DNA from: Thraustochytrium sp. TN22
Taxonomy: Eukaryota > Sar > Bigyra > Thraustochytrida > Thraustochytriidae
Assembly (NCBI GenBank): GCA_013306675.1
Contig: JABLUY010000049.1
Coordinates: forward strand, 1 to 64,000
Direction: 5' to 3'
DNA length: 64,000 nucleotides
The notes beneath the pieces were generated by a model. It had not been told where the DNA came from and made no database searches. It saw only the letters and a program-made list of their open reading frames with translations. This document shows, piece by piece, positions 1 to 64,000 of this stretch. The translations under genes were made by a program, and so were the position numbers. The number at the start of each line of letters is the position of its first letter. Position 1 is the stretch's first letter.

Positions 1-798
1 GCCGCGCTGCGCCGCGCCGCGCCGCGCCGCGCCGCGCCGCGCCGCGCCGCGCCGCGCCGGAGTGTGCGGAGCGTGCGGAGCGCGCGAAGCGGATTGGGGA
101 ATGTAAATGGATGGATGGATGCGCGCGCGGTGATGAACTGGATGGCGGGATGGACCTGCCGGCGACGCGCGCCGCGCGGGCAGAGAGAGGGAGAGCGGTG
201 CGGAGAGCGGCGTGGAGAGCGGCGCGGAGAGCGGCGAGGAGAGCGCCGGCCCGCGAGCCCGGCGTGCTCGCGTGCGCCTGAGCGCGCTCTCGCTCGCTAG
301 CTAGCGGGCGCTAGCGGCTAGATGTTCGCCGCGGCGGCACGTGCGCGGCCAGTGCCATTGGCGAGTGCAGGTACGCATGGTCAAGGAACATCACACACAT
401 GAGGAACGGCATTTATACACTTGAAGAGGACGCAAGAGGACGCAAGAGGACGAGGACGAGGACGAGGACGAGGATGCACAAGGATCATTAGAGAATCAAG
501 AACGGTGGCTTCCTCGCCTTCCTCGCTTTCCTGCGCTTTCCTGCGCTTTCCTGCGCTTTCCTGGCTTTCCTGCGCTTTCCTCTCCGAGTCGGAGGTGAGG
601 CTGGTGCAAGGCGGCGAGAGCGTCCTGATGAAAGTGGCAGCAGTGGCCCCAGCTGGGTTGATCAGAGCTCTCTCTCAGTGACTCAGTCAAGGACGCGGAC
701 AAGAGCGCAGGCAACATCGGTGAAAACACATAGGAATGGTGGGGCCTTGTCAGCCAGACAGAAAGAAACCCCACCAACGTCGCAAATAAGGAGGGGTT
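1..798. other. gene-free left end with simple repeats
   Basis: No convincing gene is seen here; the short open frames are low-complexity. A GCCGC-type pentamer run fills about the first 57 bases. A GAGGAC/GAGGACGCAA run lies at about 424-475 and a 10-bp CTGCGCTTTC repeat at about 527-585. The right part is the 3' flank of the minus-strand membrane protein gene that ends at 799. No polyadenylation signal could be assigned. Confidence 0.6.
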
Positions 799-3700
799 TT
801 AATGCTTGAGACCACGACGCGGGGGAGGCGAAGAGGGCTCAAGGGAGTCGTCGGAGTCGTCGCCGTCGTCATCGTGGGCGGCGGCCGCGTCCATGTCCCT
901 GGCAATCTCATCCTGGGTGGCGGGACGGCGAAGGCGCTTCATGATCTCGGAGAGTGTCGTGGTGGCCATGCTGGCGAGGGACGAGCCCTCGCCAGATGCA
1001 TCGTCAGGGCCGCTGGTGCGGGAAGTACGGCGCGTGCTGAAGCTGGTGCCGGTGAAGGAGAAAATGTCGGCGATACCGTTCTCGTTGGTGGCACGCTGGC
1101 GCAGGAGGTCGAGCAGCTCGGTGGTAGACTCGTTCTTGGCGTTGACGGAGGCGCCCGAGGCGGACTCGTCCTCGCGGCGGTGGAAGGCGCGCGCATACTT
1201 TGGATTGGCCAAGATGTAGTAGGAGCGGATGCCGCTGATGGCGCCCGCGTCAACGGCCTGCTCGAAGGTCAGCTGACGGTCGTCCTCGTAGGAGTCCTCA
1301 AGGATGAAGGTGAGGTCCTTGTTCTTGATGTACTTGTCCACGCACGCCCCGATGACCTTGCGGGCCTTGTTGAGAAAGCGCAGACCGAAGCGGAAGTTGC
1401 GCAGCACCTTCCAGATGAGAAAGGCAAGCAGCAAGAGAAGGTTCGGAATGGCCTGGTTGGCGAAGGCGCGCGTAGTGATTTGGTCGAAGAGGCCGGTCTC
1501 GTCAAGCTCAGCGAGCTCAGCGCTCGTTCCGTTGACGAAGTTGGAGGCATCCGTGGTGCCGAGCGAATCCGTGACGCTGGCAAAGGCGCCCAGACTGATG
1601 TCGTTCTTGGAGGTCGGGAAGATGTAAGGGCTGGTGAGCATCCAGATGCCAAAGCACAGGTGCAGCGGGCCGGCCCACTCGAGGATGTCGTTGGCCCAGA
1701 TGGCCAAGGTGCCGTTGAACTCCGCCGGCGTCCTACACACGCGCGTGAAGAAGTACTTGTCCACGCTGTTTAGAGTATCGCGCGGGCAGGCAGGCGTTGG
1801 TTAGCTCTTCGTTCCTCATCGAGCGTGCAAGCTAGCACGCAAGCAAGCTCTAGTAGCTAGCAAGCTCGCTAGCCAGCTCGCTAGCATAGTGCCAGGCGAA
1901 AACGTACGCGTAGGTGACCGGGATGGACAGGAGCGAGAAGACGAGGATAAGCGGGATGCCGGTGCAAAAGGTGAGCACCAAGTAGGCGAACATGACGCCC
2001 TGCGAGAAGCGGTACGAGAGCAGAAAGTCGGGGCCGAGGAACATCTCGTTCAGCTGCGTCTGCGACTCGGGCGTCTTGACGCGGCGGTAGATGGCCTTGG
2101 CAACTGCCAGCGTGATGGGGAAGGCGTGCGGCACAAAGATGTTGACGCAGGCGGCGAGCAGGAGGTCCACCGACACCTGTGACGAGAGCGCCGAGCATGC
2201 GCGGATGAGCGGGAGCGCGCGGCAAGCAGAGTGAGTTAGTTCCTTGTTCTCTCGCGGCCACGGGCGACCGCCACGACTCGGACGAGGGGAGGGGAGGAAA
2301 AGGTATCAGCAACGTACGACGCGGTACCACTCCTGGGTGAAGTCCGGGTAGACACCCTTGAAGAGCCAGTCGCCGAAGGAGTTGAAATCCGTGAGGAAGA
2401 TGGTCTCAAAGTCAGTGTTGACGATAAGGACGACCAGACCGGTGTTGATATAGGTCGTGAGGAAGAGGCGGCGCATGATGGTGAGCTCGCGACGCATGAC
2501 GCTGGGGAACTTCATCCAAAAGGCCGTCTGTGTGAGGAAGACGAAGATGACCGCGTTGAGCATGAGCGTCGCAAAGGTGACAAGCACCTGCACGCCGACT
2601 CTGGCGGCCTGGTTGCCGACGAAATCCTCGCAAAGGCCATCGCCAATAAAGACGCCCTCGGGCGAGGTCCCGTTCGGGAAGTCCAGGTCCGTGATGAAGA
2701 GTACCTCACACAGACACTCGGCGAGCGTAGACGCATATGCGTTATCGCCAACCGCGTCCACATAGGCAACCTCGGCGGCGGGGTCTTCAACAATGGCGAC
2801 GGCGTCCTCCCAGGAGTCCGCAGAGGCGAAGAGGCCCTCGCAAATCAGGTCGTATGTGAGGTCACCCTCGGCTGCCTCCGTGAGGCCGTCCGTGATTTCG
2901 CTGATGGTATTGGAGATCTTGTAGGGCGCAGCGGCAAACTGTTCGCGGAGACGAAAAGCGAGAGAGAGAGAAAGGGAGGGGAGAGGCAGAGATCGGGAAG
3001 GGATCGCGTTGCGCGCGGGTCAGTCGGGGGGCTCGGACGTGGGCTGGCGGACTCGCACGTGCGTCGCGCGAGAGGGCGCGAGATGGGCTTGTTGGAACTT
3101 ACGTTGATGAGAATGGAGCCGAAGACCAATGCACCGAGGAAGATGGAGAGCGCAACCGCGCGAAGGAAGCGCTCGCGCCAGGTGGCCTCCTGGTTCTCCC
3201 AGAGCAGGGTGGAGGGCGGTGGAGCCTCGGTGACCTTGATCTGATGCTCGCCGTTGAGGCAGAGCTCGGGGTCCTGCTTCCAGGAGAAGGTGAAGCGGCG
3301 GTAGAGCTTGAGGCAGTTGCGGCGCGCGCGCTGATCGTTGAAGGTGACGAAAGCAAAGAGCGCCTCGCCGAGCTCGGCCGAACGCGCGGCCTCCTCGTCG
3401 AGCTTGATGACCTTTTCGTAAATGCGGTCGTACTGCAGCTCCGCCCGGTCGCGCTTGGCGAGCGAGGCGTTGGTGCGGTCGAGATTCTTGCGGTGCGCGT
3501 CGGCGCGCGCCAGACGCGTGATGAGGCGACCGCGGCGCACACAGAGCGCGATGGCGTTGCCAGTGCCCTGCACGAGCTGCACGTCGTACACGCTCGATTG
3601 CAAGAGCTTTTCGAAGTGCGACCTGATGTCATCCGCCGAGGCGTCGGGCGGCAGATTCTCCACTTGCACGCTGTAATGTTCGATCTTGAGCACCTCGGAC

Positions 3701-4578
3701 CGAAAGCGCTTGCGCTCGCGCTGCACGAGGACCTTGGCCAGCCCCACGAAGATGAAGAAGACCAGGGTCGCGGCCGCGTCAATGATGCCGTACCAGAAGA
3801 CGAGCGTGTCGCGGTCGAGCTCGCACTTGTCGCCCGTGCAAGCGGGCGGCATGTCCACCGTGTAGATCTCCACCACCTCGGCGTCCGTCAAGTTGCCCTC
3901 CACCGGGCGGTACAGGTTGCCGAGCGTGGTCTGCACAAAGGGGACGGCCGAGTTGGAGAAATACGAGCCAGCATTCGCGTTCAGCACCAGCATGGGCGTG
4001 TACAGAAAGAGGAGCACGCTGTACATGATGCCCATCCACTTGAGCCACTTGAAGTAGCTCGCCACACCGGCGCCAAAGTGGATAAAGCCCGGCCGCCGCT
4101 TCAGGCACGGCAGGTCAAAGAAGCCCGTGTCCGACTCCCAGAACGACAGCGGCTCGCCGTTTGTGTCGGTCGGGTGGTGGCGCTGGCGGAACTTGAGCGC
4201 CAGCTCCGTCTTGGGCTTGCGGTACTCGTCGCGCAAGTCCAGGTTGAGCGTCGTCACGTCCTTGCCGCTCGCGTCGGCGCGCGCGAGCTTCGCCACCGCA
4301 CCGGCGCCCCCCTTCTCCAGCTCGGCGTCCACGTCCTCGCCGTCCTGCATCCCGTCCGGCGCGCCCTCGAAGTGCTCGCCCAGGCCGCCAACCGTGCCGC
4401 CCAGGACCTCCACGCGCACGGGGCCGGCCTCCGGGCCTGACGTGCCGGGCACCGTCTCCACCTCGTCATCCTGCTCCTCGGCATCCTGCTCCTCGTGCTC
4501 GCTCACCGGCGCCACGGCGCCCGAGTCCTTGTCCTTGTCCTTGTCATCGCCCTTGCCGCGCCCGAACAGCCAGTCCAT
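799..4578 (-). CDS. OSCA/CSC1/TMEM63-like membrane protein, four exons
   Basis: Exons on the minus strand are 4578-3103, 2938-2318, 2176-1908 and 1765-799. Introns are 164, 141 and 142 bp with GTAAGT, GTACGT and GTACGT donors and CAG-type acceptors, and the joined frame is open for about 1110 residues. The start has an ideal Kozak context (GCCGCCATGG). An acidic, lysine-rich N-terminus is followed by a first membrane segment around residues 170-200. A cytosolic RRM-like stretch contains 'VENLPPDASADDIRSHF', as in the cytosolic domain of CSC1/OSCA channels, and several more helices follow. The segment across the exon 3/4 junction (YAVDKYFFTRVCRTP) resembles the 'YWVDKxxLLRxYxxPP' block of protist members. 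The family comprises mechanosensitive or osmosensitive cation channels. The C-tail (about 250 residues) is polar and acidic. Assignment to the OSCA/TMEM16/TMC superfamily is fairly safe; channel activity is inference. Confidence 0.75.
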
Positions 4579-7500
4579 GGCGGCCGCCGCGTACTTCTCG
4601 AGCTAGCTAGAGCTGGAGTCGCACGGCAGCTGCCTTCGTGCCTGCTGGCCTGCCCGGCCCTGTTTGTGTTTGCCGTCCTGACGCCGCCTCAGGCTGGGGC
4701 CGCTGGGCCCGCTGCCAGTGAGAGTGCCTTTGCACCACGCAGCTGCCGCCCGCCACCGCGGCCACCGCGCCCGTCTCCTGGTAGTAGCCCGGGTATGAGG
4801 TGCTTCCTCCCGCGCACCTCGCCGGGGGCGGCGCGCGCCCCTCGCTGCCGCAGTCCCAGTGCCGCCGCTGGTCGAGCGCGCGAGCGCGCGAGCGAGCGAG
4901 CGAGCGAGCAAGGCGAGCTGCTGCACCAAGCCCGGGAGCGCCTCGAGCCGCGGGCGGCCCGCGATTGATGTCTGTTTCTGTCCTGTCCGTCGGCCGGCCA
5001 ACGGGCCAGCACCAGCGCGCTCCAGCGCCAGCGCGGCCGTGCTCGACCCGGCCAGCCTCAGGCCGGCCGGCCTCGGAGGGTGCGAGTGGGCGGGGCGGCA
5101 CGCGCGGCGGCGGTCTGCGCTGCGTGTCTCTACGTTGTCTGCGAGCCTGCGATCCAGCTAGAGTAGCTAGCTACTAGTCGTGCGCGAGGTTTACGGAAAC
5201 CAGCTCGGCAGCTCAGGCTGAAGCAAAGCGTGAAGCAACGTGAGTCGCGCCCAGATGCCGGGTCCGAGCCCGCCTCTGAGGAACTCGGAACGCCAGTGGT
5301 GACGGAGAGGGGCACCTACCTTCTCTTCCGCCTCCGCGCCTCCGCAGCCCGCGGCGGCCAGCCAGCTGGGCCGAGCTGGCTCAGGCCGTGCTGGGCAAGG
5401 CGGAGCTGGCTGACAGTGAGCTCCATCCGAGCCAAGGCGCGGCGCGAGCTGGCAGCCGCGCAGCCGCAGCGTCGCCCTGAGGACCCTCTGACCTGAGCTG
5501 GCCGCGCCGCGCCGCCGCGTGCGGCACGTGCTCGCTCGCCGCCGCGCAGCACGTGCAGCGGCCAGCCAAGCAAAAAAGCAAAGCTGCCGCTCTAGCTAGC
5601 TATAGCTAGCTAGCTAGCGCGCGACGGCGGCGGCGGCGCGGCCGAGTCGCGCGCGCGCTCCCGCTCCGCCCCTCTTCGCGCAGTCGACCTGGCCGCGGCG
5701 CCGTGGGCGCGGCCGCGCCTGGGCGGCTCGGAGGCAAGTCTTGACAAGATCCCAAAGCTGCGCCGGTGGGGTGCAGTACGATCATGACTGTAAATCACAG
5801 AGCTGGCAGCAGACTCGGAGGGCGGCGCGTAAAAGGAGCGTGCGGCGCAAGTAGGCGACGTCGAAGCGCAGCGCAGAGGCCGCGCTGGCCAGGCCGCCGA
5901 CTGGCCTCAGGCTGGCTCCGACAGGCCCGGCTGGCGACCAGCTCGACTACGTTTCGACCCGGGCTCGCCTTAGGCTGAGGCTCGCCCGGACTCGCCTCCG
6001 AGTCGACTCGCGGCCGCGGGCGGCCAGTCGGCGCAGCGCGCCGCGAGCCGCCAAGCTGCCTCTCCTCTCCTCCTCCTCTCGGAGCCTGCGCCTCTCGAGT
6101 CTTCAAGGAGACCAGCGCCAGCCAGCTCGCGCCGGTGCCAGCTCGCACAAGCTTGCGGTCGCGGCCGCCACGCTCACAGTCAAGCGACTTGCGCGAGCCG
6201 CGAGGACGCCGCTGCGGAGCAAGATCCGAAGCAGCCGAAGCAGCCGACGCCAGCCAAGCTTGATCATGAATCATGATGACATGCATGCAGCCATGTGCAG
6301 AACTTGAAGGACTCGGACGCCGCCGAGCCGTAAGTTTGCGGGTCCCCCAGGCCGGGCTGGTCGTAATTATAGCCCAGCCCGAGACCGGCCACGGGTGCGG
6401 TCTGCGTTCGCCGCTGCCGCAGAGTCGCAGACGCACTGGCCGAGGCCGGCCCGGCCTGGCTCGCGACGCGCGACGAGTCGAAGCGAGTACGTGGCGCCAT
6501 CAAGAAGCGCGGAGCGGGTGCACGGCAAGGCTTTGCTCGTGGCAGGCAGTAAGCTGCACATAGACGACGGCCAGGGGAAGCATCAGCCTGGCAGACACTG
6601 ACGCTGATGATTGTAGTAGCATCACGCAGTGCCAGCGCTCCGCTCGCGGCACCGTGTTGTGCCCTGGCAGGCTGACCGGGCTGGCGACGCACCCGGGCGG
6701 CGCCGCGCCGCGCCGCCGCCGGCCTGGGCTGGGTCCTTCGTGATGTGATAAGTACTTGCAGACTCTTTCTTGCAGAGACGGCGCAGAGACGCGCAGAGAC
6801 CGGCACGTTCATGTTCTCGACGCGCTTGCGCACGTTCCGAGGAAGGTTGGAACGCTCCTAGCCAGCCTGGGTGGCCCCTGGGTGCAGTGGCCCTGGGTGG
6901 TGCATGGTATTTCGCCGGACGCGTCACTGGCAGGCTCAATGAGCTTGGCAACCTTTTCCTCTCCAATCACTGGCACTGCAGCTGCGTCAAGCCAGGCCCT
7001 GCCAGAGCGACGTTGCGAAAACTCGACTTGCGTGGCTGGCGTGCTGGCCTGGTAGCTGCCACTGGAGTGACGGCCCAGCTCTGTGACGTCAAGCTCGTGC
7101 TCAGCTCAGCTCTCGCGCGCAAGCGAAGCTCGTAAAATGCTTGCCAAGCCGCTGATGACAGGCACCGTGCCACCACCTCGCACGATCGCTCGCTCGCTCG
7201 ATCGCGCTCAACCGCGTGCTCACGTCCTAGCTGAGAGCGGGCTGGCTCTGGCTGAGAGCGCTGAGAGCACGCCGTGACGGGCTTGTCCTTGCAATGGCAG
7301 GATTGTCCCGCACTTTGGAAAACCAACTTGCAGCCGCCGCTAGCTAGCTAGCTAGCTAGCCACCGGGCCAGTGGGAAATGGGAGATCGGCGTGACTGGGC
7401 GACTTGCATTTATTCCACCATCGCTCTCCAAGCCTGAGAGGTCGCTCTCCCAGCCGAAGGAAGCGCAGCCTCGCAGCAGAACCAAAGCGACTCGGAGCAG

Positions 7501-7583
7501 GGCTGTGCTTGGCAGGTCTACGCCACGCCTGAGCCTGGGCCTGCGCCTGCGCATTTCGCGCGAGTCTTCCGTCTCGCTCCTGA
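4579..7583. other. 3 kb intergenic region, no gene seen
   Basis: This lies between the divergently transcribed OSCA-like gene (left, minus) and the first RCC1-like gene (right, plus), so it must contain both promoters. The open frames are short and compositionally biased. It holds (GAGC)n at about 4868-4912, (TAGC)n/(AGCT)n runs at about 5590-5622 and 7336-7362, and several ACTCGGA/TCCGAGT words (about 5813, 5997 and 6311). A palindromic TCATGAATCATGATGACATGCATGC-like stretch lies around 6263-6290. No tRNA-like fold was found. Confidence 0.55.
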
Positions 7584-10193
7584 ATGAGGATGGCGCGCTT
7601 CCTCGCGCTCGTGCTTCTGGTGATAGTGGCGGCGTATGCGGCCTTGCGCGTCGAGGCGCAGGTGAAGGCGACGAGCCTGACTTGCGGCGCGGAGCATGCG
7701 TGCGTGGTGACCTCTGATGGTCATGTCAAATGCTGGGGCGGCAATGCATATGGGCAGCTGGGCCAAGGCGACTTCGAGGATCGCGTGGCTGACAGCAGCC
7801 TGCCGTTTGTGGACCTGGGCGTGGAGACAACGCCCATCAACGTGTCGGCGGGCACCGACCACACCTGCGTCCTGTTTGAAGATGGTTCCGTCAAGTGTTG
7901 GGGCAACAACGATGCATACCAGATGGGCCACGGCGCCCGAAATGCCTTTCCTTCAGCAGCCGCAGCCCCCTTGCTGACCCTCAGCAATGGGAGTCTCACG
8001 GAACCTGCGTATGACGTACAAGCGGGCCACAAGAGCACATGCGTTCTGCACAACGAGGGATTCGTCAACTGCTGGGGCCTCGCCGACTCCATCTGCGATG
8101 CGGAGAGAACTGACAGGATGCCTCCCGGCAACACCATTAACTGGGAAGACGGTGTGCAAACTATCACCCGCTACAATGGGGGCTTTTGTGGCACATTCGA
8201 GGATCGCAGCTTCCAGTGCATCGGTCCGGAGCCCCAGGGTGAATGGGGCGACTTCTCCCCCGCGGCTGCACCAACGGAATCACCCACACTCGGTCCTTCG
8301 GCGGCGCCGAGCGTGAACGCGGCCTGCGACCTGAGCAGGCCCGTGAGTGACATCATATTGCACCCATACGATCCTTCCGAATTCGGGGATGCATATTCCG
8401 ACTTGGATTGGGACGACGTAATCCTCAAGATGGGCTTTTCTAACTCGCTCAGCAACACGAGGTGCTCGTATAGTCCTGGATTCTACGCGTTTTGCTGGGG
8501 CGACAATTCAAATGGCCAAGCTGGATCAGAAGATGGAGTGACTCCTCAGCTCACCCGAACCGTCGTCGTCCAGCCAAACCTGCGCACCATCGCACAGATC
8601 GCGCCAGGTATCAAGCACACGTGCGCGCGCATGACAGAACGCGAGCAGGATGTGTACTGCTGGGGTTTAAGCAACCTCACTATTCCCCAAGTAGGCAGCG
8701 AGGTCACCATTCTCGGTGACGAAGAGTTTGAGATGACCTCCCTCGCCAACTTCAGCTTTGACGGCTCGGTTACCGACCTTTGTGTGGGTGAGGACTTCTC
8801 GTGCTTTCTCGTGGACGGAAGTCCACACTGCTGGGGCCCTACGGGCACCTGGGCCAGCTACAACATCAGCAGGGCCATCTCCCTGGATTTCACTTTGGCG
8901 CCCACGCTTGCACCTACGGAGAGCCCGACGGAGCTTCTCGGCATGCCCATACCTCCGGTGGTGCAAGAAGAGCTCGATGACAAGCGCAAGGTGGGTGCGC
9001 ACATCATGGAGGTGGCGGCTGTGCTCTGTGCCGCGAGCGTCGTGAGCACCATCGTGGTTGCCTTCCAGACGATGCCTGGCCTCACGACCATGCTCCCAAG
9101 AACCGCTGGCGTCTTGGGCGGCACCTTCCTGGTCGGGACTAGCGCCCCCGCCGGCGCGATCGGCGCGGGAGGCGGGAACACAGTCGGAGGCACGGACACC
9201 GAGCTCGCGTCAGACGTTTTCGCCGCCGGCTTCGAAGACCGTACTCGGGGAGCACAGACGCTCTCCAAGCAAGACGACGCCCACCAGGAATCGCGCAACG
9301 ACACCCGGCTCGATGCCGCTAAGGCGAAGATTGCCGTTCTATCCAGTGCAGTCGCTCGAAACTCCTGCACGAGGCTGGCCTTCAATTTCATACTCCACCT
9401 CGCCAAGTTCGCAATCGTGCCTCTATCCTTGCACGCCTTCGTCAACTTTGCGCTGCTACTGGACTCCGTGCGCGGAGAGCTCCCCCTCTTGCGCTACAGC
9501 GACGATACCTTCTTCGCCAGCGAGGTCGACTTTGCCTTCAGCGCCGAGACCATCGTCGAAAGCCTCCACCTCGCCGGGGATGACTTCATGATCAAGGCCT
9601 CGGGCGTCAACTTTCTCAACATATGCTCGCTCAACGCGCGCGACTGTGCATTCAGTGAGGCTGCGCTCGGAGATGTGCAATTCTACTACCTCCAGGCGTC
9701 TGCGACGCTCGCTGCACCCATGTACGTCCTCCTGGCATCGGTCGCCCTCGAGCTCGTCATCTTGATCGTGGAGACCGTTGTCTTCTTTCGTCCAATGCTC
9801 GGGAAGGTCTGCAACGTGAGTGGTGTGCCCTCCGAGGTCCCGCCCCGCCTCCAGGGGGCGACCTTTCTCATCTCCGCGGCTCTCCTCCTCACGTCTGCTG
9901 GCCTGTACCATGCCTCCGGCTTCTTCGACCTCGACGCACTCGTCTGGCTCGATAATGGCTCCGAGGTGATGCCCTACTCGACACCTTTCCTCTCTGATTC
10001 GTCCACGCACAGGCTCGAGTTCCTCTGCCCGCTCCCGTGTATGCTGACCGCCATTTGCAGGCTTGAAGGCGCCTGGCTCGCGTCCACCGACGACCGCCTC
10101 TACTACAGCGGCTACCAGCCCTACGTCATTATCGGGGTCGTCCTTTTACTCAAGGACTTCTTCGTTCTGCTCGTGCGCCGACTCGAATCCTGA
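7584..10193 (+). CDS. membrane protein with seven RCC1-type repeats (copy 1)
   Basis: The product has 869 residues in a single exon. An N-terminal signal peptide (about residues 1-26, ending VEAQ) leads into seven repeats of the form CG-x-x-H-x-C-V...C-W-G between about residues 33 and 425, for example CGAEHACV...VKCWGGNAYGQLG. Paired cysteines suggest one disulfide per blade, and seven blades fit a closed RCC1-like propeller outside the cell. A Pro/Thr stalk (TLAPTLAPTESPTE) precedes a transmembrane helix near 475-498. Further helices lie near 600-628, 705-735, 755-780 and 842-865. The start could be the ATG at 7584 or the one two codons later. A paralogue lies next door at 11352-14156 and aligns along the whole length, so the frame needs no intron. 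The ligand is unknown; a surface receptor or cell-wall role is inference. Confidence 0.75.
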   Translation: MRMARFLALVLLVIVAAYAALRVEAQVKATSLTCGAEHACVVTSDGHVKCWGGNAYGQLGQGDFEDRVADSSLPFVDLGVETTPINVSAGTDHTCVLFEDGSVKCWGNNDAYQMGHGARNAFPSAAAAPLLTLSNGSLTEPAYDVQAGHKSTCVLHNEGFVNCWGLADSICDAERTDRMPPGNTINWEDGVQTITRYNGGFCGTFEDRSFQCIGPEPQGEWGDFSPAAAPTESPTLGPSAAPSVNAACDLSRPVSDIILHPYDPSEFGDAYSDLDWDDVILKMGFSNSLSNTRCSYSPGFYAFCWGDNSNGQAGSEDGVTPQLTRTVVVQPNLRTIAQIAPGIKHTCARMTEREQDVYCWGLSNLTIPQVGSEVTILGDEEFEMTSLANFSFDGSVTDLCVGEDFSCFLVDGSPHCWGPTGTWASYNISRAISLDFTLAPTLAPTESPTELLGMPIPPVVQEELDDKRKVGAHIMEVAAVLCAASVVSTIVVAFQTMPGLTTMLPRTAGVLGGTFLVGTSAPAGAIGAGGGNTVGGTDTELASDVFAAGFEDRTRGAQTLSKQDDAHQESRNDTRLDAAKAKIAVLSSAVARNSCTRLAFNFILHLAKFAIVPLSLHAFVNFALLLDSVRGELPLLRYSDDTFFASEVDFAFSAETIVESLHLAGDDFMIKASGVNFLNICSLNARDCAFSEAALGDVQFYYLQASATLAAPMYVLLASVALELVILIVETVVFFRPMLGKVCNVSGVPSEVPPRLQGATFLISAALLLTSAGLYHASGFFDLDALVWLDNGSEVMPYSTPFLSDSSTHRLEFLCPLPCMLTAICRLEGAWLASTDDRLYYSGYQPYVIIGVVLLLKDFFVLLVRRLES

Positions 10194-11351
10194 AGACCCG
10201 AATTCAAGCTTAGGTAAAACAAAAAGCCTAGGCTACAGCCACACTCGCACTGTCACCGGTGCAGTGAGCCACTTTGACGCTCCGAGTCTTCGACGTGACG
10301 CTCTTGATGGCAGTGACGGCTCCGCTGGCAGGGCTTGTCTGACGCCCTTTTTTGAGACTCCGCACACCCCCCCGTTCTCCAAGCGGCTGCCAGCGCAGGC
10401 AGCGCCTGGCAGCCTGGCTGCCCTCGCCTGGCTGCCCTCGCCTGGCTGGCTGGCTGTTTGCTGCACTCCCTGTCCGGCTCCTGCCAGTGGCTCTTGCGCG
10501 AGCGCGGCCGGGGTCCCGCGGTCCACGGCCCGCTTCGCTGTTTGCGCGTGCGCTCGCTCCCTGCTTGCGGCGTCCACGCGACGCATCGTCGGGCTACGCC
10601 TTGAAACTTCGCTGCGCAGCCGCCGGCCAGCGGCCTGGCCGCCGCCTGCCGGCCGCGCCTGCCAGCCTGCCAGCCAGCCAGCCAGCGCCGTGCTGCGAAG
10701 GCGAGGCCTGCGCCCGTCACCGCTGCGCCGGCCGTCACCGGGCGCACCCGGGCGCACCCGCCATGTCTGGCCGGGCGCACCCCTGGCGCACGGGCGGCGG
10801 CGGCACGCGGCAAGGCTAACGTGAGGCCCGTGAGGTCACGACGACGGCGCGGCGCGGCGCGGCGCGGCGCGGGAGGGCGGCGCGGGGACGCGGCGCGCGC
10901 GGCCCAGTGCGGTGCTCTGTCCGAGTCTCATCGCTGCCGAGCAGCGGCGCAAGCGCGGGCTTGCGCGGCTCGCGCGCGAGATTCACCGCCGTGGCCGTGG
11001 CCGAGCAGCGCTTGCGCGGCTTGCGCGGCTTGCGAGGCTTGCGCAGACACTTGCGCGCGAGATTGAGCACTTGCGCGAGCGCAAATAGCCGACTTGCGGC
11101 GGTCGGACGGCGGCGTGTGGCCACATGCACGCGCGCGGCACGTGCGCGGACCCGCTGGACGCTGCGACTGGAGCCGCGCGCCGGGCTTGTCTCGCTTATT
11201 ACTCGCTCGCTCGCTCGCTCGCCCGCTCGCTCGCCCGCTCACCCGCTCGCCCGTCCGGGCTGGAGGCGCACGCAGAGCCCGATTGAACGGCGGCGCCACG
11301 GCGCGGAGCTCGACGGGCGTGCCTCGTGCGGCGCCGAGCTCGGAGCGGAGG
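10194..11351. other. spacer between the two RCC1-like paralogues
   Basis: No gene is seen. The sequence is GC-rich with CTGGC- and GGCGC-type low complexity and a TTGCGCGGC repeat near 11005-11050. A (CTCG)n run lies at about 11205-11245, just ahead of the second paralogue's start. TCCGAGT words occur near 10283 and 10919. An open frame runs from 11094 into the second gene, but its first 86 codons are compositionally biased and lack a signal peptide, so I treat them as 5' untranslated. Confidence 0.5.
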
Positions 11352-14156
11352 ATGGCGCCCATAGGCCCGCTGGCGCTCGCGGCGGCGGCCGTGGCGTACG
11401 CGGCGGTGGGCGTGGACGCGCAAGAGACGGCGACGGGGCTGACGTGCGGCAAGGAGCACGCGTGCGTGGTGACGTCGGACGGCAAGGTCAAGTGCTGGGG
11501 CGGGAATACGTACGGGCAGCTGGGGCAGGGAGACTACGACGACCGCGTCGCGGACAGCAGTCTGGCGTTCGTGGAGCTCGGCGTGGAAGCGAAAGCGACA
11601 CAGGTGTCGGCCGGCACGGATCACACGTGCGTTCTCTTCGAAGACGGCACCGTCAAGTGCTGGGGCAACAACGATGCGTACCAAATGGGTCACGAGGCCG
11701 CTGAGTCCTTCGCGCAACCGACAGATGCGCCTCTGCTCTCCGTCGGCGGAGAAACCCTCCGCAAAGAAGTACAGAACGTGCAGGCGGGCCACAAGAGCAC
11801 TTGCGTTCTCGATACAGATAATGCGGTGTCCTGCTGGGGTCTCGCCAACTCGATCTGCGATACGGGAAAGACGAACCAATACCCTCCGGGCATCCAGTAC
11901 TCCTGGTATGGGGAGATGGGCCAAATTCAACAGCTCGTTCGGTATAACGGTGGGTTCTGTGCCGTCGGCTCGAGCTGGTTCTACCAATGCATCGGTCCGC
12001 AGCCCCATGGTGAGTGGGGCCACCCAAGCTACTCCCCAACCGACGTGTGCGACTCGCAAGACTATCTCTCCAACGGTCCCGTTGAATTCTCGTATCTGGA
12101 CTTTTCAGACGTCCCAGACCTGTCGAATTCGCTCGGCAACACCGTGTGCGCCTACTACTCCGGGAACAATGCCAAGTGCTGGGCGGATAATTCCTATGGC
12201 CAGGCAGGCGCGGAGTCCTCAACAACTCCTCTTTCACTGACCACGGTCGTCACTCCCGGCAACGACGCGAGAGAGACTATCGCGCAGCTGGCGCCAGGTA
12301 TCCAGCACACCTGCGCCCGCTTGACCGCGGACAGTTATTCCGTGTACTGCTGGGGCTCTTCCGAGTTTACGCTTCCACAGCAAGGGGGCGAGGTGACCTT
12401 TCTCGGTGACGCAGAGGGCGAGATGGCTGCCCTTTCCAGCCTCGCCTTCGAAGATCCAGTCACCGACCTCTGTGTCGGTGAGGACTTCTCATGCTTTCTC
12501 GTGGGCGGCAGCCCGCATTGCTGGGGCCCTTCTGGGACGTGGAGCACATACGAAATCACTAAAGCGATCCCGTTGGAGTACACTCCACCAGACCCTTACA
12601 CGGATGTGCCTACCCAGCTTCCTACGGCCACGCCCACGAATGTGCCGACTGCAATGCCGACAGCAATGCCGACAGCAATGCCCGTCACAACGCCGGAGCC
12701 GCCTCAGTCGACAGGAAAGCCCATCGCGAGCCCTACCGCGACGCCCACGGCGACTGTGGTGGGCAACCTGCCGGATGCCAACAAACAGGTTGAAGACGAG
12801 CGTGAGACCGGTTCGGATCAGCTCAAGGTGGTGGCAGCCGCCGGCACGCTCGGCGTCATTGGCTCGGCCCTGGCGATCGCTTCGGGCGCTGGCATCACCG
12901 TCGGCGTTGCCACCAGTGCCGGCGCTGCCAGTGCCGGCGCTGCCAGTGCCGGCGCAGCAAGCGCTGGCGCAGCAGCGGGTGGCGGTGCGGCCGGAGCTGG
13001 CGGCGCCGGCATTGCCGCGAGCGGCGGTACCGGCAACGCTGCGGCCTCGGCCGGCCAGGCCATGCGCTTCAATGCGGCGGACATTGTTGGCGAGGTCGGC
13101 AAGGAGGCCGCGAGAAACGCGAAACGCGTGAACTCCACCACGGCCGTCGCCGCTGCAGCCGCCGGCGTGGGTACGGCCGCCGTGGGCGCGAGCTTGCGCG
13201 AAAGGCTGACCATTGCGCGGGCCAGATTCATGTTCTGGTCCAGGCGCGTGGCGGCGCACCCGCGCACCGCCCGGGTCGTCTTGGTGGTGGTCTCACTAGC
13301 CAAGATCGTGCTACTGATCATTGCCATCTACGCAACCGCTAACTTTGGCAACCTCGTGCAGTCGGTCCGCGAGGAACTCCGGCTGCTGCGCTTCTCTGCG
13401 GATTCCATTGCCAGCACCGAGGTCGACCTCGCCTTTTCCGCCTCGGCCATCACCACGGCGCTTGGCCTGACTCCGGATGCGGCCAAGGCCACTGGCGGCC
13501 GTTTCTTGGACCTATGCACGCTGGAGACCCGCGACTGTGCCGCGAGCGAGGCAAGCCTCGGCGACGTCCAGTACTACCACCTGCAGGGCGCCGCCGAGCT
13601 CACGGCGCCCGTCTTCGTGCTTGCTGCGGCCGTGGCCATCGAGCTCCTCACGCTGCTCGTCGAGACCATCATCTACTTCCGCGCGCACTACTATGAGTGG
13701 CGTCACGGCGTCCTGGACCTGACCACCGAGATCCCGCTTCCGGCGCTCGGCGCTGTCGTCCTCGTCACTGGCATCTTCCTGTTCACCGCCTTTGGCCTCT
13801 ACCAGAGTACAGGCCTCCTTGCCATGGACGCCCTCGTCTGGCAGGACAACGGCTCCGAAGTCCTCCCTTACTCCACCCCGTTCCAGGCCAATACCGAGAC
13901 CAGGACCATCTCCTACCCGTGCCCGACCAACACCACGCTCACCTCCTCCTGTGAGCTCCCCGGGACCTGGCTCGACGTCACCAACGAGCGACTGGACGCC
14001 TACGGCTTCGTCGCCAGTGCCATCGTAGGCATCGCGCTCTTCGCCAAGGACGTCCTCAACTTTTCGCGCCGACTCTACTACAGACGCAAGGCCGCCAAGC
14101 TCCGCGCCGCCGAAGCGGCCCTCGTCTCCCCGGCCAAGCCCACGGACATCGCCTGA
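11352..14156 (+). CDS. membrane protein with seven RCC1-type repeats (copy 2)
   Basis: The product has 934 residues in a single exon and is a tandem paralogue of the upstream gene. The start at 11352 (GAGGATGGCG) gives a clear signal peptide, MAPIGPLALAAAAVAYAAV. Seven cysteine-pair RCC1-type repeats follow, many nearly identical to copy 1 (GxDHTCVLFEDGTVKCWGNNDAYQMGH). The stalk at about residues 409-456 is longer than in copy 1 and built of TPT/AMPT repeats. A helix near 490-515 runs into an Ala/Gly-rich tract (SAGAA repeats, about 515-570) absent from copy 1. The C-terminal multi-helix domain (about 636-934) matches copy 1, including the 'DALVWxDNGSEVxPYSTPF' block between helices. The protein is probably at the cell surface with a propeller ectodomain. 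Function is unknown. Confidence 0.75.
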   Translation: MAPIGPLALAAAAVAYAAVGVDAQETATGLTCGKEHACVVTSDGKVKCWGGNTYGQLGQGDYDDRVADSSLAFVELGVEAKATQVSAGTDHTCVLFEDGTVKCWGNNDAYQMGHEAAESFAQPTDAPLLSVGGETLRKEVQNVQAGHKSTCVLDTDNAVSCWGLANSICDTGKTNQYPPGIQYSWYGEMGQIQQLVRYNGGFCAVGSSWFYQCIGPQPHGEWGHPSYSPTDVCDSQDYLSNGPVEFSYLDFSDVPDLSNSLGNTVCAYYSGNNAKCWADNSYGQAGAESSTTPLSLTTVVTPGNDARETIAQLAPGIQHTCARLTADSYSVYCWGSSEFTLPQQGGEVTFLGDAEGEMAALSSLAFEDPVTDLCVGEDFSCFLVGGSPHCWGPSGTWSTYEITKAIPLEYTPPDPYTDVPTQLPTATPTNVPTAMPTAMPTAMPVTTPEPPQSTGKPIASPTATPTATVVGNLPDANKQVEDERETGSDQLKVVAAAGTLGVIGSALAIASGAGITVGVATSAGAASAGAASAGAASAGAAAGGGAAGAGGAGIAASGGTGNAAASAGQAMRFNAADIVGEVGKEAARNAKRVNSTTAVAAAAAGVGTAAVGASLRERLTIARARFMFWSRRVAAHPRTARVVLVVVSLAKIVLLIIAIYATANFGNLVQSVREELRLLRFSADSIASTEVDLAFSASAITTALGLTPDAAKATGGRFLDLCTLETRDCAASEASLGDVQYYHLQGAAELTAPVFVLAAAVAIELLTLLVETIIYFRAHYYEWRHGVLDLTTEIPLPALGAVVLVTGIFLFTAFGLYQSTGLLAMDALVWQDNGSEVLPYSTPFQANTETRTISYPCPTNTTLTSSCELPGTWLDVTNERLDAYGFVASAIVGIALFAKDVLNFSRRLYYRRKAAKLRAAEAALVSPAKPTDIA
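12640..12685 (+). repeat. coding minisatellite for the Pro/Thr stalk
   Basis: An ATGCCGACAGCA-type 12-bp unit is repeated and encodes PTAM repeats in the stalk of RCC1-like copy 2. Copy 1 has a much shorter stalk, so the array has probably changed in number since the duplication. Confidence 0.6.
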
Positions 14157-15140
14157 TGGACAGAGACGGTCGCCTGATCATCAGCGGAGGCCTCCGAGAC
14201 CTCTCGGCGGAGGCCTCCGAGATCTCTTGGCGAAGGCCTCCGAGTCCTCTCGGCGGAGGCCTCCGAGATCTCTTGGGGAAGGCCTCCGAGACCTCTCGGA
14301 GACCTTGCTTTTCTCTTTTGCGCGTCATGGCCCGGCGGGCCATGTCGACGTGCTCCACCAGCAGTTGCACCGCACGGTGCGCAAGAGCCCTTGACCCTTA
14401 CCTCCTGAACAAAATCGCAATGCACGATGTTGTTGTTGGTTCTTCCCCCCCCGTGAACCTTTGCCGGTCTGCGAGACCAGGGAGCCAACGCCCTTTGCTT
14501 TGTAAAAGAGCGAGCGGCTCGCCAGGCTCCCTGGCGAGACCTCAAAGTGCTGGGCCGGTGACGGCAAAGCATGAGTGGAATTTTGTGGGTGGCGATGGTA
14601 TAGTCCCCCCTCACCACCCCATGTTTTGCTGCCCTGCAGTCTGCGGCTGGCGCCGACGAGTCATCACAGGAGGCCCCAGAAGACTCGAGCTCGTCCTTGT
14701 CCCATTGCCTGCACAAGAGAGCGATTATGATGTGGTCCACCTCCGAGCTGGTAGCTATCGAGCTCGCTGGAACTCGTCCTCCCTCGCGCTGCGATGCGAT
14801 GCGATGCGATGCGTAACTCTGCGCGGCGCTTGCCACGGCCTCGTCCTTGCTTGCTTGCCTGCTTGCCCGCTTGCCTTTGCTTTGCCTGCTTTGCCTGCGT
14901 TGCCTGCTTTGTTGCGACAGAGCTCAAGTCGTGCACGGAGTGGCGCACGCAGCGGGGGTATCTCGCAAGTTTATTGCGGTTTCGCGCCACCGGACGCCGT
15001 GTTACGCGGGGACGATGGCGCCAGCAGGGAACGCGGCGTGCCCCCCAGAGCGCGGCGGCCGCAGACCACCGGCAGAGCGCTGCTTGGCGCGCGACTACTC
15101 CGCTCGGGGCGCGGCGCAGCGCGCGTGGGGCGGCGGCGGG
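14157..15140. other. intergenic region with 23-bp repeats
   Basis: It begins with the 23-bp array described separately. The remainder (about 14310-15140) has no supported gene. A GATGC repeat (about 14791-14812) and a TTGCCTGC-type repeat (about 14850-14910) lie in the second half. An open frame continues upstream of the mL40-like start at 15141, but it is low complexity. Confidence 0.5.
14184..14303. repeat. 23-bp tandem repeat just after the RCC1-like copy 2 stop
   Basis: Five copies of a 23-bp unit built on AGGCCTCCGAGA are spaced exactly 23 bp apart (AGGCCTC at 14188, 14211, 14234, 14257 and 14280). They begin about 30 bp past the stop codon, so they probably lie in the 3' untranslated region. 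The AGGCCT core is palindromic, so neighbouring units could form stems. Confidence 0.8.
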
Positions 15141-15590
15141 ATGCTGGGCGTGTGGGCGGCGCGCGCGGCGCGGCCGCGGTCCGGCGCGGTCGCGGCGGCG
15201 CAGCGGCGCGGGCTGGCGCAGGCGAAGAAGGCGGGCAAGAGCAAGGGCAAGAAGGCGGCCGCCGGCGGCGACCTGGACCTGCCCAAGGCGTCGCGCGCGC
15301 AGGATGAGGAGCTGGTGAGCATGCTGACGGCGCAGCCGCGGCTGACCAAGCCGGACTTCTCCGCCGAGGAGCTGGAGCGCCGCGAGGCCGTGGCCAAGCT
15401 GTACATGCAGAATTCGCAGCTGCACGACGCGCGCAACACCGCCGAGGTGGATCGCAGGGAGGTGCTCATGGAGTTCGCGCTCATGGCGCTGCCTGGTGAC
15501 GATGAGCGCAATGCGGCGCTCAAGAACCCGTCCTTTGACCCGCCCCTGTACCGCCAGGTTTGGACGTGGACGCCGCCGCGGGAGATCTAA
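15141..15590 (+). CDS. putative mitochondrial ribosomal protein (mL40-like)
   Basis: This short gene encodes 149 residues. The N-terminus from the chosen ATG (MLGVWAARAARPRSGAVAAA) is Arg/Ala-rich and acid-free, a good mitochondrial presequence, followed by a Lys-rich stretch (AKKAGKSKGKKAA). The body is helical and charged (EELERREAVAKLYMQNSQLH) and ends in an aromatic-proline tail (YRQVWTWTPPREI). That layout of basic linker, helical central part and 'YTPP'-like end resembles mL40 (MRPL40/YmL28), but the match is by eye and weak. An upstream in-frame ATG at 15015 would add 42 residues; the presequence argues for 15141. It would act in the mitochondrial large ribosomal subunit if the call is right. 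Confidence 0.45.
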   Translation: MLGVWAARAARPRSGAVAAAQRRGLAQAKKAGKSKGKKAAAGGDLDLPKASRAQDEELVSMLTAQPRLTKPDFSAEELERREAVAKLYMQNSQLHDARNTAEVDRREVLMEFALMALPGDDERNAALKNPSFDPPLYRQVWTWTPPREI

Positions 15591-15885
15591 GCAAGGAAGA
15601 GAATCACAGGAGGAAGGAGAGAAAGCTTGGCGTCGGGTGGGATGCGAGGGAGATCTCTCTGCCCCCGCTCTTTCTCTCTTTTCCTCTCTGTCTGAGCATG
15701 ACTCACGCCGGCGGCAGCCCGGGCATCATGTCTGACCACTCGACTTTCTCAGAGTCCTCGCCGGGCGGCTTGCGCGCTGCTCGTACCCATTTCTGCTCAT
15801 GGCACTGGACCGGCCACGACAACGACAAAAAAAGAACACAAACACAGACTTACTCTCTAAGTTCTAAAAGACACGGTGCATCACC

Positions 15886-16093
15886 TCACCTGGGCGCAGT
15901 GCTTCCTTGCACGCGAAAGCTGCCGTCCGGCTGCGCAGGGCCAGATCGCCGCCGCGTTGTCGGCGACGTGATGCGCGGGCCAGGTGGCCGCTTCGCGGTC
16001 GGCGACGCAGCGTTGGGCGCCTCAAGCCGGCCCTCCTCCACGGGGGCCGGCCGCGCCGTGTCTGGCCGCCGCGGGCTACGCTGCGCCTCCGCC

Positions 16094-16124
<31 letters not shown>

Positions 16125-18546
16125 TGCCAAGGTTACTATCGTACAACTTGACGCCGATGCTCTGGCGTCGAGCGCGCTGTGCCTCGACGCGGCCTTGCAC
16201 GGCGGCGTCCATCTTCTCGTACAGGGGCTTACTCGCGTACAGCTCCTCGTGCCGGCCGGTGATCTCCGTGCGCAGGTGCAGCATGGAAGCCTGTTCGTAG
16301 GCACTGCGCTCTTGGGCCGCGGCCTTTTGGGCTACCGCCGTCGGCACGCGCAGAGTACCGTCCGCGTACGCTGTGGACAGCTGGCGGAACTTTTGCAGGT
16401 ATTTGATACCGCGCGCCAGCTCCAGCACCTCCGCGCGGTCCACCTGGTCGGCCTCAGCCTGCGCTTGCAGTCGCTTCGGCATGCGGAAGCGCACACGAGG
16501 GTTGGACGCACTGCCGGCGCCGCCTGCCGAGCCTTCGGCGCCGTCGTCCTCGTGCTCGCTCTCCTGCTGGGCTCTGTCGATGTTGCTGGTATCGGCAGAC
16601 CTGTCCGCCGCGCGGCCGTGCTCTTCGCCGTCGAGCACCTGCTGAAGCGTGGCCACGGCTCGGCGCATGGTCTGTTGTTCCTCGTCGCTTGCCCGACGAG
16701 GTCGCTGCTGCGGCGCGTCCGCGAGCTGCGACCCAGGCCCCAATACGGAACGCGCGCGAGAGAAGAGCACGCGCGAGAAGGCTTCGGCAAGATCACGCAG
16801 CTCCTTCTCGCGCGCCCCCTTGAGTGTGACTGTGCTGTCGAGCTGTTGCGCCTGTAGAAGCGCCTTTTGCTCCAGCGCGCGATGCTGGCCCACGACGTGC
16901 TCGTAGCGGCCCACCATGCGGCCAAACTTGGCCTTGAGTGCCGAGGTTTCGAGCGAGAGACGCTTCACGAGGTTCGGCAAGGTCTCGTTGCCGTCGCCCT
17001 TGACTCGGATCTTGAGCCGCACGATGCGGTGGCGCAGGTCCTGCTTCTCCTGGTTCAGCTTCTCCTTGGCGCGGTGCGCCTCTGCGAGCAGATCCTGCAT
17101 CGCCTGCAGGTCCTGCTCATGCTTGCGATCGCGCGCCGCCATCTGGTCCAGGCGGCGCTGGCCCAGCTCGTGCGCCTCGCGCAGGCGATCGTCCGCCTTG
17201 GCCACCGCCTCGCGGAGGCGCGTGTGCGCGATGGCGCTCGCGTCCAGCTGTTTGTGCAGGCCAGCGATCACGTCGCGCTGCGCCGCCTCGGTGCGCTGTC
17301 GCATGGCCTCGAGGTCGTCGGCGTGGCCGCGCCGCAGCTGCTCCACCTCCTGCTCGTGTTTGATGAGAATGGCCTGCAGGTCGGAGCCCTCGATCAAGTC
17401 CATGATCTTGGCGTCCTTGGCCGTCACCATGGTCTCAAAGTGCTGGTCCTTGGCGCGGATCAAGTACTTAATCTCCTCCTCGTACTTGGCCGCCTGCGTG
17501 CGCAGTTTGTCCTCGAGCTTGGCCGCCTCGCTCATGAACAGATACTCGGCCGTCTGCCGGTACTCCTCGAATTGCGTCTGGAGGGCCTTGACCACCTCAC
17601 GGTGCTCGCGCAGCAGCTGCTGCTTGTCCTCGAACTGCATGAGCTTGAGGTCCTCCAGCTGCTGCTTCAGCTTGTTGTAGTCCTCCATCTTAGCCTTGCG
17701 GTCCAGGTTCCACTCTGCGCGCACCAACTCGGCGTGCTCCTCGTACTCCACCTTGAGCTCTTCCAGCAACTGCATGTGCGCCAGCAGAGACCCGTGCATC
17801 TCGCTCTGGATGCGCGTACTGCTCTCCGCCAGCAGCAGCACCTGTCGGCTGTTGCGGTTTTTCTCGCGCCGCGCCGCATGCATGTCGGATTTTTGCTTGC
17901 CAATCACCTTGGCCTCGGTCTGCAAACTACCCAGAATCTCGTCCTTGTTGGCCAAGGACTCGCGCAGCTCGACCTCGATGGCGCGCAGCTCGCGAAGCTC
18001 CGCCGTCAACTGCTGGCATTCGTCCTCGTACTGGAAGGCCACCGCCTTGACGCTTTCCAGCGCCTCCTGCAGCGCCTCCACGCGCGCCGTCTGCCGCTCC
18101 GCCTCGGCTCGGCTCTCCGCCTCGCGGCCCTCCAAGCGCGCCACGCTCTCCTCCAGCGTGCGCTTCTCGAACTGCGCCTTGTCTAGCTTGGCGCGCACGC
18201 GGTGCAGCTCTTGCCGCTCGCTCTCCAGCTGCGCGCGCGCGGTCTCCAGCGCGTTGGCGCCCGCGGCCCCGCTTGAGCTCCCGCGCTCGCCCTGCTGCTC
18301 CACGCGCAGCTTGCGGTACTTGATCTTGAGCTCGCGCAGCTCTGACTCCGTGTGCTTGAGCAGCACGCTCTGGTTGTCGTGCGCCAGCTGCAGCTCACGC
18401 AGCTGCGCGCCCACCGCGTTCACCTGCGCGTACAGTCGCGCCTGCGTCGCCGTCCCGGGCTCCAGCGGGCCCTCATCCTCCGCTGCAGCCATGGCGGCCT
18501 CTCGCGCGCCTTCGTGGGATGGGTGTTTGGGACCTTGGGCTTGCAT
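15886..18546 (-). CDS. large coiled-coil protein, function unknown
   Basis: The product has 886 residues, dominated by heptad-rich coiled coil from about residue 35 to 560 and again near 640-760. Glu, Gln, Leu, Arg and Lys dominate, and few prolines break it. A recognisable central block reads 'AKDAKIMDLIEGSDLQAIL'. The C-terminal 130 residues are less ordered, with a GGC-encoded glycine run and basic-proline tail. There is no motor, ATPase or membrane segment. Long coiled coils of this type are typical of centrosomal, basal-body or flagellar proteins, and GCP4 and NPHP4 lie nearby, but I do not recognise the family. A second ATG at 18492 has a perfect Kozak context (GCCGCCATGG) and could be the real start. 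The stop directly follows CCCAG|GTGAGG, a good splice-donor consensus, so an extra 3' exon is possible. Confidence 0.65.
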
Positions 18547-18863
18547 TGTAGCGGCAGCAGCCGTGCCTTCAGAAAGAAAGCCTTGTGGCTACTACGACGA
18601 CTTCAACGGTCATGTGGTCACGCGCGACCGGAGTTAAAAAATCAGAACTTGAAGCCGCGGCGCCTGCCACTCATCCACTGTCAGCTGCCACTGCTCCGGC
18701 GACTCGGTGCAACCGAGTCGTGGTTGCGTGCGGCGGGGCCTTCGCAAGCCCGGCCGGCCCGGGCTTAGAATCATGACGATGCGCTTGCTTGCGCGCTTCT
18801 TCACTTCTGCGTCGTTTTATAATTATGCGTACCAGTACATTGTATGGTGCCACTGCATGCATG
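18547..18863. other. short intergenic region between two minus-strand genes
   Basis: It contains the 5' flank of the coiled-coil gene and the 3' flank of the acyltransferase gene. An AATCATGACGATGCG word around 18770 resembles motifs seen ahead of other genes. No gene is seen. Confidence 0.5.
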
Positions 18864-20648
18864 TCAGGCCTTGTGGCGGCCGAAAAAGCCGCGGCGGCGG
18901 CGACGCGGCGCAGGGCTGTGCTCGTCCTCCTGCGGCGTCTCGTCAAAGTTCGGGAGCTGCTTGAACTTGACCTTGGCGATGGCGGAGTTGATGAGCTCCG
19001 GATGCTCCTTGACGAGATCGCGGAAGAGCTCCCAGCTGAGCAGGGGCTCGCCGTCCTCGTCGGTCTTGGTCTCCTGCTCGCGGGCGCTGCGCAGAATGTT
19101 GTCGAGCGCCGCCTCGACAGCCTCCGCGTCGGCGTAGGCGCCGCCGGAGGCGACCTCAAGCAAGTCGCGCATGTCGGCCGCAGTGATGAAGCCGTCCTCG
19201 TTAGCATCGAAAATGCGGAAGGCGAGGCGCGCCTTCTCCTCGCTCGTGGTGCGCGAGGACGTGAGCGCCATGGCCAGCACGAGGCTGCGGAAGTTGATGG
19301 TACCGGACCCGTCGCGATCGCAAAATTCGAAAAAGACCTTGGACAGGCCAGACTCGGGCGGTGTCCCGGTGGCCTTGCAGAATTCATCGTACGTGATGGT
19401 GCCGTCGTCATTGGTGTCAAAGGTCTCAAAGATCTTGAGCGCGTTCTTAATCTCGCTCAGATGCGAGCCGGAGCCGCCGAAGATGTCCTTGATCTCCTTG
19501 AGCTGCAGCCCGCTCAGGTGTACGTCGTCGATGGGGCGGCGCTTCTCGAGCGGCGCCAGCACGTGCTTGGCCTGACGCCTGTCCAGCGCCGCCTGGAAGA
19601 GCTTGCAGTCCTCAAAGTAGTGGTCCGTCATGTTGGCGCCCAGCTCCTGCGCGATCTCCGCGCGCACCGCGTTCGCAAAAAGCGTCGGGTCCTCCTTCTC
19701 CTCCTCCGTTGGGTAGTGCACCGGCAAAAAGGTCACCTCCAGGTACTGCACGAACTGCGTCCAGTGCCGGCGGTGAAAGTAGTCCTTCTTGCGCGCGCAC
19801 ACGTACGCTGGATTGAAGTGCTTGTACGGGTACCGAATCGCCACCGGCTGGACGGGAAGACCGGGCAGAAAGGCGCCGCGCTGGAACATGGACACGCAGT
19901 CGTCCTTCGTGCACGTGCCCTGCGGGAAGATTAGCACCTGCGGAAAGCGGTCTTTCTTGTCGGGACTGGCCTGCGAGGTTGCGAAGAGATCCAGCAGCCG
20001 CTTCGTCTCCTCGCGGCCCTCCTTGCTCTCGCGCTTCACCGGGATCACCTGCATTCCGCGCAGAATGCGGCCCAGCACTGGCTTGTCGAAGAGCTCGGCC
20101 TTGGCCACGGCGCTCGGCATCGTCAGCCAGTACATGACCACAGCGTCAAAGAGCGACACGTGGTTCGGGGTGAAGAACGCCGCGTCCGGCGACGGCGTGC
20201 CCTTAACCTTGATGTGGTAGAAGCCCAGCGTGAACAGCAGCACGCGGCACAGGCCCGCCACCGGCACCAGTAGCGCGCGCCGCCACCACGAGAAGGGCCG
20301 CTCGTAGCACTCGTTGTGGCTTAGACCCAGGTTTGCCAGCGTCGTCAGCATCAGCACCACCAGCATGAGCGTGCAGAACATCAACACTCTCACGATCGCG
20401 ATCCCACTCGCGAACATAAAGATCATCTTCGCCAGCTCGTACGTCGTCACCGGCGTGTCGTACTCGAACGGGTTGTACTCGCGTTCCGTGCCCGCCAGCC
20501 GCTCCTCCGTCGCCTTGCGCGCCGCCTTGACCGTCTCCAGCGGCGTCGCCATGGACGCCGTCGCGGACGAGTCCATCGTCGACGCCTTCTTCATCGCCTG
20601 CCCATCCTCGCGCACCTCGCCGGCGCGCCCGTCCGTGCCCACCGCCAT
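18864..20648 (-). CDS. lysophospholipid acyltransferase with EF-hands (LPCAT1/2-like)
   Basis: The product has 594 residues, close to the roughly 540 of animal LPCAT1/2. It would re-acylate lysophospholipids (Lands cycle) at the ER. Hydrophobic segments lie at about 72-105 and 122-145. Acyltransferase motif I is NHVSLFD (N162, H163, D168), the catalytic NHx4D. Motif III reads FPQGTC (241-246), where FPEGT is usual, so the conserved Glu is Gln here. After the catalytic domain come at least three EF-hand-like loops: DTNDDGTITYDE and DANEDGFITAAD look calcium-competent, while DRDGSGTINFRS ends in Ser. The tail is basic (RRRRRGFFGRHKA). The start at 20648 has a good Kozak context; the longer frame upstream is low-complexity leader. 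It is divergent from the GCP4 gene. Confidence 0.85.
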   Translation of the reverse strand: MAVGTDGRAGEVREDGQAMKKASTMDSSATASMATPLETVKAARKATEERLAGTEREYNPFEYDTPVTTYELAKMIFMFASGIAIVRVLMFCTLMLVVLMLTTLANLGLSHNECYERPFSWWRRALLVPVAGLCRVLLFTLGFYHIKVKGTPSPDAAFFTPNHVSLFDAVVMYWLTMPSAVAKAELFDKPVLGRILRGMQVIPVKRESKEGREETKRLLDLFATSQASPDKKDRFPQVLIFPQGTCTKDDCVSMFQRGAFLPGLPVQPVAIRYPYKHFNPAYVCARKKDYFHRRHWTQFVQYLEVTFLPVHYPTEEEKEDPTLFANAVRAEIAQELGANMTDHYFEDCKLFQAALDRRQAKHVLAPLEKRRPIDDVHLSGLQLKEIKDIFGGSGSHLSEIKNALKIFETFDTNDDGTITYDEFCKATGTPPESGLSKVFFEFCDRDGSGTINFRSLVLAMALTSSRTTSEEKARLAFRIFDANEDGFITAADMRDLLEVASGGAYADAEAVEAALDNILRSAREQETKTDEDGEPLLSWELFRDLVKEHPELINSAIAKVKFKQLPNFDETPQEDEHSPAPRRRRRGFFGRHKA

Positions 20649-21475
20649 GGGCCGCGCGGCGCTTGGGGCCTGGGGCCTGATGGTCGAGCGAGCGAGCGAG
20701 CGAGCGAGCGATTGATTGATTGATCGATTTGGGCTTTGCGGCTGCCCTGCAGGAGTGCTTGAGTCGGTGACCAGGGTTGAAGCTCTCCAGTTCTGCGGCG
20801 CGTCCCGGCGTTCTTCGCTCTCGCAGTTGGCGGTCGGGCCCGGGCAGTGGCGTGGCACAGACTCTGCGGCACGCTCGCCGCGACGCCGGCCGGCCCTGTG
20901 CGGCGCGCCGCGAGCTCACAGTCAGGCAAAGCGCCGCGCAGCACCGTGGCGTGCAGCACAGCTTGGCAAGGCCGTTCTTGCATCCGCAGGAACGTGCCAA
21001 TGCCGCTGCATCGCAGCCAAGCCCGAGTCGGGAGTCAGTACCGCTCAGGCTCGGCGCGAAGTCTTCAATGACGTGGTGGATCGCTCAGCCGGACTTCGAT
21101 CATCGTCAAGATGATGTCCGAGCTACGGTGGTTTGTTATAACGTTTTTGTGCAGTGGTAGCAGGTAAGAAGAAGAAATCGCGGAGAGCATCATCACTGGC
21201 ATCCTAATGCACAATGGACAGGCTGAGCAAGACGAAGTGGACCTTGAATGAAATCAAGCACCGCGACTCGGACCCGGAGGCCATGAGTGGCGACGTGCAG
21301 CCACGCGCCTCGACGGCGACGTGCACGCACGGCACGGACGGCTCGCCCTGCCAGTGCCAGTGGCGGGATGGAAAATGGCATCTGGCGGTTAGTTAGACTG
21401 CATCGCATCGCGGCTGCGCAGAGCCCAAAGACGCGCGCGCGCGAACCGCCCGGCGCGGCGCGACGCGGCGGCGCG
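20649..21475. other. divergent promoter region between LPCAT-like and GCP4 genes
   Basis: These 827 bp are shared by the two divergent genes. A (GAGC)n run at about 20684-20710 followed by (ATTG)n sits just outside the LPCAT-like start. Around 21100 is a GATCATCGTCAAGATGATG-like dyad, and an ACTCGGAC word lies near 21267, upstream of GCP4. No independent gene is seen. Confidence 0.5.
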
Positions 21476-24415
21476 ATGCTGCACGAGGTGCTGGTGGGCG
21501 CGCTGGGGCACGAGGGAGCGCTGCTGGAGCTGCGCAGCGGCGGCGCGGGCGAGGGCGGCGCGGGCGCGGCGGAGAAAGATGCCGGGGCCGCGGCGCGCGG
21601 CGCGCGGCGACGCGCGCGCGTCAAGGGCTTGCTCGTGCCGGCGGTGCTGTCGGAGGCGGAGGCGGCGTGCGTAGAGGAGATCGCACGCGCGGGTGCCCTG
21701 CACCGCGAACTTCGCGACTTCGTGGAAAACGTGGAGGCGCAGGAGGGCGGCGCGAGCGACGCGCTCCTGGTGCGCGCGCTGAGCGAGGGCGTGCGCGAGA
21801 CGCTACAGTGGCACCACGCGCTGGTCTGCGAGGTGGAGCGCAAGGCGCGCGAGGAGCCCGGGATGCCGCTCTCGCGTGTGCGCTACCTGTTGGGCGACGC
21901 CGAGACGGTGCTGGAGCGGGTGTGCGAGATCTGCGCGCGCGTCCGCGCGCAGAGGCTGCGCGGCGGCCAGGTACTCGAGCTCGTGCATGGGACCCTGCAC
22001 CGTTGCGGCGTGCAAGCCGTGCGGGACCGGTTGGCGCGCATCCTCCGCACCTGCCTGCGCGTGCTCTTCAACCTGATCGAGGCCTGGACCGTGCACGGCA
22101 TCCTCCTGGATCGCGCCGGCGAATTCTTTGTGCAAGAGCGCACGCACAAGGTGCACGTGCCGGGCGCTTCCAGCATGCTGGGTCTGGACGAGGACGCCGA
22201 GGACGGCGATGTGGACGCGCGCGGCCACCACCCGCTCATCGCCGAGTACGAGTGGAAGTCGCAGTTCCGCCTGCGAGACGCCATGTTGCCGGCCGGCTTC
22301 TTCTCCAGGGAGCTCGCCGAGGTGGTTCTCTTCGTGGGCAAGGCCGTCCGCGTGCTGCGGCGCTCGCAAGTCGCGTCCTCGGCGCACCTCGAAGCGGAGC
22401 GCGATGACGGTGAGCAGAACCAGAACCATCGCAAGGCTGCGCTCGGCGCCTACCTGGCAGCGCTGCGCGAGGCACGCGACCGCGAGGCGCTCGACATGGT
22501 CTTTGTGGGGCGCGCGTTGCGTCTCTACTACCGTGCGGTCGCGCAAGACCTGCAGGACCTCGTGGTCAATCGGTCAGGTCTCGTGGCGCACCTGGACTTC
22601 GCGCGAGACTTCTTTCTCCTTGGCCAGGGCGCTTTTTACTCTTTCTTCATCGACAAGGGCCGCTCGCTCTTCGCCTCGGACCCACGCGCTGCGCTCGCGC
22701 AGGCGCAGGCCGCGGTCAACAGCGGCCCGTGGCGCGACGCCGCGGACCAGATCGGCGTTGACGCCTGGCCTGAGATCCAGGTGCGCCTCTTTGCGCAGCT
22801 GCGCCTCGTGCTCCTGCGCTCGCGCGTCGACTTCAGGGCCGGCTTTGCGCTCCCGGACGCCGCCGGTGCTGGCGGCTCCCACGCCGCCGAGACTGCTTCT
22901 CTGGCCTCCACGCACACGCGGCGCACCGCATACTCGGGTAGCGCGGGCGCCTCGGCGGCCGCCGAGGCGCAGTCCGCCGCGGCGCGCGGCGCCCTCTCAG
23001 ACCTCGTGCTGGTGGGCCCGGCCAGCGTGCGCGGCAGCATTATCGCGGTGGACGGCGAGACCGGGGGTGTCTGGCACGGCCGAAAGCTGCCCGTGGAGCG
23101 CGGCTTCCAGACCTCTGTCACGGTCCGCCGCCACCGCCGCCCCGCAGAGCACGATGCGGATCTCGATGTCGCCGTCTGCGTGCACCATGACGCGTCCGTC
23201 GGCCCCACGGCGCTTTGCACGGGGGACGACAACGCCGCGGCAAACGTCAACAGGACCGCCGGCGAGCCTCCCGCCTCGGCGCACGGCGGCCTGCGCAACT
23301 GCGTCTCCTTTGTCGTGCGCGCCACCCCGGACCTGTCCTCGGTGCGCGTGCTCATCAGCCGCGGCGACGAGGTCCTTGCGTCCAGCGATGCGCACGAGCT
23401 TCTCACCTTTGGCGGCGGCGCCGCCGCGGTGGAGGGCCAAGGGGAGCCTGGCGAGGACGGCGCGATGCGCGTGCACCGCTTCAACGTCTCGTACAAGCTG
23501 GAGGGCCAGGAGCGCGTCAAAATGGTGGCGGAGCTGGACCTCCGCGATGAGGACGACCGCCAGTGCGCGCACCTCAAGGTGCCGCTGGACCTGGGCGCCG
23601 AGATGCAGCTGGAGCGCGGCAGCGGGCGCGCCTGGGTCGGCGTCCTGCTCACCGGGCCGGGCGACCTGCTCTCCTGGTTCGCCACCGCCGACGAGGCCGG
23701 CGAGAACTCTCGCCTCGAGTACGACCCCTGGCGGTCTCTTCTCAACCTCCACATGCACGTGGAGTGGCCGCTACACCTCGTGCTGACGCAGAACGCGCTC
23801 GACCAGTACGGCATGCTCTTTCGCTTTCTCCTCTGCCTCCGCCGCGTCGAGACCGCGCTCAAGGAAGCCTGGGCCGTGCTCAACCAGACGCGCTTCAAGC
23901 GGCCGCCGCGCGGCGACCCGCAGGCCGCGCGCCTCATGACGCTCTGGCGTCTGCGCTCCAGCATGGCCTACCTCGTCAACAACCTTCAGTACCACCTCCA
24001 GGTCGACGTGGTGGACGCGCTCCACAAAAACTTGGTGGACCAAGTCCGGGCCGCCGCTGACTTCAAGCTCGTTGAAGAAGCGCACGAGCGCTTCATGGAC
24101 ACACTCATCACGCGCTCCTTCTTGCACAACAAGGTCATCCGCAACACCATCGATACCGTGCTGCGCCGCTGCCTGCGCTTTTGCAGCCTCGTTGACCGCT
24201 TCGCGCGCCTGCAGCCGCCAACGCCCGACGATAGCGTCTCGGTCGCTGCCTATGAGGACCTCGACAAGGCCTTTGCCGACCTCGCCATCTCCTTCTCGCG
24301 CGACTCAACCTTTCTCTTCGCCCTCCTCCAGCGCATCAATTCCAATCTGCTGCTCCGCGTCGACTTTAACGGCCACTTCTCCAACCTCGCGCAGGGCACC
24401 GTCAAATACTCTTGA
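21476..24415 (+). CDS. TUBGCP4: gamma-tubulin complex component 4 (GCP4)
   Basis: The product has 979 residues, against about 667 for human GCP4. GCPs assemble the gamma-tubulin complex that nucleates microtubules. The N-terminus MLHEVLVGALGHEGALL matches the GCP4 start (MIHELLLALSGYPGS). Further GRIP1 blocks match too (VLELVHGTLHRCGVQAVRD, AWTVHGILLDRAGEFFVQ, ELAEVVLFVGKAVRVL). The C-terminal gamma-tubulin-binding GRIP2 region has VEWPLHLVLTQNALDQYGML and the helical run SMAYLVNNLQYHLQVDVVD. The extra length lies mainly at about residues 470-745, where a beta-rich segment includes VWHGRKLPVERGFQTSVTV, reminiscent of L-type lectin folds. The start at 21476 is chosen because it aligns with GCP4; the frame is open upstream but biased. 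This is a confident family call; the nature of the insert is inference. Confidence 0.9.
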   Translation: MLHEVLVGALGHEGALLELRSGGAGEGGAGAAEKDAGAAARGARRRARVKGLLVPAVLSEAEAACVEEIARAGALHRELRDFVENVEAQEGGASDALLVRALSEGVRETLQWHHALVCEVERKAREEPGMPLSRVRYLLGDAETVLERVCEICARVRAQRLRGGQVLELVHGTLHRCGVQAVRDRLARILRTCLRVLFNLIEAWTVHGILLDRAGEFFVQERTHKVHVPGASSMLGLDEDAEDGDVDARGHHPLIAEYEWKSQFRLRDAMLPAGFFSRELAEVVLFVGKAVRVLRRSQVASSAHLEAERDDGEQNQNHRKAALGAYLAALREARDREALDMVFVGRALRLYYRAVAQDLQDLVVNRSGLVAHLDFARDFFLLGQGAFYSFFIDKGRSLFASDPRAALAQAQAAVNSGPWRDAADQIGVDAWPEIQVRLFAQLRLVLLRSRVDFRAGFALPDAAGAGGSHAAETASLASTHTRRTAYSGSAGASAAAEAQSAAARGALSDLVLVGPASVRGSIIAVDGETGGVWHGRKLPVERGFQTSVTVRRHRRPAEHDADLDVAVCVHHDASVGPTALCTGDDNAAANVNRTAGEPPASAHGGLRNCVSFVVRATPDLSSVRVLISRGDEVLASSDAHELLTFGGGAAAVEGQGEPGEDGAMRVHRFNVSYKLEGQERVKMVAELDLRDEDDRQCAHLKVPLDLGAEMQLERGSGRAWVGVLLTGPGDLLSWFATADEAGENSRLEYDPWRSLLNLHMHVEWPLHLVLTQNALDQYGMLFRFLLCLRRVETALKEAWAVLNQTRFKRPPRGDPQAARLMTLWRLRSSMAYLVNNLQYHLQVDVVDALHKNLVDQVRAAADFKLVEEAHERFMDTLITRSFLHNKVIRNTIDTVLRRCLRFCSLVDRFARLQPPTPDDSVSVAAYEDLDKAFADLAISFSRDSTFLFALLQRINSNLLLRVDFNGHFSNLAQGTVKYS

Positions 24416-24914
24416 CGGACAGTGCAAGCTCGCAAGATCCTTACTTCGTATCGTGCAATGCAACCCACCCCTCTGTGACCTTGACCTGCCTGTGGTGAAA
24501 ATGAGACGAAAGAGGATGGTACCGGGATACCAGGCAGGGTGGTAGTACCGCATACAGAATGAGAAATCGCCTTGAAAGAGAAAATGCCTGGAAGAAGCAA
24601 TCGCCGGTGATCGAGACTCTTATCCCGCCACAACGGCAAAGACAGACCACAGGGATCGGATGCCACCAGCACGTGCTAACTTACCGGCGGATCTGAACCT
24701 GCTGCATTCACTATGCCTGGCAGCCGCGAAGGTAATCGACCCTCTGACGCTGCTGATCTGCTGATCTATTTCGCTGTACGTTCCCCTTGAGCACATCCGA
24801 TCGTCTTGGAGGGAAAATCGTATAGCCGAGTCCGCTCTCTCCATCCCACCCATGCGCAGCCCGAGCGCGCCAAAACCAAGGCCCTCGCGTGCCGCGCCGC
24901 ATCGCCGAAGCACC
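24416..24914. other. intergenic region between GCP4 and the MaoC-like gene
   Basis: About 500 bp of less GC-rich DNA holds the GCP4 3' flank and the MaoC-like promoter. No gene or repeat is seen. The in-frame ATG at 24852 ahead of the chosen MaoC start would add 21 basic residues. Confidence 0.5.
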
Positions 24915-25871
24915 ATGCCGCTGCTGGAGAGCGCGCAGGGCCGCGTGCGGCTGGATCCGACGGAGACGCAGCTGTCGGCGGTCTGGAGCATGGCGTTTGC
25001 GGCGGCCTGCGAGGACTGCTCGGACGCGCTCATGGACGACGACGGCAAGGCGCCGCTGGTGCACCCCGTGTTCCTGGCGGGCTGCGTCGAGGTCACGAAC
25101 GCCTTCGCGTCGATCTACGCCGCGGGGCTCACCAAAGACGAGGTCACGCGGCATACCTTCTTGCATCACTTTGCGGACATTGAGTGCTTGCGGCCGCTGC
25201 GCGCCGACGAGCTCGTGCGCACGGAGGCCGACCTGGCGAGGGTCGAGCAGCGGCGTAAGGGCGTCTTCACCGGCACGCGCTTCCGCCACTTTGGCGCCGA
25301 TGGCGCGCTCCTCGCGACGGGCTACTTTGGCGGCGTCGTGGACCGCCTGCAGGGCGCCGACCGCGAGCGCGCCTCGGTGGACGCCTTCGTGCCACCGCGG
25401 CTGGATTTTGCGCTGGCCGGCAAGCTGGCGCAGGGCGAGAAACATGAGCTAGTTCTCTCGCCCGCGGCCGCGCACGTGTGGGACGCCTGCATTCGCAACC
25501 CACGAGTGCCCAAGGCGCCCTCCGCGGACATTAACGTGCACACAAGCATCGGCTTCGCGCACAAGGCCAAGCTGCCGGCGCGCACGATGAACGGGCTCAC
25601 CATGCTGGCACACGTGGTCTCGCGCATCCTCAGGCTCAAGTGTGACAGTGACCCGACGCGCGTGCGCCGCATCTGCAGCACCTTCTCCGCGCCGCTCTAC
25701 GTGCACCAGGAGCCGCTACGCCTCGAGCTACGTCTCGCCGAGCATCGCATTCCAGGTGAGGCGCGCGCGGCGATCTTTTTCGAGCTAGTCCACACTGAAA
25801 AGGGCAAGGCAGTTCGCATTCTTCGGGACGGTGCGGTGATCGTAGACGACACGGGCGCCGCCAAGCTATGA
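24915..25871 (+). CDS. MaoC-like double hot-dog domain protein
   Basis: The product has 318 residues from the ATG at 24915. The C-terminal half has a MaoC/hydratase-2 like stretch (DINVHTSIGFAHKAKLPARTMNGLTMLAHV) where Asp/His and a small-residue turn sit before a hydrophobic helix. The N-terminal half looks like a second, degenerate hot-dog. Proteins of this kind act on acyl-CoA or acyl-ACP thioesters as (R)-specific enoyl hydratases or inactive relatives. In this sequence the expected D-x(4)-H pair reads 'DINVH', so catalysis is plausible but unproven. An alternative upstream start (24852) would add a basic, Ser/Pro-rich leader that could be a mitochondrial presequence. No operon or pathway context helps. 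Confidence 0.6.
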   Translation: MPLLESAQGRVRLDPTETQLSAVWSMAFAAACEDCSDALMDDDGKAPLVHPVFLAGCVEVTNAFASIYAAGLTKDEVTRHTFLHHFADIECLRPLRADELVRTEADLARVEQRRKGVFTGTRFRHFGADGALLATGYFGGVVDRLQGADRERASVDAFVPPRLDFALAGKLAQGEKHELVLSPAAAHVWDACIRNPRVPKAPSADINVHTSIGFAHKAKLPARTMNGLTMLAHVVSRILRLKCDSDPTRVRRICSTFSAPLYVHQEPLRLELRLAEHRIPGEARAAIFFELVHTEKGKAVRILRDGAVIVDDTGAAKL

Positions 25872-26416
25872 CGAGGGCGGGCGGCCAGGAGAAGTGGCTT
25901 GCGTAGGCCTCTGAGGCGAAGCGGTCGTGTTGAAAAGATTACAAAGAACAGACCACCTCACGCCCACAGGGGTGTGAATTTTATGCGTTGGACTCACTCT
26001 GCGGGAATCGTCATGATCTTTTCTAAAACTATAAAAAGGCTACCACGCAAGACAGAACGAAACACAGCCTCACTTGCGCGTGGTCTTGATGAGGAGAGGT
26101 ACTCGTATGCTTTTGGCCGCCTCGCCTCTTCTCCTTGTTTTGGTGGCCGCTGTTGAAGTCAACGCCTCAAGTATGGCCGTGCACCGGAGGCGAGTATATA
26201 CCTCGGACTCGGCAGAAATCCTTTCGAGCTGCGCACCAGGTACCATGGTAGTGAAGAAAACATCACTTGTGCGTGACCATGATGAGGAGACACTCCTCGT
26301 TCTGGCCGTTCTGGTCGTTGACAAAGACGAAGGAAAACATCACTTGTGCTTGGCCTTGATGAGGAGGCACTACTCGTTCTGGCCGTCCTGGACGTTGACA
26401 AAGACGAAGGAAAACA
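25872..26416. other. convergent 3' region carrying copies of the NPHP4-like gene end
   Basis: It lies between the convergent MaoC-like (plus) and NPHP4-like (minus) genes. Apart from the 77-bp repeat copies described separately, no gene is seen. Confidence 0.55.
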
Positions 26417-26490
26417 TCACTTGTGCGTGGCCTTGATGAGGAGGCACTCCTCGTTCTGGCCGTCCTGGTCGTTGACAAAGACGAGCGCCT
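26264..26490. repeat. 77-bp tandem copies of the 3' end of the NPHP4-like gene
   Basis: The word CACTTGTGC starts at 26264, 26341 and 26418, exactly 77 bp apart. The third copy is the real end of the NPHP4-like coding region (last codons ...NEECLLIKATHK, stop at 26417). The two outer copies repeat that end, including the stop codon, with several substitutions. A more decayed fragment of the same sequence (CACTTGCGCGTGGTCTTGATGAGGAG) is visible near 26070. Because 77 is not a multiple of three, the outer copies are not in frame extensions. Confidence 0.85.
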
Positions 26491-29400
26491 GCCGCGCCGT
26501 CGCCTGGTGCACAGCAGCAAACCAGAGGCGAATGTACGCCTTGGACTTGGCAGGAATCTCGAGCTGCGCGTCTTTGGCTCGCACATATGCCGAGTCGCTT
26601 GTGCGGATGGTGAAGACGCGCGCCTCGCTCCACGGGTTGACATAGGCGATCTTCTTGTGCGCGGCCTGGTGCAGCGGCAGGTCAACGTCAAAGGTCTTGG
26701 CAACCTCGGGCAGCGCAGCGGCGGCCTTGACGAGCCACGCACTCACAAGCTCGCGCGAGTCCAAGTCAACCATGTGCACGCGGATCTGCCGCGTGCAGCC
26801 CGCCGGCGTCTCGACGAGCGGCCGATGCACGAGCTCGACCCGGTTGAGCGCGCCCGCCACGAGCTGAAAGGGCTCCGCCGGGTGGAGCTGCACCTCGCCC
26901 GGGGAAGACGAGAAGCACTGCACGCGGCGCGAGTAGCTGTCGCCCTTTACGATGAGCTCGCTGCTCGCGGCTTGGCCCACCACGCCGTGGAAGTTAACGC
27001 GCTGCATGGGCTGCACCGATACGAGCCAAATCGCGTCCAGCTCGGCGTGGTAGACGTCACGGTACATGACCACGAGAAAGTCCCCGCCCCGCGCGGGGCC
27101 CTCCTGCGTGCTCGTGCCGCGGTATTTGATTGAAACCGTGCCTTCGCGCCACTGCACCGCGGCGTCTGGATGGGCGCAATACACGAAGCGCTCCGCGCCT
27201 GGGTCGCGCCCGTGCACGCGGACCACGGCGCGGGCGAACTCGCCAACTCCGGCGTGCAAGTCCACGGTACGGTGCACGACGTACGGCTGCGGCTTGAGGT
27301 GCACGAGGACCTCGAGCACCGCGTGCGCGTGGCGCGAGCTCACGAAGCGCACCACGATGGTACGCTCCTGGATGGCCGCCGCCTCGCCCTCGGCGCCGCG
27401 ACGCCGCGAGGCGCCAGGTAGCCCCTGGGCCAGACTCATGAAGCAGAACGGCACGGCCACGGCCTCGCTGGCGTCAAGCGTCACCTCCAGGGTGTCGGGT
27501 GTAATCATCTCGCTCTCCACCGGATGAAAGCCCTCTGGCTTGCTGGCGGCCGAAACGCACTCCCGGTAGTGGCGCCACTCCTGTGCGTCCGTGAGGCAGC
27601 GCAGCTCTGCATCATCAAACTTGATCTGGAAGGTCTCCTCATGCGGGAACGGGTTGGCGAGCTCCACCTCAAAGTAGCTGGGGCGCGCGAAGCTGGGGAA
27701 GAGGCGCACCTCGCGCGTCATGTTGGTTCGCAGCAGGTTGCCGACAACGTCTCGTTTGTGGCCCTCGCGGAAGCGGCGCACGAGCTGGAGCTCGCTCTGC
27801 TGTCGCGCAAAGGCGCTGCCGGCGTCCTCCTCGATGACGCAGGCGTCCTCGAGCATGCGGGCGCTTGAGCTCGTGCCGGAGCGGATCAAGCGCGCCTGGC
27901 GCAGGCGCTCGATCCGGTCCAGCTGCCGCGAGCAGTCCTCACTCCCAAGCCCGGCCCGCACGGGGCTGGCGGCGCCGGCGTCCGCATGGGGTGCCTGCTC
28001 CAAGATGGAGAAACCAAGGTCTACCACGAGCTTGCGCACCTGCGCGACGCTGACCTTGCCGAGGCAGTTCCTGTCCATGGACTGCAGCATGGCGCCCACG
28101 TCGATGCCCTTGTCCTGAGCGCGGCGAACGGCTTTGCCAAGCTTCTCGCGCACCGTGTCCTTGCCCACGCGCTCGTACTCGACGCGGCCCTCGCGCGAAA
28201 CAAGGTCGCCGAGATTCGCCCTGGAAAACTCGTCGTCCTCCTCCCAGCCCAGGTCCTCAGCAATTCGGTTGAAGCGCGACAGCGAGACCGTGCCGTCGTC
28301 GCGGCGGTCGTACCTTCGGCACCGCTTCTTGATGCGGTCGGCGTGGGTCTCCAAGAAGGTGCTCGCTGGGTCGCCATGCGTCGCAGCATCGCGCGTGTTT
28401 TGACTTGCTTTCTCTTTGCCCTTGGAGGTCAGCTCCTCGGCACTGTCTTCCTGCGCAAGGAAGGCGATGAACTCGGTCATGTCAACGCCGCCGTCGCGGT
28501 CGAGATCCAGCGTGGCGAAGAGCTCCTCGAGGTCCTCCTGCGAGTACGTGCAACCGATGCTTTCGAGACCCTGGCGGCACTCGGCCTTGGTGATGACGCC
28601 GTTACCGTCCTTGTCAAAGTGCGCGAAGGTGTCGCGGATGTTGACGCCGCGCTTGGCGGCCTTGCGTACGATGGCACGCACCTTGGCGGCCAGGTCGCCG
28701 CTGCCGCTGCGAGGGCTGTCGCTGGTGGTGGCAGCGGTGGTGGCAGCGGCCGTTGCAGGGGCATGCGATGCGCCGGCCTTGAGGAAGCCGATGAGCTCGT
28801 CAAGCTCAATGCTGCCATTGCCGTCCGCATCGAGGCTCTTCATGAGCTGCGCCACCTCCTCGGCACCGGCCTGAACGCCGATTTCCGCGAGCCCCTCCGC
28901 GCACTCGGCGTGCGAGATGCGGCCGTCCTCGTCCTTGTCGAAGTGCGCGAAGGTCTCGCGCACGTTGACGCCGCGTTGCTCAGCCTGGACAACGATGGAC
29001 CGCACGACGTCGACGAGACTCCGCGCTGCGCGAGGAGAGCGCGCCTCGAGCTGGGCGGCGGTGGGCTTGTGCTGTGCAGGCGGCTCCGCCTCGGCAAGGG
29101 CGACAAAGTCGGAGAGCAAGAGCCCACGGCCGTCGCCATAGCGGCGAAGCAGGACGTCAATGTCGGCTTGGCTTGCCTGAAAGTTGAGACGCTGCAGGCC
29201 ACGCTTGAGCTCTGCCGGCTGCACGCGACCGTCTCCGTTGGCGTCAAAGTGATTCTGGAATGCCTCCTTGTAGGAGACACCGCTTGTTTCCTTGGCCCTC
29301 CGTAGCACGCGGCGGATCTTGGACTCCAGATCCCCGACGTGACTGCCAAGCAGCTGCTTCATGAATCGCTCGTAGTTGACACGACCGACGCCCTCCTGGA

Positions 29401-32400
29401 AACGGCGCGCGACCTGCTCCAGGTCTTCTTCCGGAGCCTTGGCCGGCCCCACGAAACGACGAATAATGTCGCGAAAGGAGGCCTCCGAGACGCAGCCCGA
29501 GTGCTCTGCATCCTCCTGGCCGAAATTGAGGTAGGTTTGCTCGCTGCAGAGGTCGCTCGAGGCGCGCAGCGCCGCCCACACGCGAAGCCCACTCTGGGCC
29601 GCAGCCTCGTCCACCCGAAGGTACGCCTGGAGCGAAGCAACGGGCACCACGCCCTCGTTGGCGCGGTCGAGCGTCTTGGCGATCCTGCGCAGCTCCAGCT
29701 CGGACAAGGCCCAGTCGGACTCAAGCACGGCGCCGTCGGCGATGCGCAGGTGGCCGTGGTCGTGGTCGTCCCGGCGCCTCGCCTTGCGATGCGAGCTCGA
29801 GTGTGCTGCGCGCAGCAGGTTCTCCAGACGCGGATTGGCCTGCGCCAAGGGTCGCGCCACAACGCGGTGGCGAGGGCCGCCGTGTCCGGGTTCGGTGCCG
29901 ACCGCCTCGACATTGGTGCCGGTGTCTTGGATCGCGAATGCGCGCCCCAGCGTCCACTGCGCGTCCAGGGCATCCATCTCCTTGCTAGCGTTGGCGGCGG
30001 TCGCCCCCGGCGCCTTGCCGCGGCCCTTGAGGCCATAGTTCGTCACGATGAGCTGCACCTTGCCCTGGAGCGCGCCGCGCGGGCCGGAGCCGGGGAAGAG
30101 GTCGATCTCCTGCGAGCCAGAGGCGCTCGCCAGAGGCGATGGCGCGACCAGGTCGAACTCGCGCGCGACCTTGGCGGAGCGCTCGCCCTGACGCATGATG
30201 TCCGCAAGTCGCACGGCCAGTACGCCCAAACTAAGCAGCGAGTCGCCGTCCCACGCCTGGATAAAGAGATGGGAGTCCTTGAGGTATTGCGCGAAGGCTC
30301 CGCGAGCCTGCGCGTCCGCGAGCGTGGGGTCGACAAGGAATTTGAGCGCCTGGCTGGGCGAGTTGCGGTGGCGATCATCGCCGCCGCGCATGAGCACAAG
30401 CGGCTTGGAGAGCCCGACGACCGCCGCGTCGCCGCGGCGGTCCTCCGCGTTCTCGAATGGCGCGGCGCGCAGGCTCATGCGCTCGGTACGCGTGGGCAGG
30501 CAGTTATAGAACTGGAACGTGAAGAAGATGCTGTGCGGTCGCGTGGCCTGCATCTCGCCGAGCACGTGCCGGTAGGCGGCGAACTGGAAGGTGACCTCGC
30601 TCGCCTCGAAGCGGTCGCGCAATTCCATGTCCACGCTCGGGTCGATCTGGGCTGGGGGCGCCACAGACCGCATGGAGTCCAGGATACCGGCGCGATTCAG
30701 CAGCGTGCGCGAGGCACGCGAGAGCTGCACCGGGTCGCCAGCGTCCGTGTGGCGCTCCGGGTCCACGGCGAGCGTCGTATATGTCTGTGTGGGCAGGTTC
30801 TTGGCGTCGTGCGGTGCGTTCTCGTCGTGGATGCGCAGGTTGAGCATGCGTGCGAGCAGCGAGGTGTCCATCGGCTGCGGCGCGGCGCCCTGCATGGCGA
30901 TCTCGCGCAGCTTGGAGGCCGCGCGGCCGCGGCTGAGACTGCGGCGGTGTGCGGCGCTGGCTACGCCCTCGTGCTGCTCGCGGTGCGGGCTCCGGCTCCG
31001 GCTGCGGCCGCGACGGTCGCGGCGCGAGCGGCGGCGCGGAGAGCTACGTCGTGGGGAGTGGCCGCGCGCGTCCTCATCCGCCGACGCATCGGACGGGTCG
31101 GCAGACGAGGCCTCGGACGAGGCGGATGAGGCTCCCTCGCTGTGCGAGCCGCCATCGCTGCGGTCATCCTTGTCGTCCTTGTCGTCTTCTTCGTCGGAGT
31201 TCTCGCTCCAGTCGTCGCCATGCCGCGGTGAGCGCGAGCGCGAGCGCGAGCGCGAGCGGGAGCGCGCGCCGCCGAGATGCTTGATGCGCTGCGCCTTGCG
31301 GCCGAGGTGGAGCCCAAGCACCGGCACGGCAGCGTCCTGCCGGGCCGGCAAAAAGATGCCCTCGTCTGTGAAGGGACACTGCAGGTCCGCACGGAGCGGG
31401 ATCTGCAGCGGACAGCGCGTCGAGGAGTCCTTGGCGCGAATATTGGTGAGCGTCAGCGTTGGCCCCTTGGCGTCTGCTCCATACGGAAGCCAAATGCCGC
31501 AGCCCACGACAATGGGCGCAAGTCCGTGGCGGTCGGTGCCCCCTTTGCGCAGGGCAGACGGATGGTACTCGAGCTGAAACGCGAGCGCCACGTGGGCATC
31601 CTTGGGGAAGCCACGCAGACGAACGGGCTTGGCCAGACGCAGCTCGCGGTCGTACTCGGGACGGCCGCCATAGTCGATGTCCTGCAGGGCAACCTGCGCC
31701 CAGCCATGCTTGTCCACGACCGTGCGGCCGTTGTGGGGCGCGAGCTTCAGGACAAAGCGCGCGCGATGATCGCGAGCGTCGCGGCCTGCGCCCTCGCGCG
31801 CTGCGCCGGCATTTTCCTTGCGACGGTCTCGCAGATAGTCCTCGGCGCGCTCCTCCCACTGCGCGGGTAGAAGGACGGTGAGAAAGTTGATGAAGAGGTC
31901 CATCGAGGACGCGAGCTTGGGCGAGGAGGAGCTGCGTTCGGGGAGGACGCCGCCGCGAAGGCCAGGGAGCGACTGGCCGGGTCCAATGAGCTCGTTAAGT
32001 CGCAGGAGGTGCGAGATTTTAAGGATCTGCGCGTCGCTCGCGGCGGAGAAACTCAGGTGGCAGTGCTGCAGCGGCCGAAGCGCCTCGGCCTGCGTCTCGT
32101 CGCTTGCGTCCACGAAGAGGAGTGCCCGCGGGCTGCCCGTGTAGACCTGGACCTTGCGGCGGCTGCGCTTGGACGCAGACGCGAGCTCGGGCACCATGGC
32201 GAAGAGCGGAAGGCTAGTCCATCCGCAGCCGTACTGGCCAAGCGTCTGGCCGCCGCTGGCGTCCTTCTCCACCACCACGAGCTCGACGACCGCTAGGCAA
32301 GCCGGGTCGGCCACGCGCGTGCAAAGACTAACCTGGAAAGCGCTCAGATCCAGGCGTATGGCACGCTTGCCGGAGAGCGCGCCTTGGGCAGGTCGGCGAG

Positions 32401-32788
32401 GCTCGCTGACCCAGGTGTTGCCGAAGAAGCTCTGCGAGGCGGTATGGAAGAGCGAGACGTGTACACAGTACTCTAGCGTACTCTTGGTGGTGCCCTTGCG
32501 GCCCCGCAAGAACGCTGCAGGAAGCTTGAAGCCATCCACGCGGTCGAAGGCGAGCCGCACGCCGACCTTGGCCTTGACCCGCCGCACGCCCTGAGCCAGC
32601 AGCGGCACGACGAGCGCATTCTGCCGCGCCCTGGCCCACTTTTCTGTGCGTCGCCTCCAGTCCTGCTGCTGCGCGAGCTTCTTGTGGCTGTCTTCGCGCT
32701 GCGGCTTGCGCCGCCGCGGCGAGCCGGAGGCTGACGACCCCGAGGACGACCGCGAGCCCCAGGACGACGTCTCGATCGCCGTCGCCAT
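26417..32788 (-). CDS. NPHP4: nephrocystin-4-like protein with central EF-hands
   Basis: The product has 2123 residues in one exon, against about 1426 for human NPHP4, a ciliary transition-zone protein. The N-terminal part matches NPHP4: TASQSFFGNTW, VVELVVVEKDASG, CGWTSLPLF, YTGSPRALLF, VALAFQLEYHP, then HSIFFTFQFYN, and LKDSHLFIQAWDGDSLLSLG in the C2-like region. The C-terminus has the Ig/MSP-like block (EVRLFPSFARPSYFEVEL, DAQEWRHYRE). Between them, about residues 1050-1560, lie at least five EF-hand loops not known in animal NPHP4, for example DANGDGRVQPAE, DKDEDGRISHAE, DADGNGSIELDE, DKDGNGVITKAE and DLDRDGGVDMTE. A disordered RS/acidic linker (about 505-610) includes an RSRSRS run. It implies flagellar assembly in this organism and perhaps calcium sensing at the transition zone (inference). 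The start has a good context (GGCGACGGCGATCGAG downstream, in-frame stop not seen upstream). Confidence 0.85.
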   Translation of the reverse strand: MATAIETSSWGSRSSSGSSASGSPRRRKPQREDSHKKLAQQQDWRRRTEKWARARQNALVVPLLAQGVRRVKAKVGVRLAFDRVDGFKLPAAFLRGRKGTTKSTLEYCVHVSLFHTASQSFFGNTWVSEPRRPAQGALSGKRAIRLDLSAFQVSLCTRVADPACLAVVELVVVEKDASGGQTLGQYGCGWTSLPLFAMVPELASASKRSRRKVQVYTGSPRALLFVDASDETQAEALRPLQHCHLSFSAASDAQILKISHLLRLNELIGPGQSLPGLRGGVLPERSSSSPKLASSMDLFINFLTVLLPAQWEERAEDYLRDRRKENAGAAREGAGRDARDHRARFVLKLAPHNGRTVVDKHGWAQVALQDIDYGGRPEYDRELRLAKPVRLRGFPKDAHVALAFQLEYHPSALRKGGTDRHGLAPIVVGCGIWLPYGADAKGPTLTLTNIRAKDSSTRCPLQIPLRADLQCPFTDEGIFLPARQDAAVPVLGLHLGRKAQRIKHLGGARSRSRSRSRSRSPRHGDDWSENSDEEDDKDDKDDRSDGGSHSEGASSASSEASSADPSDASADEDARGHSPRRSSPRRRSRRDRRGRSRSRSPHREQHEGVASAAHRRSLSRGRAASKLREIAMQGAAPQPMDTSLLARMLNLRIHDENAPHDAKNLPTQTYTTLAVDPERHTDAGDPVQLSRASRTLLNRAGILDSMRSVAPPAQIDPSVDMELRDRFEASEVTFQFAAYRHVLGEMQATRPHSIFFTFQFYNCLPTRTERMSLRAAPFENAEDRRGDAAVVGLSKPLVLMRGGDDRHRNSPSQALKFLVDPTLADAQARGAFAQYLKDSHLFIQAWDGDSLLSLGVLAVRLADIMRQGERSAKVAREFDLVAPSPLASASGSQEIDLFPGSGPRGALQGKVQLIVTNYGLKGRGKAPGATAANASKEMDALDAQWTLGRAFAIQDTGTNVEAVGTEPGHGGPRHRVVARPLAQANPRLENLLRAAHSSSHRKARRRDDHDHGHLRIADGAVLESDWALSELELRRIAKTLDRANEGVVPVASLQAYLRVDEAAAQSGLRVWAALRASSDLCSEQTYLNFGQEDAEHSGCVSEASFRDIIRRFVGPAKAPEEDLEQVARRFQEGVGRVNYERFMKQLLGSHVGDLESKIRRVLRRAKETSGVSYKEAFQNHFDANGDGRVQPAELKRGLQRLNFQASQADIDVLLRRYGDGRGLLLSDFVALAEAEPPAQHKPTAAQLEARSPRAARSLVDVVRSIVVQAEQRGVNVRETFAHFDKDEDGRISHAECAEGLAEIGVQAGAEEVAQLMKSLDADGNGSIELDELIGFLKAGASHAPATAAATTAATTSDSPRSGSGDLAAKVRAIVRKAAKRGVNIRDTFAHFDKDGNGVITKAECRQGLESIGCTYSQEDLEELFATLDLDRDGGVDMTEFIAFLAQEDSAEELTSKGKEKASQNTRDAATHGDPASTFLETHADRIKKRCRRYDRRDDGTVSLSRFNRIAEDLGWEEDDEFSRANLGDLVSREGRVEYERVGKDTVREKLGKAVRRAQDKGIDVGAMLQSMDRNCLGKVSVAQVRKLVVDLGFSILEQAPHADAGAASPVRAGLGSEDCSRQLDRIERLRQARLIRSGTSSSARMLEDACVIEEDAGSAFARQQSELQLVRRFREGHKRDVVGNLLRTNMTREVRLFPSFARPSYFEVELANPFPHEETFQIKFDDAELRCLTDAQEWRHYRECVSAASKPEGFHPVESEMITPDTLEVTLDASEAVAVPFCFMSLAQGLPGASRRRGAEGEAAAIQERTIVVRFVSSRHAHAVLEVLVHLKPQPYVVHRTVDLHAGVGEFARAVVRVHGRDPGAERFVYCAHPDAAVQWREGTVSIKYRGTSTQEGPARGGDFLVVMYRDVYHAELDAIWLVSVQPMQRVNFHGVVGQAASSELIVKGDSYSRRVQCFSSSPGEVQLHPAEPFQLVAGALNRVELVHRPLVETPAGCTRQIRVHMVDLDSRELVSAWLVKAAAALPEVAKTFDVDLPLHQAAHKKIAYVNPWSEARVFTIRTSDSAYVRAKDAQLEIPAKSKAYIRLWFAAVHQATARQALVFVNDQDGQNEECLLIKATHK
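31219..31262 (-). repeat. Arg-Ser dipeptide-encoding repeat in the NPHP4-like gene
   Basis: A GAGCGC hexamer run (plus strand) encodes alternating Arg-Ser in the disordered linker. It is a likely length-variable site inside the coding region. Confidence 0.7.
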
Positions 32789-33299
32789 CCTCGTCCTTTG
32801 CCTCTCCGTCCGTGCTCTGCTCTTTCGCCTGCGCTCTCCCTGGGTCTGGTCGGCCCGGCCCGCGCTGCGCCGCGCCGCGCCGCGGCGGTGGAGCCCGAGT
32901 CCGCGCGCGACTTTACGACGGCGGCGCCGTGGCGGCGGCTGACCGTTGGGAATAGGCCGCGGCCTATCCGGGCAGGTTTTTCCCAGCGCGGCGAGGAAGG
33001 CAGGAAACCATCACACCCTTTGGTCTTTTGCGGCGCGGAAACCGCGACGCGAGAGCGGAGTCACTCTCTCGCTTGAGAGTGCAGGTGCAGCCAGAAGTCG
33101 CCTCTTCTGAGTGGCCCGCGTAGGAGCGAAAGGCTGGCGGCGCGGAAGCCGCGACGCGAGATCGGAGTCTTTGAGAGTGCAGCCAGAAGGCGTCTCTTTT
33201 TTTAGCGGCCCGCGGAGGAGCAAAAGGTTGGCTACTTTTTAAAACGTTGTGCCCTTCGTCTTGCCCACGCATAGAGCTTGCCTTGCCCTGCAGGCGCGC
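32789..33299. other. intergenic region with a diverged 105-bp duplication
   Basis: This is the 5' flank of the NPHP4-like gene. Two similar segments, about 33030-33125 and 33135-33235, share GGCGCGGAA-CCGCGACGCGAGA, GAGAGTGCAG and CAGCCAGAAG blocks. No gene is seen. Confidence 0.5.
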
Positions 33300-34150
33300 C
33301 AAGATAGCTCTGGTCACATTGTCACTCCCTCACTCTACTTTTGTTCCTTTTTGCATGTACCTGGACGGTCTCGCCATTTTGCGCGCTCTTACTTGTTGAG
33401 ACCAAGGACGGCAGAGGAAGGAGGAGACGGCCGAAAAGGCGGTCGAGTGCAGCGAGAACTCGTCTCGCCAAGATAGCTCTGGTCGCATTGTCATTCCCCA
33501 CACACTCTAATTTGTTCCTTTTTGCATGTACATGAACGGTCTCGCCATTTTGCGCGCTCTTACTTGTTGAGACCAAGGACGGCAGAGGAAGGAGGAGACG
33601 GCCGAAAAGGCGGTCGAGTGCAGCGAGAACTCGTCTCGCCAAGATAGCTCTGGTCGCATTGTCATTCCCCACACACTCTAATTTGTTCCTTTTTGCATGT
33701 ACATGAACGGTCTCGCCATTTTGCGCGCTCTTACTTGTTGAGACCAAGGACGGCGACGATGGTGGAGAGGAAGGAGGAGACGGCCGGGAAGGCGGTTGAG
33801 TGCAGCGAGAACTCGTCTCGCCAAGATAGCTCTGGTCGCATTGTCATTCCCCCCACACTCTAATTTGTTCCTTTTTGCATGTACATGAACGGTCTCGCCA
33901 TTTTGCGCGCTCTTACTTGTTGAGACCAAGGACGGCGACGATGGAGGAGAGGAAGGAGGAGACGGCCGAAAAGGCGGTCGAGTGCAGCGAGAACTCGTCT
34001 CGCCAAGATAGCTCTGGTCACATTGTCATTCCCCCCACACTCTAATTTGTTCCTTTTTGCATGTACATGAATGGTCTCGCCATTTTGCGCGCTCTTACTT
34101 GTTGAGACCAAGGACGGCGACGATGGAGGAGAGGAAGGAGGAGACGGCCG
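33300..34150. repeat. 171/182-bp tandem copies of the MICU-like gene 3' end
   Basis: The word GTTCCTTTTTGCATG starts at 33343, 33514, 33685, 33867 and 34049, giving periods of 171, 171, 182 and 182 bp. The innermost unit overlaps the last about 17 codons and stop of the MICU-like gene (stop at 34095). Each outer unit repeats those codons, the stop and about 100 bp of 3' flank. The two period classes differ by an 11-bp block (GACGATGGWGG). Units are nearly identical, which suggests recent expansion or ongoing homogenisation. Confidence 0.9.
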
Positions 34151-35684
34151 GGAAGGCGGTCTCGTTGGGGTGCACGCTGCCGCGGTGGTTGTTGGGCTGA
34201 AGGATGCGGATCATCTCGAGCTTGGTGACGTAGCCGGAGTTGTCATGGTCCATGAGGTCGAAAATGAGGTCGATGATCTTGGGCGGTAGATTGGCCTCTT
34301 CGACGTCGCCGACGGCGCGCACGCAGACGGCAAAGGCCTCGCGCGAGAGGCCGGTCTCGGGCGTGGAGCCCGTGGCAGAGACCTCGTCGTTGGAAGAAGC
34401 GTCGATGTCGAGCATGAGGTTCATGGCAAGCTCAAGGGCGTCGAGGCGCGAGCAGAAGCGCGTAAAGTGGAGAAAGTCGTCCTGCGAGATGGCGCGCGCG
34501 CGCAGGTCCTGGGCAGAGAGCTTGGCCTCGTCGAGGCGCAGACGGGCGGCATAAGCGGCGCAGGCGTCGGCGAAGGAGAGCGAGGCGTGCGCCGCCATGA
34601 GGTAGTCGACAAAGGCGGAGGGCCTCAAGAAGCCCTCGCCCGGGCGCTCAAAGATCTCAAACTTGAGCATGGCGACGTTGTCGTGAAGTTCGTCCACGAA
34701 GGCGGCAAAGTCATTGAAGGAGATCTCATCGTTCCCATGGAATAGCTTGGACTGAATGAAGTCGTCGTAGATGGCCCAGCCGGACGCGTCGCCGGCCTGG
34801 CGCTGCGCGAAGTGCGTCTTGTCGGCGGACTGGCGGCATACCCAGCGCAGGGCACGCGAAAACTCGTCCTTGTCGAGCGCGTCGTTGCCGGACTCGTCCA
34901 TGAGGCGGAAGACGAGCGCTAGATGGCCGCGCGGCAGCGTGAGGAGCGACATGAAGAGCAGGTACTCCTTGAAGGAGATGAGGCCGTCGCCGTCGGCGTC
35001 CACAAGGCGCACGAAGGGGTCGCAGCGTGCAAATTGCGCGTTGGTGGTGCCGAGGTCGTGCAGGATGTCGGCATGCGCCTGGAAGGGCACGACGCGCTCG
35101 CGGCGAAGCGCGCGCAGGCGCTTCATGGCATCTGCGTAGGCCTCGCGCGCGGCGACCTCGGAGCACTGGGCTGCCCCGCCCTCGAGCCCCTTTTGCGCGT
35201 CCAGTACTGCGCGGCACGCCGCCCGGTAGCGCGTGATGAAGTCCTCCGGGAGCGCGGTGGAAGGCTGCAGATTGAAGCGGAAGTTGGCCGAGCCAACCTG
35301 CGCCTCGTTGACGCCGGCGCAGAAGGGCACGAGGGAGCGCACGAAGTCCTCGGGCGTCATGTACACCTCGTCGCGCTCCGGCGGCACCTCGAGGTCCTCC
35401 ACGTCGGCCAGCTCCGCCGGGACGGATGCAAAGTACTGGAAGACCTTCTCGAGCGGCGCGTGCCTGCGCAGCTGGTTCTCGTACCTGCCGAAGGCGCGCA
35501 GCCGCAGATCCTCCGCGAACCCCCTGCCCGCGGCCGCGCGCTCCTCGCCGGCCTGCGCCGCCTCGCTGCGCGCCTGGCCCTGGCCGGCGGTCGTCGCGCC
35601 GACGGCGCCCAGCGCCATGGCGCCGCCCGCCACGGCCGCCGCCAGCGCGCCGCCGCGCAGCCGCGCGCCGCCGCGACCCAGCAT
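34095..35684 (-). CDS. MICU: mitochondrial calcium uptake regulator, MICU family
   Basis: The product has 529 residues, in the range of MICU1-3 (about 430-530), which gate the mitochondrial calcium uniporter from the intermembrane space. The N-terminus (MLGRGGARLRGGALAAAVAGGAMALGAVGA) combines basic residues with a hydrophobic segment, suiting mitochondrial import and an inner-membrane anchor. MICU hallmarks follow: RYENQLRRHAPLEKVFQYFA and VYMTPEDFVRSLVPF. The first EF-hand is DADGDGLISFKE, a second loop is DESGNDALDKDE, and the last canonical loop DHDNSGYVTKLE is near the C-terminus. The protein ends SSIVAVLGLNK, the stretch that is copied downstream in the tandem array. It implies a uniporter (MCU) elsewhere in the genome. 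Confidence 0.88.
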   Translation of the reverse strand: MLGRGGARLRGGALAAAVAGGAMALGAVGATTAGQGQARSEAAQAGEERAAAGRGFAEDLRLRAFGRYENQLRRHAPLEKVFQYFASVPAELADVEDLEVPPERDEVYMTPEDFVRSLVPFCAGVNEAQVGSANFRFNLQPSTALPEDFITRYRAACRAVLDAQKGLEGGAAQCSEVAAREAYADAMKRLRALRRERVVPFQAHADILHDLGTTNAQFARCDPFVRLVDADGDGLISFKEYLLFMSLLTLPRGHLALVFRLMDESGNDALDKDEFSRALRWVCRQSADKTHFAQRQAGDASGWAIYDDFIQSKLFHGNDEISFNDFAAFVDELHDNVAMLKFEIFERPGEGFLRPSAFVDYLMAAHASLSFADACAAYAARLRLDEAKLSAQDLRARAISQDDFLHFTRFCSRLDALELAMNLMLDIDASSNDEVSATGSTPETGLSREAFAVCVRAVGDVEEANLPPKIIDLIFDLMDHDNSGYVTKLEMIRILQPNNHRGSVHPNETAFPAVSSFLSSIVAVLGLNK

Positions 35685-36500
35685 GCTGTCACGTCGCCAC
35701 GGAACGATCAGACGAATCGATCATGCATCATGTGCCAATCATCATCATGATGATGATCTTCACGACTCGACTCGGACTCGGACTTGCCATGGTCGGGGAC
35801 GACCTGAAGCTGCGAAGCAGTCACCGCGACTGCAGTGGAGCGGCCGCCGCCGCCTGCCATGACCATCACCACTGCAGTGCCAGTGCAGCGCTGAGGGCGA
35901 GAAGGACCCAACCTTGTATCTGCTCTTACAGTCCACGAACTTGACGATGACCTGGACAACGCGAGATAAGGGCCACTACTGTGGTTTGACGTGGGACTCG
36001 GACGGTGCGCTCTCCTCAGCAGAAAAGGAACCGCGCCAAGCGCCGAAAGAGAGAGGACTCGAAGGGCGCGTCCAGTCGCTCGCGTGCAAGTCGCCCTCAC
36101 CCTTCGCTGCACGACCGACCCGTTAGCCGCCGCCGACTCGGCGCAACGCAGAACCTTGCAGTCTGCCCTGTGAGTCGGCGCCCTCAGACGAACTCCGTTG
36201 CCCTTTTCACGCTTTTCACGGGGGGCGAGGGGGGGGTGCGGCAACTGACTCGAAGCCTGAGCCTGAGGCTCGGAGCTGCCGCCTGAGCTGGGTTTATCGG
36301 AGTTCGAGACTTTGACACAATGGTCGCAAGCAAAGGAAAGAATTGGACGCACAACTTTGCAGTCGCAGCACTGCGGCCATGCGTACTCAGGTGAAGCTTA
36401 AGTAGAGGAGATCAGCGTTGACAGACGCGGCCGTCACGGCATGACCGTTCCACAAGCAGGTGCAACAACGCCAATAGGGCTCTCGAGAAGAAGGTTTGGT
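35685..36500. other. intergenic region upstream of the MICU-like gene
   Basis: It contains the promoter side of MICU (minus) and the 3' flank of STAND copy A (minus). A cluster of ATCATCATGATGATGATC and GACTCGACTCGGACTCGGAC words lies at about 35735-35790, and another ACTCGGAC at about 35996. No gene is supported. Confidence 0.5.
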
Positions 36501-39500
36501 TTATTGTTCAAGGACAACGCCAGTCCCCTGGACTGGGACGCCTGCTTCCTCCATCTTGAGAATATGTATCATGCCGGATGCATCTGCGAGGACGATTGTT
36601 TTGCCCCGAAGCACGCAACGACGAATGCGATGTTCCGTCCTGAAGCCAACCCAACCGTCGCCGGGCATGATCTGGTGTCCGTGCGATATTTTGAGGGTGC
36701 TGCAAGGCTCGGCGTTCGCGCTCGACGTCGCAACTTGCGCGTCGACTTGCGCGTAGGACTGCAAGTCCCAGTATAGGGCCTTGCCGGACTCATCCTCGCT
36801 GGAGACGATGCCGTCGGCCAAAGTCAGGCTCGTGACTGCTGAGGTGTGCCCCGCAAGCACGCGCAGCAGGTCGCCGGTGCGAGAGTCCCACACGCGAACC
36901 GTCTTGTCTGAGGATCCAGACACGACCCGGTCGCCTTGGACAGCGACAGACTTGACGTGTGACGCGTGCCCGGTGAGCACGTGCAGTGGGTCGCCGGTGC
37001 GAGCGCTCCATACGCGCACCGTGTCGTCGTCAGACCCAGAGACGACCAGGTCACCGTACAAAGCCACACAAGTGATAGCACCTGTGTGGCCCTCGAGCAC
37101 GTGCAGCTCATTGCCGGCGTGAGCGTCCAACACGCGCACCGTCTTGTCGTGCGAGCCAGCGACGACCAGGTCGTCATCCAACGCCACACTGAAGGCTTCT
37201 TCCGCGCGGCCCTCGAGAATATGCAACTGGTCGCCGGTGCGAGCATCCCACACGCGCACCGTGTTGTCCCACGCCCCAGACACGATCCGGTCGCCGTACA
37301 AGGCCACGCTGGAGACGTGGGATACATGTCCCTTGAGCACGTGCAGCAGGTCGCGAGTGTGAGCATCCCAGACGCAGACTGTGTCGTCCCACGAGCCAGA
37401 TACGATCCAGCTACCACTGAGGGCCACGCTGCTGACCCAGGACGTGTGCCCCTCGAGCACATGCAGCTGGTGGCCTGTGTGCGCGTTCCACACGCGGACC
37501 GTGGTGTCCCTGCCCCCGGACACAATCCAGTTACCGACGGAAGCCACACTATCGACTTTGTCCGTGTGCCCCTCGAGCAGACGGACCTGCTCGCCGGTGC
37601 GAGGGTCCCAGACGCGCACCGTGTGGTCCCAGGACGCAGATATGATCCGGTCGCCGTCGAAAACCACGCTGGTGATGGCGTCCGTGTGGCCCTCGAAGAC
37701 ATGCAGCTGCTCGCCGGTGCGGGCGTTCCACAGACGCACCGTATTGTCGTCCGAGGAATCCCAGTCGCCAGAGCCAGTCACGATCCTGTCGCCGGCGACA
37801 GCCACGCTCGTGACAGCGCGCTTGTGACCCTCGAGAAGGAGCAGCTGTTCGCCGCTGCGAGCGTCCCACACGCGCGCCGTCTTGTCCAAGGACGCGGACA
37901 CGATGCGGTCGCCATTCAGAGCCACGCTGAAGATGTATGCCGTGTGCCCTTCGAGCAGGTGCAGCTGCTCGCCAGTATGTGCGTCCCACACGCGCACCGA
38001 GTGGTCCGAAGACCCGGCCACGATCCGATTGCCATCCACAGCCACGCCAGTGAAGTAGCAGTTGGTGGTGCCACTGAGAACCTGCAAGAATGGAACGCGT
38101 GGCGGGTTGAGGGACTGCTTGACTGGGCGGAGCCATGGCCTTTGCGGCGGTCGCAGCGTGCGTCGCAAGGGGTGTTCTGGGTCGCCGATGCGCGCAAGGA
38201 CCGAGCTGGCGAGCTGGTCAGGGTCGGTGATGATGCTAAGCAAGGCCTTTGCAAGGAGTCGGGGGGTGTCGCTCTGGTCATCGAGCTCGGTCCGCAGGAC
38301 ATCGAGCAGGACGGCCTCGACGAAGGCGTGGCGCTCATTTGTCGAGGGCTTCGCCGAGAGGAGGTCGTGAACCCAGTTGAAGTCGTCGAGCAGCGCGCGG
38401 GCCTCGTTGAGCTCGCCGCTCTCTGTGAGGTGGAAAATGATGTGCTTGAGCGCGAAGACGTTGGCGTTGGGGTTGGCGAGGAGGATTTCGGCGAGCGTGG
38501 CGTGACCTTGGCTGCGATCGACCAGGAGCTTCTTGCGCGCACGACCCGGGTCGGAGAGGAAGTCGGGCATGGACTTGTGGATGAAGCGCACCGTGGTGGC
38601 GTCCACGTCGAGGAGCTGCGTGGCGCCTGCGAGCACGTCCTCGGCTTTTGCGATGTCGAGGCCGAGAATCGAGGCCGCGATGCTGACGGGCAACGGGTCG
38701 CGCGCTGCGCACATGGCGCCGAGAAGGGCGTGGTAGATCTTGGTGTTGCCGTGCAGCGGACCGTCGAGCAGCCTCTCAAAGTACTCCTCATACATGGCGT
38801 CGAGGCCGTCGGGGAAGAGGCCGGTCAGCTGAGCGGCCGTGAGGTCCTTCTCACCGTCCTCCCTGAGCTTGCTGTGGAGCATGGCGGCGTACAAGAAGAG
38901 GCCCTGCGCGCTCGCTTCGAGCTGCGGCATGGCGGCCTCGAGCTCCGCATCGTTGGCTACGAAGGGCGCGAGCTTGGCGCGAAGGAAGTTTGCGATGTCG
39001 GCTTTGTTGCGCTCGTCGTCGAGATCGAGCGTGACCGTGTCGTAGTGGCGCAGGCGCTGGCCGATCTCGTCCTCGGGCCTCGAAGCGACCAGGAGGCCAA
39101 GCCAGTCCGGCGTGTTTTTCCACTCCTGGCGAATGATGCGGAAGAGCGCGTCGCGCTGCTCGGGGTCGGCTTCGTCGAGCGCATCGAGCGCCACGACGAC
39201 GCGCGTTGCGGGCCTGTCGACCTTGGAGCACGGCTCGACGATGATGCGCCTGAACAGTGTGAGCGGGTCGGTCTGTTTGCCGGCGTTGGCGATGAGCTCT
39301 GGCGTGTACTGGTCGCGCAGGCCCGGGACGGCCGCGGCGAGCTGGTTGGCGATGCTGCGCAGGCACACCAGCACGTCCTTGGCGTCATCGTCCAGGTAGC
39401 GGAAGAAGTGAGCGGCGCCCATGACCCAGGGCTGAAAATCGGGCAGGCGCTGGGAGATGCTGGTTGCGATGGACCGTTTGGGCTGCATGGGCATGGCGAA

Positions 39501-40619
39501 GCCAAGCAGAGGGGCGCAGAGCGTGGCGACCGTGACGGACTTGCCGGCACCGGCAGGGCCGACCATGGCCATGATGCGCGCGCCCCCGCCGAGCTTCTTG
39601 GCCCAGTCCGCGACCTCGCCGAGAACCCAGAGGCGGGTTCCGGCCTCGTATTCGAGCGCCTTCTTGCGGCCGTCGAAGCAAAAGTCGTAGCCGAGTTCGA
39701 AGGGGGGCGGGCGCGACAACGGCAGGCCGGCCTCGACGCAGACCTTGACCACGCTGGTAACGGTGGCCAAGCCGGCCCACCAAAGCAGGGTCATGATGCG
39801 CGATGGCCAGCCCAGGTGCGTGGCCCAATCGACAACCTCGCTCAGGGTCCAGTGGCGGGATCCGTCCTCGCGCTTGACCGTGAGTGCCTGGTTGTGGTCC
39901 TCCTCCACCAGGGTCGTGGCGGGCGTGTCGATGCCGGCCTTGTCTTGAATCATTTCGACGAGGTAGTACATGTACTCCTCAAACGACTCGTCCTCGTCGT
40001 GGGAGAAGTCGAGATAGAGGTCGTCCTGGAAGATCATGCCGACGGCGCCAGTCCAGTCTCTTTGGCGCGGGATGGCCGGCTCCATGACGACGGCCAGCAT
40101 GTGTGCTGGCTTGAGGCGAGCGGCATGGCGGAACTCGAGCTGGCAGTTGTCCGTCTTGTCGCCACTGTTGACGACCTCGAAGTACGTCTTGGAAAGGCAT
40201 GCGACGAAGACGTCACAATCCTGGATTGAGCTGCTCATGAAGTTGATGATATCGCCCTTGGCGTTGTAGTGGTCCAGAATCACTCTGATTTGCAGCGTTG
40301 GAAGACGCGCATGGAGCCAGTCGGTCATTTTCTTCACGCGCTCGTGATTGTCGCGGCCGAGCTCGTCCTTGCCCCACTTGTGCGAGAAGAAGACTACCAC
40401 GGTCTTGTCGTGCTCCGTGGCTGGCGCCTGAGCGGAGTCCAGGTCCACCGCGCGAGGCCACGCAACCAGCCAGTAGCGTGCGAGCAGCATGCCTGCGGTG
40501 GTGGCGTTGGGGGCCGCCTTGAGCGAGGCGTCGGGGGGCGCCTTGAGCGAGGCTTCAAGCGCCTTGAGCGAGGCGTCGGGCGCCGCAGCCTCGCTGTAAA
40601 CGGGGTCTTTGCCGTCCAT
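36501..40619 (-). CDS. TIR-NACHT-WD40 STAND protein, copy A (NLR-like)
   Basis: The product has 1372 residues in one exon; the start at 40619 (ACCATGGACGGC) is chosen over an upstream GTG. An Ala/Ser/Lys/Pro-rich leader (DASLKA repeats, 5-40) precedes a TIR-like domain (about 71-215): VVVFFSHKWG (75-83) is the first strand and box 1, and DNCQLEFRHA carries Cys159 and Glu162 at the place of the C-x-x-E that holds the NADase glutamate in catalytic TIRs. The NACHT ATPase has P-loop GPAGAGKS (354-361) and Walker B VVVALDALDEAD (about 475-486). After a helical region come about eleven WD40 repeats (about 846-1295) of roughly 40 residues, very alike one another, and an 80-residue tail. The architecture matches fungal HET-E/NWD and animal NLR-type sensors. 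The ligand is unknown; an immune or incompatibility role is inference. An Atg22-like gene is divergent upstream. Confidence 0.9.
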   Translation of the reverse strand: MDGKDPVYSEAAAPDASLKALEASLKAPPDASLKAAPNATTAGMLLARYWLVAWPRAVDLDSAQAPATEHDKTVVVFFSHKWGKDELGRDNHERVKKMTDWLHARLPTLQIRVILDHYNAKGDIINFMSSSIQDCDVFVACLSKTYFEVVNSGDKTDNCQLEFRHAARLKPAHMLAVVMEPAIPRQRDWTGAVGMIFQDDLYLDFSHDEDESFEEYMYYLVEMIQDKAGIDTPATTLVEEDHNQALTVKREDGSRHWTLSEVVDWATHLGWPSRIMTLLWWAGLATVTSVVKVCVEAGLPLSRPPPFELGYDFCFDGRKKALEYEAGTRLWVLGEVADWAKKLGGGARIMAMVGPAGAGKSVTVATLCAPLLGFAMPMQPKRSIATSISQRLPDFQPWVMGAAHFFRYLDDDAKDVLVCLRSIANQLAAAVPGLRDQYTPELIANAGKQTDPLTLFRRIIVEPCSKVDRPATRVVVALDALDEADPEQRDALFRIIRQEWKNTPDWLGLLVASRPEDEIGQRLRHYDTVTLDLDDERNKADIANFLRAKLAPFVANDAELEAAMPQLEASAQGLFLYAAMLHSKLREDGEKDLTAAQLTGLFPDGLDAMYEEYFERLLDGPLHGNTKIYHALLGAMCAARDPLPVSIAASILGLDIAKAEDVLAGATQLLDVDATTVRFIHKSMPDFLSDPGRARKKLLVDRSQGHATLAEILLANPNANVFALKHIIFHLTESGELNEARALLDDFNWVHDLLSAKPSTNERHAFVEAVLLDVLRTELDDQSDTPRLLAKALLSIITDPDQLASSVLARIGDPEHPLRRTLRPPQRPWLRPVKQSLNPPRVPFLQVLSGTTNCYFTGVAVDGNRIVAGSSDHSVRVWDAHTGEQLHLLEGHTAYIFSVALNGDRIVSASLDKTARVWDARSGEQLLLLEGHKRAVTSVAVAGDRIVTGSGDWDSSDDNTVRLWNARTGEQLHVFEGHTDAITSVVFDGDRIISASWDHTVRVWDPRTGEQVRLLEGHTDKVDSVASVGNWIVSGGRDTTVRVWNAHTGHQLHVLEGHTSWVSSVALSGSWIVSGSWDDTVCVWDAHTRDLLHVLKGHVSHVSSVALYGDRIVSGAWDNTVRVWDARTGDQLHILEGRAEEAFSVALDDDLVVAGSHDKTVRVLDAHAGNELHVLEGHTGAITCVALYGDLVVSGSDDDTVRVWSARTGDPLHVLTGHASHVKSVAVQGDRVVSGSSDKTVRVWDSRTGDLLRVLAGHTSAVTSLTLADGIVSSEDESGKALYWDLQSYAQVDAQVATSSANAEPCSTLKISHGHQIMPGDGWVGFRTEHRIRRCVLRGKTIVLADASGMIHILKMEEAGVPVQGTGVVLEQ

Positions 40620-41900
40620 GGTTGCAGCAGAGGCCACGTTTCCGCGCACAGCAAGCCCGCGCTCTCAGCTCGTACGCGAGCTAGGACGAGAGGAGCAGGA
40701 CGCTGGCACGTGCCGGCATGCGCGCAGCGTCGCGGCACCCGGCACGGCACGGCCGGCAGGTGCGAGCGCTCCCTCAGCCCAGCCAGTCGCAGCAGCCGCA
40801 GCAGCCGCAGCAGCCGCAGCAGCGCCAGCAGCGCCAGCAGCCACAGCAGCTCTGTCACCACGATTGCGGCGCTTGCAGTGCAGGTACGCCAGCAGCAGGC
40901 TCTGACTGACAGTGAGGTGAGTCCAGTGCACTGAGTGCAGTGACCATTGACACTGACCATAACTAAGAGCAGCCGGGCCTGAGCTGTGCAGCCTTGCCAG
41001 CGAGCGGCCCGCGGGCCTCGGCAACCATGGCAATTCGGACTCGGACACCCGTGGCCTGACGGCTGCATTGGGTCGCGTCCGAGTCGGCGCGCCTCGTTCT
41101 CATCAGAGTCATGGTCTCGTCGCGGCGGCGGCCAGCCGGCCGGCGGCGGCGGCGCCGCCGCGGCGGCGGCGCGGCGCGTCCGTCGAGACCGGTCTGTTGC
41201 ACCGCCCAGTCACAGCTCCAAGTCGGACTCCCGAGTCGCCGGCGGGCGCCTGCCAGTGAGGGGCAGGCTGGCTCGGCTTGACGGTGAGACGCGAGCTCAG
41301 GGCTGTGCAGGACGTACAAGAGGCGCATCGCGCGGCACTGCCTGCCTGTACTGGCCTGTGCTCTTCTAGCTAGCTAGCTAGTAGAGGGAGGGAACGTAGA
41401 GATACCACCGGAGGCGCCCAGAGGCACGAGCAGGCTCGGCGCAGCCTAGCGCCGGCCACGGACGCGCATCGCGTGCGTGCGCACACACAAGAAGAACAGG
41501 GCCTCGGCGCTGGGTCCGCGATGCTCCTCCAGGCCGCGTTGCGGTTCGTCGCGGCTCGTCGAGTTCGCAGCGGTTCATGGGATGAAGCGCGCATCATGAT
41601 GATCGTCACGACTCGTACTCGTACTCGGCCTCGGACTCGAACCCAACCTCCGCGCTGCACGCACAGACAACGAACTTGACGATGCTCTGAGCAACGCTGA
41701 GCAACGCACCACGCACTCGTGCGAGCGAACGGCGGGACAAGAGCAACTGTGCGTCGACGTGGGACGGTTTTCTACTTCCCCACTCTAACTTCTACGAGGC
41801 CGAAGCCACCACTCCATCGGTGGGAGTGGGAGGGAGCCTCAGGGAGGCGAAAACGCGCAAAGCGACGGGCGAGGCGAGATATCAGGCGAGGCGAGACGAG
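40620..41900. other. divergent promoter region between STAND copy A and an Atg22-like gene
   Basis: A region directly upstream of the STAND start (CAGCAAGCCCGCGCTCTCAG and following) is also found upstream of copy B, and weaker similarity continues to about 41700. A CAGCAGCCG-type run lies at about 40785-40852, ACTCGGAC words near 41036, 41079 and 41216, (TAGC)n at about 41370, and a CATCATGATGATCGTCACGACTCG stretch near 41593. No gene is seen. Confidence 0.55.
40785..40852. repeat. CAGCAGCCG-type trinucleotide-rich repeat
   Basis: Runs of GCAGCC/GCAGCAGC, about 68 bp, sit about 170 bp upstream of the STAND copy A start and are not present at the same place upstream of copy B. Confidence 0.7.
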
Positions 41901-43481
41901 ATGAAATGGGGACGGGGACGACGCAGCAAACTTGCAAGGATGAAGCGAGTTTGTGCGCTAGAAAATGAGGCCCTGGGCTTGGTGCTGTGCTCTGCGGCAC
42001 GGGCACCAGTGATGGCGCACTTGGTTGTGTACGCGAGCGTCGCGACGAGCGCCTTCTCGAGCACAATAGGGGACTGTAGCGAGGTCTGGGTGCTCGGCAT
42101 TGTCGTGGCTGTGAGCAGTGCCGTAGCAGCCGTCGTGAGCCCCGTCGTCGGCGGGGCAAGAGATCGCGGGCGGTGGCTTCGCGTGGCCTTGGGGACGCTC
42201 GTGCTCTCCGTTGGCGTGCAGGCTGGCCTATTTTTGTCCTCGAGCGGCGAGACGAAAGAGGACGCAGCTGCAGAGACGCCGCCGCAACCGTTCTGGGGTT
42301 CCCCGACGGCGCTTGGGGTGATCGCGGCGAGCCTCGTTCTGCAGGTCGTGAGTTACGAGCTGCTGGCAGTACTGACCAACGCGTCTGCGCCAGAGGTGGA
42401 CGAGGATGCCGGAGTGGTCGCTCGAAAGGTTTGCTTGGCGCACGCGGCCATGAGGAGCGCCGCGGCGTTCCTGGTGGGAGGCGTGATGCTCCTTGCGGCC
42501 GTGGCCGGCCTGAGTGTCTTCGAGCAGGCCTCCTTGGCGTCCACCGCTGCGATTCTCCTCGCCGTAGGCCTCGCGTCGGTGGGCCTGCCAAGGCTGGGCA
42601 CGCGCCAACGGCCGAGGCAGGGCAGGCGGCACAGGTCGAGACCGGGCATGCGCAAAAGGTGGAGGTCTTCTTCCAAGCGGAACGTGTCGCTCTTCACAGC
42701 CGAGGACACCGACGATGACAATGAGACTGGGGAGACTGGGGAGACTGAGGAGCAGGAGACGGCCGCAAAGGCCACAGAGGGAGAATGCGAGCCTTGGGCG
42801 CTCTGTAGGCGTCCCCTGGGCACCTTTGCAGCGTCTTGGGCGTGCGCAGGAGCACCGCTGACGTGGGCGAGCCTGCTTGCGGCAGTCCTGCTGCAGCGCA
42901 GGGGCGCTGGACAAGCCTCGTGGATACTGTTGGTGGCCCTGTTGGCGGCAACGCCGGGTTCGCTCCTCGCAGTCGCCGTGCAGCGAGTCGTCACGATGCG
43001 CGGTGTTTACGTGGGGGGCAACTTGAGCCTCGCGCTGTGCGCGCTGGGGCTCGAGTCGGGCGCTGTCTGCCGATTGTGGGCCGCGACTGCCCTGGGCGTG
43101 GTCGCCGGCGCTGCGGGCGGTAGCGTCGCCGCCTCTGCGGATGCGCTGTTTTGCGAGCTTGCTCCCGGCGGCCGGGCCGGCACGTGGTTTGGGATTCGCG
43201 TGGCGGTGTCCCGCTCGCTAGCGTGGGCGCCGCCACTCGTGTACGTGGCACTGGGCGGGTCGTCGTGGGCCACGACGGCTGCGACAGCGCCGTTCTTCGT
43301 GCTGGCCGCCGGTCTCGGCGCGTGCGTGGACGTCGAGCAGCCGAGAGCGAGAAGTTCGCACGAGGCGGATGCGGGCGCTTTGGTGGTGGCCGAGACGGGC
43401 CTGAGTGCAGTGGACATGCTGGAGGACGCCAAAGACGGTGCGCGGGTGCGGTCACCGGTGCCCGCGCGGTGGGCATCTTAG
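41901..43481 (+). CDS. Atg22-like major facilitator protein, diverged member
   Basis: The product has 526 residues from the ATG at 41901; 41940 is an equally possible start, and the frame before them opens at a GTG. There are about 10-12 hydrophobic segments. It matches its three relatives at 54.3-61.1 kb in several landmarks: YASVATSAFSSTIGDC near the N-terminus (others LFASVATNAFA-SVADC), an ELLAVLTNASAPEV segment, and ELAPGGRAGTWFGIRVAVS near the C-terminus (others LIPGGKESTYFGIKVTF). Atg22 proteins export amino acids from vacuoles after autophagy. This copy lacks the LLFTxxNExS block and has a long, basic then acidic cytosolic loop (about 250-310, with GETGETEEQE), so it is the most derived. 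It is divergent from STAND copy A and convergent with the WD40 gene, with overlapping stops. Confidence 0.65.
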   Translation: MKWGRGRRSKLARMKRVCALENEALGLVLCSAARAPVMAHLVVYASVATSAFSSTIGDCSEVWVLGIVVAVSSAVAAVVSPVVGGARDRGRWLRVALGTLVLSVGVQAGLFLSSSGETKEDAAAETPPQPFWGSPTALGVIAASLVLQVVSYELLAVLTNASAPEVDEDAGVVARKVCLAHAAMRSAAAFLVGGVMLLAAVAGLSVFEQASLASTAAILLAVGLASVGLPRLGTRQRPRQGRRHRSRPGMRKRWRSSSKRNVSLFTAEDTDDDNETGETGETEEQETAAKATEGECEPWALCRRPLGTFAASWACAGAPLTWASLLAAVLLQRRGAGQASWILLVALLAATPGSLLAVAVQRVVTMRGVYVGGNLSLALCALGLESGAVCRLWAATALGVVAGAAGGSVAASADALFCELAPGGRAGTWFGIRVAVSRSLAWAPPLVYVALGGSSWATTAATAPFFVLAAGLGACVDVEQPRARSSHEADAGALVVAETGLSAVDMLEDAKDGARVRSPVPARWAS

Positions 43482-45265
43482 CAAAGGCGCATGCGCAGCA
43501 CAGTCTGCGCGGCGCCGACGTAGACGCGGCGCGCGTCGAGAGGGTCGAGCGTGAGCGCGGTGGGCACGAGGTCGAGATCGCCGCGCGAGATGAGCGCGCC
43601 GCCGCTGTCGAGGTCCAGCAGCGAGATGGAGGCGCCATCCGCGCCGCAGGCCAGCACGCGTGAGCCGGACTCGACGCAGAGCGGATGGTAGATGGCTTTG
43701 CAGCGCGTTGTGCCGAGCGGTTGATGCGCGAGCATGTCAAGCAGCGGGCCGGCGGTGGGCTTGCGCAGGTCGAAGAGGCGCATCTCGGCGCTGAAGCTGG
43801 TGGTGAGCAGGTGCGTGTCGTGACCGGGGCGCCATCGCACGGAGTTGACGGCGAGCGCGTGCGCCTCGGCGATGCGCGTTGCGACAGAACGCGAGCGCAG
43901 GTCTAGCACGCTTACACAGGAGTCGTTGCCGGTGGACGCGGCCGTGTGCTGGTCCCGCAGGCGCACGCTCTTGACGACGCCGTCATGCGCATCCTCGTAG
44001 CGCTGCACAAGGCGAAAGCCGTCGGCACCGTCGTCGAGCCGCGAGACCGCCACCGTGGCGTCCTTGGAGCCCGTCACGACGACGGGGCCCGTGGCGTGCA
44101 TGGAGAAGATGCCGCCGAGGTGCAAATCTTCTGGTGCGCTCGCAGCCGCGCGAGCGCGACCCGTGCTCTCGTCTTGCTGCGCTACGTCGAAGAGTTCCAG
44201 CATGCCGTCGTTGGAGGCGGCCAGCAGGAGGATGCTGTCGTCACGACGGTCTAGGAACTGCACGCTCGAGCACCACCCACGGAAAGCTTTAAAGGACAGC
44301 AGCGGCTCACTGCGTGCGCTCGTGCCAAAGATGGCCAAGCGGCCACCGTGGCCGGCCGCCGCGACGAGCGGCCGTGTCGCGTGTGCGTCCACGCAGTACG
44401 TGCGTTTGAGCGATGCATCGGTCCACTGGCAGCCGTCTTGGGCCAGCAGTCGAGTGGCGACCCTTCTTGTTTCCGTCTCAGAATCGGGCTCTGGCGCTGC
44501 GTCGTGGACGCTGTAGCTGGCCACCATGCTAGGCGCAAAGGTAATGGCAGGCTGTTCCTCGATTTCTTTTTCTTCGTGCGCAAGAGTCCCACGAGGCGCA
44601 TCGGCAGGTCCCGCAGCGAGTCGCCGGCTTCGTCGCGTGATGCGTGGTGCCGCTGGCGGTCGCTTCTGCCGACGCTTCGGGGGTTGTTTCTGGGGTCGCG
44701 CTGTTGCTGTGCCCGCAGCAGTCAGATCCTCGCCCAGTCCTAGGCTTTCTAGAAAGGCGTGATTGTTTTTGATGTTGGCGAGGCGTCGCTCTTCGTACGA
44801 ACCGGCGGCAGACTCGTCAGTCGTAGAGTCGTCCGGGAGTGGGGGTGCGTCCTGGGTCGCACCTTGCAGGTCCGCGTCCTTGGTCTTGCGATGTTCCATC
44901 TCCCGGTCAATGTCGTCGTCCACTGCAGCCTCTGCCGCAGCTTCGACCTGGCCGTCTGGTGCAGGGTCCCTTGTCACGGCGTGCGTTGCGGACGCATTGA
45001 TGAGGTCTGCGTCCTGCTGGCTCGGCGCGTCGCGGTCTGCGTCGTCGCGGTCTGCGTCGTCGTCGTCGCGGTCTGCGTCGTCGTCGCGGTCTGCGTCGTC
45101 GCGGTCTACGTCGTCGTCGCGGTCTGCGTCGTCGCGGTCTGCGCCATCCACCTCGTGTACCGCTGCCGCTGCAGCTTCACCATGGCCCTCACGGACAGCC
45201 TCCGCTACCGGCGGCGGCGCTTTCACGCGCCGCAGAAAGGGAAGCTTGAGCTGCTTCACGGCCAT
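43478..45265 (-). CDS. WDR76: CMR1/WDR76-like WD40 protein
   Basis: The product has 595 residues. CMR1/WDR76 proteins bind damaged or replicating DNA and act in genome maintenance. The N-terminus is a disordered acidic tract with many DRDDAD repeats (about 40-80). Next comes SYEERRLANIKNNHAFLESLGL, matching the family's YExxRxxNIxxNxxFLxxL helix, and a basic segment RITRRSRRLAAG like its 'SxRLxG' motif. About six WD40 repeats cover 270-590, with VNSVRWRPGHDTHLLTTSFSAEMRLFDLR typical. The start at 45265 (GCCATGGCC) has good context. The promoter must lie within 234 bp, because STAND copy B ends at 45500 on the same strand. The last codons overlap the stop of the plus-strand Atg22-like gene (stop codons share bases 43479-43480). 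Confidence 0.8.
   Translation of the reverse strand: MAVKQLKLPFLRRVKAPPPVAEAVREGHGEAAAAAVHEVDGADRDDADRDDDVDRDDADRDDDADRDDDDADRDDADRDAPSQQDADLINASATHAVTRDPAPDGQVEAAAEAAVDDDIDREMEHRKTKDADLQGATQDAPPLPDDSTTDESAAGSYEERRLANIKNNHAFLESLGLGEDLTAAGTATARPQKQPPKRRQKRPPAAPRITRRSRRLAAGPADAPRGTLAHEEKEIEEQPAITFAPSMVASYSVHDAAPEPDSETETRRVATRLLAQDGCQWTDASLKRTYCVDAHATRPLVAAAGHGGRLAIFGTSARSEPLLSFKAFRGWCSSVQFLDRRDDSILLLAASNDGMLELFDVAQQDESTGRARAAASAPEDLHLGGIFSMHATGPVVVTGSKDATVAVSRLDDGADGFRLVQRYEDAHDGVVKSVRLRDQHTAASTGNDSCVSVLDLRSRSVATRIAEAHALAVNSVRWRPGHDTHLLTTSFSAEMRLFDLRKPTAGPLLDMLAHQPLGTTRCKAIYHPLCVESGSRVLACGADGASISLLDLDSGGALISRGDLDLVPTALTLDPLDARRVYVGAAQTVLRMRLC
45017..45150 (-). repeat. coding repeat for the Asp-rich tract of the WDR76-like gene
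   Basis: GTCTGCGTCGTCGCG-type units (plus strand) encode RDDAD repeats. The units vary in length by multiples of three, as expected of an expandable, frame-preserving array. Confidence 0.75.
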
Positions 45266-45499
45266 GGCTGGCGCCGCGGCTTTCCGCGTGGCTCGTGCCG
45301 CCCGCGCGCGCGCGCGTCTGCCGCGTGTCTCGGGAGCGCGCGGCGCGCTCGACTTGGACTTGGAGCGATGGAGCCACGTGCCACGGCCCGGCGGTCGTTA
45401 GGTAGCCGCCTGTGATCAGAAGAAGAGCAATCAACTTGAACCGCAACCACTGACTCGTCAAATGAGAGAGGACCCGAGCTCCCGAGAAAAAAGATTGGT

Positions 45500-48400
45500 T
45501 TAACGTTCGAGGACGACGCCAGTTCCCTGGACAGGAACGTGTGCTTCCTCCGTCTTGGCAGGGACGCCTGCTTCCTCCATCTTGAGAATATGTATCATGC
45601 CGGATGCATCTGCGAGGACGATTGTTATGCCCCGAAGCACGCAACGACGAATGCGATGTTCCGTCCTGAAGCCAACCCAACCGTCGCCGGGCATGATCTG
45701 GTGTCCGTGCGATATTTTGAGGGTGCTGCAATGCTCGGCGTTCGCGCTCGACGTCGCAACTTGCGCGTCGACTTGCGCGTAGGACTGCAAGTCCCAGTGT
45801 AGGGCCTTGCCGGACTCATCCTCGCTGGAGACGATGCCGTCGGCCAAAGTCAGGCTCGTGACTGCTGAGGTGTGCCCCGCAAGCACGCGCAGCAGGTCGC
45901 CGGTGCGAGAGTCCCACACGCGCACCGTCTTGTCTGAGGATCCAGACACGACCCGGTCGCCTTGAACAGCGACAGACTTGACGTGTGACGCGTGCCCGGT
46001 GAGCACGTGCAGTGGGTCGCCGGTGCGAGCGCTCCATACGCGCACCGTGTCGTCGTCAGACCCAGAGACGACCAGGTCACCGTCCAGAGCCACACAAGTG
46101 ATAGCACCTGTGTGGCCCTCGAGCACGTGCAGCTCATTGCCGGCGTGAGCGTCCAACACGCGCACCGTCTTGTCGTGCGAGCCAGCGACGACCAGGTCGT
46201 CATCCAACGCCACACTGAAGGCTTCTTCCGCGCGGCCCTCGAGAATATGCAACTGGTCGCCGGTGCGAGCATCCCACACGCGCACCGTGTTGTCCCACGC
46301 CCCAGACACGATCCGGTCGCCGTACAAGGCCACGCTGGAGACGTGGGATACATGTCCCTTGAGCACGTGCAGCAGGTCGCGAGTGTGAGCATCCCAGACC
46401 CAGATTGTGTCGTCCCACGAGCCAGACGCGATCCAGCCGCCACCCAGAGCCACACTGCCGACCCAGGTCGTGTGCCCCTCGAGCACGTGCAGTTGCTTGC
46501 CGGTGTGCGCGTCCCACACGCGGACCGTGGTGTCCCTGCCCCCGGACACAATCCAGTCGCCGTCGAACGCCACGCATTCGAGTTTGTCCGTGTGCCCCTC
46601 GAGCACACGAAGCTGGTCGCCGGTGCGAGGGTCCCAGACGCGCACCGTGTGGTCCCAGGACGCAGATATGATCCGGTCGCCGTCGAAAACCACGCTGGTG
46701 ATGGCGTCCGTGTGGCCCTCGAAGACATGCAGCTGCTCGCCGGTGCGGGCGTTCCACAGACGCACCGTATTGTCGTCCGAGGAGTCCCAGTCGCCAGAGC
46801 CAGTCACGATCCTGTCGCCGGTGACAGCCACGCTCGTGACAGCGCGCTTGTGACCCTCGAGAAGGAGCAGCTGTTCGCCGCTGCGAGCATCCCACACGCG
46901 CGCCGTCTTGTCCAAGGACGCGGACACGATGCGGTCGCCATTCAGAGCCACGTTGAAGATGTACGCCGCGTGCCCTTCGAGCAGGTGCAGCTGCTCGCCG
47001 GTGTGTGCGTTCCACACGCGCACCGAGCGGTCCGAAGACCCGGCCACGATCCGATCGCCATCCACAGCCACGCCGGTGAAGTAGTTGGAGTGGTCATTGA
47101 GCATCTGCAGAAGCGGAACGCGTGGCGGTTCGAGGGACTGCTTGACTGGGCGGAGCCATGGCCTTTGCGGCGGTCGCAACGTGCGTCGCAGGGGGTGTTC
47201 TGGGTCGCCGATGCGCGCAAGAACCTCGCCGGCGAGCCGGTCAGGGTCGGTGGTGAGGCTAAGCAAGGCCTTTGTAAGGAGTCGGGGCGTGTCGCTCTGG
47301 TCATCGAGCTCGGTCCGCTGGGCATCGAGCAGGACGGCCTCGACGAAGATGTAGCGCTCATCGGCCGAGGGCTTCGCCGAGAGGACGTCATGAACCCAGT
47401 TGAAGTCGTCGAGCAGCGCGCGGGCCTCATTGAGCTTGCCGCTCTCTGTGAGGTGGAAAATGATGTGCTTGAGCACGAAGACGTTGGCGTTGGGGTTGGC
47501 GAGGAGGATTTCGGCGAGCGTGGCGTGACCTTGGCTGCGATCGACCAGGAGCTTCTTGCGCGCACGACCCGGGTCGGTGAGGAAGTCGGGCATGGACTTG
47601 TGGATGAAGCGCACCGTGGTGGCGTCCACGTCGAGGAGCTGCGTGGCGCCTGCGAGCACGTCCTCGGCTTTTGCGATGTCGAGGCCGAGAACCGAGGCCG
47701 CGATGCTGACGGGCAACGGGTCGCGCGCTGCGCACATGGCGCCGAGAAGGGCGTGGTAGATCTTGGTGTTGCCATGCAGCGGGCCGTCGAGCAGCCTCTC
47801 AAAGTACTCCTCATACATGGCGTCGAGGCCGTCGGGGAAGAGGCCGGTCAGCTGAGCGGCGGTGAGGTCCTTCTCGCCGTCCTCCCTGAGCTTGCTGTGG
47901 AGCATGGCGGCGTACAAGAAGAGGCCCTGCGCGCTCGCTTCGAGCTGCGGCATGGCGGCCTCGAGCTCTGCATCGTTGGCCACGAAGGGCGCGAGCTTGG
48001 CGCGAAGGAAGTTTGCAATGTCGGCTTTGTTGCGCTCGTCGTCGAGATCGAGCGTGACCGTGTCGTAGTGGCGCAGGCGCTGGCCGATCTCGTCCTCAGG
48101 CCTCGAAGCGACGAGGAGGCCAAGCCAGTCCGGCGTGTTTTTCCACTCCTGGCGAATGATGCGGAAGAGCGCGTCGCGCTGCTCGGGGTCGGCTTCGTCG
48201 AGCGCATCGAGCGCCACGACGACGCGCGTTGCGGGCCTGTCGACCTTGGAGCACGGCTCGACGATGATGCGCCTGAACAGTGTGAGCGGGTCGGTCTGTT
48301 TGCCGGCGTTGGCGATGAGCTCTGGCGTGTACTGGTCGCGCAGGCCCGGGACGGCCGCGGCGAGCTGGTTGGCGATGCTGCGCAGGCACACCAGCACGTC

Positions 48401-49732
48401 CTTGGCGTCATCGTCCAGGTAGCGGAAGAAGTGAGCGGCGCCCATGACCCAGGGCTGAAAGTCGGGCAGGCGCTGGGAGATGCTGGTCGCGATGGACCGC
48501 TTGGGCTGCATGGGCATGGCGAAGCCAAGCAGAGGGGCGCAGAGCGTGGCGATCGTGACGGACTTGCCGGCACCGGCAGGGCCGACCATGGCCATGATGC
48601 GCGCGCCTCCGCCGAGCTTCTTGGCCCAGTCCGCGACCTCGCCGAGAACCCAGAGGCGCGTTCCGGCCTCGTATTCGAGCGCCTTCTTGCGGGCGTCAAA
48701 GCAAAAGTCGTAGCCGAGCTCGAAGGGGGGCGAGCGCGACAACGGCAGGCTGGCCTCGACGCAGACCTTGGCCACGCTGGTAAATGTGCCCAAGCCGGTC
48801 CACCACAACAGGTTCATGCTGCGCGATGCCAAGCCTAGTCTCTTGGCCCAGTTGATGACCTCGCTCAGGATCCAGGGGCGGGGTGCGTCCTCGTGCTCGA
48901 CCGTGAGCGCCTGGTTGCGGTCCTCCTCCACCAGGGTCGTGGCGGGCGTGTCGATGCCGGCCTTGTCTTGAATCATCTCGACGAGGTAGTACATGTACTC
49001 CTCGAACGCCTCGTCCTCGTCTTGGGAGAAGTCGAGATAGAGGTCGTCCTGGAAGATCATGCCGACGGCGCCAGTCCAGTCTCTTTGGCGCGGGATGGCC
49101 GGCTCCATGACGACGGCCAGCATATGTGCTGGCTTGAGGCGAGCGGCATGGCGGAACTCGAGCTGGCAGTTGTCCGTCTTGTCGCCACTGTTGACGACCT
49201 CGAAGTACGTCTTGGAAAGGCATGCAACGAAGACGTCACAGTCCTGGATTGAGCTGCTCATGAAGTTGATGATATCGCCCTTGACGTTGTAGTGGTCCAG
49301 AATCACTCTGATTTGCAGCGTTGGAAGACGCGCATGGAGCCAGTCGGTCATTTTCTTCACACGCTGGTGATTGTCGCGGCCGAGCTCGTCCTTGCCCCAC
49401 TTGTGGGAGAAGAAGACCACCACGGTCTTGTCGTGCTCCGTCGTTGGCGCCTGAGCGGAGTCCGGGTCCACCGCGCGAGGCCACGCCACCAGCCAGTAGC
49501 GTGCGAGCAGCAAGCTTGCGGTAGTGGCGTTGGGGGGAGCCTTGAATGAGGCGTCGGGGGCCGCCTTGAGCGAGGCGTCTCGGGGCGCGACCGGGGCGTC
49601 TCGTGGCGCGATCGGGGCGTCTCGGGGCGCGACCGAGGCTTCGGGCGCCTTGAGCGAGGCGTCCGGCGCCTTGAGCGAGGCGTTGGGCGCCGCGACTGAG
49701 GCGTCGAACGCCGCGGGGTCTTTGCCGTCCAT
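45500..49732 (-). CDS. TIR-NACHT-WD40 STAND protein, copy B (NLR-like)
   Basis: The product has 1410 residues in one exon; the start at 49732 is equivalent to copy A's. It has the same domains in the same order: TIR with VVVFFSHKWG and DNCQLEFRHA (Cys189, Glu192), P-loop GPAGAGKS (384-391), Walker B, eleven WD40 repeats and a tail. Large parts are identical in protein to copy A, including most of the NACHT and WD40 repeats 7-11. Differences: a longer leader (about 30 extra residues of DASLKAP and APRDAP repeats), a diverged TIR-NACHT linker (about 285-330), WD40 repeats 5 and 6, and a nine-residue addition in the C-terminal tail. Copy and leader point to a recent segmental duplication with local divergence. 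It shares its proximal promoter sequence with copy A. Confidence 0.9.
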   Translation of the reverse strand: MDGKDPAAFDASVAAPNASLKAPDASLKAPEASVAPRDAPIAPRDAPVAPRDASLKAAPDASFKAPPNATTASLLLARYWLVAWPRAVDPDSAQAPTTEHDKTVVVFFSHKWGKDELGRDNHQRVKKMTDWLHARLPTLQIRVILDHYNVKGDIINFMSSSIQDCDVFVACLSKTYFEVVNSGDKTDNCQLEFRHAARLKPAHMLAVVMEPAIPRQRDWTGAVGMIFQDDLYLDFSQDEDEAFEEYMYYLVEMIQDKAGIDTPATTLVEEDRNQALTVEHEDAPRPWILSEVINWAKRLGLASRSMNLLWWTGLGTFTSVAKVCVEASLPLSRSPPFELGYDFCFDARKKALEYEAGTRLWVLGEVADWAKKLGGGARIMAMVGPAGAGKSVTIATLCAPLLGFAMPMQPKRSIATSISQRLPDFQPWVMGAAHFFRYLDDDAKDVLVCLRSIANQLAAAVPGLRDQYTPELIANAGKQTDPLTLFRRIIVEPCSKVDRPATRVVVALDALDEADPEQRDALFRIIRQEWKNTPDWLGLLVASRPEDEIGQRLRHYDTVTLDLDDERNKADIANFLRAKLAPFVANDAELEAAMPQLEASAQGLFLYAAMLHSKLREDGEKDLTAAQLTGLFPDGLDAMYEEYFERLLDGPLHGNTKIYHALLGAMCAARDPLPVSIAASVLGLDIAKAEDVLAGATQLLDVDATTVRFIHKSMPDFLTDPGRARKKLLVDRSQGHATLAEILLANPNANVFVLKHIIFHLTESGKLNEARALLDDFNWVHDVLSAKPSADERYIFVEAVLLDAQRTELDDQSDTPRLLTKALLSLTTDPDRLAGEVLARIGDPEHPLRRTLRPPQRPWLRPVKQSLEPPRVPLLQMLNDHSNYFTGVAVDGDRIVAGSSDRSVRVWNAHTGEQLHLLEGHAAYIFNVALNGDRIVSASLDKTARVWDARSGEQLLLLEGHKRAVTSVAVTGDRIVTGSGDWDSSDDNTVRLWNARTGEQLHVFEGHTDAITSVVFDGDRIISASWDHTVRVWDPRTGDQLRVLEGHTDKLECVAFDGDWIVSGGRDTTVRVWDAHTGKQLHVLEGHTTWVGSVALGGGWIASGSWDDTIWVWDAHTRDLLHVLKGHVSHVSSVALYGDRIVSGAWDNTVRVWDARTGDQLHILEGRAEEAFSVALDDDLVVAGSHDKTVRVLDAHAGNELHVLEGHTGAITCVALDGDLVVSGSDDDTVRVWSARTGDPLHVLTGHASHVKSVAVQGDRVVSGSSDKTVRVWDSRTGDLLRVLAGHTSAVTSLTLADGIVSSEDESGKALHWDLQSYAQVDAQVATSSANAEHCSTLKISHGHQIMPGDGWVGFRTEHRIRRCVLRGITIVLADASGMIHILKMEEAGVPAKTEEAHVPVQGTGVVLER

Positions 49733-50940
49733 CGCTGCAGCAGCAGCAATTTCCACGTTTTCGCGCGCAGCAAGCCCGCGCTCTCAGCTCGTACGCGAGC
49801 GAGGACGAGAGGTGCTGGCAGGCGCGCAGCGTCGCGTCGCGTCGCGTCGCGTCGCGTCGCGTCGCGTCCGGTCGCGGCGCGGCGCGGCACGGCACGGCAC
49901 GGCACGGCAGGTGCGAGCGCCTTCCCCCGCCCCGCCAGCCGCCGCAGCCGCGCACGACGCCGCGCACGACGCGGCGCACGACGCCGCGCGCTGCGCCGCC
50001 TCTCCGTCCCGGCGAGTGCGCTTGCAGAGTTGCAGGTTTGTTGTGGCCGAGCCTGGCCACGAACGAACGCGTGGCTGGAGCGCTGCTGATAGCGCGGGTG
50101 GGCCGCGGGTGCCTGGTATCCGAGTCCGCGCCACGCTCACTGTCAGGCCCGGCTATCCGGGTCATTGGACAGAGCGACCGCGAAAGTGGCACTAAGGGAG
50201 ACGGCGCGCGTGGTCTGCGGGTCTCATCGCGCCACGGCGGCGGCGACGCGCGTCCGTCGGGACCCGTCTCGTGCGCCGGGCGGCCCGGGCGGCCCAGCTC
50301 GGGCTCGTGGTCGCTGGCTGGATGGCGACGGCGAGACGCGAGCGCTGGCGCAGGCTGCAGGACGACGCAGGGAGGCGCACCGAGAATGCGCGGCGCGGCG
50401 CCGCTCTCAGGCTCACCGTGCTGGGCCGTGTGCTCGAAGTAACAGGGAGTAGGGAACTAGTGAGGAGCAGGAAGCACGCGGAAGCACGAGGAGACATCGG
50501 AGGGCCCCGGCGCGACGAGGCGCCTTCACAGTCTGCCAGGTTGTGCCATGCGCGCACCGGTCGCGCGCCCCGGACGCGCGCCGCCGGCCGGGCTCGTCGT
50601 CATGATCAAGATCGCAGAAGTCGGACTCGGAACCTCGAGTCGTCGCCGCGCTCTCGCCGCCAGGGCCCGGGTGCTTCCGGGTACTACGACGCCGCGTGCA
50701 GTGGTGCGCGGTCAAGCAGCTTCAAGCAGCTTCAAGCATTCCTAGGCGCTCCTAGGCTCGTCTGATCAGGTTCTTTGAGGCTCGGCTCCGAGGGGTCGCC
50801 CTCGGTAGTAGAAAGTACTTACGAGACTCGTCCGGCCACTTCTACCTACTTCTACTTCGGGACCGGGTGAGGCCACCTGAGGGCTACCTACAGCTGGGGC
50901 CGGGTCCGGTACAGCGGTAATTTGACTGAGACACATGAAA
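49733..50940. other. upstream region of STAND copy B with pentamer repeats
   Basis: The first about 180 bp are homologous to the copy A upstream region. Inserted in it is a GTCGC pentamer run (about 49830-49868), followed by GGCAC pentamers (about 49880-49912) and a GCACGACGC-type array (about 49950-49990). Weaker similarity to the copy A flank continues to about 50,450 (GACGGCGAGACGCGAGCGC compared with GACGGTGAGACGCGAGCTC). No gene is seen. Confidence 0.6.
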
Positions 50941-50949
50941 GGCGTTCAA

Positions 50950-51870
50950 GGACGAAGGATTGCTTCGTTGAGCTATGCTCGCGCTCTACTGCGCCTTGAC
51001 AAAGTCGGTGAGCTCCGCGGCTGCGTCTACTCCTCGGGCACGCTCTACACTGTATCAAAGAAGCTTTCTTTTTCACTTTGATCTTCGCTTTGAAGGCTTT
51101 TGCGTGTAATACCCGGCTCCACCAAGCTCGCGCTGTATTGGGTCAAGAGCACGCTTCTTGGGGCTCGCGGGTGCGTCTAGTTCTTGCGCATGCCCTTGTG
51201 CACTTGGCTGCTCTCCGTGGCCGTCTATATTGCTCGATGGTAAACCTCGAGGCCGACCCCGCTGAAGGTGCTCGCTTTGGAGAGTCGTGCTCGCGCTGTA
51301 CTGCGCCTAGAGCACGCTCACTGCGCTTCGCAGGTGCGCCTACTTCTTGCGTACGCTCTGCGCTGCGCTTCGCTGCTCTCCGTGGCCATCTCGATTGCTC
51401 AATGGTCGACCTCGAGGCCGACCCCGATGAAGATGCTCACTTTGGAAAGCCGTGCTCGCGCTGCGTTGCGCCTAGAGCACGCTCATTGCGCTTCACAGAT
51501 GCGCCTACTTCGTGTGCACGCTCCGCGCTGCGCTTGATTGCTCTCCGTGGCCGTCTTGATTGCTGAATGGTCAACCTCGAGGCCGGTCCCGCTGAAGATG
51601 CTCGCTTTGGAGAGCCGTGCTCGCGCTGAACTGCGCCTAGAGCACGCTCACTGCGCTTCGCGGGTGCGCCTACTCCATGCACACGCTCCGGACTGCGTTT
51701 GCGGCTCTCCCTGGCCGTCTTTATTGCTCAGTGACCAACCTCGGTCCCTGATGAAGATCCTTACTTTGAAGGGCCGTGCTCGCGTTGTACTGGGCCTAGA
51801 GCACGCTCCCTGGGACTCGCGGGTGTGCTTACAGTTAGTCCTCGGATACGTTCACCGTTGCGTTTGCTTG
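50950..51870. repeat. 165-bp tandem repeat array
   Basis: The landmark AGAGCACGC recurs at about 51144, 51309, 51474, 51639 and 51798 (spacing 165, 165, 165, 159), with a more diverged first unit near 50990. Units share CTCCGTGGCCGTCT and CCTCGAGGCCGACC blocks. The period is a multiple of three, so long open frames run through it on both strands, but codon content is unremarkable and no protein family is suggested. I take it as a satellite-like array. Confidence 0.8.
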
Positions 51871-52095
51871 CTCTCCGCGGCCTTCGTTTTGCTCTGCTGC
51901 CTGCCGCACAGCATTCTCGTCACGATGGAAGTGCTTCCAGCGGCGGAGACGGAAGCGACAACGACGTCAGGAACAAGAATGCTTTGGTAATTTTCCATAC
52001 CTGCGCGTCTGCGTGGCCTTGCGACACCGTCTCGAGCTCCTCCGGGGATGTGAATACCCACAGCCAGATGATCGAGACAATAATCAAGGCGCAGC

Positions 52096-52386
52096 TTGAG
52101 GAGTGTGGTCCGGTCGAAGGTCGAACAGATCATCAAGCAGAGCGATCCTGTCGACCAGGACGCTGGCGATATCGGTGTCATGCTCAAGCGGCTTGGGAAG
52201 CTCCCAATCCCAGCAGCCTGGTGCTTTAAGTCAGACAACCAGAACGGGCGCTTGAAGCTCGTCTTCGAGGTCTTCACGCATGTCCACGCAACGGATGGAA
52301 CAACCGCGAGCACGGAGAGCATGTTCTCTAGAGCCGGACTCGTCAAGTATCTACTTCTACAGCACGCCCGGACCCAAGAGATATAA
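52096..52386 (+). pseudogene. possible remnant of a hAT-type DNA transposase C-terminus
   Basis: A 96-residue frame includes AWCFKSDNQNGRL and, 23 residues on, TTASTESMFSRAG. The hAT dimerisation domain has a Trp followed about 30 residues later by a [ST]-x-x-ER-x-FS-x-AG block, so spacing and residues fit loosely, but the rest of the domain is not evident and the Arg is missing. It sits beside a tandem array and gene-poor DNA. It could equally be chance. An AT-rich GAGATATAAAATAC stretch follows the stop. Confidence 0.25.
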
Positions 52387-52630
52387 AATACACCAAATTA
52401 CTACCGCAGCGCCCCGAGTCCGCTACTAGGGCGACTCCGAGCCTCGGACGGCTCGTCGCGGCTCGTCGAGCGAGTTCGCGGCGATTCGTGGCAATGCGCG
52501 TCAGTTCACGCCACTAGCTAGCTAGGGAACGCTCCGGCGCTCCGGCCACGGCTGGCGTGACGCCTCCTCGCGAGCAACCAAGCTGGCCTTGTCTACCGGC
52601 ACGCCTTAGGCCTGGTGCAGCCAAAGCGCA

Positions 52631-53037
52631 TCATCGCCAAGGAGAGCGTTCAAGTTTGTCTTTGTCTTGTGCAAACGCCGCGACGAACTCGTCTACATTC
52701 GAGAACCCTAGCACAAGAAGGCCGTGACGATGCTCGTGCGCTGTCGCTGGTGTGTGCGCTGAAAATTGCAGTCTGACGAGGACATAGACCAACTCGCCAA
52801 GCGCGGCCTTCATCACGTGCTGGGACGTTGACGCCGGAAAGCTGCGTGTGCCACTGCAAGGCAGCTTGCGTGGTCCAGCGGCGCACCACCGCCATCTGCG
52901 GCGCGCAAAAGAGTCAGCTCCACCAATGAGAGATCGTCGCAGGGGCGCTCGTCGCGCACCACGCAAACATCCAGCCTGCAGGCCACTCTGCGCATCAGAC
53001 ATCGATCGAATGAGTCAGAAGAAGATCCAGACAGCAA
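52631..53037 (-). pseudogene. unidentified coding-like fragment
   Basis: Two overlapping minus-strand frames look protein-like in turn: an upstream part with CVVRDERPCDDLSLVELTLL and a downstream part with ALGELVYVLVRLQFSAHTPA and LGFSNVDEFVAAFAQDKDKL. Neither has a convincing start, and no family is recognised. It may be a decayed gene, an unannotated spliced gene, or chance in GC-rich DNA. Confidence 0.25.
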
Positions 53038-54267
53038 ACCCTAGCTAGCTGAGTGACGATCGCGGCTTGAGTCAAGCACGTCACGTCCTGCACATCCGGC
53101 CACGCTCCCAACAGGTCAAAGGCATCTTCAGCTCCGCGTCGGCAGGCCCAAGCTGAAGGCGGCAAGCCCCGCCGGTGAGTACCTGCCCGCCGAACTGTCA
53201 CGAAGACGCTCGGCTTCGGTGGTGGCTTCCGAGCAGATTGGCCGATGGCGCCGTGCTTGCAAGTTGCAAGACGGGCCTCAGCTCGTCACTGAGCTGGAGT
53301 TTTCGGCGACGCCGTTTGTCCGTGCGGCCACGACGGGTCGGCGCTCGTGTGGCGGTTGCTCTCACACAGTCCGTGTCAGTGAGTCAGTCAGACGTCAGTC
53401 GGTAAGTTGTTACTCGCTCAGGCTGCCCCTGAGCCACCAGTGAGGCGGGCGAGGGCGAGGCTCGGCGAGGCTCGCGTCCTCGGCCCTCGGCCCTTTCTGC
53501 CCCTTTCTTTCGCACCACGGTATCTTCGAGCTGGCCGGATGTGGCTGCTTGCCTGCTTCCGAGCCATAAATCGCCATGGCGTGGTGGGATCTGGAGGTAA
53601 CGGTAGCTCGCGCGGCACGAGTCTCGCCTCGCGCCGTCGCGCCACCGCGCCAGCCCGCTCAAGGCTGGAGCCGCCCCGGCCGCTCGCTGCACTGGCGCAG
53701 TGGCACTCTCACGTACCGCGCGGTCCGGGCAGCTCCGGCCCCCTTGCCCACTGCGCGCCTGCCGCGGGCCGCCCCCCCTGGCTCCACTGGCGACGCCGCC
53801 CCCCGCGCTGGCCGGCGAGCCGCCAGAGGCGCGCCCCCCCAACGGGGCCCGCGCAGAGGCGGGGTGCGCCCCCCGGCGCCTCTGGCGGTGCGCCCACCAC
53901 AGCGCAGCACACGCCGGCGCACGGGCGGTGTCCGCCGGTCGCGGGACCGGCGGCGAGTCTGCGCGGCGCGCGAGTTGGAGGTCGCGCGCGGCGCGCGGCG
54001 CGCGGCGAGCTGAGCGCGGCGGGCGCGCCCAGGCTCGGTGCACGGGCGCGGGCGCGCAGACCGGCATGCCAGTGGTGACGGCGTGGACGAGCCTCGGCGC
54101 AGAGCGCATTGCACTGGTGGCCGTCACCGCTGGGGAGCGGCGGTTCTTGAGCGCGAAACGCAGCGAAACGCAGAAGGAAGGAAGCCGGTGGTTGGGTCCG
54201 GCTCCGGCGCAGCGAAGAACTCCAAGCAAAGCAAAGCAAAGCAAGGCAAAGTCGGATCCTGTCTGAG
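53038..54267. other. GC-rich intergenic region before an Atg22-like gene
   Basis: No gene is supported. The region is rich in CCGGCG and GCGGGC low complexity on both strands. A (CAAAG/GCAAA)n run at about 54225-54250 lies just ahead of the Atg22-like start and may be part of its leader. Confidence 0.5.
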
Positions 54268-55872
54268 ATGGCGGCCATCGGCATGGGCGAGGAGGAGGTG
54301 GGCGGCGGCAAGTCGATGGGCGCCCGGCTGAGCGGGTGGTGCGGCAGCTTCGCGAGGGATAATGCGGAGGCGCGCGGGTTCGTGTTTACGGCGGCGGCGC
54401 GAGGCCCGGTGAGCGTGTACGCGTCGCTGTTCGCGAGCGTGGCCATCAATGCGTTCGCGCTGAGCGTGGCGGATTGCGAGGGCGAGGTGCTGGGCGGTCT
54501 GATCAAGGCGAGCTCGCTGGTGTCGTCGCTGGGCGCGGTGGAGGGCGTGGTGAACGCGGTGCTGAGCCCGCTGGTGGGCGCGTTTGCGGACCTGACGCCG
54601 CACCGCAAGCTGGGCATTGGGATTGGGTTCGTGGCGATGCTGGGCCTGGTGGTGGTGCAGGCGCTGCTGTGCCTGTCCAAGGACTCGGACAAGGTGGACC
54701 CATCGGACGAGACGGGCGAGACGCTGCTGCAGCGGCCGCTGTGGCAGTCGGAGGCCGGCCTCTTGGTGCTGTGCGTGAGCATCATCGTGCAGGTGGCTGC
54801 ATATGAGTTCACGGCGCTGCTGACGTTCACGTACGCGCCGGAGACGAGCCGCGACGACCTGCAGGTGACGCGGTACATTGGGCTCTCGTACACGTACGTG
54901 AACGCGATGCAGCTGCTGCTGGCCGCCGTGGTGACGCTGCTCTCGCTGCTGCTCGGGCTGAGCGCGCTGCAGCAGGCGTCGCTGGGCGCTGCGGTCGTGC
55001 TGGTGTTCTCGCTGAGCTGGCTCGTGCCGGGTTACCCTCTGCTGGGGGCGCGGCGCGTGGTGAGCAACGAGTTCAGCAAGGCGTGCTGCGGGCTGGCGCA
55101 CATGGGCAGCTCGGCGCGCGACATCTTCACCAAGTTCCCTGAGCTGGGCAAGTTTCTCATCTCTTGGGTGCTGTGCTCGGGCGCTGTGAGCTCGGTGGCC
55201 ATCCTCTCGACCTCGTACCTGCAGTTTCACCTGGGTTACTCGGGCACGACCACCTCGGCCATCATGTCGCTGGCACTGCTGTTTTCCGTCCCGGGCTCGC
55301 TGCTCACGCACCGGCTCACGCGCTACATGACGCTCAAGAGCATTTACATTCTCTTCAACGTGCTGTATGGTGTATCCTTTGTGCTGGGCCCGGCCGTGCT
55401 TGCCGCCGACGCTGTCCCGGTGAACGACCCGAACTCCACGGTGACCAAGACGCAGTACGGGTTTTGCGACGACGTCGAGGTGGGCGATTTCGAGGAGACC
55501 CAGCAGGAGGCGCCGGCTTATGTTTTCTACATTCTCATCATCTTCACCGTCACCTGGGGCACGCTTCTGGGCGCCACCTACGTGGCGGCCAACGCCGTTT
55601 ACAGTGCGCTCATTCCCGGTGGCAAGGAGAGCACGTACTTTGGCCTCAAGGTGACCTTTGCGAAGATTTTGACCTGGCTTCCACCTCTGCTCTTCACCAC
55701 CATCAACGAGAACTCCGACACGCTGCAGTGGGGCATTGTGCCGCTCGCGCCGCTCTTTATTCTCGCTGCCGTGGTTGCCTACTTTATCAACTTTGAAAAG
55801 GCCAAGCAGGACATTGCTCATACCATGCATCTCCGCCGTGGTGCTCAATGGGAGATCGATGAAGCGAAGTGA
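54268..55872 (+). CDS. Atg22-like major facilitator protein
   Basis: The product has 534 residues with about 12 hydrophobic segments. Landmarks of this local family are present: ARGPVSVYASLFASVAINAF in TM1, SPLVGAFADLTPHRK after TM3 (the loop that carries the MFS A-like signature D-x-x-P/G-x-R), and STSYLQFHLGYSGTTTSAI after a six-helix first half. A luminal loop has VPVNDPNSTVTKTQYGFC. Near the end are ALIPGGKESTYFGLKVTFAK and LTWLPPLLFTTINENSDTLQWG. Atg22 and relatives release amino acids from vacuoles; transport of other solutes is possible. The start (GAGATGGCGGCC) has good context. It faces STAND copy B across about 4.5 kb. The C-tail is short and charged. Confidence 0.75.
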   Translation: MAAIGMGEEEVGGGKSMGARLSGWCGSFARDNAEARGFVFTAAARGPVSVYASLFASVAINAFALSVADCEGEVLGGLIKASSLVSSLGAVEGVVNAVLSPLVGAFADLTPHRKLGIGIGFVAMLGLVVVQALLCLSKDSDKVDPSDETGETLLQRPLWQSEAGLLVLCVSIIVQVAAYEFTALLTFTYAPETSRDDLQVTRYIGLSYTYVNAMQLLLAAVVTLLSLLLGLSALQQASLGAAVVLVFSLSWLVPGYPLLGARRVVSNEFSKACCGLAHMGSSARDIFTKFPELGKFLISWVLCSGAVSSVAILSTSYLQFHLGYSGTTTSAIMSLALLFSVPGSLLTHRLTRYMTLKSIYILFNVLYGVSFVLGPAVLAADAVPVNDPNSTVTKTQYGFCDDVEVGDFEETQQEAPAYVFYILIIFTVTWGTLLGATYVAANAVYSALIPGGKESTYFGLKVTFAKILTWLPPLLFTTINENSDTLQWGIVPLAPLFILAAVVAYFINFEKAKQDIAHTMHLRRGAQWEIDEAK

Positions 55873-57154
55873 AGTGACGAAGATGAGAGCGGAAACGAGA
55901 GAGCGGAAATGAGAGCGGAATTGAGAGATAGAGAGGCAGTGGCGCCTCTCTCAAACTTCTCTCGCCAAGAGAGAAAGGGAATGTGTGTTTGTGTGTTTCG
56001 GGTTTTAGAAAATCAGAATTACGATCTGTGTTGCTGTGAATGTAAGGATGCTGCAACGTGCATGCAGCACTGGAGCTAGTCTGCGACAGGGGCGATGTGA
56101 CTTGGACGGTCTTGCAGTGTGACTTGGACGGTCCGTTTGATGTCGCAGCGCGACTTGGACGGTCAAGTGGATGTTGCAGGCAGGGCCGGCGAGCTAGCTC
56201 ACAGTGACTTGGAGCGAGGGCTAGACAACATCCATCATCGATCACGACAGCCTGAAGTGAGTGCCGCCGCGGCCAAGTGGAAAATTCAAGCTGCACGACG
56301 AGCGAGCTGGCTGGTGCGCGGGTGGCGGGCAAGCAATCAAGCCAGCCAGCCAGCGAGGAAACAAGGCGGCCAGGCGAAGCATGGATCCTCGCATGAAACC
56401 TCGCATGAAACCTCGCATCCGTTTGGTGTAGGGCTCCCCTTTGGGGCCGGGCATGGAGGCGACAGTCTGTGTCAGTCTGCGGGCTGCAACCCGTCGAGGC
56501 CGGTACCCTACTACGGCCGGCCGCCTTGGCAAAGAAAAGAACGAAGTCTGTAACTGCACCGTGACGGTGTGTTCACTTGCGTCGTTTTTTGCATTGTGCG
56601 TGCGTCAGACGTGTGCATTTCACGGGCCGATGCGTCGGGTGCACGGAACCTAGGCTAGCAAGAGAGCTCGGAGGCGCCGCGCTCCTGGCTTGTGCTACCC
56701 GTTCACACACGAGGCGCCCTGTTGCACGCAACACGTAGCAAACCCGAGTCGAAGGCAGGCAGGCCGAAGTGCGACAAGTGCAAGACTGCCACTCCAGACA
56801 CGCCCCTACGCCAGCGCTTGAGCGCCATCGCCAGCTCTCAAAGCTCAGCTCCTGCTCGACAATCGCCGCCCGGGCCGGCCCCGCGGGCCTTGTGCAAGTT
56901 CCTGTCACCATCGAATCGACGAAAGGCTGGAGAGCCTGAGGAAGGAGATGAGCGAGGACTCGGAAGGGGCCGGGCCGTGGGGGGTCCCCAGTCGCGGTCC
57001 CATGGCAGCAGGCAGGTACTAGCTAGGCAGGCAGGACTCGGACTTCGACGAAGTCCAAACTCGCCTCTCTCTCAGGCGCCCGCGGCCGACGGCGCGCGGC
57101 GCGGCACGCGAAGTCCGCGTCGCGCACGCGTGGCGGAGGCCGGCAGACTGGTTG
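55873..57154. other. intergenic region between two Atg22-like genes
   Basis: No gene is seen. Features: GAGAGCGGAAATGAGA-type repeats at about 55885-55935; a GTGACTTGGACGGTC-type repeat at about 56097-56165 (four diverged copies, some in GCGACTTGGACGGTC form); three CTCGCATGAAAC copies at about 56386-56420; and ACTCGGA words near 56953 and 57035. Confidence 0.6.
56097..56170. repeat. short GACTTGGACGGTC repeat
   Basis: GACTTGGACGGTC appears at about 56099, 56121 and 56152, with a further GACTTGGA near 56203. Spacing is irregular (20-31 bp). It lies past the end of the first Atg22-like gene of the array; its role is unknown. Confidence 0.65.
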
Positions 57155-58852
57155 ATGGTGGGTGACGAGGACTCGGAGCTCGGCGGCCCGATGGGCGGCG
57201 ACTCGGAGGTGGAGGTGAAGGAGGCCGGCGCCCTCGCCACGGTCGCCAAGGAGATGGAGATGGACGGCGAGGTACGACGGAGGGGGTGGTGCGTGTGCCA
57301 GAGTCTGGCCAAGGAGCAGCCGGAGGCCGCTGGCATGGTGTTCGTGACGGCCGGGCGCGGCGCGGCGAGCGCGTTTGGGACCATCTTCGCCAACGTGGCG
57401 ACGAACGTGTTTGCGCTGAGCGTGTCAGACTGCGAGGGGCGCGTGCTGAAGGGGAGCATCAAGGCGAGCTCGCTGCTTTCGTCGCTGGGCGTGGTGACGG
57501 CCGTGGTGCTGGCGGTGCTGGCGCCGGTCCTGGGGGCCGTGGCCGACCTGACGCCGCACCGCAAGGGGTACGTGGGCGTGAGCTACGCGGTGCTGGTGGT
57601 GGCGGTGCTGGCGCAGGCGGTGCTGTTCTCGTCCAAGGTGTCGGACCGACTGGACCCGGAGGCAGAGGATGAGGAGACGTTCCTGCGGTACCCGGTGTGG
57701 CAGACGGACGAGGCGATGCTGCTGGTGTGCGTGGCGAGCGTGGTGGGTTCGCTCGCGTACGAGGCGGTGGCCATGCTGTCTGCAACATACGCGCCGGAGC
57801 TGAGTCGTGACGACCAAGAGGTGACTCGGTTCGTGGGGCTGGGGTTCACCGGAATGTTCTCGATGCAGATCACGCTGGCGGTGTTGACGACGGTGGTGGG
57901 CGTGGTCGCTGGGCTGGGCGCGCTGCAGCTCGGGCAGGCCAGCGGTTTGGCGGCCGTGGTGATGACGCTGCTGTGGTGCGTGCCGGGGTACCGGCTGCTG
58001 GGCGCGCGGCACGATGTGAGCGAGGAGCTGCAGCGCAAGTGCTGCGGGCTGGCGCACCTGTGGCAGTCGCTGCGCGAGGCGGTGACGCAGTACCCGCAGC
58101 TGGCAAAGTTTCTGGCTTCGTGGGTTTTGGCGAACGCTGCAACGAGCGGGATCGGCATTTTGGCCACCTCGTACCTGCAGTTTCACCTGGGCATGGACGG
58201 TACGACGACGTCGGCGGTGCTCTCGCTCGCGCTGGTGATGGCCGTGCCGGGCGCGTGGCTGACGCACCGCGTGAGCGCGCGTCTGACGATCAAGCACACG
58301 TACGTGGCGTACTACGCTCTGTTTGGCGTGAGCTTTATTGTGGGCCCCGCTTTCCTGGTGACCGAGGCGGTTCCGGTGAACGACGTGAATGCGACGGTGC
58401 CGCGGACCCAGTACGGGTTTTGCGAGGAGATTGTGGTGGGGGAGGGCGCGGAGACGCGTCAGGAGGCGAGCACGGGCGTGTTGGCGCTCATGATTGTGCT
58501 GACGGCGTTCTGGGGCGTCCTCCTTGGCGGCGTGTATGTGATCAACACGGCGCTCTACAGCTCGCTGGTGCCGGGCGGCAAGGAGAGCACCTTTTTCGGG
58601 ATCAAAGTGACGTGTGCCAACGTGCTCACGTGGCTGCCGCCACTGCTCTTCACGACGGTGAATGAGAACTCGGATTCTTTGCAGTGGGGCATTAGTATCC
58701 TCGGCCCGCTTTTTGCCGTTGCGGCCATCATCGCGGCAACGATTGACATGACCAAGGCCAAGCAAGACATCGCGGACACCTTGCACCGGCGTCGCGGGAC
58801 CCGATGGAATGAAGAAACAAAAGAAGCATCACTCAGCAGCGCCCCGGCATGA
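57155..58852 (+). CDS. Atg22-like major facilitator protein
   Basis: The product has 565 residues; the ATG at 57155 is used because the frame before it opens only at TTG. An acidic N-terminus (DEDSELGGPMGGDSEVEVKE) precedes the membrane domain. Family landmarks match the neighbours closely: TIFANVATNVFALSVSDCEG, GAVADLTPHRKGYVG, TSYLQFHLGMDGTTTSAV, PVNDVNATVPRTQYGFCEE, SLVPGGKESTFFGIKVTCAN and LTWLPPLLFTTVNENSDSLQWG. The closest relative in the window appears to be the 54.3 kb gene. Expected location is a vacuolar or lysosomal-type membrane by family; the substrate is unknown. Confidence 0.75.
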   Translation: MVGDEDSELGGPMGGDSEVEVKEAGALATVAKEMEMDGEVRRRGWCVCQSLAKEQPEAAGMVFVTAGRGAASAFGTIFANVATNVFALSVSDCEGRVLKGSIKASSLLSSLGVVTAVVLAVLAPVLGAVADLTPHRKGYVGVSYAVLVVAVLAQAVLFSSKVSDRLDPEAEDEETFLRYPVWQTDEAMLLVCVASVVGSLAYEAVAMLSATYAPELSRDDQEVTRFVGLGFTGMFSMQITLAVLTTVVGVVAGLGALQLGQASGLAAVVMTLLWCVPGYRLLGARHDVSEELQRKCCGLAHLWQSLREAVTQYPQLAKFLASWVLANAATSGIGILATSYLQFHLGMDGTTTSAVLSLALVMAVPGAWLTHRVSARLTIKHTYVAYYALFGVSFIVGPAFLVTEAVPVNDVNATVPRTQYGFCEEIVVGEGAETRQEASTGVLALMIVLTAFWGVLLGGVYVINTALYSSLVPGGKESTFFGIKVTCANVLTWLPPLLFTTVNENSDSLQWGISILGPLFAVAAIIAATIDMTKAKQDIADTLHRRRGTRWNEETKEASLSSAPA

Positions 58853-59343
58853 AGAAACCAAAAAAAACAATCTTGAACGGATCCGCGATCAAGCTGACGT
58901 GACCGAGCGTCGTTTTTACAGTCTGGAATTTGGAAGCCTTGAGCAGGCCGGCGGCCGCGCCGCCGCGGCTGACACTGCACTCGGCGCGCGGCGGACTCGG
59001 ACGGGGGGCGACGTTTGGCGGTTACGCAGTCACGATCGACGACACCGTCGCCGACCACTGGCACTGCACTGCACCACCGCCTCTGGCTGCCTAGCAGTGG
59101 CTTGGCTCTGCAGTGCGCAGGCTTGACTACTAGTACCAGGTGGGTGGGTGGATGGAAATCGTAGGAGAGAGCCTGCCACGGCCAGAGCCACCATGGCCAA
59201 GTGAGTCGGAGAGGGGGAAATTTTTATTTTTTTCACGGTGGTTCCAAAAGCGCGGATCGAAAGCTAGCTGCCCCTTGTCCCAGCATGTTTCAACCGCGGG
59301 GTCCTGAGAATTTCGCACAAGACACACTGCACAGAGGAGTCGC
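58853..59343. other. intergenic region between Atg22-like genes
   Basis: About 490 bp with no gene. An ACTCGGAC word lies near 58997 and a CACGATCGACGAC near 59030. An AT-rich patch (AAATTTTTATTTTTTTC) lies at about 59218-59234, roughly 110 bp before the next start, and may be core-promoter or leader sequence. Confidence 0.5.
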
Positions 59344-61128
59344 ATGGGCAAACGCAACGGCAACAAAATCCTGAGATCGCGGTCAGGCAAAACTATTTTG
59401 ATTGAGAATTTGCCAAGCGAGCCTCGTGCGCGCGCAGTGGGCAGCATGGCCAGCGTGGTGCCAGCGCAGGGCCAGCGAAAAGAGGGCGGCGATCCGTCGC
59501 CGCGTCGCGATGGGCAAGTGCTGGTGGAGAGCAGGGCTTCGACAGACTGCGTGGATCGAGCGTGCTGCTTCTTTAAGCGCGCGACGGGCAGCAACAGAGA
59601 GGCCAGGGGTCTGATTTACACGTTCACGGCGCGTGGGCCGTCGAGCATCTATTCAGCGCTGTTTGCGAGCGTGGCGACGAATGCCTTTGCGGAGAGCGTG
59701 GCGGACTGCGACGGGCGCGTGTTGCAGGGCGTGATCAGCGTCGGGTCGGTGGTGTCGATGCTGGGCGTCGTGGAGGGTGTTCTGGTCATCTTGTTGGGCC
59801 CGGTGCTGGGCGCTGCGTCGGACCAGAGCCCACAGCGTCGCAAGTGGCTTTTAAGCGTGAGCTACGCGGTGTTGGTGGCGAGTCTCGTGGCGCTGGGCGT
59901 GCTGTTTGTGTCGGAGTCGTCGAGCAAGCTTGACCCGGGTGACGCGGACGGCGGGACGTACCTGGCGAAGCCAATATGGGACAGCGACAGCGGGCTGGTG
60001 ATGGCGTGCGCAGGGAGCCTGGTGAACTACCTAGGGTATGAGGCAGCGGCGCTTCTGTCGGCGAGCTACGCGCCGGAGGTGAGCCGCGACGAGCTGGCGG
60101 TAACGCGATTCGTCGGGCTCGGGTTTACCGGGATGAACGCGATGCAGCTGGTCTTGGTGGTCGTCATCATGGGGCTCGCGATGGGCCTGGACCTGAACAC
60201 GTTTGAGCAGGCCTCGCTGGGCGCGCCGCTGGCGGCGATGTGCACGGTGGCCTGGTGTGTGCCTGGGCTGCGGCTGCTGCGCGCGCGGCGGGCCGTGGCT
60301 CGCAGCGTGCATGCGGATGCGCCGGCCTCGGGCGTTGGCGTGCTTTTCAGCTCGCTGCGTGAGGTGGTGCGGAGCTACCCGGAGCTGCTCAAGTTTCTGG
60401 TGTCTTGGGCGTTTGCGAACGCGGCGTCCGCGGGCGTGGCTGGTCTGGCGACCTCGTATATTCAGTTCGGCCTGGGATTGGACGGCACGCTGACAAGCCT
60501 GATTATGGGCCTCTCGCTCATTTGCTCGGTGCCGGGTGCATGGCTCATGTCGTCGCTGAGTCGGTGCACGTCGATCAAGGCCGCTTATGTGATGCTGCAC
60601 GCCTTTTACGGTGTGACCTTTATGGTTGCGCCACTCGTCCTCGTGGCGGAGACCGTGCCGGTGGGGAGCAGCGGCGGTGTGAATGCCGAAGCGACGGTGC
60701 TGGCGCTGACTCAGTATGGCCACTGCGACGCCGTGCAAGTGGGCGAGAGCGCGCAGACGACGCAGCAGAGTTCTGACGCGGTGTTTGGCCTCGTGGTGTT
60801 GTTTGCCCTGCTCTGGGGATTTTGTCTCGGTGGGGTCTTTGTCGCTGGCACTGGCCTGTACAGTTCGCTCATCCCGGGCGGCAAGGAGTCGACGTACTTT
60901 GGCATCAAGACGACGGTTGCAAACCTGCTCACCTGGCTGCCACCACTCCTCTTCACCGCCATCAACGAGGCCTCTGGCAGCCTGCGCTGGGCTATATTGC
61001 CTTTGGGCGTGTTTTTTCTCCTCGCCGCCGCCATTGCCGCCACCCTCGACCCGACCAAGGCCAAGACTCGCATCGCCGAGACTCTCCACCATCGCCAATG
61101 GGTTCTTCAAGTTCCGCCGACTGATTAG
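59344..61128 (+). CDS. Atg22-like major facilitator protein
   Basis: The product has 594 residues, the longest of the four local members because of a basic N-terminal extension (MGKRNGNKILRSRSGK and onward, about 95 residues before the first helix). Landmarks: ALFASVATNAFAESVADCDG, VSYAVLVASLVALGVLF, a luminal loop with QYGHCDAVQVGESAQTTQQ, SLIPGGKESTYFGIKTTVAN and LTWLPPLLFTAINEASGSLRW. A later ATG at residue 36 (MASVVPAQ) is a possible alternative start. Only 29 bp separate its stop from the next small frame, so the 3' untranslated region is either very short or overlaps that frame. Confidence 0.75.
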   Translation: MGKRNGNKILRSRSGKTILIENLPSEPRARAVGSMASVVPAQGQRKEGGDPSPRRDGQVLVESRASTDCVDRACCFFKRATGSNREARGLIYTFTARGPSSIYSALFASVATNAFAESVADCDGRVLQGVISVGSVVSMLGVVEGVLVILLGPVLGAASDQSPQRRKWLLSVSYAVLVASLVALGVLFVSESSSKLDPGDADGGTYLAKPIWDSDSGLVMACAGSLVNYLGYEAAALLSASYAPEVSRDELAVTRFVGLGFTGMNAMQLVLVVVIMGLAMGLDLNTFEQASLGAPLAAMCTVAWCVPGLRLLRARRAVARSVHADAPASGVGVLFSSLREVVRSYPELLKFLVSWAFANAASAGVAGLATSYIQFGLGLDGTLTSLIMGLSLICSVPGAWLMSSLSRCTSIKAAYVMLHAFYGVTFMVAPLVLVAETVPVGSSGGVNAEATVLALTQYGHCDAVQVGESAQTTQQSSDAVFGLVVLFALLWGFCLGGVFVAGTGLYSSLIPGGKESTYFGIKTTVANLLTWLPPLLFTAINEASGSLRWAILPLGVFFLLAAAIAATLDPTKAKTRIAETLHHRQWVLQVPPTD

Positions 61129-61157
61129 AAAAAAAAGCTGGTAAACAGGAAGGAACT

Positions 61158-61712
61158 ATGGTGTTCACCGTAGGCGGCTCCACGCTGCTCGCCGTGCTGC
61201 GCAACTCGCCTTCGAAAGGAGGACCTGCGCGCGCGCAGGAGAGGAGCGCGCTGAGTGTTAGGTGCCTCGCTACGGCCAACAAGGTGGAGCAGAGGCTGCA
61301 GCCGTACTGCACGTCGCAGGTGCGCATCGCGCTGGGCCGCGCCGGGGCCGCGGTGAAGATTGCCGCTTTGCGCTTTGCTCCGTCTGTGTCACCGATGCAC
61401 GAGGCGAACTTCGTGGGCGCGCTTGTGGCGACCATGGAAGGCATCGCCGTCCCCGCGAGCAAGATCGAGGTCATGGAGACAATCGGCACGCAAACAGACA
61501 CGAAGGAGAGGACCGGGATGTTGTATACGGCGATGTGGAACGCCACCTTGGCCTACATCAACTGCATCGAGCTTGTCTGCCGGTTTGCCCGGGGGTCCAA
61601 GCAGATTTTCAGCTCCATCCTCGCCGTCTTCAATGCCGGCATCACCGCGGCCGTCCAGCACTTCGACGAAGCGTGCTTTCACCCAGGCCGTGCGGCTCGC
61701 CACGGACGGTAA
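61158..61712 (+). CDS. unidentified small protein
   Basis: A 184-residue frame starts MVFTVGGSTLLAVLRNSPS and includes TSQVRIALGRAGAAVKIAAL and NATLAYINCIELVCRFARGS. No family is recognised. A different frame covering the last part, ending at 61785, also reads like protein (LVLCDTVYCLNYIVNQIGWE), so the 3' part may be spliced or the gene may be damaged. It is convergent with the unidentified broken gene to the right; the two are only about 20 bp apart by that longer end. Either could derive from a mobile element, but nothing diagnostic is seen. Confidence 0.4.
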   Translation: MVFTVGGSTLLAVLRNSPSKGGPARAQERSALSVRCLATANKVEQRLQPYCTSQVRIALGRAGAAVKIAALRFAPSVSPMHEANFVGALVATMEGIAVPASKIEVMETIGTQTDTKERTGMLYTAMWNATLAYINCIELVCRFARGSKQIFSSILAVFNAGITAAVQHFDEACFHPGRAARHGR

Positions 61713-61802
61713 GCTCACTGGCCTCGTCCTGTGTGACACCGTCTACTGCCTCAACTACATTGTCAACCAGATTGGTTGGGAGTGAATTTCAGTTTCTACG
61801 TT

Positions 61803-63971
61803 TTAGGATTGACCTTGTAGCCAGACGACAAAGTCGCGGCGGAGCTGGTGGTGGGCGTCGACGAGCCGTGCGATGGCCGCGTCGGCGCCCTGCCGCGACG
61901 ATGCGGAGAGCACCTGCTCTCGGTACTGGGCGGCGCTCACGCTCCCCAAGTCGGCGCTGGTGAACTTGCGCTTCATCTCGTCCCAGTCGCCGTGCCTGCG
62001 GTCGATGGCCTGTTTGAAGCGGCGGCGTGCCGTGACGTCCGCGCTGCGGCGCTTGCGGTCCGCGGCGGTCTCCAAGTCCGCCAGCGTGCGTTTGCGGTGG
62101 GCCGGGTGGTTGGCTGTGCCTTCGGTAAGCGGCGGTGGCGGCACGGCAGATGAGTCCTGCGTGAAGGTCGCCGACTGCATCTCGTCCTCGTCCTCCTCGT
62201 CCTCGTCGTCCTCGTCGCCGTCCTCGTTCATCTCGACGAGCCCTTCGGCGTCCTGCTCGAGCTGCCAGGCCGGCACAGGCGGTGGCGGCCATGGCTGGTC
62301 CGCGTGCTGCGCCGGCTGCGCTTGCTGCTGCGGCGGCAGTGGCGGCATCGCAAGTGGCACCACGCCCGCTGCGTCGTCGCCGCCCTCGGCCACCGGCCCC
62401 GGCAGCAGCTGCTCCGGGATGCCCTGCATCATTTCCGGGTTGCGCGGCTTGAAAAAGGCCAGGAAGTCCGAGCGGAAGCGCTTGATCGCGAACGAGATCT
62501 TGACGCGCTGCAAGATCAGGTCTCGGTGGTCGTTGGCGAGCGGGAAGGTGGCCGCAGTGACGCGAGCGAGCGCGCGCTCCAGCATGAACTCCATGTCGTC
62601 GCGCTTGCAGACGTAGAGCCTGCAGGAGACGGTGCGCTGCCTGCCGTCGTCGCGCTCTGTCCGGAACATGTGGCGCTGCGCGCAGCGGTACTCGCCCTGT
62701 GGGATCATCAGCGCGTCTTGGTCAGTCGCGCGTGGCGGCCTGGCGCCGCTGAGCTCAATGCCGAACTGCGCCACCAGGAAGGCCTTGAGCAGGGCGTAGA
62801 CGTTGGTCCAGGTGAAGAAGGCGCCGTCGGCCTCGGGGAAGCAGGACTGGGTTGCCTGCACTTTAATGACCGCGAGGCCGCCGACGAGCACGACCCGGAG
62901 CCAGTCCTGAATGCCCTCCTCGTCGGCTGCGAGCCGCTCCTCGGCCAGCGCGTGGTGCAGCGTGAGCGCCTGGAAGATGCCGTCTGCGTGCACTTGACCG
63001 ATGTCGCTGCCACAGGCGAAGAGCAGCTTGCCGAGCCAGACGCATGGCGCGGATCGTGCTGTGCACTGTAAGCCGCTCGCGCTCGGCGAGCACTTTGAGC
63101 GAGCCAGACGCGGCGCTCTTCGTCTGTCGGCTGCGACTCTTGCGCAGTGCGCTGTGCCAGGCGCAGCGTGTTGAGCTCGACGGCGCCTCTGGCGTCCATG
63201 GCGCGGATCGTGCTGTGCACTGTAAGCCGCTCGCGCTCGGCGAGCACTTTGAGCGAGCCGGTGTCGAGGAAGAAGACGCGCAGGAAGCGGTCAAGCTTGT
63301 CGCGCTCCATTTGCTTGGTGACGTTGCTCGTGCTGAGGAAGCGGGCGAAGCTGTCCGGGTCCACGCCGGGCTCGACGCCGAAGAAGTGGCGGATGGAGTT
63401 CTTGAGCAGGACGACAGCTGCCTGCGGCTGGTTGGGCTCGATCTCGGTGAGACGGCCGCGGCGGTCGAGGCGCAGCGCGGACTCGAGCTCCTCGAGGGAC
63501 AAATCGCGCTGGTGTGCCACGTGTGTGATGCGGCGGTCCTCGATGCTGTTCTGGAGCTGGCTCATGTGTACGGCGAAGCGCACGTTCATGTCCGGGTCGA
63601 AGGCGTCCACGAAGCTGTAGTGCAAGTCGGGGTCGCAGGTCTGCTGCAGGCGGATCCACTCGAGCCTAAAGTCAAGCCTGGATCGGTTGGCCTCGGCGCG
63701 GTTGTGCGCCTCGAGGAGCTGCGTGGAGATGAAACTGCGCGAGAAGGTGACGGTGCCGTCCGCATTTTCCTGTGGCCGGTCGAAGACGAAGCCCTGGCGG
63801 CGCGCCGCGAGCTCGAGCATGGCGTCGGTTGGTGTGATGGCGAGGTTGGAGTAAGGCGTCCAGCTTGCCGATCGGCGCGCAGTACGGCGTGCGCGTGACG
63901 CGGCCGACCTCGGCGACGGCCTGCTCCATGCGGTCTTGGTCGTCGTCGTCGTCGAGCGAGCCTGGCCCCAT
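61803..63971 (-). pseudogene. unidentified gene, apparently broken
   Basis: Three protein-like frames succeed each other on the minus strand from about 63971 to 61803, with about two interruptions, so it looks like one decayed gene of roughly 680-720 codons. The composition is ordinary for the neighbourhood: charged and helical in the first two thirds (FVDAFDPDMNVRFAVHMSQL), a Pro/Gln-rich then Asp/Glu-rich linker near the end, and a basic tail. No catalytic motif or known domain is recognised. It may be a host gene or a remnant of an old element, and I cannot tell which. The window ends 29 bp past the outermost start, so it may begin further right. Confidence 0.4.
63043..63262. repeat. direct repeat, 154-bp spacing, inside the unidentified broken gene
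   Basis: A block of about 63 bp beginning ATGGCGCGGATCGTGCTG occurs at 63044 and again at 63198, almost identical, implying a recent tandem duplication of 154 bp. Confidence 0.8.
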
Positions 63972-64000
63972 GGAGTTGATGTAGACGTAACAGACGCCGG

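What the first reader, a model, noticed from the sequence alone, without database searches (positions are those of the whole stretch)
36501..49732. Recently duplicated TIR-NACHT-WD40 sensor proteins in a protist
Two single-exon genes each combine a TIR-like domain, a NACHT ATPase with intact P-loop and Walker B, and eleven near-identical WD40 repeats. STAND proteins of this design act in fungal incompatibility and in animal, plant and bacterial immunity. TIR with NACHT and WD40 in a stramenopile-like protist would be a little-described candidate defence or allorecognition system. Domain calls are from motifs read by eye; function is inference.
Basis: partly seen in the sequence, partly recalled or inferred. 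Interest (0 to 1): 0.82.

Follow-up and report, generated by a model that had tools for sequence, protein, structure and literature searches.

The report
TIR-NACHT-WD40 sensor gene pair
Two closely related genes in an unidentified eukaryote, probably a protist, encode proteins built like known immune sensors (a TIR enzyme domain, an ATP-driven switch and a propeller-shaped sensor), and some bacteria carry proteins of the same plan.

Summary
Two intact ORFs (36501-40619 and 45500-49732, minus strand; 1372 and 1410 aa) each encode a TIR domain (Pfam TIR_2, 2e-11 in B), a STAND/NACHT-type NTPase (NPHP3_N, 4e-17; intact Walker A and B), a helical region and eleven WD40 units. They are 95.6% identical in DNA, with whole-codon indels only. 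Selection is purifying on the TIR, NTPase, winged-helix and WD40 parts, near neutral in two linker regions. Corrections: the repeats are not near-identical (mean 56% identity; fungal high-conservation repeats need 85%), and 'stramenopile' was not testable; only a eukaryotic origin is supported. Paralogues could not be counted because the genome is not held. New: bacterial proteins with the same TIR-NTPase-WD40 order exist (4 of 10 relatives scanned; the best is 28% identical to B over 951 aa outside the TIR). Repeat variation here, and most clearly in one bacterial relative, sits in columns that seem to match those under diversifying selection in Podospora incompatibility proteins, but A/B differences are not enriched there. 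Best reading: an intracellular sensor whose propeller gates NTPase-driven clustering of a TIR NADase. Function is inferred. New member of a known kind, moderate interest.

The parts
36501..40619 (-). Gene A, TIR-NTPase-WD40 protein, 1372 aa, single ORF
45500..49732 (-). Gene B, TIR-NTPase-WD40 protein, 1410 aa, single ORF
39975..40409 (-). TIR domain of A (placed by homology with B)
48998..49432 (-). TIR domain of B; PF13676 TIR_2 2.1e-11 on 48998-49357, first strand placed by alignment
40134..40136 (-). Putative NADase glutamate E162 of A in the Cys-x-x-Glu motif
   Evidence: alignment; function inferred
49157..49159 (-). Putative NADase glutamate E192 of B in the Cys-x-x-Glu motif
   Evidence: alignment; function inferred
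39738..39878 (-). Linker of A: degenerate partial copy of the NTPase start, without Walker A
   Evidence: tblastn with B, 38% of 47 aa
48758..48925 (-). Linker of B: degenerate partial copy of the NTPase start, without Walker A
   Evidence: 38% over 56 aa
39078..39641 (-). STAND/NACHT-like NTPase core of A (NPHP3_N); Walker A at 39537-39560
48101..48664 (-). STAND/NACHT-like NTPase core of B (NPHP3_N); Walker A at 48560-48583
38058..39029 (-). Winged-helix and superhelical region of A (by position)
   Evidence: homology with B
47084..48052 (-). Winged-helix and superhelical region of B
   Evidence: only sub-threshold HTH_TANC1 and APAF1_C similarity; colinear with bacterial relative L005
36765..38057 (-). 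Eleven WD40 units of A
45791..47083 (-). Eleven WD40 units of B, predicted as beta-propeller blades

Best explanation
A and B are intracellular STAND-type sensors. At rest the WD40 propeller region holds the NTPase closed; binding of a ligand (invader product, altered self or non-self protein) to a propeller face frees the NTPase to exchange nucleotide and assemble into a ring or filament; this brings the N-terminal TIR domains together as an NAD-cleaving enzyme whose activity depletes NAD or makes a signal and stops or kills the cell. Shown here: architecture, intact Walker motifs, conserved Cys-x-x-Glu in the TIR, purifying selection on TIR and NTPase, bacterial relatives of the same order. 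Inferred: autoinhibition, oligomerisation, NAD cleavage, defence role.
For: TIR_2 and NPHP3_N above curated cut-offs; WD40. pN/pS: TIR region 0.20 (p 0.0005), NTPase core 0.09 (p 0.001), winged-helix part 0.09 (p 0.001), WD repeats 0.43 (p 0.004), against 0.87 and 0.83 in the TIR-NTPase linker and the superhelical part. Cys-x-x-Glu in A, B and 7 of 7 bacterial TIRs aligned. Bacterial L005: TIR_2 5.3e-19, NPHP3_N 1.8e-27, WD40 1.6e-25, 28% identical to B from NTPase to WD40 over 951 columns. Ten bacterial loci from the phylum-level draws: TIR in 7 of 10, TIR plus WD40 in 4 of 10. The six most variable of 40 repeat columns in A and B include H+2, H+3, H+5, D-1 and D+1; in bacterial L018 the top six are H+1, H+2, H+3, H+5, D-1, D+1. 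Human TEP1 (TIR-like domain, NACHT, WD40) is an active NADase (passages of PMC13174449).
Against: No enzymatic or expression data. The TIR does not align significantly with bacterial TIRs by BLASTP (best E 0.55) or hhalign (probability 0.2%), and its AlphaFold model is poor (pLDDT 49). Repeats are not homogenised. A/B differences fall in the four presumed contact columns no more than expected (2 of 23, 2.3 expected). The column pattern is less clean in L029 and L028, and no ordinary WD40 protein served as a control. Three of ten bacterial relatives from the draws, and six of the seven first found (L006-L011), show no TIR. Human NWD1, NWD2 and NPHP3, of related plan, showed no NADase activity. 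Structural matches of the propellers are not specific to STAND proteins. Copy number and strain variability unknown.
Confidence: 0.6

Rival explanations
1. A TEP1/NWD-like cellular scaffold: same parts, but the complex serves a housekeeping role (ribonucleoprotein particle, cilium or signalling scaffold) and not defence.
For: TEP1, NWD1 and NWD2 combine a TIR-like domain with NACHT and WD40, and TEP1 sits in the vault particle (passages of PMC13174449); TEP1 propeller models are among the Pfam matches above cut-off; purifying selection dominates.
Against: The TIR matches TIR_2 and not DUF4062 (listed to E 10); the WD40 cross-matches are generic (many propeller families); recent duplication and fast linkers are atypical of a scaffold (inference).
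Confidence: 0.15
2. A non-self (allorecognition) receptor like fungal HET-E/HET-D, with the propeller reading polymorphic self proteins.
For: Same three-part logic; between-repeat variation in columns that appear to match the selected Podospora codons.
Against: Repeats fail the 85% internal-conservation criterion (criterion in passages of PMC4986451); the number of WD units is the same in A and B; A/B differences not enriched in contact columns; nothing is known of cell fusion in the organism.
Confidence: 0.1
3. The TIR is an inactive adaptor and signals by TIR-TIR contacts only.
For: The TIR differs from the bacterial TIRs aligned, with insertions after the first strand and after the Cys-x-x-Glu helix; several related human proteins were inactive.
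Against: Cys-x-x-Glu kept in both copies within a region under purifying selection.
Confidence: 0.15

Closest known systems
   Same: Same domain order; L005 colinear with B from NTPase to WD40 at 28% identity over 951 columns
   Different: TIR domains not alignable by BLASTP (L005); L018 repeats average 84% identity, those here 56%; no experimental data on them seen
TEP1 / NWD1 / NWD2 (animals)
   Same: TIR-like domain, NACHT, helical part, WD40 (passages of PMC13174449)
   Different: DUF4062 in place of TIR_2; DUF4062 not matched here
Amphioxus TIR-NACHT and TIR-NB-ARC-WD40 predicted proteins
   Same: TIR joined to a STAND NTPase, and in one form to WD40, in a eukaryote (passages of PMC2575513)
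   Different: The WD40-bearing form has NB-ARC; metazoan
Fungal HET-E/HET-D (HET-NACHT-WD40)
   Same: Effector-NTPase-WD40 plan; HET has remote similarity to TIR (passages of PMC4986451)
   Different: HET not TIR_2; repeats about 85% identical and variable in number (passages of PMC1805685)

Membership tests
STAND NTPases (NLR-like) | NACHT/NB-ARC-type NTPase with Walker A and B | tested here: met
   NPHP3_N above cut-off; GPAGAGKS and VVVALDALDE; PF05729 itself below cut-off
STAND NTPases (NLR-like) | N-terminal effector and C-terminal superstructure repeats | tested here: met
   TIR_2, WD40
STAND NTPases (NLR-like) | Ligand-induced oligomerisation | not testable with these tools
   needs biochemistry
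TIR NADases | TIR domain | tested here: met
   PF13676 44.8 bits against cut-off 28; by sequence profile only, the fold model is too poor to confirm
TIR NADases | Conserved catalytic glutamate | tested here: met
   Glu of Cys-x-x-Glu in A, B and 7 bacterial TIRs; that this is the catalytic one is recalled knowledge
TIR NADases | NAD cleavage | not testable with these tools
   needs assay
Fungal high-internal-conservation NLRs (HET-E type) | Repeats over 85% identical across at least 100 aa | tested here: not met
   mean 56%, maximum 70% between repeats; criterion from PMC4986451
Fungal high-internal-conservation NLRs (HET-E type) | Variation concentrated in surface codons of the repeat | tested here: inconclusive
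   between repeats yes, between A and B no; no ordinary WD40 protein as control (the one tried gave no units)
TEP1/NWD (DUF4062) proteins | DUF4062 N-terminal domain | tested here: not met
   the TIR piece of B matched only TIR_2 and one sub-threshold family to E 10

The most novel reading that the evidence does not exclude
A unicellular eukaryote carries an expanding, NAD-cleaving TIR-NTPase-WD40 immune receptor family, related to bacterial STAND proteins of the same order, in which two young copies keep the engine nearly unchanged while their linkers and a few sensor blades diverge.
Probability: 0.3. Interest if true: 0.7.

Novelty: new member of a known kind. Interest (0 to 1): 0.45.

Why it matters
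TIR plus STAND NTPase plus repeats is a recurring immune design. A eukaryotic microbe's member that shares its NTPase and propeller plan with bacterial proteins would be a test case for how eukaryotes came by such receptors, and the gene pair is young enough to show which parts are fixed and which are free to change.

Tried and rejected
Close relatives by exact-peptide seeds: none confirmed in genome contigs or viral contigs, none in viral contigs with a three-row alignment. Plasmids by tblastn: TIR no match; NTPase two weak hits, Rhizobium johnstonii and Acaryochloris. Draw around the Phormidium seed: 0 of 292 genomes at 1e-8 (the tool notes that an empty answer shows little). NCBIfam: nothing near a cut-off. 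Solved structures by sequence: TIR piece best E 0.28, NTPase piece best E 0.23, neither meaningful. AlphaFold of the TIR with two rows: pLDDT 49, so no fold search was made with it. Rejected: chance ORFs (multi-domain homology; frame kept over 4 kb at dS 0.08). Long antisense ORFs of 1087 and 948 aa opposite A and B are taken as a side effect of GC-rich third positions (GC by codon position about 0.66, 0.44, 0.83), not tested further. Gene conversion between A and B: synonymous differences cluster weakly (p 0.03), nonsynonymous strongly (p 0.0005), so uneven constraint explains more, though conversion is not excluded. Positive selection: no region has pN/pS above 1. An 11-residue perfect match (SPPFELGYDFC) is only the overlap of the two pieces compared and was dropped. 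Literature: the listings (several showing only the best of many papers) held no paper that I recognised as describing TIR-NACHT-WD40 in a protist; the exact term 'TIR-NACHT' is in one paper, on amphioxus. The library lacks most subscription journals, so this does not prove absence.
Full report
What is there. The finding covers two long open reading frames on the minus strand. Gene A runs from 40619 down to 36501 (1372 aa) and gene B from 49732 down to 45500 (1410 aa); both begin at a shared ATG (MDGKDP). Between them lie two other ORFs: 41820-43481 (+), without a Pfam match at 1e-5, and 43478-45265 (-), with WD40-type matches. DNA similarity between A and B covers the genes (95.9% over 4020 bases) and continues in patches for about 200 bases upstream. 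So this is a gene-sized duplication with unrelated genes between the copies.

Domains. Pieces of B were scanned against Pfam: the N-terminal piece matches TIR_2 (2.1e-11, 44.8 bits, cut-off 28); the next piece matches NPHP3_N, a STAND NTPase model (4.3e-17), while the classical NACHT model reaches only 0.22. WD40 matches at 1.4e-71 in A and 4.6e-72 in B. Walker A is GPAGAGKS and Walker B VVVALDALDE in both. Eleven WD units can be read. The AlphaFold model of the last 565 residues of B has blades at pLDDT mostly 75-95 with a dip near residue 325, and a poor start and tail. One stretch superposes on a symmetric seven-bladed propeller (7bie, TM 0.92 by target length, 1.5 A). Apaf-1 is among the 50 best matches by E-value (ranks 8 and 14, TM 0.44 by query, 14.5 A), but ribosome-assembly proteins with tandem propellers match as well or better (TM up to 0.56), so this is no specific link; the overall arrangement is not reliable (pTM 0.54).

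Repeats. Nine full repeats (2-10) share on average 56.5% of amino acids and 68.1% of bases in A, 56.0% and 68.7% in B; the maximum is 70% of amino acids. That is less than the 85% used to define highly conserved repeats in fungal NLRs (passages of PMC4986451), so 'near-identical' is not correct. Variation between repeats is concentrated: the six most variable of 40 columns, in A and in B, are H+2, H+3, H+5, column 23, D-1 and D+1 (H is the histidine of the GH pair, D the invariant aspartate). In Podospora the codons under strong positive selection are 7, 9, 25 and 27, flanking conserved codons 8 and 26 (passages of PMC1805685); mapping these to H+3, H+5, D-1 and D+1 rests on recalled motif spacing, since the figure was not seen. 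Differences between A and B do not follow this pattern: 2 of 23 fall in those four columns, 2.3 expected; 18 of the 23 lie in repeats 5 and 6. No ordinary WD40 protein was analysed as a control (the one attempt, the window's WD40 gene at 43478-45265, gave no units), so the column pattern may be general to WD40 repeats.

Selection. Over 1371 aligned codons, pN/pS by region is: TIR region 0.20, NTPase core 0.09, winged-helix part 0.09, WD repeats 0.43, C-terminal tail 0.20, each below neutral (p 0.0005 to 0.04); the TIR-NTPase linker 0.87, the superhelical part 0.83 and the N-terminal tail 0.70 do not differ from neutral (overall dN 0.034, dS 0.081). All indels are whole codons. The two copies therefore keep effector and switch. 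The linker holds a degenerate partial copy of the start of the NTPase without its Walker A (38% over 56 aa; also by tblastn).

TIR. The putative catalytic glutamate (E162 in A, E192 in B) sits in a Cys-x-x-Glu motif shared by A, B and 7 of 7 bacterial TIR domains in an L-INS-i alignment. The connection is weak in statistical terms: BLASTP against L005 and hhalign against four bacterial TIRs do not find it, and the AlphaFold model is poor. The identification rests on the Pfam match. That this glutamate is the NADase residue is recalled knowledge of TIR enzymes.

Relatives. A three-row NTPase alignment found seven bacterial loci in genome contigs. The best, L005 of Verrucomicrobiaceae bacterium E54, encodes 1457 aa with TIR_2 (5.3e-19), NPHP3_N (1.8e-27) and WD40 (1.6e-25) and aligns with B from the NTPase through the WD40 region at 28% identity over 951 columns. 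The other six (L006-L011) show an NPHP3_N or AAA-type NTPase and no TIR or WD40. Draws of genomes from the phyla of five seed genomes, searched with the NTPase region of B at E 1e-8 or less, gave matches in 3 of 288, 0 of 292, 2 of 297, 1 of 398 and 1 of 282 genomes, ten loci in all. By Pfam, 7 of 10 have a TIR domain: four with WD40 (L005, L016, L028, L029), two with TPR (L017, L027) and one cut off by its contig end (L014). Three have none: L026 and L023 carry WD40 (the list of L023 was cut at 25 of 32 families, but its NTPase starts at residue 53, leaving no room for a TIR), and L006 carries neither. In L018 (the full gene of L016) twelve repeats average 84% identity and the six most variable columns are H+1, H+2, H+3, H+5, D-1 and D+1. 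Over the part-repeat columns looked at, L005 (7 units) is similar, L029 (12 units) is less clear, with D+1 not among its top columns, and L028 gave only 4 units. Seeds biased which phyla were sampled, and no eukaryotic collection could be searched, so nothing can be said about transfer or about closer eukaryotic relatives.

What it works like. The plan matches proteins in which repeats sense, a STAND NTPase clusters and a TIR domain cleaves NAD. In animals TEP1, NWD1 and NWD2 combine a TIR-like DUF4062 with NACHT and WD40; TEP1 cleaves NAD, while NWD1, NWD2 and NPHP3 did not in that assay (passages of PMC13174449). Amphioxus has predicted TIR-NACHT and TIR-NB-ARC-WD40 proteins (passages of PMC2575513). 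Fungal HET-E uses a HET domain with remote similarity to TIR (passages of PMC4986451). I judge a defence sensor with NADase output most likely (0.6), with a housekeeping scaffold, an allorecognition receptor and an inactive TIR adaptor as rivals.

Limits. The host is a eukaryote by its neighbours; no test of stramenopile or labyrinthulomycete origin was made. No expression or biochemical data were available. All papers cited were seen as passages found by search terms, none in full.

Noticed in passing
48758-48925 and 39738-39878 (-): The linker between TIR and NTPase holds a degenerate partial duplicate of the NTPase start that lacks the Walker A motif; the linker evolves near neutrality.
   Followed up: partly
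7584-10193 and 11094-14156 (+): Two RCC1-repeat ORFs partly alike in DNA (80% over 304 aligned bases), another local duplication.
   Followed up: no
54268-55872, 57386-58468, 59344-61128: Three stretches partly alike in DNA (about 70-76%); the last matches Atg22, the others were not scanned. Possibly a tandem family.
   Followed up: no
33297-34132 and 51126-51812: Tandem arrays with 182-base (4.8 copies) and 165-base (4.2 copies) units; the first overlaps the 3' end of an EF-hand ORF.
   Followed up: no
36966-40229 and 45992-48838 (+): Very long antisense ORFs (1087 and 948 aa) opposite A and B, taken as a by-product of GC-rich third codon positions.
   Followed up: no
   Followed up: partly
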